Positions 1-64,000 of a DNA stretch of 64,000 nt are shown one piece after another. The DNA lies in assembly GCA_021604865.1 (NCBI GenBank), contig BQJU01000028.1:1-64000 (forward strand), in the 5' to 3' direction. The notes below the pieces were generated by a model. That model ran no database searches, was not told the origin of the DNA, and worked only from the letters and a program-made list of their open reading frames with translations. Positions within the stretch are counted from its first letter, which is position 1. Every line of letters begins with the position of its first letter. Origin of the DNA: Saprospiraceae bacterium. GTDB lineage: Bacteria; Bacteroidota; Bacteroidia; Chitinophagales; Saprospiraceae. A program made the position numbers and the translations under genes.

Positions 1-138
1 AATGCCATTGATGTATTCCTTGATGCCGCTGGGACCAATCTGTTTCCACTTTCGGCCATTGGCATCATAGGTAATATCCAGGCTGGCTGCTCCCTTTTGG
101 ATCAGCTCAGGTAAATTTAAGAAATTATAGGTGATTTG
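1..138 (-). pseudogene. RHS/YD-repeat protein fragment (continues beyond the left edge)
   Basis: Read on the minus strand, this stretch encodes YD-repeat sequence, with ITYNFLNLPELIQ followed by DITYDANGRKWKQI and then IKEYINGI at the window edge. That spacing is typical of RHS proteins of Bacteroidota. No start codon or signal peptide precedes it. The frame stays open upstream only through a dispersed repeat (about 166-230) that is not RHS-like. It may therefore be an internal fragment or the 5'-broken end of a gene lying to the left. RHS remnants also occur at the other end of the window (60200-62938). The family call is good; pseudogene status is inferred because only an edge is visible. 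Confidence 0.6.
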
Positions 139-165
139 TAACCTCCATAAGCGGTAGGATACTTT

Positions 166-230
166 GCTACACAAATCCAGAGATTTGAAGACTTTTCGTG
201 TCGGTTTGGAAAACCCTGACGAGCGAAGGA
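166..230 (-). repeat. dispersed ~60-bp repeat (copy 1, inverted relative to 63240-63296)
   Basis: The reverse complement of this segment (CGCTCGTCAGG, then TTTTCCAAACCGACACG, then CAAATCTCTGGATTTG) closely matches plus-strand positions 63240-63296. The 3' half contains a small hairpin, CAAATC-TCTG-GATTTG. Both copies lie beside RHS debris, which suggests they travel with, or mark, RHS rearrangement sites. Confidence 0.65.
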
Positions 231-372
231 GGTTGACAAATGGAGGGACGGATTTGGCTTTGGATTGTATATTGTTCCATTGAATGAAAGCCTAACCTTG
301 TCGTTAACCTTTGGATTTTCAGATGAGGAGACGGCTTATCCCGTATTCAATATTGGGACGCCTTTGAGGTGA
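220..372 (+). pseudogene. 3' remnant of an outer-membrane beta-barrel gene
   Basis: One frame reads VDKWRDGFGFGLYIVPLNES, then LTLSLTFGFSDEE, then YPVFNIGTPLR and a stop at 370-372. An in-frame TGA lies just upstream (217-219) and there is no start codon. The alternating aromatic/hydrophobic strands and the arginine-terminated end resemble the last two strands of a Bacteroidota outer-membrane barrel. The upstream part appears to have been lost at the junction with the dispersed repeat and RHS fragment. The assignment rests on about 50 residues only. Confidence 0.4.
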
Positions 373-424
373 TATTCTTCGCTGGCCCCTATTGTTTTTG
401 CAAACCTGCGACATTCCAACCACA

Positions 425-460
425 TTGGTATAGCTCATTACCCGGCCAATTTATAATTTG
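425..460 (+). promoter_or_regulatory. possible Bacteroidota-type promoter for the sensor kinase at 492
   Basis: A TTGG at about 425-428 and a TATAATTTG at 452-460 resemble the TTTG (-33) and TAnnTTTG (-7) elements of Bacteroidota sigma factors. The spacing is a few bases longer than consensus. The -7 box ends about 30 bases before the ATG at 492. Confidence 0.35.
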
Positions 461-491
461 CTCCAAGCTATGAAATTAAAACTAGGGTGAA

Positions 492-3400
492 ATGGCCAAT
501 CTTTATGCAAAACACCTCTTTTTATCGATACTACTGAGCCTTTGTCCAAAATTGACAAACCTCCTATCTGCCCAAAACTATATTCTGTCAAATTGGATGG
601 TAGAAGATGGGCTTTCGAGTAATGATGTCATGGATTTATTCCAGGATGAAGCCGGGTTTATGTGGATCGCCACGGAGCATGGGTTGAATAAATTTGATGG
701 ATATACTTTTAAAAAACACCGCTACCATCCTAGTGACACTACCTCAATTGGCGCCAATTTTATCAATAGTATATGTGAGGATGATCAGGGCAATGTTTGG
801 GTGAACCTTAGCATAGGCATCATTTCCAAATATGATAAATTGACCCAAAAATTCACGAATTATTTCTTCCCCGATCGCAATACCTATATTTATGAACTCT
901 GCTTCATCCCAGGATTAGGTGTAAGCATTGCTACAAACTATGGCTGGTATACTGTCGACGACGAAACGAAACAATTGGCTTTAATCACTCCGATAAAAGA
1001 AGATCCACCTAAAAAGGTGTACAAAACCTTTCCGGCCTCCAATCAGCGGATCTATTTAAAAACGAGTACTGGATTCGAACTTTATAGCCATGCTTCCAAA
1101 ACTTTTGTGCCGACTTTTTTTAAAAGTGAGCTGGATACCATACCTATTAACTGCGCTATAGAAAAGGGTTTTGAAGATGCCAATGGGGTGTTTTGGATAC
1201 AAACCTATATAGGCAGTTTATATAAATCTATTGATGGCATTTATTTTGAAAAATCACTACCAGGTACAGGTCCAGGGAGTATCAAAAATCCGGCACAATT
1301 TTTCATTTTTGAAGATGCCAGCCATATTAAATGGTACCTCTCTAATGCCGGTAAATTGCTCACTTATGTTAATCAATTCTCACCCTGGACGCATTTTCCA
1401 CAACCACCACAGGCGGCTGCATTTGCTTTTAAAGATCAGGAAGAAAGTATCTGGCTTTGTACTAAGTCAAATGAGTTGCTAAAATGGAATGGAGGAGCTT
1501 GGGTGTTAATCATGGATCTAAGTGACCACTTAAATTATGGCGAAATAACCCGTGTTGTTGTAGATGATAAAAACGGAATATGGTTAGGCAGCAAGGGCAA
1601 AGGATTATGGCGAATTTATAATAGAAAATGGCCAATCCATAGTGTGCAAAATAGTGATTCTGATAAGCCAAACAATTTTGAAGTTACCGCCTTGTTGTTG
1701 GAAAATCAGGAGTTTATGTGGATGGGCGCGCGCAACAATTTTTACCGCTATTATTTTGATACTAAGGCATTGATCCCAGTAATCAATGATCCAAATCAAC
1801 ACAATCCATTTGCTTTTTTAAGGGTAAATGGAATTGCTAAAGCTAAAAATGGTGAGTTGTGGGTGGCAACCAGCCAGGGTTTGGTAATCATTGACAAAGG
1901 AGAAAAAAAATACCGCCACCTCAAATCCGTGACCATAGGTCATAAAAAGACCTATTTTGGATGTGTGCGGCATATCCTTTCCGATCAATCGGGTAGGCTA
2001 TGGATGGGCACTACCAATGGACTCTTTCTTTTTGATCTAAAAACTGATCGATTTCACTATTACACGGCTGGTAAAGAACCCGGAAAGTCCATCAGCAGTA
2101 ATAATATTCAATGTATGATGCAAGTTAGTGGCTCGGAATTCCTGATTGGATATGTCAAGGAAGGCGTAGACCTTTTGACCTTTAATCGGGCAGACCAGTC
2201 CATCTCTTGCCGGAAAGTGGCCTATAAAAATGCCCAGAATTACTATTGTGACTTGATGACGGCCAATACTTTTTATCATACCGGTACGGACTATTGGGTA
2301 GGAACTTATAGCAAAGGGCTTGTGAAACTGGATTTGGATAGTTTGACCATGCGCCCTTTAAGCGAAACATTCCCCATCATTCCCAATATAAAAGCGATCC
2401 AACAAGGAACAAAAGGCAACCTCTGGATAAGTTCTATTGATGGCATCAGGAGTGTCAATACTAAGGATCAGACTTTCTACCGTTTTTCAAAAGCATCGGG
2501 GTTGTTGAGTAACCAATTTCAGCGCAACTGCTCCGTTCAGGATAGCTTTGGCAATTTGTATTTTGGAAGTTCAAAAGGCTTAAATAAAATCCAACCCTCT
2601 GATTGGAATAATCAGGATACTGTGGCTACACCGATATTGACAGGTATAAGAAATTACGATCAAAGCTACACTTTTCAAATGCCTTTGGATGAGGTAGAAA
2701 CGGTTCATCTGAGTCATCGGGACGATTGTATCATCCTGGAATTTGTCTCTCCAACTTACGACAATCCGAATGATGTACAATATGCTTATCAGCTGGAGGG
2801 ATTTGATGACAACTGGCGGTATTGTGAAAGCCAGCGGTCAGCGACCTATACCAATTTGGCACCCGGCGAATACCTGTTTAAGGCGCGGGCAGGAAATAAA
2901 GGTGGCTTTTTAAATTCCGAAACTAAACAATTAAAAATCATCGTTGCGCCACCTTTCTGGCACACGTCCTGGTTTGCGTTATTGGTGATTGCATTGTTGG
3001 GGTTAGCTATATGGGTGGTTTATAAAATTCATTGGCGGATACGTATGGATCGGTTGATGATTGCCACAGAGGTTCGTAAAAAAGCCGCTGATGATTTTCA
3101 TGATGAATTGGGCCACCGCTTGACGAAGATCACCCTTTTTGCAGAATCACTAATGCTCCAGAAGGATGCCTTTCCCGCAAATTCAGCGCACCTGCTTCGG
3201 AAAATTCAAGACAATGCCAATGGCCTTTATTGTTCCACCAGAGATTTTATCTGGGCCATGAATCCTTCCAAGGATTCGGCGCTGGAATTATTTATCCATT
3301 TGAGAGACTTTGGTGATGAATTGTTTGCAGATACGGCGATCCAATTTTCTGTGGAAGGCATAAAAGAAGCTCATAAAGACCATTGCTTGGATATGGATTG

Positions 3401-3686
3401 GAAAAGGCAATTGGTGATGATTTTTAAAGAAGCGATGACTAATGCCTTAAAACACGCCAATTGTACAACAGTGGTGTTAAACATTGAAGAATGTGATAAA
3501 GATATTACCATAACACTAGTTGACAATGGTAATGGTTTTACCCTGAATCATGAAAAATTTGGTTACGGGCTGGGGTCAATGTTCAATCGTTCTAAAAAAG
3601 TGGGCGGACAACTGGAAGTCATTACCGAACCTGGAAGAGGAACTAAAGTCATATTCCAAACTCGTGCAAAACAACCAAAATTATGA
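492..3686 (+). CDS. two-component sensor histidine kinase with Reg_prop beta-propeller and YYY domain
   Basis: This 1064-residue inner-membrane sensor kinase starts with a signal-like segment (residues 8-27). The periplasmic part is a beta-propeller built from Reg_prop repeats, for example DGLSSNDVMDLFQDEAGFMW near residue 40 and SGRLWMGTTNGLFLFD near 500. A YYY domain follows at about 760-825 (YQLEGFDDNWRY), then one transmembrane helix at about 826-848. The cytoplasmic part has a HisKA_3 dimerisation helix with the likely phospho-accepting His870 in FHDELGHRLTK. It ends in a HATPase domain with the N box FKEAMTNALKHA (~977) and a DNGNGF glycine box. The class is NarX/DesK-like and its partner is the overlapping NarL-type regulator. 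The stop overlaps the next start as ATGA, so the pair is translationally coupled. The ligand is unknown; SusR-like relatives sense glycans but lack this exact arrangement. Confidence 0.93.
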   Translation: MANLYAKHLFLSILLSLCPKLTNLLSAQNYILSNWMVEDGLSSNDVMDLFQDEAGFMWIATEHGLNKFDGYTFKKHRYHPSDTTSIGANFINSICEDDQGNVWVNLSIGIISKYDKLTQKFTNYFFPDRNTYIYELCFIPGLGVSIATNYGWYTVDDETKQLALITPIKEDPPKKVYKTFPASNQRIYLKTSTGFELYSHASKTFVPTFFKSELDTIPINCAIEKGFEDANGVFWIQTYIGSLYKSIDGIYFEKSLPGTGPGSIKNPAQFFIFEDASHIKWYLSNAGKLLTYVNQFSPWTHFPQPPQAAAFAFKDQEESIWLCTKSNELLKWNGGAWVLIMDLSDHLNYGEITRVVVDDKNGIWLGSKGKGLWRIYNRKWPIHSVQNSDSDKPNNFEVTALLLENQEFMWMGARNNFYRYYFDTKALIPVINDPNQHNPFAFLRVNGIAKAKNGELWVATSQGLVIIDKGEKKYRHLKSVTIGHKKTYFGCVRHILSDQSGRLWMGTTNGLFLFDLKTDRFHYYTAGKEPGKSISSNNIQCMMQVSGSEFLIGYVKEGVDLLTFNRADQSISCRKVAYKNAQNYYCDLMTANTFYHTGTDYWVGTYSKGLVKLDLDSLTMRPLSETFPIIPNIKAIQQGTKGNLWISSIDGIRSVNTKDQTFYRFSKASGLLSNQFQRNCSVQDSFGNLYFGSSKGLNKIQPSDWNNQDTVATPILTGIRNYDQSYTFQMPLDEVETVHLSHRDDCIILEFVSPTYDNPNDVQYAYQLEGFDDNWRYCESQRSATYTNLAPGEYLFKARAGNKGGFLNSETKQLKIIVAPPFWHTSWFALLVIALLGLAIWVVYKIHWRIRMDRLMIATEVRKKAADDFHDELGHRLTKITLFAESLMLQKDAFPANSAHLLRKIQDNANGLYCSTRDFIWAMNPSKDSALELFIHLRDFGDELFADTAIQFSVEGIKEAHKDHCLDMDWKRQLVMIFKEAMTNALKHANCTTVVLNIEECDKDITITLVDNGNGFTLNHEKFGYGLGSMFNRSKKVGGQLEVITEPGRGTKVIFQTRAKQPKL

Positions 3687-4303
3687 TTGAAGTAGGCATC
3701 ATTGAAGACGATAAGGATATTCGTGAACATCTTGGGTTGCTCATTGATGAACATCCTGATTTCTCCTGCAACAAACTTTTCTATAATGTTGAATCTGCCT
3801 TGGATGCTTTATTGATACATCCACCAGATGTTCTACTATTGGACATCACCTTGGCGGAGGGCATGGACGGCATTCAGGGCGTATCTCTTTTTGTGGAGAA
3901 AGAAGCTCCTTTTGAAATCATCATGTTTTCTGTGCATCAGGATGATGAAAAAGTATTCCAATCTCTCTGTGCTGGTGCTTGCGGGTACCTTACCAAAAAT
4001 ACGCCTATCCCAAAAATTCTATCGGCCATTAAGGAAGCGCATCATGGCGGTGCTCCGATGAGCATGCAAATTGCACGCATGGTGGTACAATCCTTTCGCT
4101 CTAAACAAAAACCTGACTTGTCACCACGTGAAAAAGATGTCCTGATAGAGCTTTGTAATGGCAAAAGTTATAAAAAAGTAGGGGAATGTTTATTCATCAG
4201 CCAGGACACCGTTCGCACGCATATCCGGAATATCTACCGAAAGTTAAAAGTCAATTCCAAGGCAGGGGCAGTGGCTAAGGCGCTGAAGGAGCGGCTGGTG
4301 TAG
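3683..4303 (+). CDS. NarL/LuxR-family response regulator
   Basis: The protein has 206 residues. The N-terminal receiver domain has the acidic pair at residues 9-10, the phosphorylation site Asp54 in VLLLDITLAEG, and the conserved lysine in GYLTKNTP. The C-terminal LuxR-type helix-turn-helix spans about residues 145-200 (LSPREKDVLIELCNG, then SQDTVRTHIRNIYRKLKV). It is the cognate regulator of the kinase whose stop codon it overlaps by four bases. Targets are not evident. The nearest downstream genes are secreted proteins beyond a ~690-base repeat-bearing gap. Confidence 0.95.
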   Translation: MIEVGIIEDDKDIREHLGLLIDEHPDFSCNKLFYNVESALDALLIHPPDVLLLDITLAEGMDGIQGVSLFVEKEAPFEIIMFSVHQDDEKVFQSLCAGACGYLTKNTPIPKILSAIKEAHHGGAPMSMQIARMVVQSFRSKQKPDLSPREKDVLIELCNGKSYKKVGECLFISQDTVRTHIRNIYRKLKVNSKAGAVAKALKERLV

Positions 4304-4306
4304 CAT

Positions 4307-4680
4307 CGTACCCACCAAATTCATTTGGTTGCCCTAAAAGGGCTGCAAGCCAACTTTTCACCTAGCAATGTGGCTTATATATCGGCCGTATCGCCTGGTC
4401 ATGGAGGCGGCCAAAAAATTTGGCCGTTACGAGTCGTACCCACCAAATTCATTTGGTTGCCCTAAAAGGGCTGCAAACCAACTTTTCCACCTAGCAATGT
4501 GGCTTATATATCGGCCGTATCGCCTGGTCATGGAGGCGGCCAAAAAATTTTGGCCGTTACGAGTCGTACCCACCAAATTCATTTGATTGCCCTAAAAGGG
4601 CTGAAAGCCAGCTTTTCCACCTAGCAATGTGGCTTATCTATTGGCGTACCACCTGGTCATAAAATTGGCCAAAAAAATGC
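4307..4680 (+). repeat. three-copy tandem repeat of 128-130 bp
   Basis: Three head-to-tail copies begin at 4307, 4435 and 4565, each with CGTACCCACCAAATTCATTTG. They are followed by a CCCTAAAAGGGCTG palindromic core, CACCTAGCAATGTGGCTTAT, and a GGCGGCCAAAAAATTTGGCCG hairpin region. Copies 1 and 2 are nearly identical. Copy 3 is diverged and degenerates after about 4650. A 72-residue open frame across it is only a by-product of the repetition. The array starts four bases after the response-regulator stop. Confidence 0.9.
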
Positions 4681-4805
4681 CTCTCAATGTCCTCGCCCTG
4701 GAAGTCCATTTTTATGTATAAATGCAGACAAACTTCGGTCTATCACATATTTATGCGATGGACAGACAGGCATGCTTTCTTTAACTTTGGTCCATATACT
4801 TCTAA

Positions 4806-4967
4806 GAGCTTGTTTGGAGGTCGGCTTTGGAGGCGAAAAGCGTCAGTTTTTTGATGAGATAAGGCTTTTTTTGAAGTTCATACCCGGAGGTACGGACGAG
4901 AAAAGTAACGAAGTATCATCGAAAAAGTGATCCTTTGCAGCCCAATGGTTGGCCTCCAAACATGCTC
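4806..4967. repeat. MITE/REP-like element, family E (copy E1)
   Basis: The element starts GAGCTTGTTTGGAGGTCGG and ends GGCCTCCAAACATGCTC, which are imperfect inverted ends of about 17-20 bases. The interior (GCGAAAAGCGTCA, TTTTTTGATGAGA, GAGGTACGGACGA, AAGTATCATC) is shared in the same order with 21786-21967. It lies in the gap before the FG-GAP gene and has no coding capacity. Confidence 0.8.
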
Positions 4968-4994
4968 TAATCAATCACCATAATTTTTTTTTGT

Positions 4995-6770
4995 ATGAGA
5001 ACAACATTTACTCTTATATTACTAAGCTTCTGTACGTTCCTTTTTAGTCAAACTTTTACCAAAATAACCACCGGTCCTATTGCAACAGATACCCCTACCG
5101 GTGGATATGCCGGAGTCAGCTGGGTCGATTATGATGGTGATGGCGATATCGACTTATTTCTCAATCAGGACTTCCTATACCAGAATGATGGCAATGGCAA
5201 CTTTACCCGCATTTTTAATAGTGGCATCGTGGGGATCAGTATAGGGTACAACAATGGAAACTCCTGGGCGGATATTGACAATGATGGAGACCTTGATCTC
5301 GTATTGGTGAATCGGAGCAGTAATGGCGTATTTACCAATAACGGAGATGGCACCTTCACTAAAATAACGACCGGTGATATCGCCACCAACCTAAATGCCT
5401 GGTCAGCAGCCTGGGCAGATTATGACAATGATGGCTGGGTAGATCTGGTCGCTACACATCCTTGTGGAATTAGTAACCCCTGTCATACCAACTGGCTTTT
5501 CAATAATAATGGCGATGGTAGTTTTACGGAAATTACCAATAGTGATGTCAACATGGGGCTGAGGGCTTATACGGTTGGCAACTGGGCAGATTTTGATGAC
5601 GATGGCGATATGGATCTTTTTATTGGAAGTGGAGAAGTGAGCGTTAATTCAAAAGACCATATTTATATCAATCAACTTACCGAAACGGGTAGCCCTGACC
5701 TTGTGCTCAATCAAACGGGTGTTTTGTTTGGAGACTTCCGTGATGGCCAAAACTGGAACCTAATCGACTATGACAATGATGGAGACCTCGATGCTTTTGT
5801 GACCAATTTTAAGGAAGACCTGCCCAATGATTTTTACAAAAATAATGGAGATGGTACCTTTACAAGACTAACGGATGCCGATTTAGGTGTGCACATGGTA
5901 AGTGAGGCAGCCAAATGGCTGGCCAATACCTGGGGAGATTTTAACAATGACGGTTGGCTGGATGTCTTTATTACTGCTGATTATCTTAGTCCTTTTGGCA
6001 ATCATTTTTACTTGAGTAATGGAGATGGTACCTTTGCTCATCATTTTCCTGCTATGGCCAATATAATTGGTACCCGTAGTGCCGCCAATGGAGATTATGA
6101 CAACGATGGAGACCTCGATCTTTTTATGAATTCGACCCAATCGGCCTTTAGGGGGTTGTATCGAAATAACCTTAATCCCGGTGCCGGCGAAAATTGGATC
6201 AACCTCACCCTGGAAGGCACCATCTCAAACCGTTCGGCAATAGGGGCTAAAATACGCGTGAAAGCTACGATTAACGGACAGACTTTTTGGCAACGCAGAG
6301 ATATCTCCTCACAAAATGCATTTTGTGGACAAAACAGCATGCGCGTACATTTCGGCCTGGGTGATGCAGCAAGCATCGACTCTCTGATCATCGAATGGCC
6401 CCTGGGCCTAAAAGAAAGTTTCACTAATATTTCAAGTAATCAGTTTCTACAGTTTGTAGAAGGCCAAACCACTGCTGTACTTGAACCAAAAAGAGCAGCA
6501 ATTTCTCTAAACGTACACCCCAATCCATTTAGCGAAGCTACAAACATTACCCTTCAAATCAATTCCGAAAACAACCTTGATAAACAGGCCATTAAATTGA
6601 GTGTATTGGACGCCTCTCAAAAAGAAATCACCACCTTATTCAATGGAAAAAAACCACCAGGGATTCATGAATTCAAATTGAACACCAGTGGCTGGGCTCC
6701 TGGAAGTTATTATTTAATTCTGGAAAGTGAGGCGTCCATCTTTTCAAAAACACTGATCATTGTCCGATGA
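4995..6770 (+). CDS. secreted FG-GAP/VCBS repeat protein with ASPIC/UnbV domain and T9SS sorting domain
   Basis: The 591-residue exported protein has a Sec signal peptide (residues 1-18). A seven-bladed propeller follows, with seven calcium-binding-type repeats such as DYDGDGDIDLF, DIDNDGDLDLV and DYDNDGDLDLF. At about residues 400-475 is an ASPIC/UnbV domain (SAIGAKIRVKATINGQTFW, HFGLG, IDSLIIEWP). The last ~85 residues are a type A type IX sorting domain (VHPNPFSEATNI and SYYLILESE). The protein should be exported, sorted by the C-terminal domain and attached to or released from the cell surface. The partner or substrate is unknown. The gene at 13403-15169 is a paralogue with the same architecture on the opposite strand. 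The next gene starts 45 bases downstream on the same strand. Confidence 0.93.
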   Translation: MRTTFTLILLSFCTFLFSQTFTKITTGPIATDTPTGGYAGVSWVDYDGDGDIDLFLNQDFLYQNDGNGNFTRIFNSGIVGISIGYNNGNSWADIDNDGDLDLVLVNRSSNGVFTNNGDGTFTKITTGDIATNLNAWSAAWADYDNDGWVDLVATHPCGISNPCHTNWLFNNNGDGSFTEITNSDVNMGLRAYTVGNWADFDDDGDMDLFIGSGEVSVNSKDHIYINQLTETGSPDLVLNQTGVLFGDFRDGQNWNLIDYDNDGDLDAFVTNFKEDLPNDFYKNNGDGTFTRLTDADLGVHMVSEAAKWLANTWGDFNNDGWLDVFITADYLSPFGNHFYLSNGDGTFAHHFPAMANIIGTRSAANGDYDNDGDLDLFMNSTQSAFRGLYRNNLNPGAGENWINLTLEGTISNRSAIGAKIRVKATINGQTFWQRRDISSQNAFCGQNSMRVHFGLGDAASIDSLIIEWPLGLKESFTNISSNQFLQFVEGQTTAVLEPKRAAISLNVHPNPFSEATNITLQINSENNLDKQAIKLSVLDASQKEITTLFNGKKPPGIHEFKLNTSGWAPGSYYLILESEASIFSKTLIIVR

Positions 6771-6815
6771 CAATAGCGATCAATAAGTTGCTTTCTCCAA
6801 TAAAATAAATATCCG

Positions 6816-8063
6816 ATGATTAAAAAAATACTATTTACCATTACGGTTTTTCTCTTTGTTTTGTCCTTTTCTTTCACCCAAGACCTGAAGGTAGAAACCC
6901 TCTTAAATCTCGATGCGAGTGGCGGAGTGACTTTTGGCCCTGATGGCAATATTTATGTCAGTGATTTTGGTCCGGCGCTTGGTCAGGCTAGCTCCAATAC
7001 CAAAGTCTACCAATTGGAATACGGCACCTGGAATGTCACAGAATTTGCTACCGGGTTTTTAGGGGCTTCTGGTAGCCGTTTTGATAGTCAGGGGAATTTT
7101 TTTCAATCCAATCCTTCCGGAGGCCGAGTCAGTAAACGCACGCCTGATGGCAATATTAATTACAATTGGGCAACTACTGGATTGGCCTCACCTATAGGGA
7201 TCACCAATGATGCCGATGACAACTTGTATGTTTGTAGTTGTAATAACAATACCATCCGGAAAATTACACCTGATGGTACCAATACCCTTTTTGCCAGTAG
7301 CACTCACTTTAATTGTCCAAATGGCATTACTATTGATCCGGAGGGAAATCTGTATGTCTGTAATTTTAGTGATGGTAAAATATTAAAAATCAAGCCGGAT
7401 GGAACAGTTAGCTTATTTAATATATTGCCTGCATTATCCTCAGTAGGCAATGGGCATTTAACCTATTCTAACGGATTCTTATTTGTAGCCACCATTGGCG
7501 GAGGTCAGATTTATAAACTCTCACTGTCGGGTGATTCAGAACGGATAGCTGGTGTATTTCAAGGCTTTTCAAATAACGACGGACCAGCATTACTGGCTAC
7601 TTTCTCCAAACCCAATGGCATCGCTGCCAGCATTACCGGTGATACACTTTGGGTAAATTGCTCGGTGCCTTCCTGGATTTCAAATTCCAATGCGCTACAT
7701 CCCGGCCTGGTGAGAATGATAACCGGCGTTTGCTCATTGGAGGATGTCGAATGTCCCTTACTCACTAGTGCGAAGGAAGTAGCTAACCCATACCAAAATG
7801 AATATGCCACCTTGTTGCCGCCAAGTCCCAATCCCGTCAATTTAGAAACTGTACTCACTTATAAAATCAATACCTTTCCCCAAAACGTGCGACTTAAAAT
7901 TGTAGACTCCACCCAAAAGGTGATCACAACTTTGGAAGAGGGTAGAAAGACGGCAGGCACCTATACGGTTAATCTGGATGTAAACGATTGGGGGACAGGC
8001 ATTTATTATGCGGTCTTAGAAGCCGAGAAATATGTTTTGACGCAAAAAATAATCGTTCTTTGA
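6816..8063 (+). CDS. secreted NHL/SMP-30-type beta-propeller with C-terminal T9SS-like domain
   Basis: The 415-residue protein has a signal peptide (residues 1-21). Repeated propeller strands include GNIYVSDFG, DNLYVCSCNNNTIRKITPDG and GNLYVCNFSDGKILKIKPDG. The last ~80 residues (LLPPSPNPVNLETVLTYKI, then GTYTVNLDVNDWGTGIYY) match the PNP-type sorting domain. The tail closely resembles that of the preceding FG-GAP protein, including VITTLEEGRK versus ITTLFNGKK, so the two probably use the same export route and perhaps one transcript. No catalytic motif is evident, so a binding or scaffold role is as likely as an SMP-30-like lactonase activity. Confidence 0.85.
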   Translation: MIKKILFTITVFLFVLSFSFTQDLKVETLLNLDASGGVTFGPDGNIYVSDFGPALGQASSNTKVYQLEYGTWNVTEFATGFLGASGSRFDSQGNFFQSNPSGGRVSKRTPDGNINYNWATTGLASPIGITNDADDNLYVCSCNNNTIRKITPDGTNTLFASSTHFNCPNGITIDPEGNLYVCNFSDGKILKIKPDGTVSLFNILPALSSVGNGHLTYSNGFLFVATIGGGQIYKLSLSGDSERIAGVFQGFSNNDGPALLATFSKPNGIAASITGDTLWVNCSVPSWISNSNALHPGLVRMITGVCSLEDVECPLLTSAKEVANPYQNEYATLLPPSPNPVNLETVLTYKINTFPQNVRLKIVDSTQKVITTLEEGRKTAGTYTVNLDVNDWGTGIYYAVLEAEKYVLTQKIIVL

Positions 8064-8414
8064 GTTAAATTAACGCTCATTGATTAAAAAAAGTAGGCCA
8101 TAGAAACTACCAAACATGCACTCATAAAATTCGCAACCATCCTTTCCTGTTGTTTTATCGTAATGACTCAGGTTTTGGGATTTGCCATGAACGAAATCAA
8201 AGGGGGTACAGGATCTGGAACCCTCAAAAGCAGATTGGTGGTGGCACTTATTTTATAAAATGGAGTGCTAATAAACAATCGGTTTTAAAACCAGTGATTA
8301 TTCAATCAAATTGAGGATAATTGCGGATAGGGTAGTATACACGGGTAAAAATTATTCACTTTTTTCCAGACATTTTGCTGCAACTTTAGGATTTGATTAC
8401 CTTGAGGGCCTCAA
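8064..8414. other. intergenic gap with no supported gene
   Basis: These 351 bases hold no convincing gene. One frame (about 8100-8258) reads like a signal peptide (KFATILSCCFIVMTQVLGFA) followed by a short tail and a stop, but it lacks an initiation codon at its start. It could be a decayed small secreted protein. No clear terminator or promoter is visible. Confidence 0.4.
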
Positions 8415-9287
8415 ATGGCTGCAATCATCTATTATATTACCCTTCCGCTAATCTATGCAATCTCATTGCTCCCATTTTGGTTATTGTATCTTTTGTCCGA
8501 CTTTACCTATTTGGTTTTATACAAACTGATCGGGTATAGAACGAAGGTGGTGCATACAAATCTAAAAAACGCCTTTCCGGAAAAATCAGATCGGGAAATA
8601 CAGCAAATTCAGGACAGGTTTTACCGGTATTTCTGTGATTTGATTTTTGAAACACTTAAAACCTTGTCCATCACACCTAGCGTGCTTAAAAAGCGGGTGA
8701 AATTTAAGGATGTAGCGGTTTTTGAAAAATTCTATCAGCAAAAACAAAGTATAATTGTTGTGATGGGGCATTTGGGCAATTGGGAATTGGGTGGTGCCCG
8801 GTTCAGTCAGGATCCGTACCATCAGCTTTTTGTTATCTACCACCCCTTGAGGAATAAATATTTTGATGGACTGGTGTACCACATGCGTACCCGTTTAGGG
8901 AATAAGCTGTACACCATGAAAAATACTTTTCGGGGTATGATCTCAAACAGGAATGAGGTTACCGCCACCGCCTTTATTGCCGATCAGACCCCTTCTCCTA
9001 AAGGTGCTTTCTGGACCCAATTTCTAAACCAGGATACCCCGATCTTTGGAGGTACCGCTAAAATTGCCAAAAAACTGAATTACCCCATCGTCTATGTTTC
9101 CATAAAACGCCCAAAACGAGGGTACTATGAGGTTGATAGTGAATTGTTGATAGAAACTCCAGGCGCATATACCGAAGATGAAATTTCAGAAACACATACC
9201 CGTAGACTTGATCGTGACATTCAGGAGAATCCTGATATTTGGTTGTGGACACACCGGAGATGGAAGCATAAAAGAATAAAAGAATAG
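8415..9287 (+). CDS. LpxL/HtrB-family lysophospholipid (lipid A) acyltransferase
   Basis: The 290-residue inner-membrane protein has a hydrophobic N-terminal anchor (residues 4-36). The acyltransferase signature HLGNWE has the catalytic His119 and Glu124 (H-x4-E), followed by the substrate-pocket motif FIADQTPSPKGAFW near residue 190. The end WLWTHRRWKHKR is characteristic of bacterial LpxL/LpxM-like enzymes, and the length is normal for the family. It probably transfers a secondary acyl chain onto lipid A or a related lipid. The desaturase starts 14 bases downstream, so the two may modify or supply the same membrane lipids, which is inference. Confidence 0.9.
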   Translation: MAAIIYYITLPLIYAISLLPFWLLYLLSDFTYLVLYKLIGYRTKVVHTNLKNAFPEKSDREIQQIQDRFYRYFCDLIFETLKTLSITPSVLKKRVKFKDVAVFEKFYQQKQSIIVVMGHLGNWELGGARFSQDPYHQLFVIYHPLRNKYFDGLVYHMRTRLGNKLYTMKNTFRGMISNRNEVTATAFIADQTPSPKGAFWTQFLNQDTPIFGGTAKIAKKLNYPIVYVSIKRPKRGYYEVDSELLIETPGAYTEDEISETHTRRLDRDIQENPDIWLWTHRRWKHKRIKE

Positions 9288-9301
9288 CTTATCTTTACGG
9301 C

Positions 9302-10282
9302 ATGTTAGAAGGCAAGCAATTGATAATAGCAACTAGAAAGTACGCTAAGGAAGATAGGGCAAAAAGTTGGAAATTGACCCTAAGTACACTAGTCTTACTA
9401 CTGGCAGCATACAGTGGCGCAATTGTGAATGTCCACATTGTTCCTCAGTTAATATGCGCAACTCTGGCAGGGTTATTAACCGTGCGGATGTTCATTATTT
9501 ATCATGACTATCTGCACCAAACGATTCTGCAGAACTCCAAAATTGCCAATATATTATTCACACTTTATGGCATGTACATCCTGGCGCCAACCAGTATCTG
9601 GAAACGGACTCACGATTACCACCATGCCCATAATTCGAAGCTATACACTTCCAGCATTGGTTCTTTTCCCCTGGTTACCAAAAAAGATTTTCTGGCAGCA
9701 AGTAAACAGGAGCAGCGAATCTACCTATTTATCAGACATCCGTTTACCATATCTTTTGGGTACTTTTTTGCTTTCCTTTGGGGCATGTGCCTCCGATCAT
9801 TGATCAAGGGATCGGGCAAACATTTTGACTCTTTCCTGGCCCTTCTTTTTCATTATAGTATCGGGTTGACTATTTTAATGCTTTTTGGGGTACAAAGCTT
9901 TTTAATCGGCTTTTTATTGCCTAGCTTTTTAGGTAGCGCCATTGGGGCTTATTTGTTTTATGCACAACACAATTTCCCTACAGCAAAATATAAATCTAAG
10001 GAAGAATGGGATTACGTTTATGCAGCTATGTACTCTTCGAGTTATATGAAAATGAATAAGGTTATGCATTGGTTTACCGGCAATATCGGTTACCACCATA
10101 TTCACCATATCAATTCTAAAATCCCCTTCTACAAACTGCCTCATGTATTTAGTGAGATAGAGGAATTTCAACACCCAAATACGACCTCCCTTCTTCCTGT
10201 GGACATCTACAAGTGTTTTCAAGTCAAAGTATGGGATCCTGAACAAAGTAAGATGCTTGGTTTGAAAGAACTCTATAATTAG
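9302..10282 (+). CDS. membrane fatty acid desaturase
   Basis: The 326-residue integral membrane di-iron enzyme has three histidine boxes. They are HDYLH at about residue 68, HDYHHAHN at about 104-111, and the late box GYHHIHHIN at about 264-272. Hydrophobic hairpins lie between them, as in acyl-lipid/acyl-CoA desaturases and related beta-carotene hydroxylase-like enzymes. It should insert a double bond into a fatty acyl chain in the inner membrane using O2 and a ferredoxin-type donor. It follows the LpxL-like gene after 14 bases, so co-transcription is likely. Regiospecificity cannot be read from the sequence. Confidence 0.9.
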   Translation: MLEGKQLIIATRKYAKEDRAKSWKLTLSTLVLLLAAYSGAIVNVHIVPQLICATLAGLLTVRMFIIYHDYLHQTILQNSKIANILFTLYGMYILAPTSIWKRTHDYHHAHNSKLYTSSIGSFPLVTKKDFLAASKQEQRIYLFIRHPFTISFGYFFAFLWGMCLRSLIKGSGKHFDSFLALLFHYSIGLTILMLFGVQSFLIGFLLPSFLGSAIGAYLFYAQHNFPTAKYKSKEEWDYVYAAMYSSSYMKMNKVMHWFTGNIGYHHIHHINSKIPFYKLPHVFSEIEEFQHPNTTSLLPVDIYKCFQVKVWDPEQSKMLGLKELYN

Positions 10283-10430
10283 GAGTCAGGATTATCCCAA
10301 AAAATGCCTTCCCAGAGCCAGGAATGCCAATCCTTTAGCTGTACACCAGCAAATATAAAGTAGGAGGGCTGCTTTGCCGTGTTTCTTTAATCGACTTTTC
10401 ATGATAATAAATGATTTTGATGGTGCTTAA

Positions 10431-10577
10431 GTGCCTATTTGGAGGTCAAACTTACGCTTGCGCTGAAGCTTTCTCCGGGCGTCTGCGCCAAAGGCGCGCG
10501 GCCACGCGCCGTCGTCGAAGCCTTTGGCGCAGACGCCCGGGGAACGGCGATGCAAATCCGACTTCCAAACAAGCACT
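10431..10577. repeat. MITE/REP-like element, family E (copy E3), with a 21-bp GC-rich hairpin
   Basis: The ends are GTGCCTATTTGGAGGTC and CCGACTTCCAAACAAGCAC, matching the inverted ends of the other family E copies. Inside are two perfectly complementary 21-base arms at 10475-10495 and 10520-10540 (beginning CCGGGCGTCTGCGCC). They enclose a 24-base loop that is itself partly palindromic (GCGCGGCCACGCGC). The interior is much richer in GC than the flanks. It sits between the convergent desaturase and methyltransferase genes, where it could also act as a bidirectional transcription stop, though there is no T-tract. Confidence 0.75.
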
Positions 10578-10637
10578 AAGTTAGGTTGGACATGAGTCAC
10601 CATGGGTTATATTCATAATGACTCATGTGTTATTCAA

Positions 10638-11417
10638 CTATTCATTTCCCTTTGCAAGCGTCTCGAAAGTAGGTTTCGATGGCTTTTTACCAAAAATGGA
10701 GGGAAGGATCATCGGAACAGACTTTTTGTATTGACGATATTTATCACCAAAAAGGGATAGCATATCTTTTTCCTCCCAACGGATAGCACTTAGGATATAA
10801 ATGCTCCACGATACCGCCAGGAACAACTTTGCTGTAGTCATCACGGGTGTTGCCCAAACAGCAATCAAAAAACCAAGGTAAAGTGGGTGGCGTATATATT
10901 TGTATAAGGTTTGTACCCTAAAATGAAGGATCGTATATGGTTGGCCACGAAAGTATAGCCATACCTGTCGCAAGCCAAATAGATCGAAGTGATTGATCAA
11001 AAAGGTACTGACTAAAACAAGGGTCCAGCCCAGAGCAAATAGTGCCATCAATACGCCTGATGTAAAACCATCTTTAATGGTCCAAATGGTGCCCCCCATG
11101 GGTTGCCAAAAGACAAACAGGGTTACCAGAGCTATAACCGTAAACAAGACATAGGTACTGCGCTCGATCGGTTTGGGCACAAACTGGGTCCACCATTTTT
11201 TAAACCAGGGACGTGCCATCACACTGTGTTGTACAGCAAATAGGCCTATCAACAAGATATTGGTCAGCATGGCCTGCCAAAGCGGTACCTCTATGGCGCC
11301 GTCTATACTTTTGGGCACCAATAAATTCCCGACAAATCCAATGAGGTATAAAAAAATGGCGAAGAACATGAAATAGACCATTACACCATAAACTAAAACT
11401 GCAACTCGCTTTAACAT
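10638..11417 (-). CDS. mddA: methanethiol S-methyltransferase-like membrane protein (MddA/NnrU family)
   Basis: The 259-residue protein has about six hydrophobic helices. The conserved C-terminal half of the MddA/isoprenylcysteine-methyltransferase-like superfamily is present: INHFDLFGLRQVWLYFRG, then YKYIRHPLYLGFLIAVWATP, then IRWEEKDMLSLFGDKYRQYK and VPMILP. These segments and the length match characterised MddA proteins, which use S-adenosylmethionine to methylate methanethiol to dimethyl sulfide in the inner membrane. The gene is convergent with the desaturase, with a hairpin-bearing repeat between, and has no sulfur-metabolism neighbour. The family is secure; the substrate is inferred from homology. 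Confidence 0.82.
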   Translation of the reverse strand: MLKRVAVLVYGVMVYFMFFAIFLYLIGFVGNLLVPKSIDGAIEVPLWQAMLTNILLIGLFAVQHSVMARPWFKKWWTQFVPKPIERSTYVLFTVIALVTLFVFWQPMGGTIWTIKDGFTSGVLMALFALGWTLVLVSTFLINHFDLFGLRQVWLYFRGQPYTILHFRVQTLYKYIRHPLYLGFLIAVWATPVMTTAKLFLAVSWSIYILSAIRWEEKDMLSLFGDKYRQYKKSVPMILPSIFGKKPSKPTFETLAKGNE

Positions 11418-11682
11418 TTGGAATAAATTTAATTTTATTAAAATTGGTTGTTTGTTAGAACAATATTACGGTGTCCCGGAAGGGGAAACAATATCAGATG
11501 AGGGTTTGGCAGAACTAAGTGAGTAGTTGGGTTGCAGTATTGAGCGCTTTTTTTTTAAGATACTTGTAAAGGCCATTTTGATATCCCCGGAAACGGAGCT
11601 ACAAGGGTATATTAGGAATTCCTTTCTTCGCTGACCCCTAACTATTTCCGCGGAATCATTAGTTTTGGAAAAAATCACAATA

Positions 11683-12426
11683 ATGTATAAACAATTCCTG
11701 CTTTTAATCAGCCTGTTACCTTTCGTTTTATTCAGCCAGGAAGAAAATATTAAGGGTATCGGAATGATCACTCCTGAAATTCTGGTGAGTGATGAAGCTT
11801 ATCCCAGCGGTGAGGAGACTCAGGTAATTAAACTGAATCTATACAATCATCAATATACCCCTTCCGGTGATTACCTAATTAAGGAAAAGAATGACCATCA
11901 GATCGTAGAGACTTACCTCGTTTCCAGTCAAGGAACCAGAAATCCTATTCAGCACGAAACCAGTGCATTGGTTTGGACGGGTTATAAAAGCCATGCGATG
12001 CAATATTTCAAAATACAAAATGGCTTCCTGGAAGTGAGATTGAATGGAAAAAACTATTGGTTAAACCAGGAAGAATCCACCCAGTTGGGTTTTAAAGCTG
12101 TTTCCTGGAAGACTTATTATGAAAATTGCAAAAGCACCACCATTACCGCAAATTATAACATGAACCTAAGGTCGAAACCCGATAAAGATTCCAAAAAAAT
12201 CATGTTACTGAAAATCAACCGATACAATACAGACTTCTATCATTTAATGAGTATGACCGGAAATTTCCAGGGCAACTGGGCTGAAGTGGAAGTGAGTATC
12301 TGGAATAATACGGATGGATATTGCAAAAACCCGGATAATCCAACAAAAAAGGTGACCGGCTGGATTAAATACCTGGATGATACGGGATTCCCTAATTTAT
12401 TTGATGTGCCTACGCCTTGTTGTTGA
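11683..12426 (+). CDS. secreted protein with C-terminal SH3b-like domain
   Basis: The ATG at 11683 is preferred over an in-frame TTG at 11665 because it puts the signal peptide (MYKQFLLLISLLPFVLFSQ) at the N-terminus. The mature protein has an unrecognised N-terminal domain (~20-150). It ends in a bacterial SH3-like domain at about 160-245 containing YNMNLRSKPDKDSKKI, GNWAEVEV and KVTGWIKYLDD. SH3b domains usually bind peptidoglycan. The next gene, 26 bases downstream, encodes a probable cysteine peptidase/amidase, so the pair may supply binding and cleaving functions as two polypeptides. The function of the first domain is unknown. Confidence 0.75.
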   Translation: MYKQFLLLISLLPFVLFSQEENIKGIGMITPEILVSDEAYPSGEETQVIKLNLYNHQYTPSGDYLIKEKNDHQIVETYLVSSQGTRNPIQHETSALVWTGYKSHAMQYFKIQNGFLEVRLNGKNYWLNQEESTQLGFKAVSWKTYYENCKSTTITANYNMNLRSKPDKDSKKIMLLKINRYNTDFYHLMSMTGNFQGNWAEVEVSIWNNTDGYCKNPDNPTKKVTGWIKYLDDTGFPNLFDVPTPCC

Positions 12427-12452
12427 GGGGCGGTGAAAAAAGCAAATAATAG

Positions 12453-13244
12453 ATGAAAATCAATTTTTTATTCTTTGTATTTCCAACGATAATACTAAAC
12501 ATAAATTGCACCCCAACCCCTTCTGCTCAGGATGAATCAGTCCAAATTACTCCTACAGAATTATCAAAAACAAATGTTGAAGAAAAATTGGGAATTGAAC
12601 TAGGAAAAACAGAAATACTTACAAGTCAAAATGAGTATTCTTCTTATGAAGAAACAAAGTTGGAAGTCAAACAAATAAGACTAAATATTAATGAAAATGA
12701 GATTTCAAAAGATTCCTTATCAACTTTATTCGCTGAATTATTGATAAATAAAATTATCCCCTATTGGTATGGCACAAAATGGTCTTTTGAGGGGCATACT
12801 TCCCAACCTGGTAAAGGTGAAATTGCTTGTGGTTATTTTGTATCAACTACCTTGAAAGACATGGGGATAGTCATAAATCGATACAAACTTGCTCAACAAT
12901 CGCCAATCAATGAGGCCAGAACATTGAATATTCTCCAACCAGTAATAGAAATCAACAAAAAATCGGTAAAAGAAAACATTATAGCATTGGATAGTGTGAC
13001 TAATGAAGGAGTCTATTTTATTGGATTGGATCAAAGTCACGTAGGCTATTTACTAAAAAAAGAAGGTCAATTATTTTTAATCCACTCCAATTATTTGGAG
13101 GCCCGAGGGGTAGAAATTGAACGCCTTGAGATCTCTGAAGTCTTCTCCTATTTTGAAAAATTTTACCTCGCTGAAATTAGCACCAATGAACGCCTTTTGG
13201 AAAAATGGTTGGCACAGGAGGCGGTTGAGGTAATCGTGCAATAA
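12453..13244 (+). CDS. putative secreted cysteine peptidase/amidase-like protein (NlpC/P60-like fold suspected)
   Basis: The 263-residue protein has an N-terminal hydrophobic segment ending in NINC, a possible but non-canonical lipobox. The core contains YWYGTKWSFEG, then GEIACGYFVSTTLKDMG with a candidate nucleophilic cysteine at the start of a helix. It then has SHVGYLLKK with a candidate histidine, and FLIHSNY with a candidate third residue. That order (Cys helix, His strand, polar residue) fits papain-like/NlpC amidases, but no named family is recognised. The coding sequence is visibly richer in A+T than its neighbours, which may reflect transfer. It lies directly behind an SH3b protein. 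Confidence 0.6.
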   Translation: MKINFLFFVFPTIILNINCTPTPSAQDESVQITPTELSKTNVEEKLGIELGKTEILTSQNEYSSYEETKLEVKQIRLNINENEISKDSLSTLFAELLINKIIPYWYGTKWSFEGHTSQPGKGEIACGYFVSTTLKDMGIVINRYKLAQQSPINEARTLNILQPVIEINKKSVKENIIALDSVTNEGVYFIGLDQSHVGYLLKKEGQLFLIHSNYLEARGVEIERLEISEVFSYFEKFYLAEISTNERLLEKWLAQEAVEVIVQ

Positions 13245-13402
13245 AATCGTTTATTTAAAGCAGTGGAATAAAGAGCAAAAGACAAGTCAATAGAAACAAA
13301 CGCAAAGCCTACTCACCTTGACTCCCACTCACTATCTCACTATCTCCCTCTCCCGCCTCCACTTTTTCACCAACTCACTAATTTTTTTTACCCCCCAGCC
13401 AC

Positions 13403-15169
13403 CTATCGCTGCACCACCACCTTCTGATCACTCACCTTCCCATCCACCGTCGCTCTCAGCGTATAAGCCCCCTGAGCCAATCGGCTGATATCCCAGCTGA
13501 TGGTCTGATTGGGTGTTACATTTACCTTTTTTGAAAGCTGTAAGGCACCATCCATAGAAAAGAGTTGCAATTGTACAGAATCATGCGCCTCGGCGAGTTT
13601 AAAATGTAGTTTTAGTTCATTATTCACCGGATTGGGCGCAATATCAAACCATGCTTGGTTCTGGACTTCCAGGTTTTCTGTAGCCGTATTAAGCATCAGA
13701 TCAACGAGGGTTTGTGTGCCTTCCGTGATACTATAAAAACGGTCGGAGGCGATATTGGTGAAAACTTCAAAATTGCCGGAAGGCCAGGCAATGGTCATCG
13801 AGTCGATGGTGCTGGTAGCGCCCAGGCCGTAGTGGACCCGCAGGCTATTTTGACTCATAAAGGAATTCTGTGAAGAGACCTCCCGGTGTAGCCAAACTTC
13901 CTGTCCATTGATAGTCGCTTTTACCTTGACTATGGCACCAAGGGCAGCCTGATTGGAAGGGTCACCGGAAAGGGTGAAATTGACAAAATGGTTGTCGTTG
14001 TCTAATAGGTTTTTAAACAACCCCCTGGCGCCGGTTCCGCCACCACCATTGGCAAAGAAATCCAGATCACCATCGTTGTCGTAATCGCCAATGGTAACAC
14101 CGGAAATATTTTGCGTAGAATTGACAAAATTGTCCTGGAAGGGTTTTGACAAACGTGTAAAGCTACCGTCGCCATTATTATGGTAATATCCACTAACGCC
14201 CAGATTATCTGCCGTGATGAGTACATCCTGGTAGCCATCATTATCAAAATCACCCCAGCTATTGGCCAGGTTACTTCCCGGAAAGACCAGCTCATTGGTT
14301 ATGCTGGTGTAGGTACCGTTTTGATTTTCATAAAAACGGTTGGGCGCGCCCGAATAATTGGTCAGGTACAAATCCAGGTCACCATCCAGATCGTAGTCGA
14401 TAAAATTGTAACACTGGCCATCCTGATTGTTGGGTGTGAACGGAGCATCTGTGATGCGGGTCAGGCCCGGAGTGCCATTTTCAATTAAATCATTGCGATA
14501 AATGAAGTCGGGACCAGGGCCGCCACCAGGACCAGAAGCGATAAACAGATCAGAATCTCCATCTTCATCAAAGTCGGTCCAGTAACTGACGGTATAAGGT
14601 GCCGTCTGGTTGACAAAATCAAAGGTGTCAACGGAGGTAAAGGTCCCATCAGCATTGCCAACATAAAAGGAATTGGGCGTAGTCAGGCCAGCGAAATTAA
14701 AAGCCACCGTGACAATGACATCCGGATAAGGATCATTATTATAATTGCCCCATTGCCCCGACCAGGTAGGAAGCGTATCATTGGGATCAACCGGAACAAT
14801 TGTAAAATTGCCGGTGCCATCATTCTGATAAATTTCGGTGCCTGAACGCGCACCATACAGACAATCGAGGTCGCCGTCATTCTCATAATCGGCCCAACCT
14901 ACGCTGCCCAATATATCAGTAGGAATGCCAAAACTGTTAACGGCAGAAAACTGGTCATCGCCATCATTGCGGAACAAAAAACCCAGGAAACTCAAATCCA
15001 GATCATGGTCATTGTCGATATCTACCCAGGCACAGCCCCGGTAGAAACCCGCAAAGGAAATTTGGTTGATTGGACTGTCTTCATCAGCAAATAATTGAAA
15101 ATCCTGCGCCGGACCCAAAGCCGGCATCATTAAAATCAACACAACAGAAAAGTACCTACTTTTTTTCAT
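13403..15169 (-). CDS. secreted FG-GAP/VCBS repeat protein with ASPIC/UnbV and T9SS sorting domains
   Basis: The start is placed at the ATG at 15169, which gives the signal peptide MKKSRYFSVVLILMMPALGP. The upstream ATG at 15214 would bury it. The mature protein has seven FG-GAP-type blades (DIDNDHDLDL, DFDEDGDSDLF, DYDLDGDLDLY, DYDNDGDLDFF). An ASPIC/UnbV domain follows (QAALGAIVKVKATINGQEVW, VHYGLG, IDSMTIAWP). The C-terminal type IX sorting domain contains FDIAPNPVNNELKLHF and YTLRATVDGKVSDQKVVV. It is the paralogue of the protein at 4995-6770 and is probably surface-exposed or released. No enzyme domain is present. Confidence 0.92.
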   Translation of the reverse strand: MKKSRYFSVVLILMMPALGPAQDFQLFADEDSPINQISFAGFYRGCAWVDIDNDHDLDLSFLGFLFRNDGDDQFSAVNSFGIPTDILGSVGWADYENDGDLDCLYGARSGTEIYQNDGTGNFTIVPVDPNDTLPTWSGQWGNYNNDPYPDVIVTVAFNFAGLTTPNSFYVGNADGTFTSVDTFDFVNQTAPYTVSYWTDFDEDGDSDLFIASGPGGGPGPDFIYRNDLIENGTPGLTRITDAPFTPNNQDGQCYNFIDYDLDGDLDLYLTNYSGAPNRFYENQNGTYTSITNELVFPGSNLANSWGDFDNDGYQDVLITADNLGVSGYYHNNGDGSFTRLSKPFQDNFVNSTQNISGVTIGDYDNDGDLDFFANGGGGTGARGLFKNLLDNDNHFVNFTLSGDPSNQAALGAIVKVKATINGQEVWLHREVSSQNSFMSQNSLRVHYGLGATSTIDSMTIAWPSGNFEVFTNIASDRFYSITEGTQTLVDLMLNTATENLEVQNQAWFDIAPNPVNNELKLHFKLAEAHDSVQLQLFSMDGALQLSKKVNVTPNQTISWDISRLAQGAYTLRATVDGKVSDQKVVVQR

Positions 15170-15286
15170 CGGATAATTTTTTGTGAGAGAAGTGATTTCC
15201 TCCCCAAAATGCATCCGATTGGGCTTTTAGCAGGTAATATTTATAAATGTTAGCTAATTTTCTGGCCTGACCAGCTAGTTCTGCGC

Positions 15287-16717
15287 TCAAAACCGAAAAT
15301 AAATAAACGGATTGTAGGCACTAGTCACCAGGTTCATGGTGCAATAGAGGAAGATCACCATCAACCCCAGAGAGGTAAATACATCATAGATGCCAAGCAA
15401 TGAGGGGGCTTTCGCCAAACGAGCATTGAACTGTTGATGCATCCATCGGAATAGGGGCGTAGCAGCCAGCAATGCCAATGCCAGGGCCATGCACAATTCA
15501 TAACCAAAATAAAAGGCAAGATCAAAATGAAAACCGGTTGCCGGACCAGGCTGGAACAAAGCCTGCAAATATCCCAAAGCATGAGGCAAGTCGGGAGCAC
15601 GAAAAAAGACCCAGGCCAGCAGGACTACCAGCAGGGTGTATACATGACTAATGCCCCAACCTAATCGCGCCAGAAAACGCTCAAAGCCCAGCCGTTCAAT
15701 AATCATAAAAAAGCCATGTAATAGCCCCCAGATCACAAAATTCCAGGAAGCACCATGCCACAATCCAGTCAGAAAAAAAACGATCAGCAGGTTGAAATAT
15801 GTCCGCACCGGACCATAACGATTGCCCCCCAATGGGATATACAGATAATCCCGAAACCACTGAGACAACGAAATGTGCCACCGTCGCCAGAATTCCCGAA
15901 TAGATCGGGCGATGTAAGGAAAGTTGAAATTTTCGGGAATGTGAAAACCAAACATCCTACCCAGACCAATAGCCATATCCGAATAGCCGGAAAAGTCGAA
16001 ATAAATCTGCAGGCTATACATGATCAACCCAACCCAGGCAGTGAGTGGATCCAGGTTTTCAGGAGCTACAGCAAATATGTCATCCGCTAGCTGCGCAAAA
16101 TTATTGGCGAGTAATACTTTTTTCCCCAAACCGAGAATAAATCGCTCAATTCCGGAGGCAAAAAGCACCCAACTCAGCGACCGCTGACGAATTTGATCGG
16201 CAATATCATGATAGCGCACAATAGGACCGGCAATGAGTTGAGGAAATAGGGAAATGTACAGCGCCAACCGGGGCAAATTTTGCTGGGCAGGGGTCCGTTT
16301 TGCATATACATCTACGAGATAAGAAATGGCCTGAAAAGTAAAAAAGGAAATACCTAATGGTAATGCAATTGGATGGAGCGTAAGTTGGTCTTTCTCATTA
16401 AACAGCAAATTGAGGTTCTCCACCAGAAAGTGGGCATATTTAAAGGCCACCAGCAACGCCAGATTGACGGCCAACCCCAACACCAGCCACCTCTTTTTTT
16501 TCGCTTTGGTCGCCGCATGCCCAATGCCTTTACCCACCAAGTAATTGACTAGAATAGAGCCCAGTAAGAGTATACTATAGCTCACACCTCCCCAGGTGTA
16601 AAAAAACAGACTGGCTACCAGCAATATCCCATTGTGCCATCGCCGTGGACTCAACAGAATCAGCAGCAACACCACCGGTAAAAAAACATAAAGAAACAGC
16701 AAAGAGCTGAAAAGCAT
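15287..16717 (-). CDS. MBOAT-family membrane O-acyltransferase (AlgI/DltB-like)
   Basis: The 476-residue polytopic protein has the AlgI-type hallmarks: LFFYTWGG in the first helices, REFWRRWHISLSQWFRDYLYIPLGG in the middle, and LTGLWHGASWNFVIWGLLHG. The last contains the expected catalytic His321 and a second conserved His334. Such enzymes pass acetyl or other acyl groups across the inner membrane onto exported glycans or wall polymers. The usual periplasmic SGNH/AlgJ-like partner is not next to it; the flanking genes are a T9SS protein and a CotH-like lipoprotein. The acceptor therefore cannot be named. Confidence 0.92.
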   Translation of the reverse strand: MLFSSLLFLYVFLPVVLLLILLSPRRWHNGILLVASLFFYTWGGVSYSILLLGSILVNYLVGKGIGHAATKAKKKRWLVLGLAVNLALLVAFKYAHFLVENLNLLFNEKDQLTLHPIALPLGISFFTFQAISYLVDVYAKRTPAQQNLPRLALYISLFPQLIAGPIVRYHDIADQIRQRSLSWVLFASGIERFILGLGKKVLLANNFAQLADDIFAVAPENLDPLTAWVGLIMYSLQIYFDFSGYSDMAIGLGRMFGFHIPENFNFPYIARSIREFWRRWHISLSQWFRDYLYIPLGGNRYGPVRTYFNLLIVFFLTGLWHGASWNFVIWGLLHGFFMIIERLGFERFLARLGWGISHVYTLLVVLLAWVFFRAPDLPHALGYLQALFQPGPATGFHFDLAFYFGYELCMALALALLAATPLFRWMHQQFNARLAKAPSLLGIYDVFTSLGLMVIFLYCTMNLVTSAYNPFIYFRF

Positions 16718-16949
16718 AGACCGCTACAATTTGCCGCAAATGTAGGGCTTTATAGGAAAACCATACCACAAAAAGATAGCCGGAAGCGATCTAGCGACCG
16801 TTCCGGCTAACTTCAAATTATAATCCCATGAATTTTATTCGGAAATATTGAAAGCGAATCCTTTCTCCATTTCCTGTTTATGCAAATTACTTTTTTGTTC
16901 TAGGTTGTTAGTGCTAATGAAAGCAGTCTGAAGTAATAGACTCTTTACG

Positions 16950-17020
16950 AGCATGTTTGGAAGACAACTATTTGGCTGTAAAGGATCACTTTTTGATACA
17001 AAAGCCAGCCTCCAAACGTT
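16950..17020. repeat. MITE/REP-like element, family E (copy E4, internally deleted)
   Basis: The left end is GAGCATGTTTGGAAGAC and the right end GCCAGCCTCCAAACGTT. The inner GGCTGTAAAGGATCACTTTTTGAT matches the reverse complement of the right-hand interior of E1 near 4916-4942, so this is a shortened copy in the other orientation. It lies in the 387-base gap between the CotH-like gene and the MBOAT gene, both on the minus strand. No other feature was recognised in that gap. Confidence 0.65.
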
Positions 17021-17104
17021 AATATTAACAAAAAGCCGATAAATGAAAAGACAAAAGGGTCAATTATTTCGGTCTAGTTGCACTAGTTGCTTTGATAAGT
17101 CTTC

Positions 17105-18151
17105 TTAAGATAGGTCGATATTATCATTAAGAACACTTACAAGGTCATTATGGTTCCAGTCCAGGCCCTCTATTTTTTGATAAAAAGCCTCCATATATTG
17201 AATTATTTCCTGCCGTTCGCTTGCAGAGAGATAAGTGAAATTCTGTGTAAGATCCAACAGGCTCGATTTACTTTCCAAAAAATGTTGTACCGTTTGCTCA
17301 AATGCAGCTACATCTTTACCTCTCCATTGAAAGTAGCGATCCTGCACATCATTTACCGGCAACATAGGGTGGGGAATAGCATAAGGTGCATTCACCAAAC
17401 CGGAATAATCAAAGTCGTAAGGGATCGGTGACGGACAAGGCCGGCCGACCTCCTGGATCAATTTGATATTGTGGTGTAGATTCATATTCCAATCCGTATT
17501 ACCAATCATATATTGAAACAAGGCCAGGCTGCGATACTGCGCACCATCAATGTTTTTGAGCCGGGTCGTTTCCGAAGACATTATTTTAGCATTCAGCCGT
17601 TGGGCCATATCGTTGTGGTTTTCCAGAATGAACCCCCAATGGGTTTCGTCTGGTTGTTGTCCCTGGCTATCTGTATAGGTGATTTTGACCAACTGCACAA
17701 GAAAACTTTTTTCAGTCAATTCCTGATACATTTTATAAGCCAGGTACTCCCGCAGAACCAGAGATTCATCACCATTACAGTGACTGACCAGTTTAAGTTT
17801 ACGAGCACCATTAAGGCCTCTTTCTTCCATATCCTCCTTTGAGAAGATGAGTTTAAGGGGTGGAAAAGCACAATAATTCAAGCGGGTTTTGCCACGAGGC
17901 TCCAGTTTGATCTGCATTTTCTCGGATTGCCCCTGTACATCTTGCCATTCAATGTCTGCAGCAAATTTTCCTGTTTCCGCTTCATCTGCAATAACCTGAT
18001 CCCAATCGGCAGTGAGTTGTATGGTCGTATAATCATCCTGTACAAATGAATCAAACAAGTTTGGCTCTGGGGTGGTCTTTTTTGTCTGACAAGCATTCAA
18101 GGTAAGACCTGCGAGTATAACAAAGATTAAAATATGGAATTTAATTTTCAT
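17105..18151 (-). CDS. CotH-like (atypical kinase fold) lipoprotein
   Basis: The start is placed at the ATG at 18151 so that the lipoprotein signal (MKIKFHILIFVILAGLTLNACQ) leads. The cysteine at position 22 should be lipidated. The body has PRGKTRLNYCAFPPLKLIF, a long helix ESLVLREYLAYKMYQEL, THWGFILENHNDMAQRL, then MIGNTDWNMNLHHN and PIPYDFDYSGLV. This order (NTDWN catalytic-loop-like, DFD metal-site-like) resembles CotH-type protein kinases of the PI3K-like fold, which phosphorylate secreted or surface proteins. The kinase assignment is inferred from a few motifs. An extracytoplasmic ATP source would be unusual for a periplasmic lipoprotein. Confidence 0.6.
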   Translation of the reverse strand: MKIKFHILIFVILAGLTLNACQTKKTTPEPNLFDSFVQDDYTTIQLTADWDQVIADEAETGKFAADIEWQDVQGQSEKMQIKLEPRGKTRLNYCAFPPLKLIFSKEDMEERGLNGARKLKLVSHCNGDESLVLREYLAYKMYQELTEKSFLVQLVKITYTDSQGQQPDETHWGFILENHNDMAQRLNAKIMSSETTRLKNIDGAQYRSLALFQYMIGNTDWNMNLHHNIKLIQEVGRPCPSPIPYDFDYSGLVNAPYAIPHPMLPVNDVQDRYFQWRGKDVAAFEQTVQHFLESKSSLLDLTQNFTYLSASERQEIIQYMEAFYQKIEGLDWNHNDLVSVLNDNIDLS

Positions 18152-18393
18152 GACTATCAGGTAATAATGTTTCCACAAACATCAGGGGAATTGATGATAA
18201 AGTCACGTTTTGGAAAGCGAGTTCGATAGAAAACCATCTGTGGACTATGAATGCTAGAAAAAGTCACGTTTCTGCACGTTTTTATCGATGAACGCATAAA
18301 ATGGACCTATTAGAGCAGGATTGGAAGCTTTTTATTGTCCCTTTTCATATTCAGAATATTCGTTGGAGAGGTAACGATTGTGACCAAAACTCC

Positions 18394-18413
18394 TTTTGCG
18401 AAATTTCGCAAAA
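18394..18413. promoter_or_regulatory. perfect 20-bp palindrome, candidate operator
   Basis: TTTTGCGAAATTTCGCAAAA reads the same on both strands. It lies in the 436-base divergent gap between the CotH-like lipoprotein (start 18151, minus) and the small secreted protein (start 18588, plus). A weaker palindrome AGAATTATATTCT follows at about 18416-18428. The rest of the gap is AT-rich with no gene. The protein that might bind is unknown. Confidence 0.5.
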
Positions 18414-18533
18414 TAGAATTATATTCTGAAAAGTAGGACTATATTAACTCTAAATTAATGCAAATGATTTATTAGGGTTAAAATAGTATCGGTATTGGGT
18501 AAAATCATCGTAGCCGTGAGATGGGGCAGCCCT

Positions 18534-18541
18534 TATCTTTG
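18534..18541 (+). promoter_or_regulatory. Bacteroidota -7 element (TATCTTTG) before the secreted protein at 18588
   Basis: TATCTTTG matches the TAnnTTTG consensus and ends 46 bases before the ATG. A good TTTG at -33 is not present, so only the -7 box is claimed. Confidence 0.4.
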
Positions 18542-18587
18542 CCTTTGTAATCACCAAATATTCAGAATTAATCAAAAAACTGTTATT

Positions 18588-19184
18588 ATGAAGGCAATTA
18601 AAAAAATGATGTACAGTGTTATGGCCATCATGGTCTTAAGCACAATGGCAATGGCTAGCAATACAGCTCCTACATTCAGAGTTACTGAAGTGAGCAATGC
18701 CAAAAAGGTCAGACTGGAGGTCATCAGTACGGACACAAAAGCCAACATGCAAATTATTGATGAGAACGAAGTGGTGCTCTTTGACCAAATAGTGGAGCAT
18801 ACCTTTTTCAAAACCTTGAATTTGGAGAATTTGCCTAATGGCGACTACAGACTGGTTTTGACGACAACTACTCGTATCATTACCCAGCCGTTTCACCTTG
18901 AAGCCAATAAGGCTGTGGTTAATGAGGACTTCCGCAAAGAATACTTTTTACCGATTATCCGTCAAAATGAAGATTTTGTAGACGTTTCTGTGTTGAACAA
19001 GCAGTTAGCCAATGTAGAGGTGAGTATCCGGAATGAATCAGGAGAAGAAATCTTCAGCGAAATCTTCCGCAATCAATTGAAAGTGGAGCGCCGCTACGAT
19101 GTTTCTACCTTGGAAAGAGGTATCTACACCCTGCGTATGAAGACATCGGCAAAAACAATCTACAAGGAGTTGATGATCAAGTAA
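18588..19184 (+). CDS. small secreted protein with two beta-sandwich (sorting-domain-like) repeats
   Basis: The ATG at 18588 gives a 198-residue protein with a signal peptide (AIKKMMYSVMAIMVLSTMAMA). The open frame reaches back to 18495 without a better start. The two halves look alike: NLPNGDYRLVLTTTTRIITQPFHL near the middle and TLERGIYTLRMKTSAKTIYKELMI at the end. Both resemble the last strands of T9SS type A sorting domains, yet the protein is almost nothing but those domains. It could be a surface or periplasmic Ig-like module. It is followed by a strong terminator, so it is probably monocistronic. Confidence 0.75.
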   Translation: MKAIKKMMYSVMAIMVLSTMAMASNTAPTFRVTEVSNAKKVRLEVISTDTKANMQIIDENEVVLFDQIVEHTFFKTLNLENLPNGDYRLVLTTTTRIITQPFHLEANKAVVNEDFRKEYFLPIIRQNEDFVDVSVLNKQLANVEVSIRNESGEEIFSEIFRNQLKVERRYDVSTLERGIYTLRMKTSAKTIYKELMIK

Positions 19185-19267
19185 TCAGGACCGAAAAAAA
19201 AAGTTTCATACACTACATTTTCCGGGACAATTAAAACTAACCCGGAGAAAACAATGTACACTAATTG

Positions 19268-19300
19268 AGCCGTATTCCACAATGGAATACGGCTTTTTTT
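19268..19300 (+). terminator. rho-independent terminator
   Basis: Perfect 11-bp stem AGCCGTATTCC / GGAATACGGCT with a five-base loop, followed by seven T residues. It is placed 84 bases after the stop of the gene ending at 19184 and before the next start at 19335. Confidence 0.9.
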
Positions 19301-19334
19301 ATGTATATTTGATTTTAATCAAAACCCGATTGTC

Positions 19335-20489
19335 ATGAAAAAACTATTCACTTCTTTGGGGCTGGTATCACTCAGCCTTTGTTTATTTGCCCACAATGAT
19401 TATGCAAACCTGACCAAAGACTTTCGCCGTGGAAAAGCAGAAGTAAAATCCATGAGCGTATTACAATTTGGACCCGAGGGCATTCTTTTTATCGGAGATT
19501 CAAAATCAGGAAAAGTGTTTGCGCTGGATACCGAAGACCGCAAACTGAATGATTCAAAAGAAGGTTTCGAATTGGTAGATGTGGAAGGCAAGCTCGCTGG
19601 ACTGCTTGGCACGGATGCCAAAGGCATCATCATCCACGATGTAGCTGTGAATCCCATTTCCCAAAACATTTATCTGGCCGTTTCCCGGGCTGATGCGCTT
19701 AAGCAGGGCTTCTGGAAATTGCCCAATGATATCACCTATGCCAATATTTTGCTCCGACTCACTCCCGATGGAAAATTTGAGGAAGTTGGCCTGGATAATA
19801 TCAAACACGATGCCGCAGAAGTGCCTGCCATGATAAAAGAAGGTAGCGAAAATTGGCGCAAAAGTGATAAACGTACCGAAGCCATTACCGATCTGGCTTT
19901 TGCCGATGGAAAATTGTACATCGCAGGCTTATCAAATGAGGAATTTGCCTCTGCTGTCAGGGTGCTGTCTTTCCCTTTTGGCAAAGAGGCTCAGTATAGC
20001 ACGATTGAAGTTTGGCATGTCGCTCATGGGAAATCAGAAACAGAAGCCCCCATCCGGACATTATTGCCTTATCAGCTTGAGGGACAACCCTATTTGCTTG
20101 CCGCTTACACCTGTACTCCTTTTGTGAGCATACCTGTTGCTGACCTGAAACCTGGAAAACATGTGAAAAGCACCACGCTAGGCGAATTCGGTTTTGGTAA
20201 TATGCCGATTGACATCATTAGTTTTCAAAAAGAAGGCAAAGATTATATCTTGATGTCCAATACTTCCAAAGCCATGATCCGCATCGATCCGATGGATATT
20301 GCCAAGTACAAAACCGGCCTCACAGAGCCGCTTAAAGAGGGCGAATATGCCGTAGGTTTAGAACATGCTGTATTGTCAAAAATTGGGATCACTCAAATTG
20401 ATAACCTCAATGCTGATAATGTTCTGCTGTTACAACGTATGCCAAATGGTTATCTGAATCTGAATAGTTATCCGACGAAGTGGCTGTAA
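19335..20489 (+). CDS. secreted beta-propeller-like protein of unknown function
   Basis: The 384-residue protein has a signal peptide (MKKLFTSLGLVSLSLCLFA). Repeated strand motifs suggest a WD/NHL-like propeller, for example MSVLQFGPEGILFIGDSKSGKVFALDT near residues 40-65, DVAVNPISQNIYLAVSR near 115 and AITDLAFADGKLYIAGLSNEEF near 185. No catalytic or metal motif stands out and I do not recognise a named family. It is directly abutted by the next gene, whose GTG follows this stop codon without a gap, so the two are almost certainly co-translated. Confidence 0.75.
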   Translation: MKKLFTSLGLVSLSLCLFAHNDYANLTKDFRRGKAEVKSMSVLQFGPEGILFIGDSKSGKVFALDTEDRKLNDSKEGFELVDVEGKLAGLLGTDAKGIIIHDVAVNPISQNIYLAVSRADALKQGFWKLPNDITYANILLRLTPDGKFEEVGLDNIKHDAAEVPAMIKEGSENWRKSDKRTEAITDLAFADGKLYIAGLSNEEFASAVRVLSFPFGKEAQYSTIEVWHVAHGKSETEAPIRTLLPYQLEGQPYLLAAYTCTPFVSIPVADLKPGKHVKSTTLGEFGFGNMPIDIISFQKEGKDYILMSNTSKAMIRIDPMDIAKYKTGLTEPLKEGEYAVGLEHAVLSKIGITQIDNLNADNVLLLQRMPNGYLNLNSYPTKWL

Positions 20490-21668
20490 GTGATAAACTT
20501 AAGATACATCCATAGTATTTACCTATACCTTTTTTGCCTCGGATGGGGAGTTACCCTTCCGGGGCAAAATTTGCCAAAAATTACCTTGATTACCGATCTG
20601 GCTGATCCGGCTATTGGACAGATTCAGGTGAGCAATTGGCCAGGGGCGTTTCCCTCATCTGGTCTTTCAGAAAACTCATGGCGGTTATTTTTGAAGGTTT
20701 ATCCTATGGATAGGGGAATGGTTAATAGCATGGCTATGTTGGGAACCTATGTTGTAGATTCTTTAAATGTCTTTTTTAAACCTCGATTCCCCTTGCAGCA
20801 TGGGCGGACCTATCAGGTAGAGCTTGACTTGACAAATGCTTATGTAAAACTATATGGAAAGGATTTACCGGATTCCTGGCCGGCACAATTGGTCAAAAAG
20901 ATAAATTTGCCCGCGGCGGAGACAATTACCCCTCCGGAAGTATTAATGGTGTATCCGAGTTCAGATAGTATTCCTGCCAATCAATTAAAATTTTACCTGG
21001 TTTTTTCCCGACCCATGCGTCAGGTAGACATTTATAACCACATCCGGATATTGGACCAAAAGGGCAAGGCAATTGCTGCACCTTTTTTAGAATTAGAGGA
21101 GGGGCTCTGGGATCCATCAGGGCAACGATTAACTATATGGTTTGATCCGGGAAGGATTAAAACGGGATTACAACCCAATCTGAAAATGGGGCCACCCTTA
21201 ACTTCAGGTCTGCAATACACATTGGTTGTGGATAAAGATTGGGAGGACATGAATGGGCAACCCATGGCTAACAACTTTGAAAAGACCTGGACTATAACCG
21301 AAGCGGATCGCCAGCAGCCCAACCCTACAGACTGGAAAATCACTCCTCCACTTGCTGCTTCCGATTCACCTTTGAAAATCGAATTTCCGGAGTCTCTCGA
21401 TTTTGCCATGCTGCACAGTAGTCTTGCGGTTCGTCGAGATAGTGGGCCGTTTTTGAATGGAACCACTAGCTTTGGCCCTAGAGAATGCAGCTGGCAATTC
21501 ACCCCTCATGAAAACTGGCTTCCCGGAACTTACTTCCTTCGCATTAGCACTGACCTGGAAGACCTGGCTGGTAATAATTTGAACCGCCTTTTTGATACCA
21601 ATCTGGAAATACAAAAGAAAGCGACTCTACCTCAAACATTTATAGAGATACCCTTACTCATTAAATGA
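20490..21668 (+). CDS. secreted Ig-like (Big_5/SbsA-type) protein, GTG start
   Basis: The 392-residue product starts at a GTG immediately after the TAA of the preceding gene. No ATG lies upstream in frame, and the GTG gives a good signal peptide (MINLRYIHSIYLYLFCLGWG). Two SbsA-like Ig modules are visible: PPEVLMVYPSSDSIPANQLKFYLVFSRPM near 150 and a later AASDSPLKIEFPESLDFAML, then FLRISTDLEDLAGNNLNR. Such modules usually bind ligands or serve as spacers. The close linkage with the propeller protein suggests a two-component exported complex, which is inference. Confidence 0.7.
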   Translation: MINLRYIHSIYLYLFCLGWGVTLPGQNLPKITLITDLADPAIGQIQVSNWPGAFPSSGLSENSWRLFLKVYPMDRGMVNSMAMLGTYVVDSLNVFFKPRFPLQHGRTYQVELDLTNAYVKLYGKDLPDSWPAQLVKKINLPAAETITPPEVLMVYPSSDSIPANQLKFYLVFSRPMRQVDIYNHIRILDQKGKAIAAPFLELEEGLWDPSGQRLTIWFDPGRIKTGLQPNLKMGPPLTSGLQYTLVVDKDWEDMNGQPMANNFEKTWTITEADRQQPNPTDWKITPPLAASDSPLKIEFPESLDFAMLHSSLAVRRDSGPFLNGTTSFGPRECSWQFTPHENWLPGTYFLRISTDLEDLAGNNLNRLFDTNLEIQKKATLPQTFIEIPLLIK

Positions 21669-21785
21669 GTTGATATTTTATCGTCCTTGCCAAATCACGT
21701 GATTTGGCAAAAATCCATGTTTTATAAAAAATCTTTGAAACATACGAATCTCTTTTTCGTTGCGTTAAGTAGCTTGTTATATTAC

Positions 21786-21967
21786 GAGCTTGTTTAGAGG
21801 CCGGCTTTGCATCACCGTCGGCGGCCGATGGGAAGCGAAAAGCGTCAATTTTTTGATGAGAATAGGCTTTTTTGAAGTTCATACCCCGAGGTACGGACGA
21901 AAAAAGTAGCGAAGTATCATCATAAAAGTGACCCATTGCAGCCCAAAAGGCGGCCTCCAAACATGAA
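21786..21967. repeat. MITE/REP-like element, family E (copy E2)
   Basis: The ends are GAGCTTGTTTAGAGGCCGG and GGCCTCCAAACATGAAC. The interior matches E1 (GCGAAAAGCGTCA, TTTTTTGATGAGA, GAGGTACGGACGA, AAGTATCATCAT, GCAGCCC) plus a short insertion (CATCACCGTCGGCGGCCGATG). It occupies much of the 441-base gap between 21668 and 22110. The remainder of the gap is AT-rich and carries the promoter of the next gene. Confidence 0.8.
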
Positions 21968-22071
21968 CTAAACCCCACCCCAAGACCTAAGTCAACTCAG
22001 GCACCAACCCCTAACACACTCAAAATAAAGATAATTAATATTAATATTTTCAATATATTTAGTATTTTGAA

Positions 22072-22079
22072 TACCTTTG
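22072..22079 (+). promoter_or_regulatory. Bacteroidota -7 element (TACCTTTG)
   Basis: TACCTTTG fits TAnnTTTG exactly and ends 30 bases before the ATG at 22110. The preceding 60 bases are strongly AT-rich. The -33 box is not clear. Confidence 0.5.
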
Positions 22080-22109
22080 CGAGATTCTTGCTAAAACAAA
22101 TCTAATAAC

Positions 22110-22547
22110 ATGAAAAAGAGTTTAATTTTTCTTTTATTCCTGGGATGCTCATTGGCTGCATTTGCTCAGCCAGCACCACAGGAAGTATTTGTCGTGGTAG
22201 AAGAAATGCCGCGGTTTCCAGGTTGTGAAAACAGCTCTATGGAATTACAGCAAAAAATGAAATGTGCTGACCAGGAACTGAATCAGTACATCCGCCAAAA
22301 TTTGGTATATCCAAATGATGCCCGTCAGAAAGGCATTCAGGGAACAGTTGTAATCCGGTTTATTGTGATGCCTGACGGTTCTATTACCGAAGCCAAAATC
22401 AACCGCGATATTGGTTCTGGTTGCGGCCAATCGGCGCTGAAACTGGTTACGGATATGAACAAAAAGGGGATCCGCTGGATAGCCGGGAAACAAAGGAATA
22501 AAAAAGTTCCTGTACACTATAATCTACCCATTAAGTTTACGCTGTAA
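22110..22547 (+). CDS. secreted TonB C-terminal-domain protein
   Basis: The 145-residue protein has a signal peptide (MKKSLIFLLFLGCSLAAFAQ) and then a complete TonB-C fold. The family motif EEMPRFPGCE is followed by YIRQNLVYPNDARQKGIQGTV, VIRFIVMPDGSITEAKI and KKVPVHYNLPIKF. A true TonB has an N-terminal membrane anchor and a proline-rich spacer. This protein has neither, so it is likely a free periplasmic TonB-C module of unknown role. It stands alone between a repeat-bearing gap and the convergent NtrB-like gene. Confidence 0.88.
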   Translation: MKKSLIFLLFLGCSLAAFAQPAPQEVFVVVEEMPRFPGCENSSMELQQKMKCADQELNQYIRQNLVYPNDARQKGIQGTVVIRFIVMPDGSITEAKINRDIGSGCGQSALKLVTDMNKKGIRWIAGKQRNKKVPVHYNLPIKFTL

Positions 22548-22735
22548 TTTGAGCGAAGGCCTTCGTTTAAATAGGCACTAAAACCCATCTTTTTAACCTC
22601 ACCCCATTTTTACCAAAAATTGTCGATAACTACCCTTTGTGCTAGCTTGTTTGTAGATCAATTTACCCTTGTTGCGTTGTAGCAGGTGGTGGGACTCAGA
22701 GCATGCTCTCAGCTATTGCAACGTAAACAACGCTA
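22548..22735. other. convergent intergenic region with palindromes
   Basis: The gap between two convergent genes contains CGAAGGCCTTCG (22553-22564), a perfect 12-base palindrome just after the TonB-C stop that may help end transcription. Later comes a diffuse inverted repeat, GTTGCGTTGTAG...TTGCAACGTAAACAACGC (about 22671-22733), centred on GAGCATGCTC. The reverse complement of its right arm (AGCGTTGTTTACGTTGC) resembles the ends of repeat family F at 32916-32997 and 45925-45965. Confidence 0.4.
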
Positions 22736-24067
22736 TTATAAAACCAAGGTCACGACCGTTCCCTCTCCCTCCACGGATTGCACCTCGATACTGCCTTTAT
22801 GGACCTGCATGATTTGGCGGGAGAGGCTAAGGCCAATACCGGAACCTTGTTCCTTAGTCGTAAAAAAGGGCACAAAAATCTGCTCCATCATTTCGGGAGA
22901 AATGCCCTGGCCATTGTCAACAACTTGGATAAGGATTTTGCCGCCTACATTTTGTTGAAGGTGAATATGAACCTGACCATCATCGCCTTTGCTTTTGACG
23001 GCATCCATAGCATTTTTTATCAAGTTGATCAATACTTGTTGCAAAAGATTAGGGTCTCCATGAAAAGTAGGGGAGCTGGTGGGCAGATGAAAGGTGAGTG
23101 GCACGTGTTTGGCTTCGGCTTCCGCCAAAAACAGGGTTTCCATTTCTTCGAGCAGTTGATTGCCGTCGATCAATTGGAAATTCGGTGGCGGAATACGGGT
23201 CAGGCTGCGGTAGGTCTCTGTAAATCCTAAAAGCCCTTCGCTACGCCGCTGGATAACACTTAGCGAATTGCGCACCATTTTTAAGGTATCCTTTTCAATC
23301 TCTTCTTTCTGACCGATGACATCGTGAAGCGTAGAACTCAAAGAAGCGATGGGCGCTACTGAATTCATGATTTCGTGGGTCAAAATGCGGATCAACTTTT
23401 GCCAGGCTACCAATTCCTGTTCCTCAAGTTCGCTTTGGATATTTTGAAAAGAAATCAAGCGCAGGTGTTGCTTGTTCATATTCAATTCCACAGCTTGTAC
23501 GGCCAATTGCAGGAGTTTATTATCAATATTGATTTTGATAAGTTCGCGTTGACCGGCTTGAATATTCTGGATCGTTCGAAACAGGGTTTCATCTACCTTT
23601 TCCAGACTACTAACGTTGACCAGATAGGATTTGTGGATCAGCTTTTGCATGGTTTTATTTAACAAAATCACATCCCCTTCATCACTCAGGCAAAGCAGGC
23701 CAATATCAACATGTTCTACCACTGTCTGTAGAAACTGATGGTTGGCTTCCTTCTCCGCCCGGATATCCTGAAATTTACGATTGATCAAATTAAAACCATC
23801 GTGCAATTCGCCGAAGGATTCCCCTTTGTGGCGGGCCGTCCCGGTACTCGTGAAATCGTTGTAATTGATGCTCTCAAAAAAATGTGCCAGGTCACGGTTT
23901 GTTTGGTCAACATAATAAAACAGACTGAAAACAGTAACGATCAATAAAAGACCGGCAAATCCGGTAGTTAAAAAAAACTCCTGGTAAAAACTGAAAACCA
24001 TGGTTCCGACCAGTAACATCAAAATGCCAAGCCTGACGACGATATTAATCTTGAAGTTGTATAACAT
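22736..24067 (-). CDS. NtrB/NtrY-like sensor histidine kinase
   Basis: The 443-residue protein has two N-terminal transmembrane helices (about 8-48). A coiled linker and a PAS-like domain (about 105-200) lead to the HisKA helix with His231 in LTHEIMNSVAPIASL. The HATPase domain has NLIKNAMDAVKSKG, VVDNGQGISPEMMEQIF and FFTTKEQGSGIGLSLSRQIM. It lies 104 bases downstream of, and on the same strand as, the sigma-54 response regulator, its obvious partner. The very short periplasmic loop suggests it senses a membrane or cytoplasmic cue, perhaps envelope stress handled by the divergent ABC cluster; that is inference. Confidence 0.93.
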   Translation of the reverse strand: MLYNFKINIVVRLGILMLLVGTMVFSFYQEFFLTTGFAGLLLIVTVFSLFYYVDQTNRDLAHFFESINYNDFTSTGTARHKGESFGELHDGFNLINRKFQDIRAEKEANHQFLQTVVEHVDIGLLCLSDEGDVILLNKTMQKLIHKSYLVNVSSLEKVDETLFRTIQNIQAGQRELIKINIDNKLLQLAVQAVELNMNKQHLRLISFQNIQSELEEQELVAWQKLIRILTHEIMNSVAPIASLSSTLHDVIGQKEEIEKDTLKMVRNSLSVIQRRSEGLLGFTETYRSLTRIPPPNFQLIDGNQLLEEMETLFLAEAEAKHVPLTFHLPTSSPTFHGDPNLLQQVLINLIKNAMDAVKSKGDDGQVHIHLQQNVGGKILIQVVDNGQGISPEMMEQIFVPFFTTKEQGSGIGLSLSRQIMQVHKGSIEVQSVEGEGTVVTLVL

Positions 24068-24171
24068 TTGGGTCTACTTGATTTGGTGGAGGAAAGTCGA
24101 TGTATTGTCATCAATGGAGGGACAATCTATCTTTTTTTTTTGACCATGAGGTTTGTCCAAGAACGGTTATT

Positions 24172-25548
24172 TTAAAGATCATACTTTGCCAGCCTCCGGT
24201 ACAATGCTGCCCGGGTTAGTCCGAGTTCTTCGGCAGCTTTAGAGATGTTGCCGGCATGTTTAGTCAGGGCTTTCCGAACCGCCCAAGCTTCGATTTCGGC
24301 CAGATTATAATTGGAAAAACTGTGTTCAGCCTTGCCGTTTTGTTCTCTGGACTGCAAGATGAAATCGGAAATTTCCAGCTCCTCCGTTTCACTCAATATT
24401 ACGGCCCGTTCCACAGCATGTCGCAATTCCCGGATATTGCCAGGCCATTCGTATGCTTGCAATGCTTTCATGGTTGCCGACTGAACCCTAAGCAGGGGTT
24501 TTTGGTATTTTTTGGAATATAAAGTCCTGTAATGATCCACCAATGCGGGGATATCCTCTTTGCGGTCCCGCAATGCAGGGAGTTTGATCTCGACAGTATT
24601 GATTCGATACAACAAATCCTGGCGGAAAGAATGCTCACCGATCATATCATACAACGGCATGTTTGTCGCACAGATCAACCGGATATCTACAGGGATGGAT
24701 TCGTTGGAACCGACTTTTCGGATTTGACGATTTTGTAATACGGTTAGCAATTTGGCCTGTAAGGGAAGAGATAGGTTCCCGATTTCATCCAGGAAAAGAC
24801 TACCGCTAGAAGCAACTTCAAAACGACCGGTGCGGTCTTCGCGAGCATCTGTAAAAGCGCCTTTTTTGTGGCCAAATAACTCGCTTTCAAACAAACCTTC
24901 TGGAATAGCACCCAAATCAACACTGATGAATACGGATTTTGACCTGTCTGATTGCCGGTGTATAGCTCTGGCAATGAGCTCCTTACCTGTTCCGTTTTCT
25001 CCCAGAATCAAGATGTTGGCATCCGTTTTTGCGACCTTATCAATTATGCTAAAAACCTGCTTCATAGCACCAGAGGTACCAATAATATCACCATAACCCT
25101 GATCGAGTTCGCTAGTCAGGATTTGTTGTTTCATTTCCAGCTGCTCGACTTGTTTGCGAGAGCGACTCAACTCTAATGCTGCAAAGATGGTGGTCAGCAA
25201 TTTTTCATTGCGCCATGGTTTTTCAATAAAATCCACTGCTCCGGCTTTTACCGCAGTAACCGCCGTTTTTACATCTGCATAGGCAGTGATCATGATGACA
25301 CTGGCATTGGGTTTTAGTTCAATTATTTTTTTGAGCCACATCATGCCATCTTCACCACTGGTATCTCCTTTTTTGAAATTCATATCCAGGAGAATGAGGT
25401 CATAATTCTGATTGCGTAGCAGCCGTGGTAACTGATAAGGATTATTTTCCGTATCTACCCGTTCAAAGTGCTGGGAAAGATACAACTGCATACTCAGTAG
25501 GATATCCTCTTCGTCATCAACAATTAGAATGCTGGCGTTTTGTTTCAT
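24172..25548 (-). CDS. sigma-54-dependent NtrC-family response regulator
   Basis: The 458-residue protein has a receiver domain with Asp55 (LILLDMNFKKGD). The AAA+ domain has Walker A GENGTGKELIARAIH near 180, Walker B GSLFLDEIGN, and an R-finger region. The Fis-type HTH is at about 415-458 (AAEELGLTRAALYRRLAKYDL). The sigma-54 contact loop reads GAFTDA instead of GAFTGA, a variant seen in other activators. It lies upstream of its kinase and divergent from the efflux operon. Two palindromes and a -24/-12 element lie in the shared 229-base intergenic region. The same set recurs at 37851-37969, so this protein probably drives both promoters. Confidence 0.95.
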   Translation of the reverse strand: MKQNASILIVDDEEDILLSMQLYLSQHFERVDTENNPYQLPRLLRNQNYDLILLDMNFKKGDTSGEDGMMWLKKIIELKPNASVIMITAYADVKTAVTAVKAGAVDFIEKPWRNEKLLTTIFAALELSRSRKQVEQLEMKQQILTSELDQGYGDIIGTSGAMKQVFSIIDKVAKTDANILILGENGTGKELIARAIHRQSDRSKSVFISVDLGAIPEGLFESELFGHKKGAFTDAREDRTGRFEVASSGSLFLDEIGNLSLPLQAKLLTVLQNRQIRKVGSNESIPVDIRLICATNMPLYDMIGEHSFRQDLLYRINTVEIKLPALRDRKEDIPALVDHYRTLYSKKYQKPLLRVQSATMKALQAYEWPGNIRELRHAVERAVILSETEELEISDFILQSREQNGKAEHSFSNYNLAEIEAWAVRKALTKHAGNISKAAEELGLTRAALYRRLAKYDL

Positions 25549-25603
25549 TTATCTCAGGTTGTATAATAAAGATACAAACTTATCAAAATAGTTGCGTCCG
25601 GAC

Positions 25604-25640
25604 TGTTCGTTTTTGAACACCTATTGTTCAAATCTGAACA
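25604..25640. promoter_or_regulatory. paired enhancer sites for the NtrC-like regulator (set 1)
   Basis: Two palindromes of the form TGTTC-N6-GAACA lie at 25604-25619 and 25625-25640, with centres 21 bp apart, two helical turns. The same pair, with the same 21-bp spacing, is found at 37851-37887. The distance from the second site to the sigma-54 element is 66 bp in both places. Confidence 0.85.
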
Positions 25641-25706
25641 ACTTTGGCGATTATAGTGATAACGCGGTATTGCTTAAAGTGTTGTAATTCAGTTGATTGA
25701 AATTTG

Positions 25707-25722
25707 TGGCATGCCCCTTGTA
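25707..25722 (+). promoter_or_regulatory. sigma-54 (-24/-12) promoter of the adaptor/ABC operon
   Basis: TGGCATGCCCCTTGTA matches TGGCAYR-N4-TTGCW at 15 of 16 positions, the difference being T for C in the -12 box, with the required GG/G spacing. It lies 55 bases before the ATG at 25778 and downstream of two enhancer palindromes. Confidence 0.85.
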
Positions 25723-25777
25723 GAGCTTGAGTTAAGAAATCACCCGAATTTTTAGTTTTAGATAAATTTTTTTGAAC

Positions 25778-27034
25778 ATGACAATGGATCGCAAGATAGA
25801 AAGTAAAACCTGGACTTGGCAAAGAATCACTTTGGGGGTGGTTGCCATAGGTGCAGTGTTTTTCTTGTTGACTGCTATTTACCGTGATGCTGGTGTTTCC
25901 CGCCTGAATGTGGAAATGGAACGTTTATTGGTGGATACTGTAAATTCCGGAGTATTCAAAGAATACATTACACTATTTGGAGTTGTGGAGCCGATTAAGA
26001 CCGTTTACCTGGATGCCGTAGAAAGTGGTAAAGTAGAAGAAGTCTTTGTTGAAAATGGAGCATTTGTAGAAAAAGATCAACAGATTATGCGCCTTTCCAA
26101 CCTTGAGCTACAATTGAACGTCCTGAATCAGGAGGCACAAATTGTAAACCAGATCAATGATATTCGCCAAACGAGTATCTTAATGGAGCAGCAAAGCCTG
26201 AACTTGAAGGAAGAGGCCCTTGATGTTACTTATCGTATTGATCTATTGGGCAAAAGAACTGACCGGAGTGCAAAATTGTACAAGGATAGTGTCATTTCAG
26301 AGGTAGAATTCCAGGAAACACAAGACGAATACGAACACCTGCTGCGCCGTAATAAATTGCTGCAAGCTACGATTGAAAAGGATTCTCTTTTTCAGGTTAT
26401 GCAAACCAATCAGATGGCCACAACCCTTGATTTGATGCAACGGAACCTTGAATTTGCCAGAAACAGTCTGGGAAATCTAACGGTTAGAGCACCGATCAGC
26501 GGCCAACTGTCTTCCTTGGATACCGAACTTGGTGAGTTGATCAGCCGTGGCGACCGCATTGCTCAAATCGATATCCTGGAAAACTATAAAATTCGGGCGC
26601 GTATTGATGAATTTTATATTTCCCGGATTTTCCCTCAGCAGGAAGGCAACTTCACCATGAATAATCAAGAGTATACCCTGAGAATTCACCGCATTTATCC
26701 CGAAGTAGTCAATGGATCATTTGATGTAGATATGGTCTTTGTGGGTAAAAGCCCCGATAACATCAAACGTGGACAGACAATTTCACTGAAGTTATCTCTC
26801 AGCGATGATACCCAGGCCAGACTCTTGGCTAAAGGAGGATTTTACCAGTCTACCGGAGGAAAATGGGTCTATGTGTTAAGTAGTGATGGCAAAACGGCCA
26901 GAAAACGAAGCATTGTAGTGGGCCGCCAGAACCCCAACTATTACGAGGTATTAGAGGGGCTAGATGATGACGATATTGTTATTGTCTCCAGCTATGAAAA
27001 CTACGGCGATAAGGACGAATTAGTGCTTAAATAA
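25778..27034 (+). CDS. HlyD/RND-type periplasmic adaptor subunit of an efflux system
   Basis: The 418-residue protein starts at the ATG at 25778; a TTG two codons earlier (25772) is possible. One transmembrane helix (about residues 20-38) anchors it in the inner membrane. A barrel/lipoyl half (VYLDAVESGKVEEVFVENGAFVEKDQQIM) is followed by a long coiled-coil hairpin (about 95-230). The return strand TVRAPISGQLSSLDTELGELISRGDRI closes the lipoyl domain before the C-terminal barrel and membrane-proximal domain. It is the MacA-like partner of the ATPase and permeases behind it. No outer-membrane TolC gene is present in the window. Confidence 0.93.
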   Translation: MTMDRKIESKTWTWQRITLGVVAIGAVFFLLTAIYRDAGVSRLNVEMERLLVDTVNSGVFKEYITLFGVVEPIKTVYLDAVESGKVEEVFVENGAFVEKDQQIMRLSNLELQLNVLNQEAQIVNQINDIRQTSILMEQQSLNLKEEALDVTYRIDLLGKRTDRSAKLYKDSVISEVEFQETQDEYEHLLRRNKLLQATIEKDSLFQVMQTNQMATTLDLMQRNLEFARNSLGNLTVRAPISGQLSSLDTELGELISRGDRIAQIDILENYKIRARIDEFYISRIFPQQEGNFTMNNQEYTLRIHRIYPEVVNGSFDVDMVFVGKSPDNIKRGQTISLKLSLSDDTQARLLAKGGFYQSTGGKWVYVLSSDGKTARKRSIVVGRQNPNYYEVLEGLDDDDIVIVSSYENYGDKDELVLK

Positions 27035-27052
27035 TAAAAAAAACACAATGCC

Positions 27053-27118
27053 ATGCAGCGATTAATTCTGGATATTGTCATTATTATATTACTCGGTCTG
27101 TTACCGATACTTTTATAA
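27053..27118 (+). CDS. putative 21-residue hydrophobic membrane peptide
   Basis: An ATG at 27053 opens a 21-codon frame ending at TAA 27116-27118. The peptide begins MQRLILDIV and is otherwise almost all Ile, Leu, Val, Gly and Pro, enough for one short membrane helix. It lies between the adaptor and the ATPase and is tightly placed in the operon. A small subunit or regulator of the transporter is conceivable. Chance cannot be excluded, because an AT-rich gap of this size can give such a frame. Confidence 0.4.
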   Translation: MQRLILDIVIIILLGLLPILL

Positions 27119-27195
27119 AAGATGAATAGACTTGATACCCGACTTATCAAGTATGATTTCTAAACCAAGGCCATCAAACAACAAGTATTACCATT

Positions 27196-27888
27196 ATGAT
27201 TCGGATTGAAAAACTTAAAAAAGTGTACCGTACGGAGGATGTGGAAACCACTGCCCTCAACGAGGTAGACATCACCATCAATCAAGGCGAATTTGTCTCA
27301 ATTATGGGACCTTCAGGTTGTGGAAAGTCTACCTTGCTGAATATTCTCGGACTCATTGACAACCCATCTGGTGGAGCCTACCACTTTTTAGATCATGAAG
27401 TCTCCAAATATTCCGAGCGTCAGCGTTCCATGTTGCGAAAAAACAACATTGGTTTTATCTTCCAAAGCTTTAACCTAATTGACGAATTGACGGTGTTTGA
27501 AAACGTCGAGTTGCCACTGATTTATACCAAAGTCAGTTCCCGCGACCGCAAGACCCGCGTGGAAGAAGTATTGGAACGCATGAACATGATGCATCGCCGT
27601 AATCACTTTCCTCAGCAGTTGTCTGGTGGTCAGCAGCAAAGGGTTGCTGTAGCACGGGCTATTGTTAATAACCCGAAGATTATCCTGGCGGATGAGCCTA
27701 CGGGAAATTTGGATAGTGCCAATGGTAATGATGTGATGAAAACACTGGTACACCTCAATGACGAGGGCGCTACGATCATCATGGTTACGCACTCTCAATT
27801 TTGTGCCGAGTTTGGCAACCGCATCATCCGCATGCTGGATGGGCAGGTTGTTACGGAAAACCTGCTTTCCAAAGCTGCCAGGTTGTAA
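27196..27888 (+). CDS. ABC transporter ATP-binding protein (MacB/LolD class)
   Basis: The 230-residue nucleotide-binding subunit has Walker A GPSGCGKST (residues 38-46), a Q-loop in FIFQSFNLIDELTVFENV, signature LSGGQQQR, Walker B IILADEPTGNLD and an H-loop in IIMVTHS. The N-loop TTALNEVDITI and the overall length are those of the MacB/LolD/FtsE group, which powers mechanotransmission rather than substrate passage through the membrane. It follows the adaptor and precedes four separate FtsX-type permeases, any of which could dimerise on it. Confidence 0.96.
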   Translation: MIRIEKLKKVYRTEDVETTALNEVDITINQGEFVSIMGPSGCGKSTLLNILGLIDNPSGGAYHFLDHEVSKYSERQRSMLRKNNIGFIFQSFNLIDELTVFENVELPLIYTKVSSRDRKTRVEEVLERMNMMHRRNHFPQQLSGGQQQRVAVARAIVNNPKIILADEPTGNLDSANGNDVMKTLVHLNDEGATIIMVTHSQFCAEFGNRIIRMLDGQVVTENLLSKAARL

Positions 27889-27971
27889 TATTACAAGTCC
27901 GGTTTTTCCATTCATTACTGATGATTTGCTGAACTGTAAGCGGTTTACCTGGCATTGCTATGTTTTAAAAC

Positions 27972-27997
27972 CACTATCCTCTCGAAAACGGATAGTG
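27972..27997 (+). other. 8-bp perfect hairpin between ATPase and first permease
   Basis: CACTATCC and GGATAGTG pair around a ten-base loop, 46 bases before the permease start. No T-run follows, so this is more likely an RNA processing or attenuation structure than a terminator. It could set different expression levels for the ATPase and the permeases. Confidence 0.4.
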
Positions 27998-28043
27998 ATT
28001 AATCTCGCTTCCCTTTATTCTAAAATTTTTATACGCAAAAAGG

Positions 28044-30443
28044 ATGATTTACAATATTCTTAAAATAGCCTACCGGAATATCTTAAAAAGGAAGCTTTTT
28101 TCGGCAATCAATGTGATTGGCCTTGCGGTGGCAATGGGGGTTAGTTTATTGTTGTTGCTCACTGTTTTTCATCAGTTTTCCTTTGACAATTTCCATAAAA
28201 ATGGCGACCGGATTTATCAGGTCTATAATGTTACGAATCATTCATCCGGCATTGCCAAGGGAGCCACACAGGCCAGTCCATTAAAAGAGGCACTAGAAAG
28301 TGAAATGCCGGAATTGGAGCATGTCATGCGTTGGTCTAGTGGGCCTGCCTCCATTAAATATGAAGGCGATATAATAGAATCTAGTATCCGCTTTACCGAT
28401 GCCAACTTTTTTGAAATGTTTTCTTTTCAGCTATTGGAAGGAACACCTAACCAGGTATTGGCCAATTTGAATACCGTAGTCTTGTCTGAAAAGACCGCAG
28501 CCAAAGTATTCGGTGAGGAAAACCCTATAGGCAAAACCATTACCCTCAATATTGCTGGCAAAGCCTACCGGATGGAGGTTAGTGGTTTGGTGGAAGATGA
28601 ACCCAACAATTCTTCGCTGCATTACAACATGATTACCCGATTTGAAAATCACCCGGATTACCAGGATAATAAAGACAATTTTGACAATCAGTTCCTAGGC
28701 ATGTTTGTGCAATTGCCGCCGACATTAAGCCAACAAGAAGCGGAAGAAAAACTAAAAGGAGTTGTACACAAATATAGGAATGATGAAATTGAACAATTGC
28801 AAAAAGATGGCGCCCAGCCTGATGTGGAAGGAGAGGTTTACAGCTTAAAATTGCTCCCCCTAAACGATTTGCATTTTGATACTGAAATCACTGGAAATGG
28901 TATTAGTATTGCCCTGCCAATGGGTTTGTTGATTATTGCTTTTTTTATCCTTGTCATTGTCTGTATCAACTTCATCAACCTGACCATTGGTACTGCACTC
29001 ACCCGAGCTAGGGAAGTAGGGGTGAGAAAAGTATTAGGAGCGACTAAACGACAACTGATCAGTCAATTTTTTGGAGAGGTTAGCCTGTTGATTTTTGTCG
29101 CGCTGTTTTTAGGCCTTATTTTAGCCCAATTTGGCCTGGCAGATTATAACCAGCTCTTTCGGCAAAAGATTAGTTTGTATAACCCTACGCTTATTTTTGC
29201 TATTGGATCTATCCTTGTTTTTGTCGGCCTTATTGGTGGCAGTTACCCGGCATTGGTACTCTCCCGGTTCCAACCGGCTTCAGTACTCAAAGGTAGCACC
29301 TCGGTACAAAAGCCGGGAAAATTGCGCAACATTCTGGTGTTGCTACAATTCACCCTATCTGTATTTCTGATCATTTGTACGATGATTGTTTGGAATCAAA
29401 TTGATTATTTGCGTTCTAAACCACTCGGCTATTCAAAAGAAGATGTGATCAGCATACCCATTGGCAATGAGTTGGACAGTTATCAGGTTTTGCAACGCAT
29501 GCGCAATGAGCTGGCAGCTAATCCGAATGTGAAAAGCATTACCGGCAGTTATGGAAATCTGGGCATGGGAAAAGATGGTTCCCGGACTACCTCAATCATG
29601 GGCTTCTCACAAGGCGATCGTTTACTTAGGACGCATTGGGCTGTAGTTGATTACGATTATTTTGAAACCCTTAATATCCCCTTGGTGGAAGGCCGTAGTT
29701 TTTCACCTGAATTTCCAACGGACAGTAGTGAATCCATAATTATCAATGAGACTTTTGCCCGTCAATTGGGAGAAGATTCCCCCATTGGAACCGTATTAGA
29801 TTTGGGGCCAGACCGCAAAGTCATTGGCGTCGTCAAAGATTATCACTTTTTACCGCTTGATAAAGCCATGGAGCCGCTTTCTTTGGTGCTGGCCAAACCC
29901 ATTGATGACTTCCGGTTGGGCTACATTTTTGTTAGTGTGAGCAATCGTACGGCAATGAGCAACCTGGAAGAAACCTGGAAAAAGCTCTACCCGGAAACTA
30001 TATTTCAGGCCACTTTTCTGGATGAAAATAATCAACGACAATACCAGGTTGAGGAGTCTATTGCCAAGTTGTTTACTACTTCCGGACTTCTAGCCATTAT
30101 ACTCTCTTGTATGGGATTATTCGGCGTAGTCGTTTTGGTAACGAGCCAACGTACAAAAGAAATCGGTATCCGAAAAGTACTTGGCGCATCGGTGCCTAGT
30201 ATTGTCGGCCTTATCTCTAAAGAATTTATTCTGCTGGTTGCTATTGCCATAGTTATAGCAGCCCCAATGGGCTGGTGGCTGATGAAACAATGGCTGCAAT
30301 CCTATGCTTATAGTATTGATTTTCCCTGGTGGAGTATCCCACTAGCCGGTATAATGGCGATTCTGATTGCCGTGGTTACACTAGGTATACAATCCGTACG
30401 TGCCGCCCTCACTAACCCTATTGACGCATTGAGGGACGAGTAG
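28044..30443 (+). CDS. FtsX/MacB-type ABC permease 1 (tandem-domain)
   Basis: The 799-residue inner-membrane protein has an N-terminal helix (~20-42), a large periplasmic MacB-like domain and a three-helix block near 290-400. The first coupling motif is REVGVRKVLGATKRQLISQFF. A fifth helix near 430 and a second periplasmic domain follow, then a final three-helix block with the coupling motif TKEIGIRKVLGASVPSIV. It is therefore two FtsX units fused in one chain, as in other Bacteroidota and in the ADOP permeases of Acidobacteria. It is probably mechanically driven by the ATPase upstream to act on a periplasmic or outer-membrane substrate. It ends in the clade-typical ANP-like tail ALTNPIDALRDE. 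Confidence 0.93.
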   Translation: MIYNILKIAYRNILKRKLFSAINVIGLAVAMGVSLLLLLTVFHQFSFDNFHKNGDRIYQVYNVTNHSSGIAKGATQASPLKEALESEMPELEHVMRWSSGPASIKYEGDIIESSIRFTDANFFEMFSFQLLEGTPNQVLANLNTVVLSEKTAAKVFGEENPIGKTITLNIAGKAYRMEVSGLVEDEPNNSSLHYNMITRFENHPDYQDNKDNFDNQFLGMFVQLPPTLSQQEAEEKLKGVVHKYRNDEIEQLQKDGAQPDVEGEVYSLKLLPLNDLHFDTEITGNGISIALPMGLLIIAFFILVIVCINFINLTIGTALTRAREVGVRKVLGATKRQLISQFFGEVSLLIFVALFLGLILAQFGLADYNQLFRQKISLYNPTLIFAIGSILVFVGLIGGSYPALVLSRFQPASVLKGSTSVQKPGKLRNILVLLQFTLSVFLIICTMIVWNQIDYLRSKPLGYSKEDVISIPIGNELDSYQVLQRMRNELAANPNVKSITGSYGNLGMGKDGSRTTSIMGFSQGDRLLRTHWAVVDYDYFETLNIPLVEGRSFSPEFPTDSSESIIINETFARQLGEDSPIGTVLDLGPDRKVIGVVKDYHFLPLDKAMEPLSLVLAKPIDDFRLGYIFVSVSNRTAMSNLEETWKKLYPETIFQATFLDENNQRQYQVEESIAKLFTTSGLLAIILSCMGLFGVVVLVTSQRTKEIGIRKVLGASVPSIVGLISKEFILLVAIAIVIAAPMGWWLMKQWLQSYAYSIDFPWWSIPLAGIMAILIAVVTLGIQSVRAALTNPIDALRDE

Positions 30444-30506
30444 AGGGAAGGAATTTTTCATGCTAAACCTGCTCTGAATACAGCGTCATCTGATAAACCT
30501 CTAATT

Positions 30507-32861
30507 ATGCTAAGGAACTATTTATTGACAAGTTTGCGTAATCTATACAAAAACAAACTCTATACAATAGTCAATTTGTTAGGTCTGACTATAGGTTTGA
30601 GTTGTGTAATGTTGATCAGTCTATGGATTCTGGAGCAATATTCCTTTGATAATTTCCACCCCAATGGTGATCGAATCTATCGAGTTTTGGAAAACCAATA
30701 CTATTCAGATGGGTTTGTATTGACCACTTCAGCTACACCAGGACAGTTGGCCGCCTCACTAAAAACGAATTGGCCGGAAATTGCGCTTAGTTCCCGGGTT
30801 ACCTGGGGTGACGAAAAGTTGTTTAAAGTAGACAACAAGGTGTTTAAAGAAAAAGGATATCACGCTGATCCTGATTTTTTGCGCATTTTCAATTTTCCGG
30901 TAATAGCCGGTGAAGGTGCAGATGCTTTGGAAGAACCCGGAAAGATTTTGATCACCACCAAAATGGCAGAAAAGTATTTTGGCCATACGGATGTGGTGGG
31001 GCAAATGATCAGAGTGGACAACGAAAGAGAGGTTCAGATAGCGGGGGTGATGGCTGATGTGCCGGACAATACTTCTTTTAAATTTGACTTTCTCTTACCC
31101 TTAAAGGATTACGAAAAAAATAATGATTGGCTAAAAAACTGGAATAGTAATGGCATCCGGACCTTCCTGATGACTACGCCCCAATCTCCCAACCTAAACG
31201 AGATCCCTGATTTAAAGGAATACCTCAAGACGGTGTCTGATCAGGATAATGCGGATTTATTATTCCAGGGATTGGCCGATATGTATCTCCGGTACGACTA
31301 CAAGGATGGTAAATATCAGGGTGGTGGACGTATTACCTATATCCGTCTTTTTGCTATTATCGCCTTGTTTATTATCCTTATTGCCTGCATTAATTTTATG
31401 AACTTATCCACGGCAAGAGCGAGTACCCGTACCAAAGAAGTGGGCATCCGCAGGGTGTCGGGAGCCACACGTGGTATGTTGATCCGACAGTTTCTGGGGG
31501 AGTCACTGTTGCTCAGCATTTTTGCCGGCGTTTTTGCGGTCGTCCTTGTGCAGCTCAGCTTACCAGCTTTTAATGAACTTTTTGATGCACATATCTATCT
31601 CGATTTTTCAAAAGTCGGCGTATGGAGCCTATTGTTGGGCATCACCTTATTAGCCGGTTTTCTGGCGGGTAGTTACCCAGCATTTTTTCTGTCTCGTTTT
31701 CAGCCTATTGAAATTTTTAATAAGCTTGGCAAGCAAGGCAAAGGAGCCAACTGGTTTCGGAAAGGGCTGGTGGTTACCCAATTTGCCATAGCTACTTTCC
31801 TGATTGTTGGCACCATGGTGATTTATTTGCAAATGAATCATATTCGCCACCAGAATCTGGGTTTCCAGAAGGAGAACTTTATTTACATGCCTGTTAATGG
31901 TACATTATGGGATAAATATGACTTGGTGAAAACTGAGCTGACCAATTTACCCGGTGTTCAATCGGTTTCGGCCTCCAATGGATTGATCTATCAATGGGGC
32001 AACAACACTTCTTCGGTAAGCTGGCCGGGCAAAGATCCGGAGGCGAGTATTTTGTTTCAAACCATTCCCGTAGAATTGGACTTTATGGAAACGATTGGGG
32101 CTGACTTGGTAGATGGCCGTGATTTTTCGGCTGCATTCCCTGCTGACTCCACCAATTTTATCGTCAATGAAAGAGCCGCAGAGATGATGGGCCTCCAACA
32201 AGCGGTCGGAGAAAGGATTACCGTACAAGGGGACGAAGGACAAATTATTGGCATGGTTAAAAATTTTAGAACCAATTCCCTGCATGTTGAACAGGAACCG
32301 GTCATTCTAATGCATCGCCCCTGGAAGAACTTTATTTTTGCCCGTTTGAATACTGATGATACCCAACAGACTCTAGGGCAAATTGAAAAGATACTGGCTA
32401 CTCACAATCCAGCCTATCCCTTTGAATTTTCTTTTGTGGATAAAGAATACGAAAAACTATACCGCACGGAAGCTAGAGTAGGTACTTTGTCCCGGCTGTT
32501 TGCCATCCTTTCCATTTTTATTTCCTGTTTGGGTCTCTTTGGCCTGGCAACTTTTACAGCCCAGCAACGAACCAAAGAAATTGGCATTCGTAAAGTAATG
32601 GGTGCTTCCATTTCTCAGCTTTCTACTTTGCTCTCCGGAGAATTTTTAAAACTCGTCATCGTCGGGTTTGTTATTGCTGCTCCTGTGGCTTGGTTGGTGA
32701 TGCATGATTGGCTGGAACGTTTCGTAAGTCACATTGAACTCTCGTGGTGGATTTTTATCATGGCAGCAGTTTTGTCCATCAGTATTGCCTTACTGACCAT
32801 CAGCCTGCAAACCATTCGTGCTGCTTCGATCAATCCGGTGAAAGCATTGCGCTATGAGTAA
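30507..32861 (+). CDS. FtsX/MacB-type ABC permease 2
   Basis: The 784-residue paralogue of the preceding permease has an N-terminal helix (~20-43) and a periplasmic domain starting DNFHPNGDRIYRVLE. The first membrane block carries TKEVGIRRVSGATRGMLIRQFL near 310; the second carries TKEIGIRKVMGASISQLSTLL near 690. The tail is ASINPVKALRYE. It starts 63 bases after the previous stop. The spacing and orientation are consistent with one long transcript from the sigma-54 promoter at 25707. Confidence 0.93.
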   Translation: MLRNYLLTSLRNLYKNKLYTIVNLLGLTIGLSCVMLISLWILEQYSFDNFHPNGDRIYRVLENQYYSDGFVLTTSATPGQLAASLKTNWPEIALSSRVTWGDEKLFKVDNKVFKEKGYHADPDFLRIFNFPVIAGEGADALEEPGKILITTKMAEKYFGHTDVVGQMIRVDNEREVQIAGVMADVPDNTSFKFDFLLPLKDYEKNNDWLKNWNSNGIRTFLMTTPQSPNLNEIPDLKEYLKTVSDQDNADLLFQGLADMYLRYDYKDGKYQGGGRITYIRLFAIIALFIILIACINFMNLSTARASTRTKEVGIRRVSGATRGMLIRQFLGESLLLSIFAGVFAVVLVQLSLPAFNELFDAHIYLDFSKVGVWSLLLGITLLAGFLAGSYPAFFLSRFQPIEIFNKLGKQGKGANWFRKGLVVTQFAIATFLIVGTMVIYLQMNHIRHQNLGFQKENFIYMPVNGTLWDKYDLVKTELTNLPGVQSVSASNGLIYQWGNNTSSVSWPGKDPEASILFQTIPVELDFMETIGADLVDGRDFSAAFPADSTNFIVNERAAEMMGLQQAVGERITVQGDEGQIIGMVKNFRTNSLHVEQEPVILMHRPWKNFIFARLNTDDTQQTLGQIEKILATHNPAYPFEFSFVDKEYEKLYRTEARVGTLSRLFAILSIFISCLGLFGLATFTAQQRTKEIGIRKVMGASISQLSTLLSGEFLKLVIVGFVIAAPVAWLVMHDWLERFVSHIELSWWIFIMAAVLSISIALLTISLQTIRAASINPVKALRYE

Positions 32862-32868
32862 GTAGCAC

Positions 32869-32912
32869 GGGCATATTTGGAGGCCAATTAAGCCCTGGCC
32901 TCCAAATATGGT
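32869..32912. repeat. MITE/REP-like element, family E (copy E5, minimal)
   Basis: GGGCATATTTGGAGGCC and GGCCTCCAAATATGG form an almost perfect hairpin around a short spacer, starting eight bases after the permease 2 stop. It keeps only the ends of the larger family members. In the transcript it would fold into a stable stem inside the permease operon. Confidence 0.75.
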
Positions 32913-32915
32913 ATA

Positions 32916-32997
32916 AGAGTTGTTTCGCAGGGGCCACGACAGGGTTAAAACGGATGCCATAGTTTTTCCCATCGCCCTGCCCCTGCGTAACAACTCT
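32916..32997. repeat. inverted-repeat element, family F (copy F1)
   Basis: The arms at 32916-32934 (AGAGTTGTTTCGCAGGGGC) and 32979-32997 pair at 18 of 19 positions around a 44-base interior (beginning CACGACAGGGTTAAAACGG). The left half is closely similar to 45925-45965. It fills the space between permeases 2 and 3. The open frame of permease 3 runs back through it, which is why the longer start there is rejected. Confidence 0.7.
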
Positions 32998-33012
32998 ATT
33001 AAATTCCCGACT

Positions 33013-35385
33013 ATGTTGCAAAATTATTTCAAGGTTGCTTACCGGCATTTCTGGAAGCACAAAGTACACCTCCTGATTAATGTGCTGGGGCTAGGCATAG
33101 CGCTGGCTAGTTGTGTTATTGCATACCTTAGCTGGAAGTTTGATCACGACTTTGATCATTTTCATACCCGAGGGGAACAGATCTTCCGCGTGGTCAGTAT
33201 CAAGAAGGATAATCTTCAGGCTTTTGGCGTTTGTCCGGCTCCCTTGGCGGCGGCAGCTAAGGCAGAAGTAAGTGGGGTACAGGATGCCCTGATCCTGGAA
33301 TTTCGCAATGCCGTCATCAGTAATGGTAAGGACACAGACCGGGAGCGTATCTCTTTTACAGAAAATGCTTTTTTTGAATGGTTCGACTTCCCCTTGCTTA
33401 GTGGACAGATCAGGTTGGATGATGCGGCTACTGCGGTAATTTCTGAAGCACTGGCCATTAAATATTTCGGAACCTCCGACCCAGTAGGTCAAATCTTGAC
33501 CATCTATCCTGATCAGCCGTTCCAAAAACAGTTGCTGATCACGGGATTGCTCAAAGATACACCGGTCAATTCCAGCATCCAATATGAGCTGTTGACCAGT
33601 GTAGAAAATATGTATAACCGGGATAATGCACAAGTCAATTTAAAAGATTGGACCTATCTGACCGATGCCACTTTCCTGATGCTGAAAAACCCGGAAGACC
33701 AGGAACGCGTAAGTCGATATCTGGAAGCTTACCTACCTGTTCAAAATCAGATGCATAGCGATTGGCAGATTGAAAAATTTGCACTGCAACCTCTAAATAC
33801 GATGGCCCATCATGCGGATGATTTGCGCTGGAATGCCTTAGGGCAGAGCCTGCCACCATCAATGGTTTGGGGAATGACCCTTATGGGTATTTTATTGCTA
33901 CTGACTGCCAGCCTGAATTTTACCAATATGTCCATCAGCCTTTCCGGGCGCAGGCTAAAAGAAATAGGAGTCAGAAAGGTGATAGGCGGAAGTCGTAAGC
34001 AATTAATTTGGCAGCTTTTGATGGAGGGCTTGTTGATTAGTTTAATTGCGTTGGGTGTGGGTTTACTATTCACGGATTGGTTATTACCCAGGTACAACCA
34101 GATGTGGACTTTTGTTGACTTACACCTGGTTTTTACCCAAAACCTGCCTTTAGTTGCTTTCCTTATAGCGGTTTTATTGACGACCACATTTATTGCCGCA
34201 GCCTATCCCGCATTTTACATCAGTGGATTTAATCCTACAGGTATTTTCAGAGGCAAGGTTAAATTTGCCGGAGCCAATCTTTTTTCCAAAATATTACTCG
34301 GCGCACAGGTGGGCATATCCACGATTGCCCTGGTGGCAGGTTTTGCTTTTACCCGGAATGCTGAATTTCAAAAAAATGCCGATATAGGATTTCAACGGGA
34401 AGGCATCCAGGCGATTCGCATACCGGACGAACAAACGTTTCGAGTGATGGAGGCTAATGCCCGTCAGCATCCGCAAGTGCAGGCTGTAGCCGGCGTCCGT
34501 TTTCATATCGGAGATTCCGCGCCACGCATTGAAGTGAAATTCAAGGATAAAAAACAAGAGGTAGAGTTTATGCCTGTCGGTGAAAACTACCTGGAGGTTA
34601 TGGATATTCAACTGCTGAGCGGCAGGAGCTTTGATTACCAATTGTCTACCGACTTTACTGAAAGTATTTTGATCAATGAAAAATTTGCCGATCTCTATTT
34701 TCAGGATGGGGATCCTCTGGGCCAGCAATTGACCCTTTTTGATACCCTTCGATACAATGTTGTTGGCGTGGTCAAAAATTTTATTCAGGATAATTTTCAC
34801 GATCCGATCCGTCCTTTGGTGCTGACATTGACTAAGCCGGACCGTTTTGGTTATCTGGTCATCAAAACTCAGTCTGCCGATATGCTTGAGGTAAGGGATC
34901 ATCTAAGTGTAGCCTGGAAAAAGGACTTTGCGCAAATGCCTTTTGAACATTACTTCCAGGATGATTTTTTGGCCAGTTCCCTGAAAACGAATACCAATAT
35001 CCAGTATATTTTTTCTGTATTTGCACTTATCGCTTTGTTGTTGTCCATGACCGGTCTGAATTCACTGGTTTCTCTCAACCTATTGAAACGACTCAAAGAA
35101 GTAACTATCCGACGCATTCTTGGTGCCCGTCCGTCGCAAATAGCTTATTTGTTGAGTGCTCACTTTTTAATTGTAGCCTTTATCGGTCTAGCTGTTGGCG
35201 GCTTAATTGGGCTAAAGCTTTCAGAGATGTTATTGAACAGCATTTATCAGGTGCACGTTGGGGTCACTTATTTTTCACTTTTGGTAGCCGGGATCGTAGT
35301 GGTTATCGTTGCTTTTCTGACGATTAGCAGGAGCATTGTTCAGGCCATTACTGCCAATCCTTCGGATGCTTTAAATAATGATTAA
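33013..35385 (+). CDS. FtsX/MacB-type ABC permease 3 (diverged)
   Basis: The start is set at the ATG at 33013 (MLQNYFKVAYRHFWKHK). The frame extends to 32920, but that extension lies in a repeat and would put about 30 polar residues before the membrane anchor. The product has 790 residues with the same tandem FtsX layout. Its coupling motifs are unusual: RRLKEIGVRKVIGGSRKQLIWQLL in the first half and KRLKEVTIRRILGARPSQIAYLL in the second. In the other permeases the second motif is TKEIGIRKVLGAS. The tail is TANPSDALNND. It may therefore couple to the ATPase differently or partner with a different permease. Confidence 0.9.
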   Translation: MLQNYFKVAYRHFWKHKVHLLINVLGLGIALASCVIAYLSWKFDHDFDHFHTRGEQIFRVVSIKKDNLQAFGVCPAPLAAAAKAEVSGVQDALILEFRNAVISNGKDTDRERISFTENAFFEWFDFPLLSGQIRLDDAATAVISEALAIKYFGTSDPVGQILTIYPDQPFQKQLLITGLLKDTPVNSSIQYELLTSVENMYNRDNAQVNLKDWTYLTDATFLMLKNPEDQERVSRYLEAYLPVQNQMHSDWQIEKFALQPLNTMAHHADDLRWNALGQSLPPSMVWGMTLMGILLLLTASLNFTNMSISLSGRRLKEIGVRKVIGGSRKQLIWQLLMEGLLISLIALGVGLLFTDWLLPRYNQMWTFVDLHLVFTQNLPLVAFLIAVLLTTTFIAAAYPAFYISGFNPTGIFRGKVKFAGANLFSKILLGAQVGISTIALVAGFAFTRNAEFQKNADIGFQREGIQAIRIPDEQTFRVMEANARQHPQVQAVAGVRFHIGDSAPRIEVKFKDKKQEVEFMPVGENYLEVMDIQLLSGRSFDYQLSTDFTESILINEKFADLYFQDGDPLGQQLTLFDTLRYNVVGVVKNFIQDNFHDPIRPLVLTLTKPDRFGYLVIKTQSADMLEVRDHLSVAWKKDFAQMPFEHYFQDDFLASSLKTNTNIQYIFSVFALIALLLSMTGLNSLVSLNLLKRLKEVTIRRILGARPSQIAYLLSAHFLIVAFIGLAVGGLIGLKLSEMLLNSIYQVHVGVTYFSLLVAGIVVVIVAFLTISRSIVQAITANPSDALNND

Positions 35386-35396
35386 ATTTTTTACTC

Positions 35397-37850
35397 ATGT
35401 GGAAAAACTATCTAAAGATCGCCTTTCGGAATCTATTTAAGGAGAAGCTGAATAGCTTCATTAATTTATTTAATCTATCAGTTGCCATTACTGTCGTTTT
35501 GCTCATTTTTTTATTTGTAAAAGACGAGTGGTCCTTTGACCATTTTCACAGCAAATCTGACCGGATTTACCGCAATTGGGTAAAGGAACACTACCAGGGA
35601 GAGGTTTTTTTTAATACTGTTACCCCCTTTATCCTTGGAGAGGAATTGAAGGAAAATCTTCCCGAGGTCGAATCGGTGGTGCAATACCTCACACAAACCA
35701 ATGTTGTTCGGAAAGGCACTTTTAAAGATCAGGAAACCATTCATCTGGCTACTCCTTCCCTGTTAGAGGTGTTTGATTTTTCTTTGCTCAAGGGAGAACC
35801 AGACCAGGTGTTAGATAGCCCTAATAAAGTAGTGCTTAGTCCAGAAATTGCTCAAAAATATTTTGGTGATGCAGACCCCACAGGAGAGAGCCTTGATTTG
35901 CAGCTAGGTGGCGAGTGGCGGCAGTTTCAGGTCTCGGGCATCATTAAGCCGGCACCTCAGCATTCCAGTATTCAATACGATATGCTCATTGCCTTTGAAA
36001 ATGTCAAACAGCTGTTCCGGCCAGGAGCTCTAGTGAGCTGGACTACGGTTTATCCGGAAACTTATGTATTGCTTAGACCGGGAACTGATTTGGCTTCGCT
36101 TAGCGCAAAAACAGCCAGCCTGATTGACTCCAAAGTCACCGAATCCTATGCACCGGGTGAATATATTGTTGGGTATCAACCGCTGACTGACATTCATTTA
36201 AATAATGAAATTCCAGTAGGGATTGTGGCGGTCAGTGATTGGCGTTATCCCTATATTTTGGGAGCCATTGGCTTGTTAATTCTGTTGCTGGCAGGTATCA
36301 ATTATGTTTCTTTATCGGTTGGGCAGTCGTTGACCAGAGCCCGCGAAGTAGGGGTGCGCAAGGTAAATGGTGCCAACCGGATGCAATTGATGGTGCAATT
36401 TTGGAGCGAGACGATTTTTTTGACGGTCCTTGCTGTATTCATTGGTTTTATGTTGACTAATGTCGTTTTGCCCTATTTTAACCAACTGGCGGGTAAATCG
36501 TTAGTTTTAGAAATTGACTTTTCCATCTTTTTATTCATCGTATTGTTGACTATCGTATTGGGCCTAGCAGCAGGTTTGTACCCCGCTTTGGTATTATCCG
36601 GCTTCAGTCCATTGAAGACCCTTTACGGCAAGGTGAACAAACTTGGAACCAGCAAACATTTTTTACTGCGAACCTTAGTCGGTTTTCAGTTTGTATTGTC
36701 GGTCGGTTTGATTATTTGCACCTATATCATGCAGGAGCAAATGCAGTATTTACAAAATAAAAACCTGGGTTTTGACAAGGACCAGCTGATTAGCATTCCG
36801 TATCTGGCTACTCCAACCGCCGAAAAAGGACTGATATCGTTGTACAAAGAAGGTTACAAAAAAGGCCAGCTGTTGCAGAATGAGTTAGCGGATGAACGGG
36901 AAGTACTTGGTTTCGCAATAAGTTCACATACTTTTGGCACGCCAGGATGGGTGCAGGTTGGTTATACGGATGAAGCCATTGATAAATACCGGGGATTTTA
37001 TCTCTTGGCTACCGATTACAATTTCCTGCCGGTTATGGAGGTTGGTATGAAGCAAGGCCGTCATTTTAGTGAGGAGACGGCTACCGATATTCAGGGAGGC
37101 GTTATCGTCAATGAAACAATGGCCAAAACTTTTGGTTGGGAAGATTATCTGGATACACCCTTACCCCCACCTTTTGAAGGCTTTCGACTAATCGGGATTA
37201 CTGAGGATTTTAATTTTTCCTCTCTGCGCGAAGAAGTACAACCCCTTTTAATGACGTTGGACCCATTAGCCATCATTGGCTTAATGTCTGATATGAATTA
37301 TGGGGATTTGCCGCTCCCCAAGTATACCCTAAAACTCGAAGGAGGGAATATTCCTTATACTTTGGGTAAGATAGAACAGGCCTGGCGCAAGTTAGCTCCA
37401 GACCAGCCATTTCAGTTTTCCTTTATTGATGAAGCTATTAATGCTCAATATCGGTCGGAACAATCACTCAGTAGCATTCTATCCTTTGCGACTTTACTGG
37501 CCATCGTTATTGCTGCACTTGGACTTTTTGGGATAGCTAGTATAACTGCTGCCCGCAGAACGAAGGAGATCGGTATCCGTAAAGTATTAGGGGCTTCTGT
37601 TTTGGATATTGTTTTGATGTTGAACCGTCATCTCACCGGATTGGTGGTGGTGGCAACCCTTATTGCTGCCCCATTATCCTGGCTGATTATGCGAAGCTGG
37701 TTGAAGGATTTTGCCTTTCAGGTGGGCATCAATCCGATTACCTTTGTTATTGCCGGCTTGTTGGCCCTTGCTATTGCCTGGGTGGCCGTAAGTTTCCAGG
37801 CTTTTCGTGCGGGCATGGCTAGTCCAGTGGATAGTTTGCGCAGTGAATAG
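35397..37850 (+). CDS. FtsX/MacB-type ABC permease 4
   Basis: The 817-residue tandem-domain permease starts 11 bases after the preceding stop. It has an N-terminal helix (~20-42), then a periplasmic domain from WSFDHFHSKSDRIYRNW. The first membrane block has AREVGVRKVNGANRMQLMVQF; the second has TKEIGIRKVLGASVLDIVLML. The tail is MASPVDSLRSE. It is the last gene of the first transcription unit: the stop TAG (37848-37850) directly touches the first enhancer palindrome of the next promoter. Confidence 0.93.
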   Translation: MWKNYLKIAFRNLFKEKLNSFINLFNLSVAITVVLLIFLFVKDEWSFDHFHSKSDRIYRNWVKEHYQGEVFFNTVTPFILGEELKENLPEVESVVQYLTQTNVVRKGTFKDQETIHLATPSLLEVFDFSLLKGEPDQVLDSPNKVVLSPEIAQKYFGDADPTGESLDLQLGGEWRQFQVSGIIKPAPQHSSIQYDMLIAFENVKQLFRPGALVSWTTVYPETYVLLRPGTDLASLSAKTASLIDSKVTESYAPGEYIVGYQPLTDIHLNNEIPVGIVAVSDWRYPYILGAIGLLILLLAGINYVSLSVGQSLTRAREVGVRKVNGANRMQLMVQFWSETIFLTVLAVFIGFMLTNVVLPYFNQLAGKSLVLEIDFSIFLFIVLLTIVLGLAAGLYPALVLSGFSPLKTLYGKVNKLGTSKHFLLRTLVGFQFVLSVGLIICTYIMQEQMQYLQNKNLGFDKDQLISIPYLATPTAEKGLISLYKEGYKKGQLLQNELADEREVLGFAISSHTFGTPGWVQVGYTDEAIDKYRGFYLLATDYNFLPVMEVGMKQGRHFSEETATDIQGGVIVNETMAKTFGWEDYLDTPLPPPFEGFRLIGITEDFNFSSLREEVQPLLMTLDPLAIIGLMSDMNYGDLPLPKYTLKLEGGNIPYTLGKIEQAWRKLAPDQPFQFSFIDEAINAQYRSEQSLSSILSFATLLAIVIAALGLFGIASITAARRTKEIGIRKVLGASVLDIVLMLNRHLTGLVVVATLIAAPLSWLIMRSWLKDFAFQVGINPITFVIAGLLALAIAWVAVSFQAFRAGMASPVDSLRSE

Positions 37851-37887
37851 TGTTCGATAATGAACACTTCCTGTTCAGAAATGGACA
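37851..37887. promoter_or_regulatory. paired enhancer sites for the NtrC-like regulator (set 2)
   Basis: TGTTC-N6-GAACA at 37851-37866 and TGTTC-N6-GGACA (one mismatch) at 37872-37887 have centres 21 bp apart, exactly as at 25604-25640. They begin immediately after the permease 4 stop codon and lie 66 bp before a sigma-54 element. Confidence 0.85.
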
Positions 37888-37953
37888 AAAATAGCTAGGT
37901 GAATCATTTGGAAATTGTTTTTAAAACACTGATATTCAGTGGTGTATAATTAA

Positions 37954-37969
37954 TGGCATAGATATTGGT
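37954..37969 (+). promoter_or_regulatory. sigma-54 (-24/-12) promoter of the second ABC unit
   Basis: TGGCATAGATATTGGT fits TGGCAYR-N4-TTGCW except for the last two bases of the -12 box. It lies 23 bases before the ATG at 37993 and at the same distance from its enhancer pair as the promoter at 25707. Confidence 0.75.
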
Positions 37970-37992
37970 TTATTAGGTAAAAAAAGCAATCA

Positions 37993-38697
37993 ATGATAAA
38001 ATTAATCGACCTCGAAAAATCTGTAAGGACTGGCTTGAATAGAGCCTGGATTCTCAATCAGGTCAATCTGGAAATTAAGGCCGGCGAATTTGTCACCATA
38101 ATGGGGCCAAGTGGAGCAGGGAAAACGACTTTGCTAAATATCATCGGTATGCTGGAATCTCCTACGGGAGGCGAGTATCACTTTCTTGACGAGCCGGTAC
38201 ACCGCCTCAATGAGCGTAAACGGCACGACATCCACAAACAATATATGGGTTTCGTTTTCCAGGCTTATCATCTGATTGATGATTTGACGGTTTATGAAAA
38301 CATTGAAACACCCCTGTTATACCGCAATGTAAAGGGGAAAGACCGGAAAAGCATCGTGGCAGATATTCTGGACCGATTCAGCATTGTCGCCAAAAAAGAC
38401 CTGTTTCCCGATCAGTTGTCTGGTGGTCAACAGCAATTGGTTGGCGTGGCCCGGGCCGTGATCCACAAACCCAGACTATTGCTGGCTGATGAGCCTACTG
38501 GCAACTTACATAGCAAACAAGGGGAAGAGATCATGGAATTATTCCGCGAACTCAATGAAGAAGGCGTGACCATCATCCAGGTAACCCATTCCGAAAAGAA
38601 TGCTGAATATGGAAGCCGCATTATTGAAATCGTAGACGGGAATATCCGTACTGATGAACAAGTTCGAAAATCTGCCAGTGTTTACGGCACAAAATAA
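37993..38697 (+). CDS. second ABC transporter ATP-binding protein (MacB/LolD class)
   Basis: The 234-residue ATPase has Walker A GPSGAGKTT (residues 38-46), FVFQAYHLIDDLTVYENI, signature LSGGQQQLVGVARAV, Walker B LLLADEPTGNLH and H-loop QVTHSEKN. It is a paralogue of the ATPase at 27196, with L for R after the signature and N-L-H in place of N-L-D after Walker B. It starts a second transcription unit with two permeases and has its own copy of the sigma-54 control region. Confidence 0.95.
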   Translation: MIKLIDLEKSVRTGLNRAWILNQVNLEIKAGEFVTIMGPSGAGKTTLLNIIGMLESPTGGEYHFLDEPVHRLNERKRHDIHKQYMGFVFQAYHLIDDLTVYENIETPLLYRNVKGKDRKSIVADILDRFSIVAKKDLFPDQLSGGQQQLVGVARAVIHKPRLLLADEPTGNLHSKQGEEIMELFRELNEEGVTIIQVTHSEKNAEYGSRIIEIVDGNIRTDEQVRKSASVYGTK

Positions 38698-38783
38698 AAA
38701 CTGACCCGACAGTCACTAAAAGTAAAAAAAGAAATCACCGAATTTTTAAAATCAACCACCCGACAAAACCCATTTAAGGAAGG

Positions 38784-38833
38784 CTCAACAGTTTCGGTTT
38801 TATAATCATTCTATGAATCCGGGAACTGTTGAG
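38784..38833 (+). other. 10-bp inverted repeat in the gap before permease 5
   Basis: CTCAACAGTT (38784-38793) and AACTGTTGAG (38824-38833) are perfect complements, extended inward by CGG/CCG across a small bulge. The structure lies in the 313-base gap between the second ATPase and permease 5. No gene or clear promoter was seen in the rest of that gap, which contains a short direct repeat of TTTGGCGG near 38930-38945. Confidence 0.5.
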
Positions 38834-39010
38834 GTAACCTTAAACAAGCGCTTAGCAATTGAAATTTTCCCGACTGTTTTTTTACCATCCGTGTATGATT
38901 GACAATGGACTTTGAGAGATGTTTGGCGGCCAATTTTTTGGCGGTAAAACCCGACCGACCTTCAAATATGATGATGCTCTGAACAAGTTCTTTAAGAATC
39001 AAATTAAATT

Positions 39011-41395
39011 ATGATACATCATTATTTAAAGACGGCTCTACGTGGGCTAAGTCGTCAAAAAGGTAATAGTTTTTTGAATATTGCTGGCCTGGCTCTTGGC
39101 CTTTTAGTCAGCATGCTGATGTTTCTATGGGTGCAGGATGAATTGGGTTATGATCGTTTCCACAAAAACGAAGCCCGGATTTTCCGCCTGCACAACCTGA
39201 TGAACGAAGGTAATGGCGCTATTTCCAATTGGCAAGGCACCCCCGCTCCTTACGCAAATGTGTTGCGGGAAGCATTACCTGAAATAGAAAACGTTACCGC
39301 TTTGGGTACCTGGAGCCATAAGCTAATAGTGGATGAAAAATCCTTCCTGGAGCACGGGGCTTATGCTTTTCCCTATATATTTGATGTGTTTAGTTTTGAT
39401 TTTTTGGAAGGGGATCTGGGAAATGCATTTTCCGATCCCAATTCTATTGTTTTATCCGAAAAGCTGGCGGCTAAATTTTTTGGCATCAACTGGCGAGAGG
39501 AAGGCAGGACCATTGGGCAAAGTATCGCATTAGAGGATGGACAGCTTTTGAATGTGACCGGCGTTTTTGCAGATATTCCCAGACAATCGACCCTGAATTT
39601 TGACTACCTGATTCCCATCGATAATCTGGAGAAAAAATATCCCGGATCACTTACACAATGGGGCAGTTTTAATTTTGATATGTACTTTTTGCTGTCTAAA
39701 GGGGCCGACCCTAAAAAGACTGCTGATAAAATGTACCAGATTATCAAGGATAATACCCAAGGAGGTTATCCCGAACACGGTATGTTTCTTCAACCATTGA
39801 AAGACCAATACCTTTATTCCAAATTTGAAAATGGCAAACCTGTAGGTGGCAGAATTGATTATGTGCAGATATTTTTTCTGGCGGCACTTTTTGTGCTCTT
39901 TATTGCCTGCATCAATTATATGAACCTCACCACTGCCCGTTCTTCTCAGCGAGCCCGGGAAGTGGGCGTTCGCAAAGTAGTCGGGGCTCCCCGTAGTAAG
40001 TTGGTCAGCCAATTTATTACCGAGGCACTATTAACCACCTTTCTGGCTGGGGTATTGGCTTTGATTGGCGCCCAGTTTTTGTTGCCTTATTTTAATACCC
40101 TAACAGGAAAAGAAATTTTAATTGATTTTTTAGATCCGGGTAATCTCTTGTTATTTACCGGCTTTCTGACGGTAGTAGGCGTATTGGCCGGCAGTTATCC
40201 GGCGCTGATGATGTCTTCCTTTGATATCATCAAAATCCTCAAAGGCAAACTGACCAACAAATGGGGTGCCGTTCAATTGCGCAGGCTGATGGTCATTATG
40301 CAGTTTACCCTTTCCATGCTGTTGCTCATTGGTGCTATTGTGGTACGCGGACAAATCAATTACCTCAAATCTGCTGATCTGGGCATGGATAAAAAAAATG
40401 TTGTGTTTTTTCCACTCTCTGAAACACAGAGAGAAAAATTAGACCTTTTTAAAAATGAACTAAGCCAACAACCCAACATCGAAGTAGTGACGGGAAGTGA
40501 TTCAAATCCACTGCGGATCAATAGTATGACCGGTGATCCAGTATGGGAAGGAATGACGGATGACCAAAGGGGGATTTTTAATATCATTATCACAGACCAT
40601 CAATTTTTAAATATCCTGAAAGTCCCGCTGATAGCCGGTGAAAATTTCCGCAAAGAAATGACCGTTGACACAACTAATATGGCATACATCATCAACGAAG
40701 AAGCTGCCCGCACAATGGGACTGGAATCACCTATTGGGAAAAAACTGTCTTTTTGGGGAGACGAGGGGCGTATCATTGGCGTAGTAAAAGATTTTCATTT
40801 TTCTTCGCTCCACCAACCTATCAAGCCGCTGATTTTGCGGTATGATCCGGAAGGAGGGAATAACCTGATATTGATTCGCCCCAAGGATGGTCAGACGGAG
40901 GCTGCTCTTGCCGAACTTCAAACGACCTTTCAGAAGATCTCTGGTGGCGAAACGGTTGCCTACGAATTTCTGGATCAGCTATACGAAAAGATGTATAAAA
41001 GTGAGGAAACCACCAGTGATCTGGCCGATTTGTTTGCCGTCATTGCACTCATTATCTCCTGTTTGGGGTTGTTGGGCTTATCTGCCTTTTTAGCCGAAAG
41101 GCGCACCAAAGAAGTGGGGATTCGCAAAGTGCTGGGGGCCTCAGTGGGCAATATTCTCATGTTGCTCAATAAAGAATTCGGTCAGTTATTATTAATCGCC
41201 TTTCTCACAGCAGCCCCTTTGGCCTGGTATCTCCTGCGGGCTTGGTTGCAGAAGTTTGCCTATCACGTAGATATTGGATGGCAAATGATCCTGGTGGCTG
41301 GGTTGATCATGGGGTTGACGGCGGCCCTGACCGTGAGCTTTTATACCCTACGTTCAGCATTGCGTAATCCGGTGAAGGCATTGCGGTATGAGTAA
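39011..41395 (+). CDS. FtsX/MacB-type ABC permease 5
   Basis: The 794-residue tandem-domain permease has an N-terminal helix (~20-42) and periplasmic DRFHKNEARIFRLHN. Its first coupling motif is AREVGVRKVVGAPRSKLVSQF near 320 and its second is TKEVGIRKVLGASVGNILMLL near 700. The tail is LRNPVKALRYE, like that of permease 2. It follows the second ATPase at a distance of 313 bases and probably pairs with it. Confidence 0.93.
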   Translation: MIHHYLKTALRGLSRQKGNSFLNIAGLALGLLVSMLMFLWVQDELGYDRFHKNEARIFRLHNLMNEGNGAISNWQGTPAPYANVLREALPEIENVTALGTWSHKLIVDEKSFLEHGAYAFPYIFDVFSFDFLEGDLGNAFSDPNSIVLSEKLAAKFFGINWREEGRTIGQSIALEDGQLLNVTGVFADIPRQSTLNFDYLIPIDNLEKKYPGSLTQWGSFNFDMYFLLSKGADPKKTADKMYQIIKDNTQGGYPEHGMFLQPLKDQYLYSKFENGKPVGGRIDYVQIFFLAALFVLFIACINYMNLTTARSSQRAREVGVRKVVGAPRSKLVSQFITEALLTTFLAGVLALIGAQFLLPYFNTLTGKEILIDFLDPGNLLLFTGFLTVVGVLAGSYPALMMSSFDIIKILKGKLTNKWGAVQLRRLMVIMQFTLSMLLLIGAIVVRGQINYLKSADLGMDKKNVVFFPLSETQREKLDLFKNELSQQPNIEVVTGSDSNPLRINSMTGDPVWEGMTDDQRGIFNIIITDHQFLNILKVPLIAGENFRKEMTVDTTNMAYIINEEAARTMGLESPIGKKLSFWGDEGRIIGVVKDFHFSSLHQPIKPLILRYDPEGGNNLILIRPKDGQTEAALAELQTTFQKISGGETVAYEFLDQLYEKMYKSEETTSDLADLFAVIALIISCLGLLGLSAFLAERRTKEVGIRKVLGASVGNILMLLNKEFGQLLLIAFLTAAPLAWYLLRAWLQKFAYHVDIGWQMILVAGLIMGLTAALTVSFYTLRSALRNPVKALRYE

Positions 41396-41461
41396 ATACT
41401 GGCCAACCCTGTAGCTGTTTTGAAAAATGAATAAAAAAGCCCATTTCAATAAGAGCGTACC

Positions 41462-43882
41462 ATGTGGAAAAATCATATAAAAATAGCAGCTAGAAAACTG
41501 GCAAAGTCAAAATTGAATACGGCTATCCATGTTCTTGGATTATCGATTGGTATCGCCTGTTGTTTTGTCATTTTTTTGTTTGTCCAATACCACCTGCAGT
41601 TTGACACCCAATATCCTTATGCAGACCGGATATACCGGGTCGGCTTGATCAACCAGGAGCCGGAGGTACTGAACTACGGAGGCAATACCCCCTACGTCAT
41701 GGGAGCCGCTATGCGTAATGAATTCCCCGATATGGAAAAAGTAGGGAGTCTGCATATCGATGGTGAAGCGACCATTCAAAAATCGGATGGCGAAAAATAC
41801 AAAGCTGAGGTCTTATTTGCTGACGGCGATTTTTTCGACATCTTTGATTTTAAGGTATTGGAAGGTGATGCTTCTACTGCTTTAAACCTGCCGAATCAAG
41901 CGGTTATCACCAAGAGTCTGGCCGACAAAATCTATTCCGGCCAAAAAGCCATTGGGCAGACGATAAGCCTTGGCGGCAAATTGAATTTAACCATTGCTGC
42001 AATTATGGAGGATTTGCCAAAAACTTCCCATTTGCAGGGCGAACTGATTACCTCTTTTACTTCTTTTACAACGGACTATTTCGGGATCGATGTAGATTCT
42101 TGGGGCACCACACTTTCGGGATGTACTTATGTCCGGCTGGGGCCAAATGAATCGCCAGACCGATACGAAGCCGGGCTTAAAGGTTTTGCTAAGAAATATT
42201 TGACCTCTGAAGAAGAAGAAACCAATATAGAACTCTACTTACAACCATTGGCTGATATCCATTTTGATCAGCGATATACTGCTGGAGGAACCCGCCCTTC
42301 AATCAATCCGTTATACTTGTGGTTTTTTTCTGGATTGGGAGCTTTAATCCTACTGGTAGCCTGTATCAATTTTATCAATCTTTCTACCGCACAGTCTGTG
42401 CAGCGGGCCCAGGAGATTGGTATTCGTAAAGTGGTTGGAGCACAACGCAGGCAACTGATTGGCCAATTTCTTGGGGAAACCTTCCTGGTCACTGTTCTTT
42501 CCGTTTTCCTATCCGTTTTAATGGTGGAATTGATGTTGCCCTATTTTAATGCCTCTTTTGATTTGCCACTTCAGGTTGATTATATAGCCAATCCGAGCCT
42601 GCTGGTATTTTTTCTATTATTGACTCTGTTTATAACCATTCTTGCCGGATTATATCCTGCGGTAGTTATTGCCCGATTCCGACCGGTGCTGGCTATTAAA
42701 ACGGGTATGGCACAAATGGGACGGGGCAATAGCTGGATGAGAAAAGGTCTGGTCACTGTTCAGTTTTGCATATCAACCTTATTGGTGATCGGATCTTTGG
42801 CAATTGGTCAACAATTACATTTTGTTCAACAAAAAAGCCTTGGATTTGACCAGGATGCCATTCTGGTAATGGATATTTCGAATAGGGAAAAACTAGCATC
42901 TTTCCGGGAACAGTTGCTGGCAGATCCCAATATTAGTGCCGTTTCCTTTTCATTGGGCGCGCCAACTTCTTCGAATAATATTAGTAGTAGTCTGTATCGT
43001 TCTCCTGAGGATAAGGCGGATTGGGTAAAAGTGGCACTTAAGACCGTTGATGGTAATTATTTTGAAACTTTTGGTTTGCAAATGGCAGCCGGGCGTCCAC
43101 TCAACCCTGACGACCAAAGAAAAATGGATCAGGCTGGTGATGATGCCAAAGATTTTCCTTTTGTGATTAATGAAAAATTGGCACAAAAGCTTGGATTTGC
43201 ACAGGCTACTGATGCTTTGAATCAAACATATACCATAGGGGTTAATGACATTCGTGGAAGGATAGTGGGCGTTGTCAGGGACTTTAATATGCATTCCCTG
43301 CATCAGGAAATTATCCCCCTAATTATGTTTCCCTATAAAGACCTATATTTTCGAGCGGGTATTAAGGTTAAAACCAGTGACCTTGAATCTACATTGACAC
43401 ATATTGAGCAGAAATGGGAAAAATTTAACCCCGGACAGGTTTTTGAGTATGATTTTCTGGATGAAAATATCCGTCAGTTGTATGAATCCGAAACGCGATT
43501 GTTGTCCCTGTTTGGCGTTCTTTCTGGAATGGCCATATTGATTGCCTGTCTAGGTTTGTGGGGGTTGATTACTTATATTACCCAACAGAAAACCAAGGAG
43601 ATTGGGGTGCGTAAAGTATTGGGTGCTTCTGTGATGCAGATTATCAATTTGCTTTCCAGAGAATTTTCGGGGTTGGTGATTTTGGGATTTCTGCTGGCAG
43701 CACCTATGGCCTATTTTGGGTTGAGTCGCTGGCTGGACAATTTTGCCTATCACATACAATTGAGTATAGGTTTATTCCTATTTGCGGGATTAATGGTTTA
43801 TCTGCTTGCTTTATTGACCGTTAGTTATCAGTCTTACCGGGCGGCAATGGCGAATCCTGCAGAGGCTTTGAGAGCGGAGTGA
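41462..43882 (+). CDS. FtsX/MacB-type ABC permease 6
   Basis: The 806-residue tandem-domain permease has an N-terminal helix (~20-42) and a periplasmic domain starting QFDTQYPYADRIYRVG. Its first coupling motif is AQEIGIRKVVGAQRRQLIGQF near 320 and its second is TKEIGVRKVLGASVMQIINLL near 715. The tail is MANPAEALRAE. It is the last gene of the cluster. The next gene is convergent, 82 bases away, and no strong terminator was recognised between them. Confidence 0.93.
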   Translation: MWKNHIKIAARKLAKSKLNTAIHVLGLSIGIACCFVIFLFVQYHLQFDTQYPYADRIYRVGLINQEPEVLNYGGNTPYVMGAAMRNEFPDMEKVGSLHIDGEATIQKSDGEKYKAEVLFADGDFFDIFDFKVLEGDASTALNLPNQAVITKSLADKIYSGQKAIGQTISLGGKLNLTIAAIMEDLPKTSHLQGELITSFTSFTTDYFGIDVDSWGTTLSGCTYVRLGPNESPDRYEAGLKGFAKKYLTSEEEETNIELYLQPLADIHFDQRYTAGGTRPSINPLYLWFFSGLGALILLVACINFINLSTAQSVQRAQEIGIRKVVGAQRRQLIGQFLGETFLVTVLSVFLSVLMVELMLPYFNASFDLPLQVDYIANPSLLVFFLLLTLFITILAGLYPAVVIARFRPVLAIKTGMAQMGRGNSWMRKGLVTVQFCISTLLVIGSLAIGQQLHFVQQKSLGFDQDAILVMDISNREKLASFREQLLADPNISAVSFSLGAPTSSNNISSSLYRSPEDKADWVKVALKTVDGNYFETFGLQMAAGRPLNPDDQRKMDQAGDDAKDFPFVINEKLAQKLGFAQATDALNQTYTIGVNDIRGRIVGVVRDFNMHSLHQEIIPLIMFPYKDLYFRAGIKVKTSDLESTLTHIEQKWEKFNPGQVFEYDFLDENIRQLYESETRLLSLFGVLSGMAILIACLGLWGLITYITQQKTKEIGVRKVLGASVMQIINLLSREFSGLVILGFLLAAPMAYFGLSRWLDNFAYHIQLSIGLFLFAGLMVYLLALLTVSYQSYRAAMANPAEALRAE

Positions 43883-43964
43883 TGAAAACTGAGGACAAAA
43901 TATGGGATTTAATGAGGATAAATCCAGGAGCCAGTTTTTCGCTGGCCCCTGGAATGAAACATTT

Positions 43965-45647
43965 TTATTGTTTAATAAATTTTAAATTTTGTTGCTGGCT
44001 ACCATTGCTGATATTAAGCAGGTAGATGCCAGGTTGCAGATCATGCAGGTTCATTTCCAGGCTGTGTTGACCACTAGCCAGCTGGCCGTGATTAGCTGAC
44101 CTCACCTCTTGTCCCAAAGTATTCATTATTCGGGTACTGACCATATTGCTTTCTTCGAGATTAAACCTTAGGGCAGCCATTTCTGAAACCGGATTGGGGA
44201 AGAAAGACAGTTCCTTGAGAAAATCCAGGTCATTGACACCTGAAACGATATCTCCAATAATTTGGAGTCCAAAATCTCCCGGAGCATCAGAAGTCAAACG
44301 AGTTGTTACCCGGATAAATAACTGAGTGGGTTCAAGTGGCAAACCTGTCAGTGTATCCGTATCTAACTGAATATCCGCATTAACATTCAAACAACTTCCC
44401 ATTATTACAGAGGTGTCTACCATCATATCACAGGCTGCAAAAACATCCATGAAGAAGGCTGAGTTTTCAATGTCATTAGCCAGGAGTAGCCGTAATTCCA
44501 GGGTTTCATTTCCCAGCGTATTGAAGGTGTACCATACATCGGAAAATTCACCGCCATTTTGGTTGGTCAGGCAAATCGGATAGATGTAATTTTCTGATTC
44601 GAAAGTACCATCAGCCGTCGTTCCGGAAATGACGTCTTCAAAATTATCAGCTACTTCTCTGGTGATGATATAGGCTTCGCCGGGCGTGTCACACAGGTCA
44701 TTGGCTGGAGGCATTGGAGCAGCAACTTCTATGAGGTCAAAAGTACCTTGACCCTGTTCGCCGTTCCAGCCGCCAATACGCATGAGGTAGGTTTGGCCTT
44801 CATCCACAGTAAAGACCACGGAGGAAGAATAGTTTTCACAACCAGCACCATCGTCGTTGCAGGTGTACAAATCTTCATCTGCTACCGGGCAATTTACGTT
44901 TGGACCATACACAGCAAGGCGAGAGTCGAAGTTGATCGAGTTGCAGGTAGCCCATTGCACAGCACCGGTAAAGTCTGGCGTAAAGGTATACCAGATATCA
45001 TTAGTGGCTGTAATACTACCAAATCCGAAGCAGGGATTATCCGGATGGTCGGGCCCATCCGTGGTTGCATCAATCGTGGAAAACGCCTGATCTTCGCCCA
45101 AGGTAATGGCAATGGCGTTGCCACATTGGTTATTGTCTGGCCCACCTACCAATTCTTCCATAATAAAAGTACCAGTGCCTTCCGCTATGCCATCCGCGTC
45201 GGCATAACCGCCCACCCGTAGCAGGTAAGTCTGTCCGGAGGTCACCGGGAAGCTCACTTCAGAAGTAAAAAATGCAGCAGAACAACCAGCAGGTCCATCA
45301 TCATTACAAGCCAGAAAATCATCTGGTCCGGGAGTACAGGCTATTCCAGCCTGATAAACTACAACCCGGGAATCGTAATCGGCGGTACCGCAATTGGACC
45401 ATTTTACTTCTCCTGTAATGGGCGAAGTAAAGGTGTACCACACATCATGTGGAATGGAATCATTGGTGCCAAAACAACTCGCAGACGGATGTTTGGGACC
45501 GTCAGTAGTCGATTCCAGTGTGGTGAAATCATAGGTAATGTCGAGCATTACCTCGATGGCATCTGCACAGGCATCGTTAGCCGGTGCTTGTGCCTTGATG
45601 CCCGAAGTCAAGGCAAAAAAGCATAGTAATAGTAAATAACGCATCAT
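43965..45647 (-). CDS. secreted PPC-like repeat protein with T9SS sorting domain
   Basis: The start is placed at the ATG at 45647; a GTG at 45656 is in frame but weaker. The signal peptide is MMRYLLLLCFFALTSGIKA. Two long similar modules follow (about 25-170 and 175-310): NDACADAIEV...DVWYTFTSPITGEVKWSNC...DSRVVVY and NQCGNAIAI...DIWYTFTPDFTGAVQW...DSRLAVY. A third, shorter one is interrupted. They resemble pre-peptidase-C-like beta-sandwiches with paired cysteines. The C-terminus (FFPNPVSEMAALRF, then GIYLLNISNGSQQQNLKF) is a type A sorting domain. It is probably a surface adhesin or binding protein; no enzyme domain is visible. Confidence 0.9.
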   Translation of the reverse strand: MMRYLLLLCFFALTSGIKAQAPANDACADAIEVMLDITYDFTTLESTTDGPKHPSASCFGTNDSIPHDVWYTFTSPITGEVKWSNCGTADYDSRVVVYQAGIACTPGPDDFLACNDDGPAGCSAAFFTSEVSFPVTSGQTYLLRVGGYADADGIAEGTGTFIMEELVGGPDNNQCGNAIAITLGEDQAFSTIDATTDGPDHPDNPCFGFGSITATNDIWYTFTPDFTGAVQWATCNSINFDSRLAVYGPNVNCPVADEDLYTCNDDGAGCENYSSSVVFTVDEGQTYLMRIGGWNGEQGQGTFDLIEVAAPMPPANDLCDTPGEAYIITREVADNFEDVISGTTADGTFESENYIYPICLTNQNGGEFSDVWYTFNTLGNETLELRLLLANDIENSAFFMDVFAACDMMVDTSVIMGSCLNVNADIQLDTDTLTGLPLEPTQLFIRVTTRLTSDAPGDFGLQIIGDIVSGVNDLDFLKELSFFPNPVSEMAALRFNLEESNMVSTRIMNTLGQEVRSANHGQLASGQHSLEMNLHDLQPGIYLLNISNGSQQQNLKFIKQ

Positions 45648-45924
45648 AATTAACACTTGATTGGTTAATAAATAAAAAATTAAATTTTAGTCGGTGTGAG
45701 AAGAGACTAGTGTGATTTGATCGAGATCATTGCCCCTTTTTCTTGCTCTTTTATTAGAGCTAAAGTGGCAGTTACTTCAGACCGTTTCCACTAGGCGATT
45801 TGATGATAGGTTGATGGGGAAATTCCCCTAGGAATGTTTTTTCCATTGGTTAAAATAGAAAATATGTTAGGACTTTTTCAAATAATTAGAAAGAAAGTCC
45901 GCCTTTCTACAGAAATGATAACTG

Positions 45925-45975
45925 TAGCGTTGTTGCGCTGGGGCCATGATGAGGTTAAAACTACCCATGCAATGC
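45925..45975. repeat. inverted-repeat element, family F (copy F2, partial)
   Basis: GCGTTGTTGCGCTGGGGCC, then GAGGTTAAAAC and CCATGCAATGCC, parallels the left half of F1 at 32918-32965. The right arm is not preserved. The gap 45648-45992 also has a GGGGAAATTCCCC palindrome at 45816-45828 and no gene. Confidence 0.55.
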
Positions 45976-45992
45976 CGTGCGCAAGCATGCAC

Positions 45993-46379
45993 TTAAATAA
46001 GCACAAAAACCAGAACTAAGAACAAAAGAATCAGCAAAGAAGATAGCAATAAAAAGACCCTCGTCTCGGCACTGAATACACGAATCAATGGCATCTGCGC
46101 GGCCAGCCGATCTATTGGTTGCAAGATGCCTAACGTTTTGATACGATCGTGTTCAGCGGATAGAATGCCCGCTTCTTCCAGCATCTTCCTGACGGTTTCC
46201 AAATGGGAAGGGGGAACCTGTAATTTAGCACCACCATAAGCAAATGATTCCATAGGATCGACCTGTAAAATGCGCTCATCTCTGACAAAAAATGGGATGT
46301 CCTCAGCCTGAAGCTGACTTTTGACCAGATCCAGCTGATAGCTGTTGTGGAAAGTGGCAATGGTGATGTAGTCTTTCAT
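45993..46379 (-). CDS. DUF2007-type protein with C-terminal membrane helix
   Basis: The start is placed at the ATG at 46379 (MKDYITIATFHNSYQLDLVKS), because the family begins there; the upstream 25 codons look non-coding. The 128-residue product has a DUF2007 (putative signal-transducing) domain at 1-70 containing LVKSQLQAEDIPFFVRDE and GGAKLQVPPSHLETVRKML. It ends in a strongly hydrophobic helix at about 108-128. The role is unknown; the family is often near metabolic or transport genes. It lies 96 bases downstream of the GPH-type transporter on the same strand. Confidence 0.82.
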   Translation of the reverse strand: MKDYITIATFHNSYQLDLVKSQLQAEDIPFFVRDERILQVDPMESFAYGGAKLQVPPSHLETVRKMLEEAGILSAEHDRIKTLGILQPIDRLAAQMPLIRVFSAETRVFLLLSSLLILLFLVLVFVLI

Positions 46380-46475
46380 AAGAAAATAAAGATAACTTAA
46401 ATTGTTAGCGCTTGTATCTATTTGCAGGCAAGTAATGGAATTTGTAACATACACTTTATAGCAAGAGTTGAATTT

Positions 46476-47855
46476 TTAGCTGGTTTTTGTCTGGGGTTGT
46501 CTAATAGAGGACTCTTTGAATTGTGTAAAAACGATTGCCGCCATGATACACAACACACTGGCAAAAACACCTGCCAGGCGAATGCCCAGGTCATTGCCAG
46601 GATCTTTACCAAATATGGTGAGTATGGCAAAGATCATAATGCCAATGGTTTGGCCTAACTTGGTAGAAAAATTGCGGACAGCAAAAAACAAAGCTTCCTT
46701 TTGCTGTCCGGTACGTTCCGTATCTGTTCTCGCCAATTCGGCAATAATGGCAAAGGGCAGAATACCCAGAAAAGCAGCTGGCAAGGCGCTTAAAATGGCA
46801 AACCCGAAAATCTGGGTTTCTGCTGATATTGGTAATCGTCCAAAAAAATAAATGGAGGCGAGTAAAAATCCCTGCATGAGTAGTGAACCGAAAATTAACC
46901 ACTTCATGCCCCAGTGACGGGCCATACGTACAACTAAAGGGTAAAATAACAGGGACACCAGCACCATAACACCCATCACTTTCCCTCCTATATATTCTTC
47001 CAACCCGAGCAATACCCGAAGGAGATACAACAAGCTACTGCTAACAATCGTGAGCGAAACGAAATAGGCAAAATCAGCCAGGATAAAGAGGAGGAAATTT
47101 CGATTGGTTAGTATTTGCCGCAAGGCTAATGAAAGCGGAATGGTGGTAGGGCGCCCAACACAATATCTTTTTTCATTGATTGTGAGCAAAGGAATCAGTA
47201 AAAACACGCCGCCTAGTAGCACCTGTATGATGATCGCCCACTGCATCGCTTCTCCCCGACCAGTCAAGAAAAATTGGTTTTGTAAAACATCTGCCAGACC
47301 AGGTGTTTGAGAAGATATGATCATACCCAATACAAAGGCCAGCGATAAATAGGTTGATAATTTTACCTTAGCCTCACTATCTGGAGCAAGCTCGGGCAGC
47401 ATGGCATTAAAAGGTACAATATATGCGGTCATAAAGAGGTAAAAACCTATCTGCATGAAGGCTAGCCACCATACATTGGCATAACTTTCCGATTGAACTA
47501 GCGGAATAAACATGCCAATACAAAAACCAATACTAGGAAATATAGCTATAGCCATAAATGGCGTACGGCGCCCTTTCGGGTGGTTTAGTTTATCACTCCA
47601 AAAAGCGATTAATGGATCGGTAAATGCATCCAGCAAGCGACCACTGGCAACGATCAATGACATCAGGGTGAAAACACCCCATACCGTGATTTGAGGTACT
47701 AACGGAGTCAAATTTGAATTATTGGGAGGCAGGTAGAGATAGATGAGCATAACCGCAATGATATTGGTCATTATAGACCAACCCAGCATACCACAGGCAT
47801 AGGCTATCTGTATACGGATGGGTAGTATATGGCTTTTAGCTATGGTATGTTCCAA
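46476..47855 (-). CDS. GPH-family (MFS_2) sugar:cation symporter
   Basis: The 459-residue protein has about twelve membrane helices. The family loop after helix 2 reads GRLLDAFTDPLIAFWSDKL and is followed by PKGRRTPFM, the signature of glycoside-pentoside-hexuronide:cation symporters. Helix 4-5 has YIVPFNAMLPELAPD, also typical. It should import a sugar or glycoside with Na+ or H+. No glycosidase or sugar kinase gene adjoins it, so the substrate cannot be inferred from context. Confidence 0.9.
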   Translation of the reverse strand: MEHTIAKSHILPIRIQIAYACGMLGWSIMTNIIAVMLIYLYLPPNNSNLTPLVPQITVWGVFTLMSLIVASGRLLDAFTDPLIAFWSDKLNHPKGRRTPFMAIAIFPSIGFCIGMFIPLVQSESYANVWWLAFMQIGFYLFMTAYIVPFNAMLPELAPDSEAKVKLSTYLSLAFVLGMIISSQTPGLADVLQNQFFLTGRGEAMQWAIIIQVLLGGVFLLIPLLTINEKRYCVGRPTTIPLSLALRQILTNRNFLLFILADFAYFVSLTIVSSSLLYLLRVLLGLEEYIGGKVMGVMVLVSLLFYPLVVRMARHWGMKWLIFGSLLMQGFLLASIYFFGRLPISAETQIFGFAILSALPAAFLGILPFAIIAELARTDTERTGQQKEALFFAVRNFSTKLGQTIGIMIFAILTIFGKDPGNDLGIRLAGVFASVLCIMAAIVFTQFKESSIRQPQTKTS

Positions 47856-48046
47856 ATAATATGGGTTCTTGCTACTCCTTAAGTAACCGTTTTCTTTTGA
47901 AAAAGATTCGTTGCAATAGATAGTCTGTTGTAATTTATTGGAATTGGGACGAATTTATATAGTGAGAAATTAGAAAGAGAGAGGTGAAAAGTGAGAAAGT
48001 GGTTATTTCGTGGGGCCAACAATGCTTCCATCTTTCACACCCCCCA

Positions 48047-49006
48047 CTAATTAGCCAGATGAAACAGCGCATCCCCCTGGCTGATCACCGGGGCATTGTT
48101 TTGGCCAATGATAAACCCATTGTGGGGAGCATAAATCCGGCTTGGTGGTTTTTGGGCCTGTGGGTCTTTAATAATGCCGATGGGTTCTCCTTTTTGTACC
48201 TGATTGCCGGAACATTTGGTCCATTCAAATAAGCCTGCCCGGTCCGCTCTGACCCAGCTTGACTTGGCGAATATCCGACTATCAGCAGGTGCAGGGGTAC
48301 CGAGTATCATTTTTTTATCCTGCATCACCCGTTTGATACCCTCCAATCCTTTTTGGATGGCAAATCCATCGTAGCGCAGGCTTTCGCCACCTTCAAATAC
48401 GACTATAGGTTTTCCATTTTCCAGGGCTACTTTGCGCAATGATTTAGGAATAGGGCGGGAAGCAATAAGGCACGGAGCACCAACGGCTTTCGCCAAAGAT
48501 TCACTCGGAGCATGCCCTGCTGAAAAACGGACCTGGGGATAATTGTACAAGCTTCGCCCTCCGGTATGGAAATCAATTCCAAAATCTACAAAAGGCAATA
48601 TTTTTTTTGTCAGGGTTCGGGCTACCCGTGAAGCAAGAGAACCCTTAAAGTTTCCGGGAAAGCTGCGGTTTACATCTTTGCCATCTGGTACATCGCGGGA
48701 AAAATTGATAAAACCATAAATATTTAAGATCGGGATAGCAATGACACAGCCCAATTGAAGTTGGTTGAAAAAGCCACGCTCAATAGCTCTACGCACGATC
48801 TCCACGCCATTGATTTCATCACCGTGCACACCACCCATTACCAGCATTACCGGGCCGGGGCATTCACTGCGAAATACATGAGCACGGATGCTGATTTGCC
48901 CTCCTGCAGGTAATTGCCCTACCGGTATACGGATCACCTCTTTCTGACCGGGCAGTATGGAAATATTGTGAATTAAAAAGGGTTTATTATCCTCTGTAAT
49001 GGCCAT
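48047..49006 (-). CDS. succinylglutamate desuccinylase/aspartoacylase-family zinc hydrolase
   Basis: The 319-residue enzyme has GGVHGDEINGVEIVRRA (first zinc ligands His and Glu), DVNRSFPG, and FGIDFHTGG (third zinc ligand), in the order known for AstE/AspA carboxypeptidase-like enzymes. The C-terminal half has IYAPHNGFIIGQNNAPVISQG, a lid/barrel domain common in the family. It lies 11 bases downstream of a RimK-type ligase. This pairing suggests it may trim amino-acyl or glutamyl groups attached by that ligase; that is an inference from neighbourhood. Confidence 0.88.
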   Translation of the reverse strand: MAITEDNKPFLIHNISILPGQKEVIRIPVGQLPAGGQISIRAHVFRSECPGPVMLVMGGVHGDEINGVEIVRRAIERGFFNQLQLGCVIAIPILNIYGFINFSRDVPDGKDVNRSFPGNFKGSLASRVARTLTKKILPFVDFGIDFHTGGRSLYNYPQVRFSAGHAPSESLAKAVGAPCLIASRPIPKSLRKVALENGKPIVVFEGGESLRYDGFAIQKGLEGIKRVMQDKKMILGTPAPADSRIFAKSSWVRADRAGLFEWTKCSGNQVQKGEPIGIIKDPQAQKPPSRIYAPHNGFIIGQNNAPVISQGDALFHLAN

Positions 49007-49017
49007 GTGATGAATGG

Positions 49018-49911
49018 TTATTGTTCAATTTTTGGTTTTTTTACCTGCTTTTCAATAAAGCTGATAATTTTTACCGCTATATCTACTTTGGTAATCGTTT
49101 CGATACCCTCCAGTCCAGGTGACGCATTGACTTCCATGATTAGCGGACCGCGGCTTGAGCGCAGGATGTCAACACCAGCTACGTCCAAACCCATGACCCG
49201 AACAGCTCGGAGCGCCAAGGCTTCTTCTCTGGGGCTCAGTACGGCTACGGTTGCCGAGGCACCCCGGTGTAGATTGGAACGAAATTCTCCAGCTCTTGCC
49301 TGCCGTTTCATGACAGCAATGACCTCTCCAGCTACCACCAATACCCGGATATCGGCACCATTTGATTCTTTTATGTATTCCTGGATAATCACCTTTTCGC
49401 GCAAGCGATGAAAAGCTTCAATCGTAGATTCAACACTTCGTACTGTTTCGGCAAGGATGACGCCAATCCCGTGAGTGCTTTCCAGCAATTTGATCACTAC
49501 CGGTAGCCCGCCCACTGTATCTATCATGGGGCCGACGGCCTGTCCTGACCCTGGAAAAACAGTGCAGGGAATGGGAATGCCAAAATGTGCAAGACGCTGC
49601 AAACAACGCAATTTGTCCCTGCATTCCAGCAGGGCATCTGCCTTGGTAGTTGTGAATACTTTCATGGACTGAAATTGATTGATGACTGCTGCCCCCTGAG
49701 AAGTGACAGAAGCACCGATCCGTGGAATGATGGCATCCAGATGCTGCAAAGGAACATCGTCACACAAGACTGTTGGGCGTCCTTCGTTTAATAAAAGATT
49801 GCAACGGATATGATCTACAATGTACATGGTATGTCCACGACGTAAACCAGCTTGGTAAATACTCTGTGTAGAGTAAAGTTGTGGTCCACGGGAAAGAATC
49901 CCTATTCTCAT
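49018..49911 (-). CDS. rimK: RimK-family ATP-grasp alpha-L-glutamate ligase
   Basis: The 297-residue ATP-grasp enzyme has GGLPVVIKLLESTHGIGVILAE (P-loop-like lysine strand), VIIQEYIKESNGADIRVLVV and the metal-binding end GPLIMEVNASPGLEGIE. The N-terminal RimK domain starts MRIGILSRGPQLYSTQSIY. Members ligate glutamate to the C-terminus of ribosomal protein S6 or to other acceptors. It is co-directional with and 11 bases ahead of a zinc hydrolase, and divergent from a UMF1-type transporter. Acceptor specificity cannot be read here. Confidence 0.92.
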   Translation of the reverse strand: MRIGILSRGPQLYSTQSIYQAGLRRGHTMYIVDHIRCNLLLNEGRPTVLCDDVPLQHLDAIIPRIGASVTSQGAAVINQFQSMKVFTTTKADALLECRDKLRCLQRLAHFGIPIPCTVFPGSGQAVGPMIDTVGGLPVVIKLLESTHGIGVILAETVRSVESTIEAFHRLREKVIIQEYIKESNGADIRVLVVAGEVIAVMKRQARAGEFRSNLHRGASATVAVLSPREEALALRAVRVMGLDVAGVDILRSSRGPLIMEVNASPGLEGIETITKVDIAVKIISFIEKQVKKPKIEQ

Positions 49912-49996
49912 GCTCCAAACAGTTTTTTAACAATTCCCATGGCTCATTACCCTTGATCAGCCATACGGTCTTCTCGATTTTGAAACCTAGTAGTAA

Positions 49997-50032
49997 ATCG
50001 CAATATACAAACAACTTTATCTATATTGCGAT
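49997..50032. promoter_or_regulatory. 11-bp inverted repeat in the rimK/UMF1 divergent promoter region
   Basis: ATCGCAATATA at 49997-50007 and TATATTGCGAT at 50022-50032 are perfect complements, 25 bases apart start to start. They lie between the rimK start (49911, minus) and the transporter start (50052, plus). The spacing and symmetry suit a dimeric repressor or a paired half-site operator. Confidence 0.55.
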
Positions 50033-50051
50033 CTATAAGTCATACATTCTT

Positions 50052-51386
50052 ATGGAGATTCTTAACGATACGGCGCCTAAATCATCACCAAAGCCACTCA
50101 ATGATAAAAAGGTGATCAACGCCTGGGCACTGTTTGATTGGGCCAATTCTGCCTTTGCACTTGTGATTACGGTAGCGATTTTTCCCGGTTACTTTGTAAA
50201 GATTACAGATGAACAGATCAATATATTTGGCCTGGAGGTGACCAATAGTAGTTTATATGCTTTTTCTATCTCGGCAGCTTATCTGATTATAGCTATTGCA
50301 TCTCCCTTTTTGTCAGGTATTGCGGATTATGGAGGGAAAAAGAAGTTTTTCCTTAAATTTTTTACCACTTTCGGCGCTATCGGCTGTATCTCACTCTTCT
50401 TTTTTACCGATGCTTCTCAATGGCTGATTGGCACCATTGGATTTATTATGGGCATGATTGGTTTTGCAGGGGGATTGGTGTTTTACAATGCCTATCTGCC
50501 GCTCATTGTTACGGAAGATCGCTACGATAGTGTTAGTGCCCGTGGTTTTGCTTTTGGGTATATTGGAAGCATCCTTTTGTTGTGTATCAACCTGGCTATT
50601 ATTCTAAATCCTGGTTGGTTGGGCATCTCAGAAGAAAGTACGCTGGCTGTACGCATCTCATTTTTGATGGTTGGTTTATGGTGGATTGGTTTTGCTATGA
50701 TCTCATTCCGATTTTTGCCGGAAGATGACAAAGGCAAACCCAGTGGAAAATTGATTGGTAAAGGCTTTAAAGAATTGCAGAAAGTATGGGGTGCATTAAA
50801 ATACCAAACCAATATCAAGTCCTTTTTGATCTCCTTTTTTTGTTACAGCGCCGGTGTACAAACGGTTTTGTACCTCGCTTCTACCTTTGCTGAAAAGGAA
50901 TTGCATTTTGAGACCAGTGAATTGATTATGGTGGTCCTTTTGTTACAGGTGGTAGCGATTGGTGGCGCTTACCTTTTTGCCAAAATTTCTGAATGGAAGG
51001 GCAATAAACTTTCCCTGATAATAATGTTGATCATTTGGACTGCTATCTGTTTTGTGGCTTATTTGGTGCAAAACAAAATTCAGTTTTATGGTGTCGCGGC
51101 TGCAGTTGGTGTGGTCATGGGGGGCATTCAATCACTTTCTCGTTCTACCTATTCTAAATTGCTTCCTCCAAATACTGAGGACACGACTTCCTACTTCAGT
51201 TTCTATGATGTATTGGAAAAAACAGCCATTATCCTTGGTACTTTCACTTTTGGTTATCTTGACCTGATTACCGGCAGCATGAGAAACAGTGTGTTGATAT
51301 TGGCTGTTTTTTTTGTGATCAGCTTGATTTTGCTAACGCGGGTCAAAGTGGTGCCCGCAGAGGTGAAAGAGATGGAGATGGGCTGA
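50052..51386 (+). CDS. UMF1-family MFS transporter
   Basis: The start is placed at the ATG at 50052 (MEILNDTAPKSS), since the earlier part of the open frame overlaps rimK and reads as non-coding. The 444-residue protein has about twelve helices and the UMF1/Atg22-like signatures NAWALFDWANSAFALVIT and FYNAYLPLIVTEDRYDSVSARGFAFGYIGS. Also present are GGIQSLSRSTYSKLLPP and YFSFYDVLEKTAIILGTF. Such proteins may export amino acids or other small molecules; no substrate is assigned. The inverted repeat just upstream suggests local control. Confidence 0.9.
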   Translation: MEILNDTAPKSSPKPLNDKKVINAWALFDWANSAFALVITVAIFPGYFVKITDEQINIFGLEVTNSSLYAFSISAAYLIIAIASPFLSGIADYGGKKKFFLKFFTTFGAIGCISLFFFTDASQWLIGTIGFIMGMIGFAGGLVFYNAYLPLIVTEDRYDSVSARGFAFGYIGSILLLCINLAIILNPGWLGISEESTLAVRISFLMVGLWWIGFAMISFRFLPEDDKGKPSGKLIGKGFKELQKVWGALKYQTNIKSFLISFFCYSAGVQTVLYLASTFAEKELHFETSELIMVVLLLQVVAIGGAYLFAKISEWKGNKLSLIIMLIIWTAICFVAYLVQNKIQFYGVAAAVGVVMGGIQSLSRSTYSKLLPPNTEDTTSYFSFYDVLEKTAIILGTFTFGYLDLITGSMRNSVLILAVFFVISLILLTRVKVVPAEVKEMEMG

Positions 51387-51511
51387 TAAGGAAACCAAAC
51401 ATTTCTTCCATCTTTCCAATAGTGATGGGTAGTGGGTGAGGCCAACTATTCATACATTTTCCATTTCTCCAATCCCTCCATTTCGTCCATTTCTTCCTGC
51501 AAATCATCCAT

Positions 51512-51557
51512 TACATTTGCAAAAGTGAAAGATACCCATTACTTTTACATTTGTAAA
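51512..51557 (+). promoter_or_regulatory. promoter/operator of the padR-permease pair
   Basis: TTACATTTGCAAA (51511-51523) and the perfect palindrome TTTACATTTGTAAA (51544-51557) share the core TACATTTG, which also fits the Bacteroidota -7 consensus TAnnTTTG. The second ends ten bases before the PadR ATG. Two near-identical dyads over a promoter are what an autoregulating PadR repressor would use. Confidence 0.55.
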
Positions 51558-51567
51558 TCATATAGTA

Positions 51568-51906
51568 ATGGAAAGAATTTACCTTGGAGAGTTTGAAGAA
51601 TTAGTCCTGCTGGTTGTAGCTGCCTTACAGGGGGAAGCCTATGGTGTAGGTGTAATGGAGGCACTTGAAAAACAGGCAAACAGATCTGTAAATATTAGTG
51701 CCGTGCATGCCGCTCTCCGCAGGTTGGAGGCAAAAGGTTTTGTCCAATCGGAATGGAGTGAGGCCACTGCGGAGCGGGGAGGTAGACGGAAGCGTCTTTT
51801 TAGTATTACCCAGGAAGGAAGTCTGGCGCTTGCTCAAGTCCGTGATGTACGGTTTAATTTATGGAAACAGATTCCAGGTTTTACGTCAAACCTTTCCTTT
51901 TCATGA
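51568..51906 (+). CDS. PadR-family transcriptional regulator
   Basis: The 112-residue winged-helix repressor begins ERIYLGEFEELVLLVVAALQG and continues AYGVGVMEALEKQANRSVNISAVHAALRRLEAKGFVQSEW. It ends in GGRRKRLFSITQEGSLAL, the PadR wing. Its stop overlaps the permease start as ATGA, so the two are translationally coupled. It probably represses its own promoter through the TACATTTG dyads just upstream. Confidence 0.93.
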   Translation: MERIYLGEFEELVLLVVAALQGEAYGVGVMEALEKQANRSVNISAVHAALRRLEAKGFVQSEWSEATAERGGRRKRLFSITQEGSLALAQVRDVRFNLWKQIPGFTSNLSFS

Positions 51907-54557
51907 AAAAGACCAATAATCACCCTCCCAAATGGGCAGATAAATTTCTGGAATGGTATTGCAAGCCTGAATTGCTGGAAGAGATCCAGGGCGACATTTA
52001 TGAATTGTTTTATAATAGAATTGAGGAAGGTGATTCTAAGGAAGCCCGTCGCCGTTTCGCCTGGGATGTTTTACGTTCTTTAAGATTGTCTACAATCAAA
52101 AATTTCAACTTAAAGTTATCACCCATCATGTTAAGAAGTAATGTCAAAATTGCTTTCCGCCATTTGCTGAAGCAAAAACAATATTCTTTTATTAAAATTG
52201 GCGGTTTTGCTCTGGGCATTGCCGCTTGTTTATTGATTTCTCTCTTTATCAGGGACGAGCTCAGTTATGACCTTCAATATCCGGATGTTGATCGCATTTA
52301 TAGGGTTATTGGACAATTTAATGATGATGGAAAAATAGAAAAAGGCGTTCATTTTCCTGCGCCTTTCGGCGATGTATTAGAATCCGATTATCCGGAAGTA
52401 GAGTTGTCGGGGCGCTTTAATTCCAGCGAACTTTTTGGAGCGGGTGCCAATGAGTTGAGGGTAGAAGGTGAAATGCAAAATTTCCACGAAGATGGGTTCG
52501 TTTTTGCTGACCAGGAATTTATGGAACTATTGGACATACCTATGGTATATGGAGATGTAAAACACGCGCTAGCTCAACCCCATTCCATTGTCATTTCCAA
52601 AAGTAAAGCCGATAAATATTTTCCCAATGAGAATCCCGTGGGGAAACATTTAATTTTAAATAATGATGAAGAAAATGCTTATAAGATTGGTGGAGTAATG
52701 GAAGATTTTCCAGCCACATCTCACCTTCATTTTGACTTTTTGATGACCATGACCCAAGTGGAATTCTGGCCAGGAGAACAGACTTTTTGGCAAGCAAACA
52801 ATTACCACACTTATATCAAGGTACGCCCTGGTGTTGATGCGGCTCAGCTTGAGAAAAAGATGCTGGCCATTATTGATGATTATATCATTCCGAGTGAGAT
52901 AGAAGCGGGTTCAACAAATATCGAAGAAAATGCCAGAAAAGCAAGTTTTTACTTGCAGCCATTGCGCGATATTCACCTTAGATCCGAGGGGATATTTGAC
53001 CGTTTAAACCATGGAGATATCCGTTTTGTTTGGTTGTTTGGTGCCATAGCGATCTTTATTTTGCTTATTGCCTGTATCAATTTTATCAACCTTTCCACGG
53101 CTAAATCAGCTAACCGTGCCAAAGAAGTTGGTCTGCGCAAAGTTCTGGGATCTGTTCGAGGTCACCTGGTCAATCAATTCCTGATCGAATCTGTATTATT
53201 TAGTTTGTTTTCCTTTATTATAGGTGTGCTATTGGCTGGTCTGGTGCTTCCGTTTTTTAATCAATTAGCAGACAAATCGTTAAGCTTTCCATGGCATGAA
53301 TGGTGGTTTGTTCCCCTGCTTTTGGTGTCAACGTTAGTCGTGGGGCTTTTTGCAGGATTATACCCCTCCTTTTATTTGTCGGCATTTAGACCGATTGATG
53401 TGTTGAAAGGAGACCTCAGTAGAGGAAGCAAAAGTTCAGGTATGCGTAATGCACTTGTCGTTTTCCAATTTACCACTTCTATCATCCTGATTATCGGTAC
53501 GTTTATCATCTATCGTCAGATGGATTTTATTCTCAACAAAAAACTGGGGTATGAAAAAGAACAGGTGTTGATCCTTGGAGGAGCTAATACCCTGGCAGAA
53601 AAGGAGTCCACCTTTAAGCAGGCTTTATTACAATTGCCACAAGTGAAAAGTGCTTCTCTAAGTGATTTTTTGCCCATTCCCGGTACAAAAAGAAATGGCA
53701 ATGTTTTTTGGCGGGAAGGAAAAACTAAAGAAGAAGATCCTATCTCTGGCCAGATCTGGCAAGTCGATCATGATTACCTCAAGACTATGGGTATGAATAT
53801 TGTAGAAGGAAGAGATTTTTCTGTTGATTTGGCTTTGGATTCACAAGCGGTTATTATCAATCAGGACATGGCAAAGAGATTGGCCCTGGATGAACCTATT
53901 GGCAAACGTATCACCAATTCTTCGAACGTCTGGGAAATCATTGGAGTCGTTGAAGATTTTCATTCAGAATCGATAAGAGATGATATTCGACCACTTTGCA
54001 TGGTTATTGGCAATAACACGACTTCCCACATTGCTGTCAAAGTAAATACCACTGACATGCCGGGATTGATTAAGAGTGTTGAGGGTATCTGGGATAGATT
54101 TTCTCCAAATCAGAATATCAGGTATACTTTCCTGGACGAGAGTTTTGCTACCATGTACGCCGATGTACAGCGGATGGGGCGAATTTTTACGAGCTTTGCT
54201 ATCCTGGCTATCATTGTTGCCTGTTTAGGTTTATTTGGGCTTTCTGCTTTTATGGCTGAGCAGCGAAGTAAAGAAATCAGTATCCGTAAAGTATTGGGGG
54301 CCTCTGTGAAAAGTATTATCCGTTTGTTGACACAAAGTTTTCTGACGTTGGTCTTAATATCCCTGCTTATTGCGATACCACTGGCCTGGTACGTTATGCA
54401 AAAGTGGTTGGAGGATTTCGCCTACCACATCACGATTAGTTGGGATGTGTTTGTTCTGGCAGGATTAATTGCTATTGTGATTGCTTTAGCGACCATCAGT
54501 TTTCAGGCTATACGTACAGCGACGGCTAATCCGGTAGAGGCTTTACGGAAGGAGTGA
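51903..54557 (+). CDS. prefix-domain FtsX/MacB-type permease, PadR-linked, no adjacent ATPase
   Basis: The start is the ATG at 51903, which overlaps the PadR stop; an ATG at 51861 would lie inside padR. The 884-residue protein begins with a cytoplasmic prefix (about 1-70) containing PPKWADKFLEWYCKPELLEEIQGDIYELFYNR, matching the permease prefix domain found with PadR regulators. The tandem FtsX part follows, with coupling motifs AKEVGLRKVLGSVRGHLVNQF and SKEISIRKVLGASVKSIIRLL and the tail TANPVEALRKE. It is a paralogue of the six permeases at 28044-43882 but has its own regulator and no ATPase neighbour. It may use one of the two ATPases encoded in this window. Confidence 0.92.
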   Translation: MKKTNNHPPKWADKFLEWYCKPELLEEIQGDIYELFYNRIEEGDSKEARRRFAWDVLRSLRLSTIKNFNLKLSPIMLRSNVKIAFRHLLKQKQYSFIKIGGFALGIAACLLISLFIRDELSYDLQYPDVDRIYRVIGQFNDDGKIEKGVHFPAPFGDVLESDYPEVELSGRFNSSELFGAGANELRVEGEMQNFHEDGFVFADQEFMELLDIPMVYGDVKHALAQPHSIVISKSKADKYFPNENPVGKHLILNNDEENAYKIGGVMEDFPATSHLHFDFLMTMTQVEFWPGEQTFWQANNYHTYIKVRPGVDAAQLEKKMLAIIDDYIIPSEIEAGSTNIEENARKASFYLQPLRDIHLRSEGIFDRLNHGDIRFVWLFGAIAIFILLIACINFINLSTAKSANRAKEVGLRKVLGSVRGHLVNQFLIESVLFSLFSFIIGVLLAGLVLPFFNQLADKSLSFPWHEWWFVPLLLVSTLVVGLFAGLYPSFYLSAFRPIDVLKGDLSRGSKSSGMRNALVVFQFTTSIILIIGTFIIYRQMDFILNKKLGYEKEQVLILGGANTLAEKESTFKQALLQLPQVKSASLSDFLPIPGTKRNGNVFWREGKTKEEDPISGQIWQVDHDYLKTMGMNIVEGRDFSVDLALDSQAVIINQDMAKRLALDEPIGKRITNSSNVWEIIGVVEDFHSESIRDDIRPLCMVIGNNTTSHIAVKVNTTDMPGLIKSVEGIWDRFSPNQNIRYTFLDESFATMYADVQRMGRIFTSFAILAIIVACLGLFGLSAFMAEQRSKEISIRKVLGASVKSIIRLLTQSFLTLVLISLLIAIPLAWYVMQKWLEDFAYHITISWDVFVLAGLIAIVIALATISFQAIRTATANPVEALRKE

Positions 54558-54619
54558 GGATTCAGGAGTCAGGTGCCAGGTGCCAGGAGTCAGGAGTCAG
54601 GAGTCAGGATTCAGGGGGC
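54557..54619 (+). repeat. nine tandem heptanucleotides (AGGAGTC-type)
   Basis: Nine consecutive 7-base units (AGGATTC, AGGAGTC, AGGTGCC, AGGTGCC, three AGGAGTC, AGGATTC, AGGGGGC) start at the last base of the permease stop codon. They are followed by an ordinary 104-base spacer up to the AraC regulator. Confidence 0.9.
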
Positions 54620-54723
54620 AGGCAGCTGCAAAAATGAGGTGAAGAAAAATTCCCGACAAAGGTTCAGTGGGAAATACTATTGATATTGGTTAACTTTACT
54701 GGCGTCATACAGAATGATAAGCT

Positions 54724-55890
54724 ATGGAAACCATTAACCCGTCTTTTGACACCTGGACCTCACTTTTTCTTATTGCTGTAGGTCAAGGGCTCTTTTTAAC
54801 GCTGGTAATTATTTTAAAAGGCTGGCGCAAGGCCAATATTTTGCTAGGAGCCCTCTTTTTTGTTTTTTCACTGATGTTATTGCAGTATGTACTGTTTTGG
54901 ACCAACTATGTTCAGGTTTTTCCCCACTTTTTGGGCATTGTAGTTTTGGCCATGTATTTACTGACGCCTTTGCTTTATCTTTACCTCAAAGTAGTCAAAA
55001 ATAATGGCCACCTCGCTGCTTATAATTATGTGCACTTCCTTCCGGCATTATTGCTCTTTACACTATTGGCACCAAACCTACTTTTAGATGCATCAGCAAA
55101 AGCCAATTTGCTTCAGGAAGGCAGCGTTTTTTATTCTGATATTCCCCTTTTAAATCAGGTCGGATTTTTAGCCCTGCCCAAGGTTCAGATAGTCTATCAA
55201 TTGGTGTATCAGGTCTTTTTTATTGTTCTGGTATTTGGCCAAAATAGAGGAGTACCCTCTGACCAGTTTGTCAACATTCGCAACAGGTGGCTTCGAACCC
55301 TTTTCTTCCTGTATCTGGGCTTTATTCTTAGTTATATCGGTTATTATGTGATGATATTTACCGGCAATTATAAGAAGAATTGGGATTATTTGATTTCGGC
55401 ATTTATGTGTCTGTTCATTTACACTGTAGGGTGGTTGGGGTACCGCCAGCCGGAAATATTTGAAGGACAAATCCTCAAAAACTCCTTTTTATCTAAAAAA
55501 TACCGTAGTTCAACGCTGACTCCTGGGGCGAGCAAGTCCATTCTGAAAAAACTCAACCAGATCATGCGCGATGAAAAACCATTCCTGGATTCCGGCTTAA
55601 GACTGGATGATTTGGCTGACCTTGTGCATTGCAACCGGCATCAGTTGTCGCAGGTCCTCAATCAGGAAATTGGCAAGAACTTTCCAGAATATATCAACGA
55701 TTTTCGCTTCGAAACAGCCCGGCAATTCTTGCTTGATCCTGGCCAATCACACCTTCCTGTCAGAGAAATCGGCTATACTGCCGGCTTTAATAATCCAACG
55801 ACTTTTACCAAAGTATTTAAGGAGAAAACTGGCTTTACACCAAAGGCTTTTCAGGTGCAGCATTTGCAGGAGCGAGCGGGGAAGGAATGA
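54724..55890 (+). CDS. membrane-anchored AraC-family transcriptional regulator
   Basis: The 388-residue protein has about seven N-terminal transmembrane helices (about 10-240) followed by a cytoplasmic AraC HTH at about 275-380. The HTH contains LRLDDLADLVHCNRHQLSQVLN, FPEYINDFRFETARQFLLD and IGYTAGFNNPTTFTKVFKEKTGFTPKAFQ. This one-component arrangement is common in Bacteroidota; ligand and targets are unknown. It stands alone between two tandem-repeat regions. It may control the preceding permease or the secreted lectin-domain gene beyond the repeats, but nothing in the sequence shows that. Confidence 0.93.
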   Translation: METINPSFDTWTSLFLIAVGQGLFLTLVIILKGWRKANILLGALFFVFSLMLLQYVLFWTNYVQVFPHFLGIVVLAMYLLTPLLYLYLKVVKNNGHLAAYNYVHFLPALLLFTLLAPNLLLDASAKANLLQEGSVFYSDIPLLNQVGFLALPKVQIVYQLVYQVFFIVLVFGQNRGVPSDQFVNIRNRWLRTLFFLYLGFILSYIGYYVMIFTGNYKKNWDYLISAFMCLFIYTVGWLGYRQPEIFEGQILKNSFLSKKYRSSTLTPGASKSILKKLNQIMRDEKPFLDSGLRLDDLADLVHCNRHQLSQVLNQEIGKNFPEYINDFRFETARQFLLDPGQSHLPVREIGYTAGFNNPTTFTKVFKEKTGFTPKAFQVQHLQERAGKE

Positions 55891-55914
55891 GGAGGGAAGA
55901 GGACTTGGTTTTAG

Positions 55915-56430
55915 GAGGGTTTAGGAGGGTTTAGGGGTAGCAGAGGTGGTTTAGATTGGCGTAACTCTTTCCAGTTCTTCTGGGGAAAGCAGGTTTAGGG
56001 TGGTTTAGGAAGGTTTAGGGGCAAATTGGTGGTATAGTACGGCGTAACTCTTTCCAATTCTTCCGGGGAAGGCAGGTTTAGGATGGTTTAGAAGGTTTAG
56101 GTCAGCAGAGGTGGTTTAGATTGGCGTAACTCTTTCCAGTTCTTCTGGGGAAAGCAGGTTTAGGATGGTTTAGCAGGTTTAGGGGCGGCAGAGGTGGTTG
56201 AAAACGGGGTAGTTCTTTCCAGTTCTTTCATTTTTTCCTGTTCTTCTGGGGAAAGCAGGTTTAGGGTGGTTTAGCAGGTTTAGGGGCAGCATAGGTGGTT
56301 TAGATCGGCGTAACTCTATGCAATTCGTACATTTTTTCCAGTCCTTCAGGGAAAGCAGGTTTAGGAAGGTTTAGGAGGTTTAGGGCGGCAGAGGTGGTTT
56401 AGATCGGGGTAACGCTTTCCAGTTCTTGGG
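55915..56430 (+). repeat. six-unit tandem repeat (82-101 bp units) rich in GTTTAGG
   Basis: Units recur at 55958, 56041, 56123, 56206, 56307 and 56406, each marked by GGCGTAACTCTTTCCAGTTCTT or a close variant. The markers are separated by GGGGAAAGCAGGTTTAGGGTGGTTTAG-like spacers. Units 4 and 5 carry an extra CATTTTTTCC insertion and are about 18 bases longer. It fills the gap between the AraC gene and the convergent lectin-domain gene, has no open frame, and is flanked on the right by another dispersed repeat (56540-56570). Confidence 0.88.
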
Positions 56431-56539
56431 AGTGTCCAGCAAAGTGTGTCTACCTCAAAATCTTCAATTTCCAGTTTAGGGTATAAAGAATTGCATTTCA
56501 ATAAATTACGGTGCGAAACTCCGCGTTCTCCGTGTCTTT

Positions 56540-56570
56540 GCGGTGAAAAAAGCACACTTTCTCGCACACG
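56540..56570 (+). repeat. direct repeat R-left flanking the lectin-domain gene
   Basis: GCGGTGAAAAAAGCACACTT then TCTCG is identical to positions 58296-58320, with weaker similarity after. The segment just before it (CTCCGCGTTCTCCGTGTCTTTGCGGTGAA) looks like the reverse of the widely dispersed CACCGCAAAGACACGGAGAACGC-type repeat seen in many bacterial genomes. That identity is recalled, not searched. Confidence 0.7.
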
Positions 56571-56582
56571 CCCACTAAGCCC

Positions 56583-58214
56583 CTATCTCAGCAAATACAC
56601 TATTCCACTAAAAGACCGGCTATTGCCGTTTCGGAAATCTACTTCCAACACATATAGGTAGGCCCCAGGGTCGAGTGGTTTGTTGTCGGCTTTTCCATTC
56701 CAGGCTTTGGCATATTCTTCGGGTAAAAAATCATGGGTTTCGTATAGAAGGCCACCCCAGCGGTTGAAGATGCGCATGACCCGGATGTTGACAATATCGG
56801 CTTGGTGAAATGGGCGAAAGACATCATTTACACCGTCATCATTAGGCGAAAAGGCGTTGGGGATATAGATTTTCTCGCAGTCTTCATAGCTTATATTGAT
56901 ATTGTCATTGGCGGTGCCGCAATAATTGGTGGCTATGATTGAGTACTGGCCTGGGGCATTGACCTGTAGGCTGTCGAGGTGGGAGCCATTTGACCAAAGG
57001 TAGGTGGCATTGGGGTCGGAGGCATGCAGGGTAATCGTTTCTTTTAGACAAAGGCTGGTATCCGGACCAAGTTCGATAAAGGGAAGATGTAGTTGATTCA
57101 CATCAATAAAATCAACCGAGGTACAAAACGTATCTGTTCGGGTAACGGTAACGCCATAAAGACCCGAATTATTGACCGTTAGGGTAGGGGTGGTGGCTCC
57201 GGTCGACCAATTGTAAATGGCTGTTGGCGTTGTGACATCCAGGAATAAAGGATTGTCTTTGCAAATGGTGGTATCCGGGCCAAGGTCGAAAAAAACAGAA
57301 TCACCAGCTACTTCAACTAGAATATCATCATAAAAAGGAAAATTACAAACATCCAAAACTTCCAATTGATAGAGCGTAGTCTGAGCTGGTGCCACAATGG
57401 GATTAGGCGAAAAAGGATCATCAATGCCCGCCTCGGGTGTCCAATGGTAACTTTGACCGCCCCGGGCATGTAGTTGGGCTTGTCCACCCGGACACATCAC
57501 AATATCTTCTTGTTCATCGAGAAAGGAAGTATAACTCAAACATACCTGATGTATATTGTTGGCAGCTCCCGTGCCAGCGGTAAATCCCCAATAAACGAGC
57601 GGATCACCGGCAAAAATAGTATTGACAATGTCGCCTTCATAACTAAGGCGCAGATCACAATCAAAATAGACATGCAATTGGTGCAATCCGGCATCCCAGC
57701 TCACCCGCAGATCGTGGAATTCACAATCTTCGATATTGGGTGAGGAGGTGCTGGCCTGAATCGGCCCTGCCAGCAAATTGGGTGAATTGTGGTTAACTGT
57801 GCCGTTTTTTTCAATGGCGATGTGGTCATAAGCAGGATCGTTTAACATCACATTCTGCCAGGTGTCAATCTCGATGCCCAATGCGGGGTTTACATTCAGA
57901 AAACCAATACCTCCACCGCCCACACCTATGGTTGTGCTGACGGGTTGAAAGCCAAAAACAAGGCCATCGGCACCCCAATCATCTGTACACCCCAGATTTA
58001 CCTGAACCACTACATCAAAGGATTCATTGAGGCTGATTTTATCTGGATTCCAGATAGAACCCACCTTGTTATTGACTGCCGGGGTCAATTGATAGCAGGT
58101 GTCATTGAGCTGTACAGCATCACCATTAAGGAAAAACTGTGCTGAAACATTTGGCGAAAGCCAGAAAAAAAGGATAGTGAACAACCCAAGCAGTTTAAGC
58201 GCAAATTGGGGCAT
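56583..58214 (-). CDS. secreted L-type-lectin-domain protein with gliding-motility-type C-terminal domain
   Basis: The start is placed at the ATG at 58214 (MPQFALKLLGLFTILFFWLSPNVSA). The upstream frame to 58370 runs through a repeat and lacks a signal. The mature protein opens with an L-type lectin-like domain (about 25-240; VGSIWNPDKISLNESFDVVV, then LGIEIDTWQNVM). Three Ig-like modules follow, each with CPGG/CKD/CLKE starts and a YxW motif (SYHWTPEAGI, IYNWSTGATT, TYLWSNGS). It ends in the CHU/gliding-motility domain IYIPNAFSPNDDGVNDVF and RVMRIFNRWGGLLYE, a type B type IX sorting signal. It probably binds glycans at the cell surface. Confidence 0.92.
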   Translation of the reverse strand: MPQFALKLLGLFTILFFWLSPNVSAQFFLNGDAVQLNDTCYQLTPAVNNKVGSIWNPDKISLNESFDVVVQVNLGCTDDWGADGLVFGFQPVSTTIGVGGGGIGFLNVNPALGIEIDTWQNVMLNDPAYDHIAIEKNGTVNHNSPNLLAGPIQASTSSPNIEDCEFHDLRVSWDAGLHQLHVYFDCDLRLSYEGDIVNTIFAGDPLVYWGFTAGTGAANNIHQVCLSYTSFLDEQEDIVMCPGGQAQLHARGGQSYHWTPEAGIDDPFSPNPIVAPAQTTLYQLEVLDVCNFPFYDDILVEVAGDSVFFDLGPDTTICKDNPLFLDVTTPTAIYNWSTGATTPTLTVNNSGLYGVTVTRTDTFCTSVDFIDVNQLHLPFIELGPDTSLCLKETITLHASDPNATYLWSNGSHLDSLQVNAPGQYSIIATNYCGTANDNINISYEDCEKIYIPNAFSPNDDGVNDVFRPFHQADIVNIRVMRIFNRWGGLLYETHDFLPEEYAKAWNGKADNKPLDPGAYLYVLEVDFRNGNSRSFSGIVYLLR

Positions 58215-58295
58215 AGGTCTAAAATATTGTTTGAATTGAAAAAAGGACAGAAAACAGCCATTAATACCTTTACTTCCATCAAAGATAAGGAGATA

Positions 58296-58325
58296 GCGGT
58301 GAAAAAAGCACACTTTCTCGTACAC
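58296..58325 (+). repeat. direct repeat R-right flanking the lectin-domain gene
   Basis: A 25-base stretch identical to 56540-56564. The two copies bracket the 1.63-kb lectin-domain gene, with 12 bases on one side and 81 on the other. Confidence 0.75.
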
Positions 58326-58462
58326 CCCCTTCCTTTCGGTGACGAAGCCCTGCGTAGTCGACCAATCCACTCATTTCAACAAAACATTCCGCCTCAATTT
58401 CTTATATTAATTTTTTTTACCGTTAATTCGTATTTTAAATACATTCTTAAACTATATTTTCC

Positions 58463-59083
58463 ATGCCTTCATCTACAACTGATACGATTATTTTCGACCT
58501 TGGTGGTGTACTTATTGATTGGAATCCGCGCTATTTGTACCGGAAAATATTTGAAGAAGAGGAAATGGAATATTTCCTTACGGAAATTTGCAATCCGGAA
58601 TGGAATGAGCAGCAGGATGCTGGCCGGTTGTGGAAGGAGGCTATCGCATTATTGGTGGCACAGCATCCCAAATATGAAGAAGCTATTGTGGCCTATTATG
58701 GCCGCTGGCGGGAAATGGTAGGTGGCGCGGTGGAGGGCACGGTTGATATCCTAACGGGATTGTACGAAAATAAAAATTATCGCTTGTATGCTTTAACCAA
58801 TTGGTCGGCAGAAACCTGGCCGATTGCCTTGGAGTTATTTCCATTTTTAAGCTATTTTGAAGGCATTCTTGTATCGGGACAAGAAATGATGAAAAAACCC
58901 GATCATAGGATATATAACCTAATGCTTGACCGCTTTAATATCGACCCGACAAAAGCCGTTTTTATTGATGATGTCATAAAGAATGTTAAAGGCGCAGAAG
59001 CGGTAGGCTTATCAGCCATCCATTTTCAGTCACCAGAACAATTAAGTCAGAACTTAAAAATAATTGGTGTGAATCAAATTTAA
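58463..59083 (+). CDS. HAD-family (class IA) phosphatase, YihX-like
   Basis: The 206-residue protein has motif I IIFDLGGVLIDWN with nucleophile Asp12. The residue two after it is Gly, as in the GGV subgroup that includes sugar-phosphate phosphatases. Motif II is in LYALTNWS, the conserved lysine is in KKPDHRIYN, and motif IV is VFIDDVIKNVKGA. A four-helix cap lies at about 25-85. It is cytoplasmic and probably acts on a small phosphorylated metabolite. The next gene starts 23 bases downstream on the same strand. Confidence 0.9.
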   Translation: MPSSTTDTIIFDLGGVLIDWNPRYLYRKIFEEEEMEYFLTEICNPEWNEQQDAGRLWKEAIALLVAQHPKYEEAIVAYYGRWREMVGGAVEGTVDILTGLYENKNYRLYALTNWSAETWPIALELFPFLSYFEGILVSGQEMMKKPDHRIYNLMLDRFNIDPTKAVFIDDVIKNVKGAEAVGLSAIHFQSPEQLSQNLKIIGVNQI

Positions 59084-59106
59084 TCAACTAAAAAACGACG
59101 CGTTCT

Positions 59107-60159
59107 ATGAAAAAATTAATTTGTGTGATATTGGCTACCGCCCTTTTTACTGGGCTGGGAGCGCAGGATTTTTTGATAACCTTGGCAGGGGATACTTTGC
59201 GCGGAGCTATTTTTGAAATCCCTAAGCCTAATGGTATGGAAATAACCATTAAAATGCCTGATGGCAAAAAAAGGATTTTGACTCCTGAAGAGATAATCGC
59301 TTATTCCATTGAAGGCAAACGATACGAACCCTTTTCCATTGAAGGTAAAAACCTCCCTAAACAAGTCTTCTTTCAATGTCACCTCAAAGGAGAGGTAAGC
59401 TTTTATTCCAGTTATGATGTAAAAGGTGCTGTAAATCAATTTTACCTACGCATGGAAGAAGGGGACCTGGAAGAGTTGAAGCCGGAGGAAGCCGTCGTGA
59501 AAAACACTTGGGAGGATAGTGGATATAAAGGCCTGGCCCAAGTTTATTACAATGTTTTGCGCAGAGGGTTTAAAGCCTGCCCGACCATACTGCCCACCCT
59601 GCCTGACTATCAATATTCGCTTAGGAGTTTTACAAAAGCCTTCCTGGCCTATTATGAGTGTGTGAATCAGTCATATCAGGATTTTAGTGTAAAGAAAACC
59701 TCGAAACGCCCGGAATTGGCCATCTATGCTTCGCTGCACCAACCTTTGTTAGCTGAAGCGGAAAGAGATCTTGGATTTTCAGCGAATATTGGGTTTGATA
59801 TTGGGGCTTATGCCAATTTTTTTATTTTGGGAAGCCAAAACAAACTCATTTTTCAATTAAATGTGGTGTATACTTCTTTATCATTTAAAAATGCAGACAG
59901 CAGAATAACTGCCGCAGACTTCCTCAACGAAAAATATGTCCACTTTCCCATCTTAATGCTTAAATATTTTCAAATTGGAAGCCTTAATGTCCACACCGGA
60001 GCAGGGGTAGATATTATTGCCAAGAAAGAAGTGCTTAATGGATTGATGGTTTCTACAGGAATAGATTTTGAACTGAAGACTATTAAAATGGTCTCCTTTA
60101 TAAGAGCCAGATTTTTGAGCGGCGCTAGTTTACATTTTGGATTGGGGGCAGCATTTTAG
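59107..60159 (+). CDS. exported protein with predicted C-terminal outer-membrane barrel
   Basis: The 350-residue protein has a signal peptide (MKKLICVILATALFTGLGAQ). An N-terminal beta domain follows (FLITLAGDTLRGAIFEI, KMPDGKKRILTPEEIIAYSI), as in many exported Bacteroidota proteins. From about 205 there are alternating strands (LAIYASLHQPLLAEA, FSANIGFDIGAYANF, LIFQLNVVYTSLSF, VHTGAGVDIIAK) that end in GASLHFGLGAAF, as in PorT-like barrels. No enzyme motif is seen. It overlaps the end of repeat E6 by two bases. Confidence 0.72.
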   Translation: MKKLICVILATALFTGLGAQDFLITLAGDTLRGAIFEIPKPNGMEITIKMPDGKKRILTPEEIIAYSIEGKRYEPFSIEGKNLPKQVFFQCHLKGEVSFYSSYDVKGAVNQFYLRMEEGDLEELKPEEAVVKNTWEDSGYKGLAQVYYNVLRRGFKACPTILPTLPDYQYSLRSFTKAFLAYYECVNQSYQDFSVKKTSKRPELAIYASLHQPLLAEAERDLGFSANIGFDIGAYANFFILGSQNKLIFQLNVVYTSLSFKNADSRITAADFLNEKYVHFPILMLKYFQIGSLNVHTGAGVDIIAKKEVLNGLMVSTGIDFELKTIKMVSFIRARFLSGASLHFGLGAAF

Positions 60160-60199
60160 TACTTGTTTGTCATCAAATCCGACCTCCAAACAAGCACTG
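60158..60199. repeat. MITE/REP-like element, family E (copy E6, minimal)
   Basis: AGTACTTGTTTG...CGACCTCCAAACAAGCACT forms a short hairpin with the family E ends. It begins at the stop codon of the barrel gene, and RHS-type coding sequence starts immediately after it. A join at a repeat boundary like this is what a recombination or insertion event would leave. Confidence 0.7.
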
Positions 60200-61261
60200 A
60201 GACTTGCATCAGCCCCTGGGCCACGTTACGAATTTGCGCTGAGAGATCACTTAGGGAATACCCGAATGGTGTTTTCCGATCTGAATGGTGATGGAGGTAT
60301 TCGGGTATCTGTCAACCCTGAAGTGAATGAATTGATTCAGGAGCACCATTATTATCCATTTGGAATGGAGTTTGAGGGGCCTTGGACGGTGCATCTGCAA
60401 AAGGAACTTGCTTACCAGTATAATGGCAAGGAATTGAATGAGGACTTGGAGTTGGGGTGGTTGGATTATGGGGCGCGGTGGTATGATCCGGCGGTTGGAC
60501 GGTGGAATGCGGTCGATGCTTTAGCTGATGATCCAAATCAAGTTGATAAATCTCCTTACGCTTATGCTTGGAATAATCCTGTTAACTTGACAGACCCTGA
60601 TGGTAATTGTCCTTCATGTCTTATAGGAGCGATTGTTGGAGCCGGCTTGGATTATTCAATTCAAGTAGCTATTAATCGTGCTGAGGGACAAAGTTGGGGG
60701 GATTCCTTTACTAAGGTAGATGGCAAATCAATAGCAATCTCGGCTATTGCAGGAGCGACAGGAGCTGGTTTATTAGGTAAGACTTCTAAATTGTTAGACC
60801 CTAAAACAAGACGAGCTGCCGAAATGGCTATTGATGCCTCTGTGAATGTAGGAACACAGATTGCTCAGAATGGTGAAGTCGATTTAAGAGAGACAGGATT
60901 AGCTGTGCTTACAGGGCAAGCTGTTAGGACTCCTTCCAGAGATAAAATAAAGGAAGTTGCTCAAGAAACGACAGAACAACTCAATCAAAAAGTTGATGAT
61001 GCTGGCAAAGCATTGAGCGCTGCCCAGAGAAAAAACAGGCCCGGTTTAGATCCCGCAAAAGCTGAAGCACGAACGGCTCCTCAAAAGCAGAGGTTAAAAA
61101 ATGCACAGGGAGCAAGAGTCTCTCATATAAGGGCTACTAATGCAAATGCCGCAGCTGTTGGCGCGTCTTCTTCAGGAGTAACACAACGTTTAATTAATAG
61201 TCTACTTCCAAATGCTGGACCAACTTACAATTTCTCTGAACATCCTTATGTAAAAAAATGA
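60200..61261 (+). pseudogene. orphan RHS tip 1 with variable C-terminal domain (5'-truncated RHS)
   Basis: RHS homology begins abruptly after repeat E6 with LRLASAPGPRYEFALRDHLG. The frame runs back only through the repeat, and the first internal ATG is at 60266. The fragment contains the core HYYPFGMEFEG, YNGKELNEDLELGWLDYGARWYDPAVGRWNAVD and the DPDG junction, after which a unique ~210-residue C-terminal region begins (NCPSCLIGAIVGAGLDYSIQ). That region has a glycine/alanine-rich hydrophobic pre-toxin part and a basic, Ala/Gln-rich end, with no recognised nuclease motif. It is the form of a displaced RHS toxin tip. The overlapping membrane protein downstream fits an immunity gene. Confidence 0.75.
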
Positions 61262-61611
61262 GTAGTTTAAATATGTACATTAATAAAAAGTGGCTTTTTT
61301 GGATAATACTTTTGGGAGTATTCTCTTCTATCTTTTATGGGGTAGATAAAGGGTTATATTGGACTACTATTTTTGCTGTTGGTTCAGTCTTTTTGTACAC
61401 CTCATATAAAATTGCTGATCGTTTTTTCTTTGAACAGACAAATTGGAGGTTCAAGGCCACTAAGTATGAGCTCTTTTTGTTATTTATTTCAATTGGAACT
61501 TCATTCGTAATTGGAGAGAGCGTTCTAGTTGTAGGGTATCTATTATTGAGCGGCTTATTGTTAATATTAATAATTAATTTGATTAGTTTTATTCAAGCAA
61601 GATACTTTTAG
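61258..61611 (+). CDS. small membrane protein, candidate immunity protein of RHS tip 1
   Basis: The 117-residue protein has four predicted helices (about 12-32, 33-51, 71-89, 92-113). Its ATG overlaps the RHS tip stop (ATGA). Small multi-helix proteins placed this way usually protect against the adjacent toxin, which would suggest a membrane-acting tip. I recognise no family. The coding region is AT-rich compared with the core genes in the window. Confidence 0.6.
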   Translation: MSSLNMYINKKWLFWIILLGVFSSIFYGVDKGLYWTTIFAVGSVFLYTSYKIADRFFFEQTNWRFKATKYELFLLFISIGTSFVIGESVLVVGYLLLSGLLLILIINLISFIQARYF

Positions 61612-61704
61612 GAAAAGATGCCTACTTGTGGAGTCAGCGTGGTTCGTCTTACAACCTAGCTCGTGAGATTAAACCTTCAGAGTCTTCTATGAAATAGTAA
61701 TAAA

Positions 61705-61789
61705 AAAGCCACCTGTCCAAGTCCCGGTCAGGTGATTTTGAGCATATCAGGCATAAGCCTGTCGAGTTTTAGCATCCCGAATATAAGTA
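61705..61789 (+). repeat. ~84-bp repeat downstream of RHS module 1 (copy 1)
   Basis: AAGCCACCTGTCCAAGTCCC, then GGTCAGGTG, then TATCAGGCATAAGCCTGTCG and TTTTAGCATC is shared with 63301-63384. On the minus strand it reads as a short coding tail, TYIRDAKTRQAYA and a stop, followed by a CACCTG/CAGGTG hairpin and a T-run. It is therefore terminator-like on that strand in this copy. Confidence 0.8.
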
Positions 61790-61856
61790 TCAATCAAGTC
61801 GTAGAGAATTTTCCCTGCTGTCGGTAGTATGACTGAGCACATGTCGATCGATACCG

Positions 61857-61883
61857 CACTTCGGCGTTGGTAACGCCGAAGTG
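61857..61883. other. 12-bp perfect hairpin with 3-base loop
   Basis: CACTTCGGCGTT and AACGCCGAAGTG are perfect complements around GGT, lying between the 84-bp repeat and the second RHS tip. No T-run follows on the plus strand. A minus-strand open frame passes through it (PLRRYQRRSAVSIDMCSVI...) and ends in the repeat's coding tail, but its start and identity are unknown. Confidence 0.55.
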
Positions 61884-61945
61884 GGACTTTCGCTCCCGAG
61901 TTGTGGTGTAGTGGTCCCTCAATTTAAATCTTTATATTTTTGTAG

Positions 61946-62938
61946 GGTCCCCGCCTGGTTTTCTCCGATCTGAATGGCGATGGAGGTATTCGAGTATCTG
62001 TGAATCCTGAAGTAAATGAAGTGATTCAAGAACACCATTATTATCCATTTGGGATGGAATTTGAGGGGCCTTGGACAGTGCATCCTCAAAAGGAGATGGC
62101 CTACCTGTTTAATGGCAATGAAGCAATGAATGAAGTTGGTAATAGAGTTTATGATTTCAATTTCCGAACCTACGATGGGGCCATAGGACGGTATTATCAG
62201 ACTGACTTATTATCAGAGTGGGCTTCGAGTTGGACGCCGTATAGATTTGGATTTAATAACCCTATAAATTATTGGGATCCATTGGGTCTTTTTGAATCAA
62301 GACGGGACGCAAGACGACATAGAAGATCTGAAGGCGTAAAAGGGAGAGTGAGGAAGCAGGAGGATGGAAGTTTTGCAATTGTCCATAAAGGTAGTGATGG
62401 TAAAATCAAGACGTATAATGATGAAGAATTTGGTGTTGTAACAGAATTTACCTACTCTCAAATACAATATCCTCAAGGCACAATCAAATCGCGTGAGCCC
62501 AATTTTTTTGAGAAAGTAAAGGATCGCGGTTTTTTAGGTCTTATGACTTATAATATAGCCAATGATGCCTGGTTAACAGCTCAGAGATTTAACCCTTTCG
62601 ATACGCATACTACTCATTTATCTGGGGATTATGCTTCCAAAAATGAATATACTATGAGTTTTGTTAACACCGTTGCAACAGTGGTTCCAATAGGACGTGC
62701 TACTTCAACTGTTAGGGTTGTTGCGCCTCAAGGGTTAACTATTGCACAAAGGCTAAATGCTGCTCAGTATAGTAAATTCTTTAAAGGTACTTCTTTGGCA
62801 AGAATGCATCCCAAAACTAGAGGGCGTTTAAATCGTTTGATGAATACGGGAATCGACAATGTTAATAAGAACGTAGAGACAGGTAATATTCTTTTCACGC
62901 CCGTCAAATCAGCGGGTAAAGCAGTAAATAAGGAGTAA
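61946..62938 (+). pseudogene. orphan RHS tip 2 with a different C-terminal domain (5'-truncated RHS)
   Basis: An in-frame TAG at 61943-61945 precedes RHS coding sequence that starts RLVFSDLNGDGGIRVSVNPE. The first ~160 bases closely match tip 1 (HHYYPFGMEFEGPWTVHPQK), after which they diverge. A GTG at 62000 is the earliest possible start in frame. The core RFGFNNPINYWDPLG leads into a unique region (FESRRDARRHRRSEG..., then SLARMHPKTRGRLNRLMNTG) with basic patches. No known toxin motif was recognised. This is a second displaced tip from the same or a sister RHS gene. Confidence 0.75.
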
Positions 62939-63192
62939 TGGATTTAATAACAGAATTCTTTGTAGAAATATTTTTCCGTAGACTTATAGTTGGCTTTTTT
63001 GGGTATTATACTTTATTTTTTATCTATAAACTCTTCAGACACAAAAGAGGATTAGAATGGTTAGAGGCTATTAATAATAGTGAAGGAGAAGAGTTTGGCA
63101 AAGGATGTTTAGTAGCAATCATCGGACTTATTTCTTTCAGTTCACTTTTTATACTGATAGGAGTATTATATGGCTTGATCTTCAATCAATAA
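62938..63192 (+). CDS. small membrane protein, candidate immunity protein of RHS tip 2
   Basis: The 84-residue protein has two helices (about 14-30 and 55-80). It begins at an ATG that overlaps the RHS tip stop (TAATG). It is unrelated in sequence to the 117-residue protein in module 1 but has the same position and membrane character. The role is inferred from position only. Confidence 0.55.
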   Translation: MDLITEFFVEIFFRRLIVGFFGYYTLFFIYKLFRHKRGLEWLEAINNSEGEEFGKGCLVAIIGLISFSSLFILIGVLYGLIFNQ

Positions 63193-63230
63193 TCACAAAA
63201 AGCCTCTCTCGCTGGCCCCATGTCTTCCCC

Positions 63231-63300
63231 CCACCGTTTCGCTCGTGAGGTTTTCCAAACCGACACGCAATGGCTGCAAATCTCCAGATTTGCATATCTC
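63231..63300 (+). repeat. dispersed ~60-bp repeat (copy 2, matches 166-230 inverted)
   Basis: CGCTCGTGAGG, TTTTCCAAACCGACACG and CAAATCTCCAGATTTG match the reverse complement of 166-230. It directly precedes the second copy of the 84-bp repeat. The 69-residue open frame through this region is repeat-derived and is not called as a gene. Confidence 0.7.
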
Positions 63301-63384
63301 AAAGCCACCTGTCCAAGTCCCGGTCAAATGCCTTTGAGCCTATCAGGCATAAGCCTGTCGGGTTTTAGCATCACGAATATAGGT
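63301..63384 (+). repeat. ~84-bp repeat downstream of RHS module 2 (copy 2)
   Basis: Closely matches 61705-61789, including the minus-strand tail YIRDAKTRQAYA and stop. It starts 108 bases after module 2, compared with 93 bases after module 1 for the first copy. The remaining 114 bases up to the TPR gene contain a GCGAAACAACGC that resembles a family F arm. Confidence 0.75.
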
Positions 63385-63498
63385 AAGACTTTTGATTATC
63401 AGGTAGTTATCGCGAAACAACGCTATTAGACTAGGATTGAGGTTACGACCTCGCCAACCGTGGGTATTGGGGCCGCAACCTCCTTCATTTATCACCCC

Positions 63499-64000
63499 TT
63501 ATTTCGACTTCTTTCCCATGCCCTCTTTTTCATTCAACTTTTTCAACATCTTCACCCCATTCTCATTATTGGGATTCAACGCTAACGATTTTTTATAATT
63601 TTTGATCGCCAGGTCTTTTTTTCCAGCCAGCATATAGGCTTCGCCCAGGCTATCGTAGGTATTGAAACTATTCGGATAAGCCTCTACATTCAGTTGGAAT
63701 ACACCTATGGCATTATCCCAGTCTTGTTTACCCAAGTATTGGTAACCCAGGACATTGATTCTCCACTCTCTGAAAATCTGCCAATTGGGTGTGTTGATTT
63801 TTGTTTGTTCTAAAATACTGCGTGCTTTTTGCATATTGTCATTTTCGATCATGGCAAAAAACTCCGCTTCACTGGGCGGCGTTTCTCGACCACTGGCTGC
63901 AAAGACTTTTCTAATTGTGGAACAATCAATAGCTGAAAGCGGGTATTTTTCGAGCATATAATCAAAAACGGCAAGTGCCTTTTCCTGTTGTTTTTTTGCC
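63499..64000 (-). CDS. TPR-containing protein, 5' part beyond the window
   Basis: The reading frame continues from 63957 to the edge without a stop (…AKKQQEKALAVFDYM…), so the start lies outside. The visible C-terminal part has at least two tetratricopeptide repeats (WDNAIGVFQLNVEAYPNSFN and AYMLAGKKDLAIKNYKKSLAL) and a basic end. In Bacteroidota such a tail often follows a serine hydrolase or alpha/beta-hydrolase domain. Whether that is so here cannot be seen. Confidence 0.7.
   Translation of the reverse strand, partial: AKKQQEKALAVFDYMLEKYPLSAIDCSTIRKVFAASGRETPPSEAEFFAMIENDNMQKARSILEQTKINTPNWQIFREWRINVLGYQYLGKQDWDNAIGVFQLNVEAYPNSFNTYDSLGEAYMLAGKKDLAIKNYKKSLALNPNNENGVKMLKKLNEKEGMGKKSK

Follow-up and report, generated by a model that had tools for sequence, protein, structure and literature searches.

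A candidate sigma-54 enhancer module linking a split ABC exporter cluster and distant duplicated permease loci in a Saprospiraceae bacterium

Regulators such as NtrC, ZraR, and AtoC combine a receiver domain, a sigma-54 AAA+ domain and a Fis-type helix-turn-helix (HTH), and members of the NtrC family act from tandem dimer sites located about 100 bp upstream of the -24/-12 promoter. NifA, which carries a GAF domain, acts from an enhancer about 100 bp upstream of sigma-54 promoters through the palindrome TGT-N10-ACA. Among exporters, MacAB-TolC and DarABCDE bring together an HlyD adaptor, a MacB/DarD-like ATPase and MacB_PCD/FtsX permeases, while the acidobacterial duplicated orphan permeases (ADOP, TIGR03434) are full-length proteins with two FtsX domains that are often encoded without a nearby ATPase gene. 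The consulted part of one paper counts 28 and 33 ADOP copies in two Dyadobacter genomes (PMC11573002), and the consulted part of a 2025 survey reports that sigma-54 promoters are enriched before COG0577 permeases in Bacteroidia (PMC12316311).

The locus analyzed here lies in the first 64,000 nucleotides of contig BQJU01000028.1 of a Saprospiraceae bacterium (assembly GCA_021604865.1), hereafter the window, and shares traits with each of these systems (Table 1). Its regulator has the NtrC-family architecture, with PF00072, PF00158, and PF02954 all above cut-off, although its GAFTGA loop reads GAFTDA and it does not reach the cut-off of any of the best 25 of 94 matched NCBIfam models (e.g., 376 of 714 bits for AtoC). 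As in the NtrC family, tandem sites, at which dimer binding is predicted, stand about 100 bp before -24/-12 promoters; unlike those of NtrC, ZraR, and AtoC, the targets, found at many places, are exporter genes. The palindrome includes the TGT-N10-ACA of NifA, but it has extra fixed bases (TTCR...YGAA) and occurs as strict tandem pairs at 20–22 bp, no nitrogen-fixation targets were seen, and a receiver domain replaces GAF. The neighboring sensor histidine kinase is the likely partner of the regulator. A relative of this kinase follows the regulator in many, not all, orthologous loci (none was seen beside the orthologue in G014, G018, G020, and Lewinella cohaerens), and in G020 the gene of the kinase orthologue (60%) diverges from that of a permease under operator control.

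Table 1. Coordinates of the features discussed, in window positions.
Feature	Position	Strand	Remarks
Sensor histidine kinase	22736..24067	-	HATPase_c 1.5e-26
NtrC-type response regulator (receiver, sigma-54 AAA+, Fis-type HTH)	24172..25548	-	Response_reg, Sigma54_activat, HTH_8
Operator A, distal palindrome	25604..25619	.	TGTTCGTTTTTGAACA; exact TGTTC-N6-GAACA
Operator A, proximal palindrome	25625..25640	.	TGTTCAAATCTGAACA; exact TGTTC-N6-GAACA
Third box	25683..25691	+	TGTAATTCA; 5/6 to TGA-N3-TCA; 24 bp 5' of -24 box
-24/-12 element	25707..25722	+	TGGCATGCCCCTTGTA = TGGCATG-N4-TTGTA; facing adaptor unit
HlyD-type periplasmic adaptor	25772..27034	+	HlyD_3, RND_mfp
MacB/DarD-like ABC ATPase 1	27196..27888	+	ABC_tran 9.5e-36; NF038007 289 bits, below cut-off 375
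Duplicated MacB/FtsX-type permease 1	28044..30443	+	MacB_PCD + FtsX, two stretches each
Permease 2	30507..32861	+	TIGR03434 match, E 5.7e-85
Permease 3	32992..35385	+	TIGR03434 match, E 9e-70; start assumed
Permease 4	35397..37850	+	TIGR03434 match, E 4.2e-70
Operator B, distal palindrome	37851..37866	.	TGTTCGATAATGAACA; exact TGTTC-N6-GAACA
Operator B, proximal palindrome	37872..37887	.	TGTTCAGAAATGGACA; 1 mismatch to TGTTC-N6-GAACA
Third box	37930..37938	+	TGATATTCA; 24 bp 5' of -24 box
-24/-12 element	37954..37969	+	TGGCATAGATATTGGT = TGGCATA-N4-TTGGT; facing ATPase 2 unit
MacB/DarD-like ABC ATPase 2	37993..38697	+	ABC_tran 4.5e-33
Permease 5	39011..41395	+	MacB_PCD + FtsX
Permease 6	41462..43882	+	TIGR03434 match, E 3.5e-96

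Adaptor, ATPase and MacB_PCD/FtsX permease stand in one cluster, as in MacAB-TolC-type systems, and the true start of the adaptor is probably the ATG at 25784 (MDRK, as in related loci). Unlike in MacAB-TolC and DarABCDE, the ATPases are separate from the permeases, which are internally duplicated (~800 aa) and occur in many copies, and the proteins all fall below the curated DarC, DarD, and DarB cut-offs (206/450, 289/375, and 159/700 bits, respectively). The permeases resemble ADOP in length and in their two FtsX domains, and for many of those outside the window no ATPase gene was found nearby, but some of them carry the same operator as an ATPase-adaptor cluster. Across the genome, the TIGR03434 profile gives 27 strong matches of 219–340 bits, and none of 33 matches exceeds the cut-off of 622.3, so the permeases are named ADOP-like only. 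Neither Rfam models nor a tRNA search gave a match in the window.

A preliminary description of this DNA had placed TGTTC-N6-GAACA at four positions, which is exact for three of them, the fourth (37872) carrying one mismatch. The 21-bp start-to-start spacing and the gap to the sigma-54 element, exactly 66 bases in both copies (25641–25706 and 37888–37953), were found as described. Module A (25604–25722) stands 5' of the adaptor-ATPase-permease unit and module B (37851–37969) 5' of the second ATPase-permease unit, directly abutting the stop codon of permease 4. At position 6 of the palindrome, which the search pattern left open, ~99% of rows hold a purine (86 palindromes from 43 sites, both strands), and the consensus is TGTTCR-N4-YGAACA, in tandem two helical turns apart. 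Single palindromes with up to two mismatches are at chance level in the window (31 observed, 31.8 expected); the signal is carried by the paired geometry, which beats reversed-pattern controls. The earlier argument that identical spacing at two places in the window is improbable by chance is weakened, however, by the likeness of the two 66-base spacers: 32 of 66 bases are identical against a shuffled mean of 19.7, a value that none of 2000 shuffles reached, which rules out unrelated spacers and means that both modules may go back to a common ancestor. When the third box is excluded, 25 of 57 bases are identical against 16.9 (32 of 2000 shuffles as high).

The claim of a TTGCW -12 box did not survive, the window boxes reading TTGT (25707) and TTGG (37954); in terms of GG-N10-GC, both elements have GG, and GT and GG where GC is expected. 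In a logo of 39 promoters, drawn without G005 and G304 and from a scoring that favored such bases, TGGCA keeps its two Gs and its A in 39/39 and its C in 37/39, and the -12 T, T, and G are found in 38, 32, and 33; the base after TTG is G in 13, C in 11, A in 11, and T in 4. Where a side faces an adaptor, ATPase or permease gene, an element scoring at least 12 of 15 was found in 39 of 40 cases, vs. 8 of 42 sides without a recognized target, in a set of 45 sites of which many come from related genomes and are not independent. This set omits the G061 match, G020:C354 (3 mismatches), all spacing-22 sites and L068, and counts L218 as without target owing to a long open frame, though a permease is present there. 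Operator-to-element offsets are of 52–56 bp (21 promoters), 65–67 bp (13), 62 bp (2), and 43, 78, and 100 bp (1 each); the two main classes are one helical turn apart, and none of 5000 random sets was as periodic. No element facing the regulator itself was found in the window. A third box, TGA-N3-TCA, absent from the preliminary description, lies ~23–24 bp upstream of the -24 box and may be lineage-specific (counted in 27 promoters of G000, G014, G020, G023, and G060 only). The genome encodes one RpoN above cut-off (C39:58496–59977, 406.8 bits vs. 277).

The module had been proposed to define a searchable regulon, and the scan bore this out. In the 8.0-Mb genome, pairs at 21-bp spacing number 5 vs. 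0 reversed-pattern controls with up to one mismatch, 5 vs. 1 with up to two and 7 vs. 1 with up to three, and exact single palindromes 12 vs. 2. All five pair sites precede exporter genes (adaptor, ATPase or permease). Both window units are among these, as anticipated, but the extent of the predicted regulon had been underestimated: three of the five sites are at distant permease loci of 1, 3, and ~6 genes on three other contigs, near which no ATPase gene was found, and further copies of the module occur in genomes across the phylum. Two sites with 3 mismatches were rejected, C25:14782, which is without an exporter gene, and C47:33518, which has no -24 element at the usual distance and adjoins only a permease-like C-terminal tail.

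Among 60 genomes (own included), 28 pair sites vs. 5 controls were found with up to two mismatches: 5 in G000, 11 in G014, 3 in G020, 8 in G023, and 1 in G005. The 27 sites of the first four fall in the genomes with a regulator 73–100% identical, whereas G005:C40, like G304:C93, looks like chance and was rejected. A few pair sites face genes of other kinds, which code for a secreted protein of 224 aa lacking a Pfam match, for a DUF5694 protein and for a PF00144 protein. The two-unit layout is also seen in G014, where HlyD and ATPase 2 are each preceded by an operator, and in G023 ATPases 1 and 2 are apart, each under its own operator. In Lewinella cohaerens DSM 23179 (locus L063), a non-pathogenic laboratory isolate with a regulator 69% identical, HlyD is preceded by an operator and a -24 element. 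In 395 phylum genomes, with up to one mismatch, the control was 0 in every row among those listed, and pair sites occur in 9 of the 12 genomes with a regulator orthologue vs. 77 of 383 others (Fisher p 9.5e-5, kinship ignored). A pair lies within 700 bp upstream of the regulator orthologue at 19 of 39 sampled loci (L034–L043 and L229–L257; reversed control 0/39), five of the matches (L235, L236, L239, L245, and L246) coming from one genus; in the other 20, no pair was found within this distance, 8 having a single palindrome and 12 none. Pairs also stand upstream of regulators only 45–60% identical. The 22-bp form gave 5 sites vs. 4 controls in the 60 genomes (all 4 controls in one genome), so the case for this spacing comes mainly from its occurrence upstream of regulators. 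The module appears to be a phylum-wide candidate sigma-54 activator-operator pair, present in distant phylum members.

Given the computed motif, geometry, genome-wide set, targets, co-occurrence with the regulator and sigma-54 gene, we put at about 85% the probability that the palindrome pairs form the sigma-54 enhancer module of a two-component system, through which one activator would control both window units and the distant permease loci. The predicted action of the regulator on both ABC units is supported computationally by targets, orthologue co-occurrence and phased -24/-12 elements. The kinase would phosphorylate the regulator, dimers of which would bind both palindromes, centered ~110 bp before the expected start, and form an AAA+ assembly remodeling the sigma-54 RNA polymerase poised on the -24/-12 element. 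Transcription would start near 25733 for adaptor-ATPase1-permease1–4 and near 37980 for ATPase2-permease5–6, the distant permease loci on three contigs would be turned on by the same activator, and their products may use the central ATPases and adaptor.

Another DNA-binding protein, such as a repressor, could instead occupy the palindromes while the NtrC-type regulator acts elsewhere. Palindromes of such size are typical of many dimeric regulators, the operator A palindromes, 56 bp from the regulator start, could also host a repressor of the regulator, and the third conserved box leaves room for a second factor at these promoters. We nevertheless consider this unlikely, as pair sites concentrate in regulator-orthologue genomes, recur upstream of distantly related regulators and keep the phased distances to -24 elements expected of an enhancer. 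It is very improbable that the TGGCA element is part of the housekeeping promoter of the phylum: the -33 box of the latter, TTTG in Bacteroidota, resembles part of the element and the -12 box is weak at many sites, as the base following TTG illustrates, but the conserved GG, A, C, and -12 positions, the strong preference for the target-facing side, the sigma-54 interaction domain of the regulator and the encoded RpoN all argue against it. That the two window copies are no more than an ancient local duplication of promoter DNA, with no regulatory meaning, is hardly credible. Identical geometry 12 kb apart and the alike spacers make a shared origin plausible, but function is compatible with such an origin, and the same geometry is found at unlinked places in several genomes before the same kinds of genes, and G014 repeats the two-unit layout with its operators at HlyD and at ATPase 2.

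Outside the window, where 0.2–9 kb were searched on either side, no ATPase was found for 25 of 27 operator-permease sides, whereas the window permeases lie beside two. The distal permeases C78b and C43b have strongly supported sisters among the permeases of the ATPase-bearing G014 cluster. Permeases thus stand beside ATPases in one genome and alone under the same operator in another, from which we infer that the central ATPases and adaptor also serve the scattered permeases. In such a hub-and-spoke exporter of Bacteroidota, for which we see about even odds, the adaptor and two ATPases of a hub that also holds their regulator would serve many interchangeable permeases, those of the hub and scattered orphans, joined by one sigma-54 enhancer in phase with the promoter rather than by neighborhood. 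It is also possible, if somewhat doubtful, that the regulon is real but that its distant permeases are ATPase-free or served by other MacB-like ATPases: the genome holds 34 NF038007 ATPase-like matches, and of its 27 strong permease matches 11 lack an operator, orphans being common among them. Besides the sister relationships, the G023 ATPases, scattered yet under the same operator, and the KEIGIRKVLGA-type motif, which we take to be the ATPase-coupling region and which at least one copy of is retained in 39 of 41 permeases examined, operator or not, favor the hub-and-spoke arrangement. Operator-controlled permeases are not one clade (7 changes vs. 9.8 on average after shuffling, where 8 of 500 sets needed no more than 7), in a test on 41 hand-picked permeases from two genomes in which array downstream genes were counted as operator-controlled, bootstrap was not settled, and the G014 operator permeases C101 and C163, the border-cut cluster permeases and C78:13748 were left out. 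Nor does every relative of an operator-controlled permease retain the operator, as G000_C98, sister of the operator-controlled-cluster permease G014_cl6 (support 99/96), has no recognizable one.

No prior description of the operator TGTTCR-N4-YGAACA or of the regulon was found among open-licence papers, and the consulted part of PMC10434189 contains nothing on either. The nearest earlier report is the COG-level enrichment in PMC12316311, the consulted part of which names no activator, operator, regulon or ATPase-less loci. Duplicated orphan permeases of Bacteroidota, numerous in some genomes, are without known ATPase or substrate. In the present genome, the shared operator ties part of this set to one regulator, one adaptor and two ATPases, and their engine, signal and function thereby become directly testable. 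The candidate activator-operator pair can guide promoter annotation across the phylum and, if true, the hub-and-spoke reading would identify the ATPases that power duplicated orphan permeases in a portion of the family.

Copy A of the operator, a tandem pair of TGTTC-N6-GAACA palindromes, is flanked on one side by the divergent gene of an NtrC-type response regulator (24172-25548, minus strand), with a kinase gene behind it, and on the other by genes for an HlyD adaptor, an ATPase (ATPase 1) and four permeases. Copy B starts right at the end of the permease 4 stop and precedes the second ATPase and two further permeases. The preliminary description had read here one module present twice, and its palindromes, 21-bp spacing and 66-bp distance to the promoter stand; the -12 boxes that it gave as TTGCW have to be corrected to TTGTA and TTGGT. 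No exact operator palindrome lies in the 313-base gap (38698-39010) between ATPase 2 and permease 5, and no sigma-54 element is present on the regulator-facing side (best score 10 of 15). The permeases of the window are ADOP-like, yet they fall under the family cut-off, and membership is therefore not claimed. A further duplicated permease of 898 aa (51861-54557, plus strand) carries additional sequence at its N-terminus and lacks an operator; it is outside the regulon despite its position 8 kb past the cluster.

Operator and promoter features of the window and of the other pair sites of the genome
Feature	Position	Spacing or target	Sequence or note
Palindromes, copy A	25604, 25625	21 bp apart	TGTTC-N6-GAACA
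Palindromes, copy B	37851, 37872	21 bp apart	TGTTC-N6-GAACA; 37872 with one mismatch
-24/-12 element A	25707	66 bases past palindromes	TGGCATG-N4-TTGTA
-24/-12 element B	37954	66 bases past palindromes	TGGCATA-N4-TTGGT
Third box, copy A	25683-25691		TGTAATTCA
Third box, copy B	37930-37938		TGATATTCA
Operator on contig C18	C18:83752	faces one permease	-24-like element on permease side
Operator on contig C43	C43:49133	faces three permeases	-24-like element on permease side
Operator on contig C78	C78:30241	between permeases, faces array of about six	-24-like element on array side

The genome-searchable regulon that had been predicted was recovered when the whole genome (7.97 Mb in 161 contigs, the window being on contig C28) was scanned: three pair sites were found beyond the two of the window, all facing permease genes. 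At a pair spacing of 21 bp and with the reversed pattern as control, the genome holds five pairs against none with up to one mismatch, five against one with up to two, and seven against one with up to three; exact single palindromes number 12 (control, 2), eight of which fall within the five pairs. By profile search, the duplicated-permease family has 27 strong matches in the genome, 16 of which would lie downstream of the five promoters if the arrays are read through. Among the remaining 11, ten loci examined have no operator within about 350 bp and the eleventh is a permease on the upstream side of the C78 operator. At C47:33518 (locus L011, around 10019), a decayed-looking palindrome pair adjoins a permease-like C-terminal tail, with no -24 element at the usual distance; a permease locus may once have stood here and been lost.

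In 60 genomes, the present one (G000) included, 28 pair sites were found with up to two mismatches (G000, 5; G014, 11; G020, 3; G023, 8; G005, 1), against a control total of 5 over the same genomes, and the first four of these are the genomes with a regulator at 73-100% identity. G014 repeats the plan of the window (regulator, operator, HlyD, ATPase 1 and permeases, then operator, ATPase 2 and permeases) and also bears the operator at eight permease sites away from the cluster. The parts are dispersed in G023, where contig C72 carries ATPase 1 and contig C93 carries ATPase 2, both genes having an operator of their own. In G020 a single operator, flanked by a -24 element on either side, separates the divergent genes of a kinase orthologue (60%) and a permease. 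In such broken-up arrangements, the operator thus stays with the parts. At C192:156400 of G014 (locus L189, around 3601), an operator and two -24 elements 11 bp apart precede the gene of a secreted protein of 224 aa that matches no Pfam family and may be a target other than an exporter. A MAG labelled Halieaceae (gammaproteobacterial; locus L070) holds a regulator (53%)-kinase-adaptor-ATPase-permease cluster, by lateral transfer or misbinning.

Across 395 genomes of the phylum, the pair occurs with up to one mismatch in 12 genomes, at 21 places in all, the control being 0 for each listed row. Except in G304, the pair adjoins an exporter gene, the regulator gene or some other gene that has a -24 element. 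The regulator (E 1e-125 or better) is found in 86 of the 395 genomes, 9 of the 12 with the operator versus 77 of the 383 others, and in two of the three operator genomes left (G206 and G132) a 45% regulator adjoins the operator. Among 39 regulator orthologues sampled, the 700 bp upstream contain a pair in 19 (20-23-bp spacing), a single palindrome in 8 and neither in 12, the reversed control giving no pair. The spacing varies with lineage, being 20, 21 or 22 bp. In G129 and G254 the operator-side gene encodes a DUF5694 protein or a PF00144 (beta-lactamase-fold) protein; at the DUF5694 and PF00144 genes (loci L223, 4218-5099, and L227, 5272-6396), the -24 element follows the operator at 53-54 bp.

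For 45 pair sites, the best -24/-12 element (maximum 15 points) lying 30-110 bp past the site was scored in either direction, eight regulator- or kinase-facing sides being set aside. Where the side faces an adaptor, ATPase or permease gene, 39 of 40 scored at least 12; where it has no recognised target, 8 of 42 did, several of these facing the regulator or another gene. Offsets from the palindromes to the -24 element fall mainly into two classes that differ by about one turn of the helix, 52-56 bp (21) and 65-67 bp (13), with 62 in two cases and 43, 78 and 100 in a single case each; for the regulator orthologues that have a pair (19), the offsets are 53-55, 63-64 and 75-76. The resultant length of 0.79 at period 11.5 was matched by none of 5000 random sets, which were drawn from 40-80 bp and take no account of relatedness. 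Such phasing is what an activator fixed to one helix face would need. Although the search left palindrome position 6 free, about 99% of rows have a purine there; what the sites have in common thus goes beyond the search pattern.

In 18 of 27 promoters, all of one lineage (G000, G014, G020, G023 and G060), a third box, TGA-N3-TCA with at least five of six bases, begins 22-24 bp before the -24 box (11 exact), its position relative to that box being the same in either offset class. Exact boxes occur in 11 of 39 promoters overall, against a mean of 0.24 and a maximum of 4 in 200 rounds of shuffled spacers. Six promoters listed from G346 and G338, of another family, have by eye a different sequence in that place, with CGC at its start. 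A second factor may bind at this box, or the box may belong to an extended promoter. Between the spacers of the window, 32 of 66 positions are identical (shuffled mean 19.7), and 25 of 57 once the third box is removed (16.9 shuffled). Given this overall likeness, the two module copies may share one ancestor.

By domain search, the regulator combines a receiver, a sigma-54 and a Fis-type HTH domain, and one rpoN in the genome exceeds the cut-off. Judged from sequence, a classical sigma-54 enhancer mechanism is most likely: the phosphorylated regulator would occupy the tandem dimer sites, whose centre lies about 110 bp before the expected start, and sigma-54 polymerase would sit at the -24/-12 element. 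Contained in the palindrome is TGT-N10-ACA, the form published for the NifA enhancer (PMC2820453). The sigma-54 contact loop of the regulator reads GAFTDA, versus GAFTGA.

No relatives of the two ATPases were found in 20 kb around the C18 and C43 sites, nor on the entire 34.6-kb contig C78. Outside the window, 25 of 27 operator-permease sides have none in the stretch searched, which was short for some; the exceptions are G023 C72, with ATPase 1 across the operator, and G346 C50, with both ATPases after the permease. A tree of 41 permeases places the distal, ATPase-less C78b and C43b of the present genome as sisters (100/100 and 100/99) of ATPase-cluster permeases of G014, so that the same kind of transporter is encoded next to the ATPases in one genome but apart under the same operator in another; permease C98, whose operator was lost or never present, is a counter-example. 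The scattered permeases likely share the cluster ATPases, physically so, we infer.

A 2025 survey reports sigma-54 promoters enriched before COG0577 permeases in Bacteroidia (PMC12316311). Another article lists the function of duplicated orphan permeases as unknown and counts 28 and 33 of them in two genomes of Dyadobacter (PMC11573002). A search of the open-licence literature found neither this operator nor its regulator or regulon described; the parts are of known kinds, and their wiring is new.
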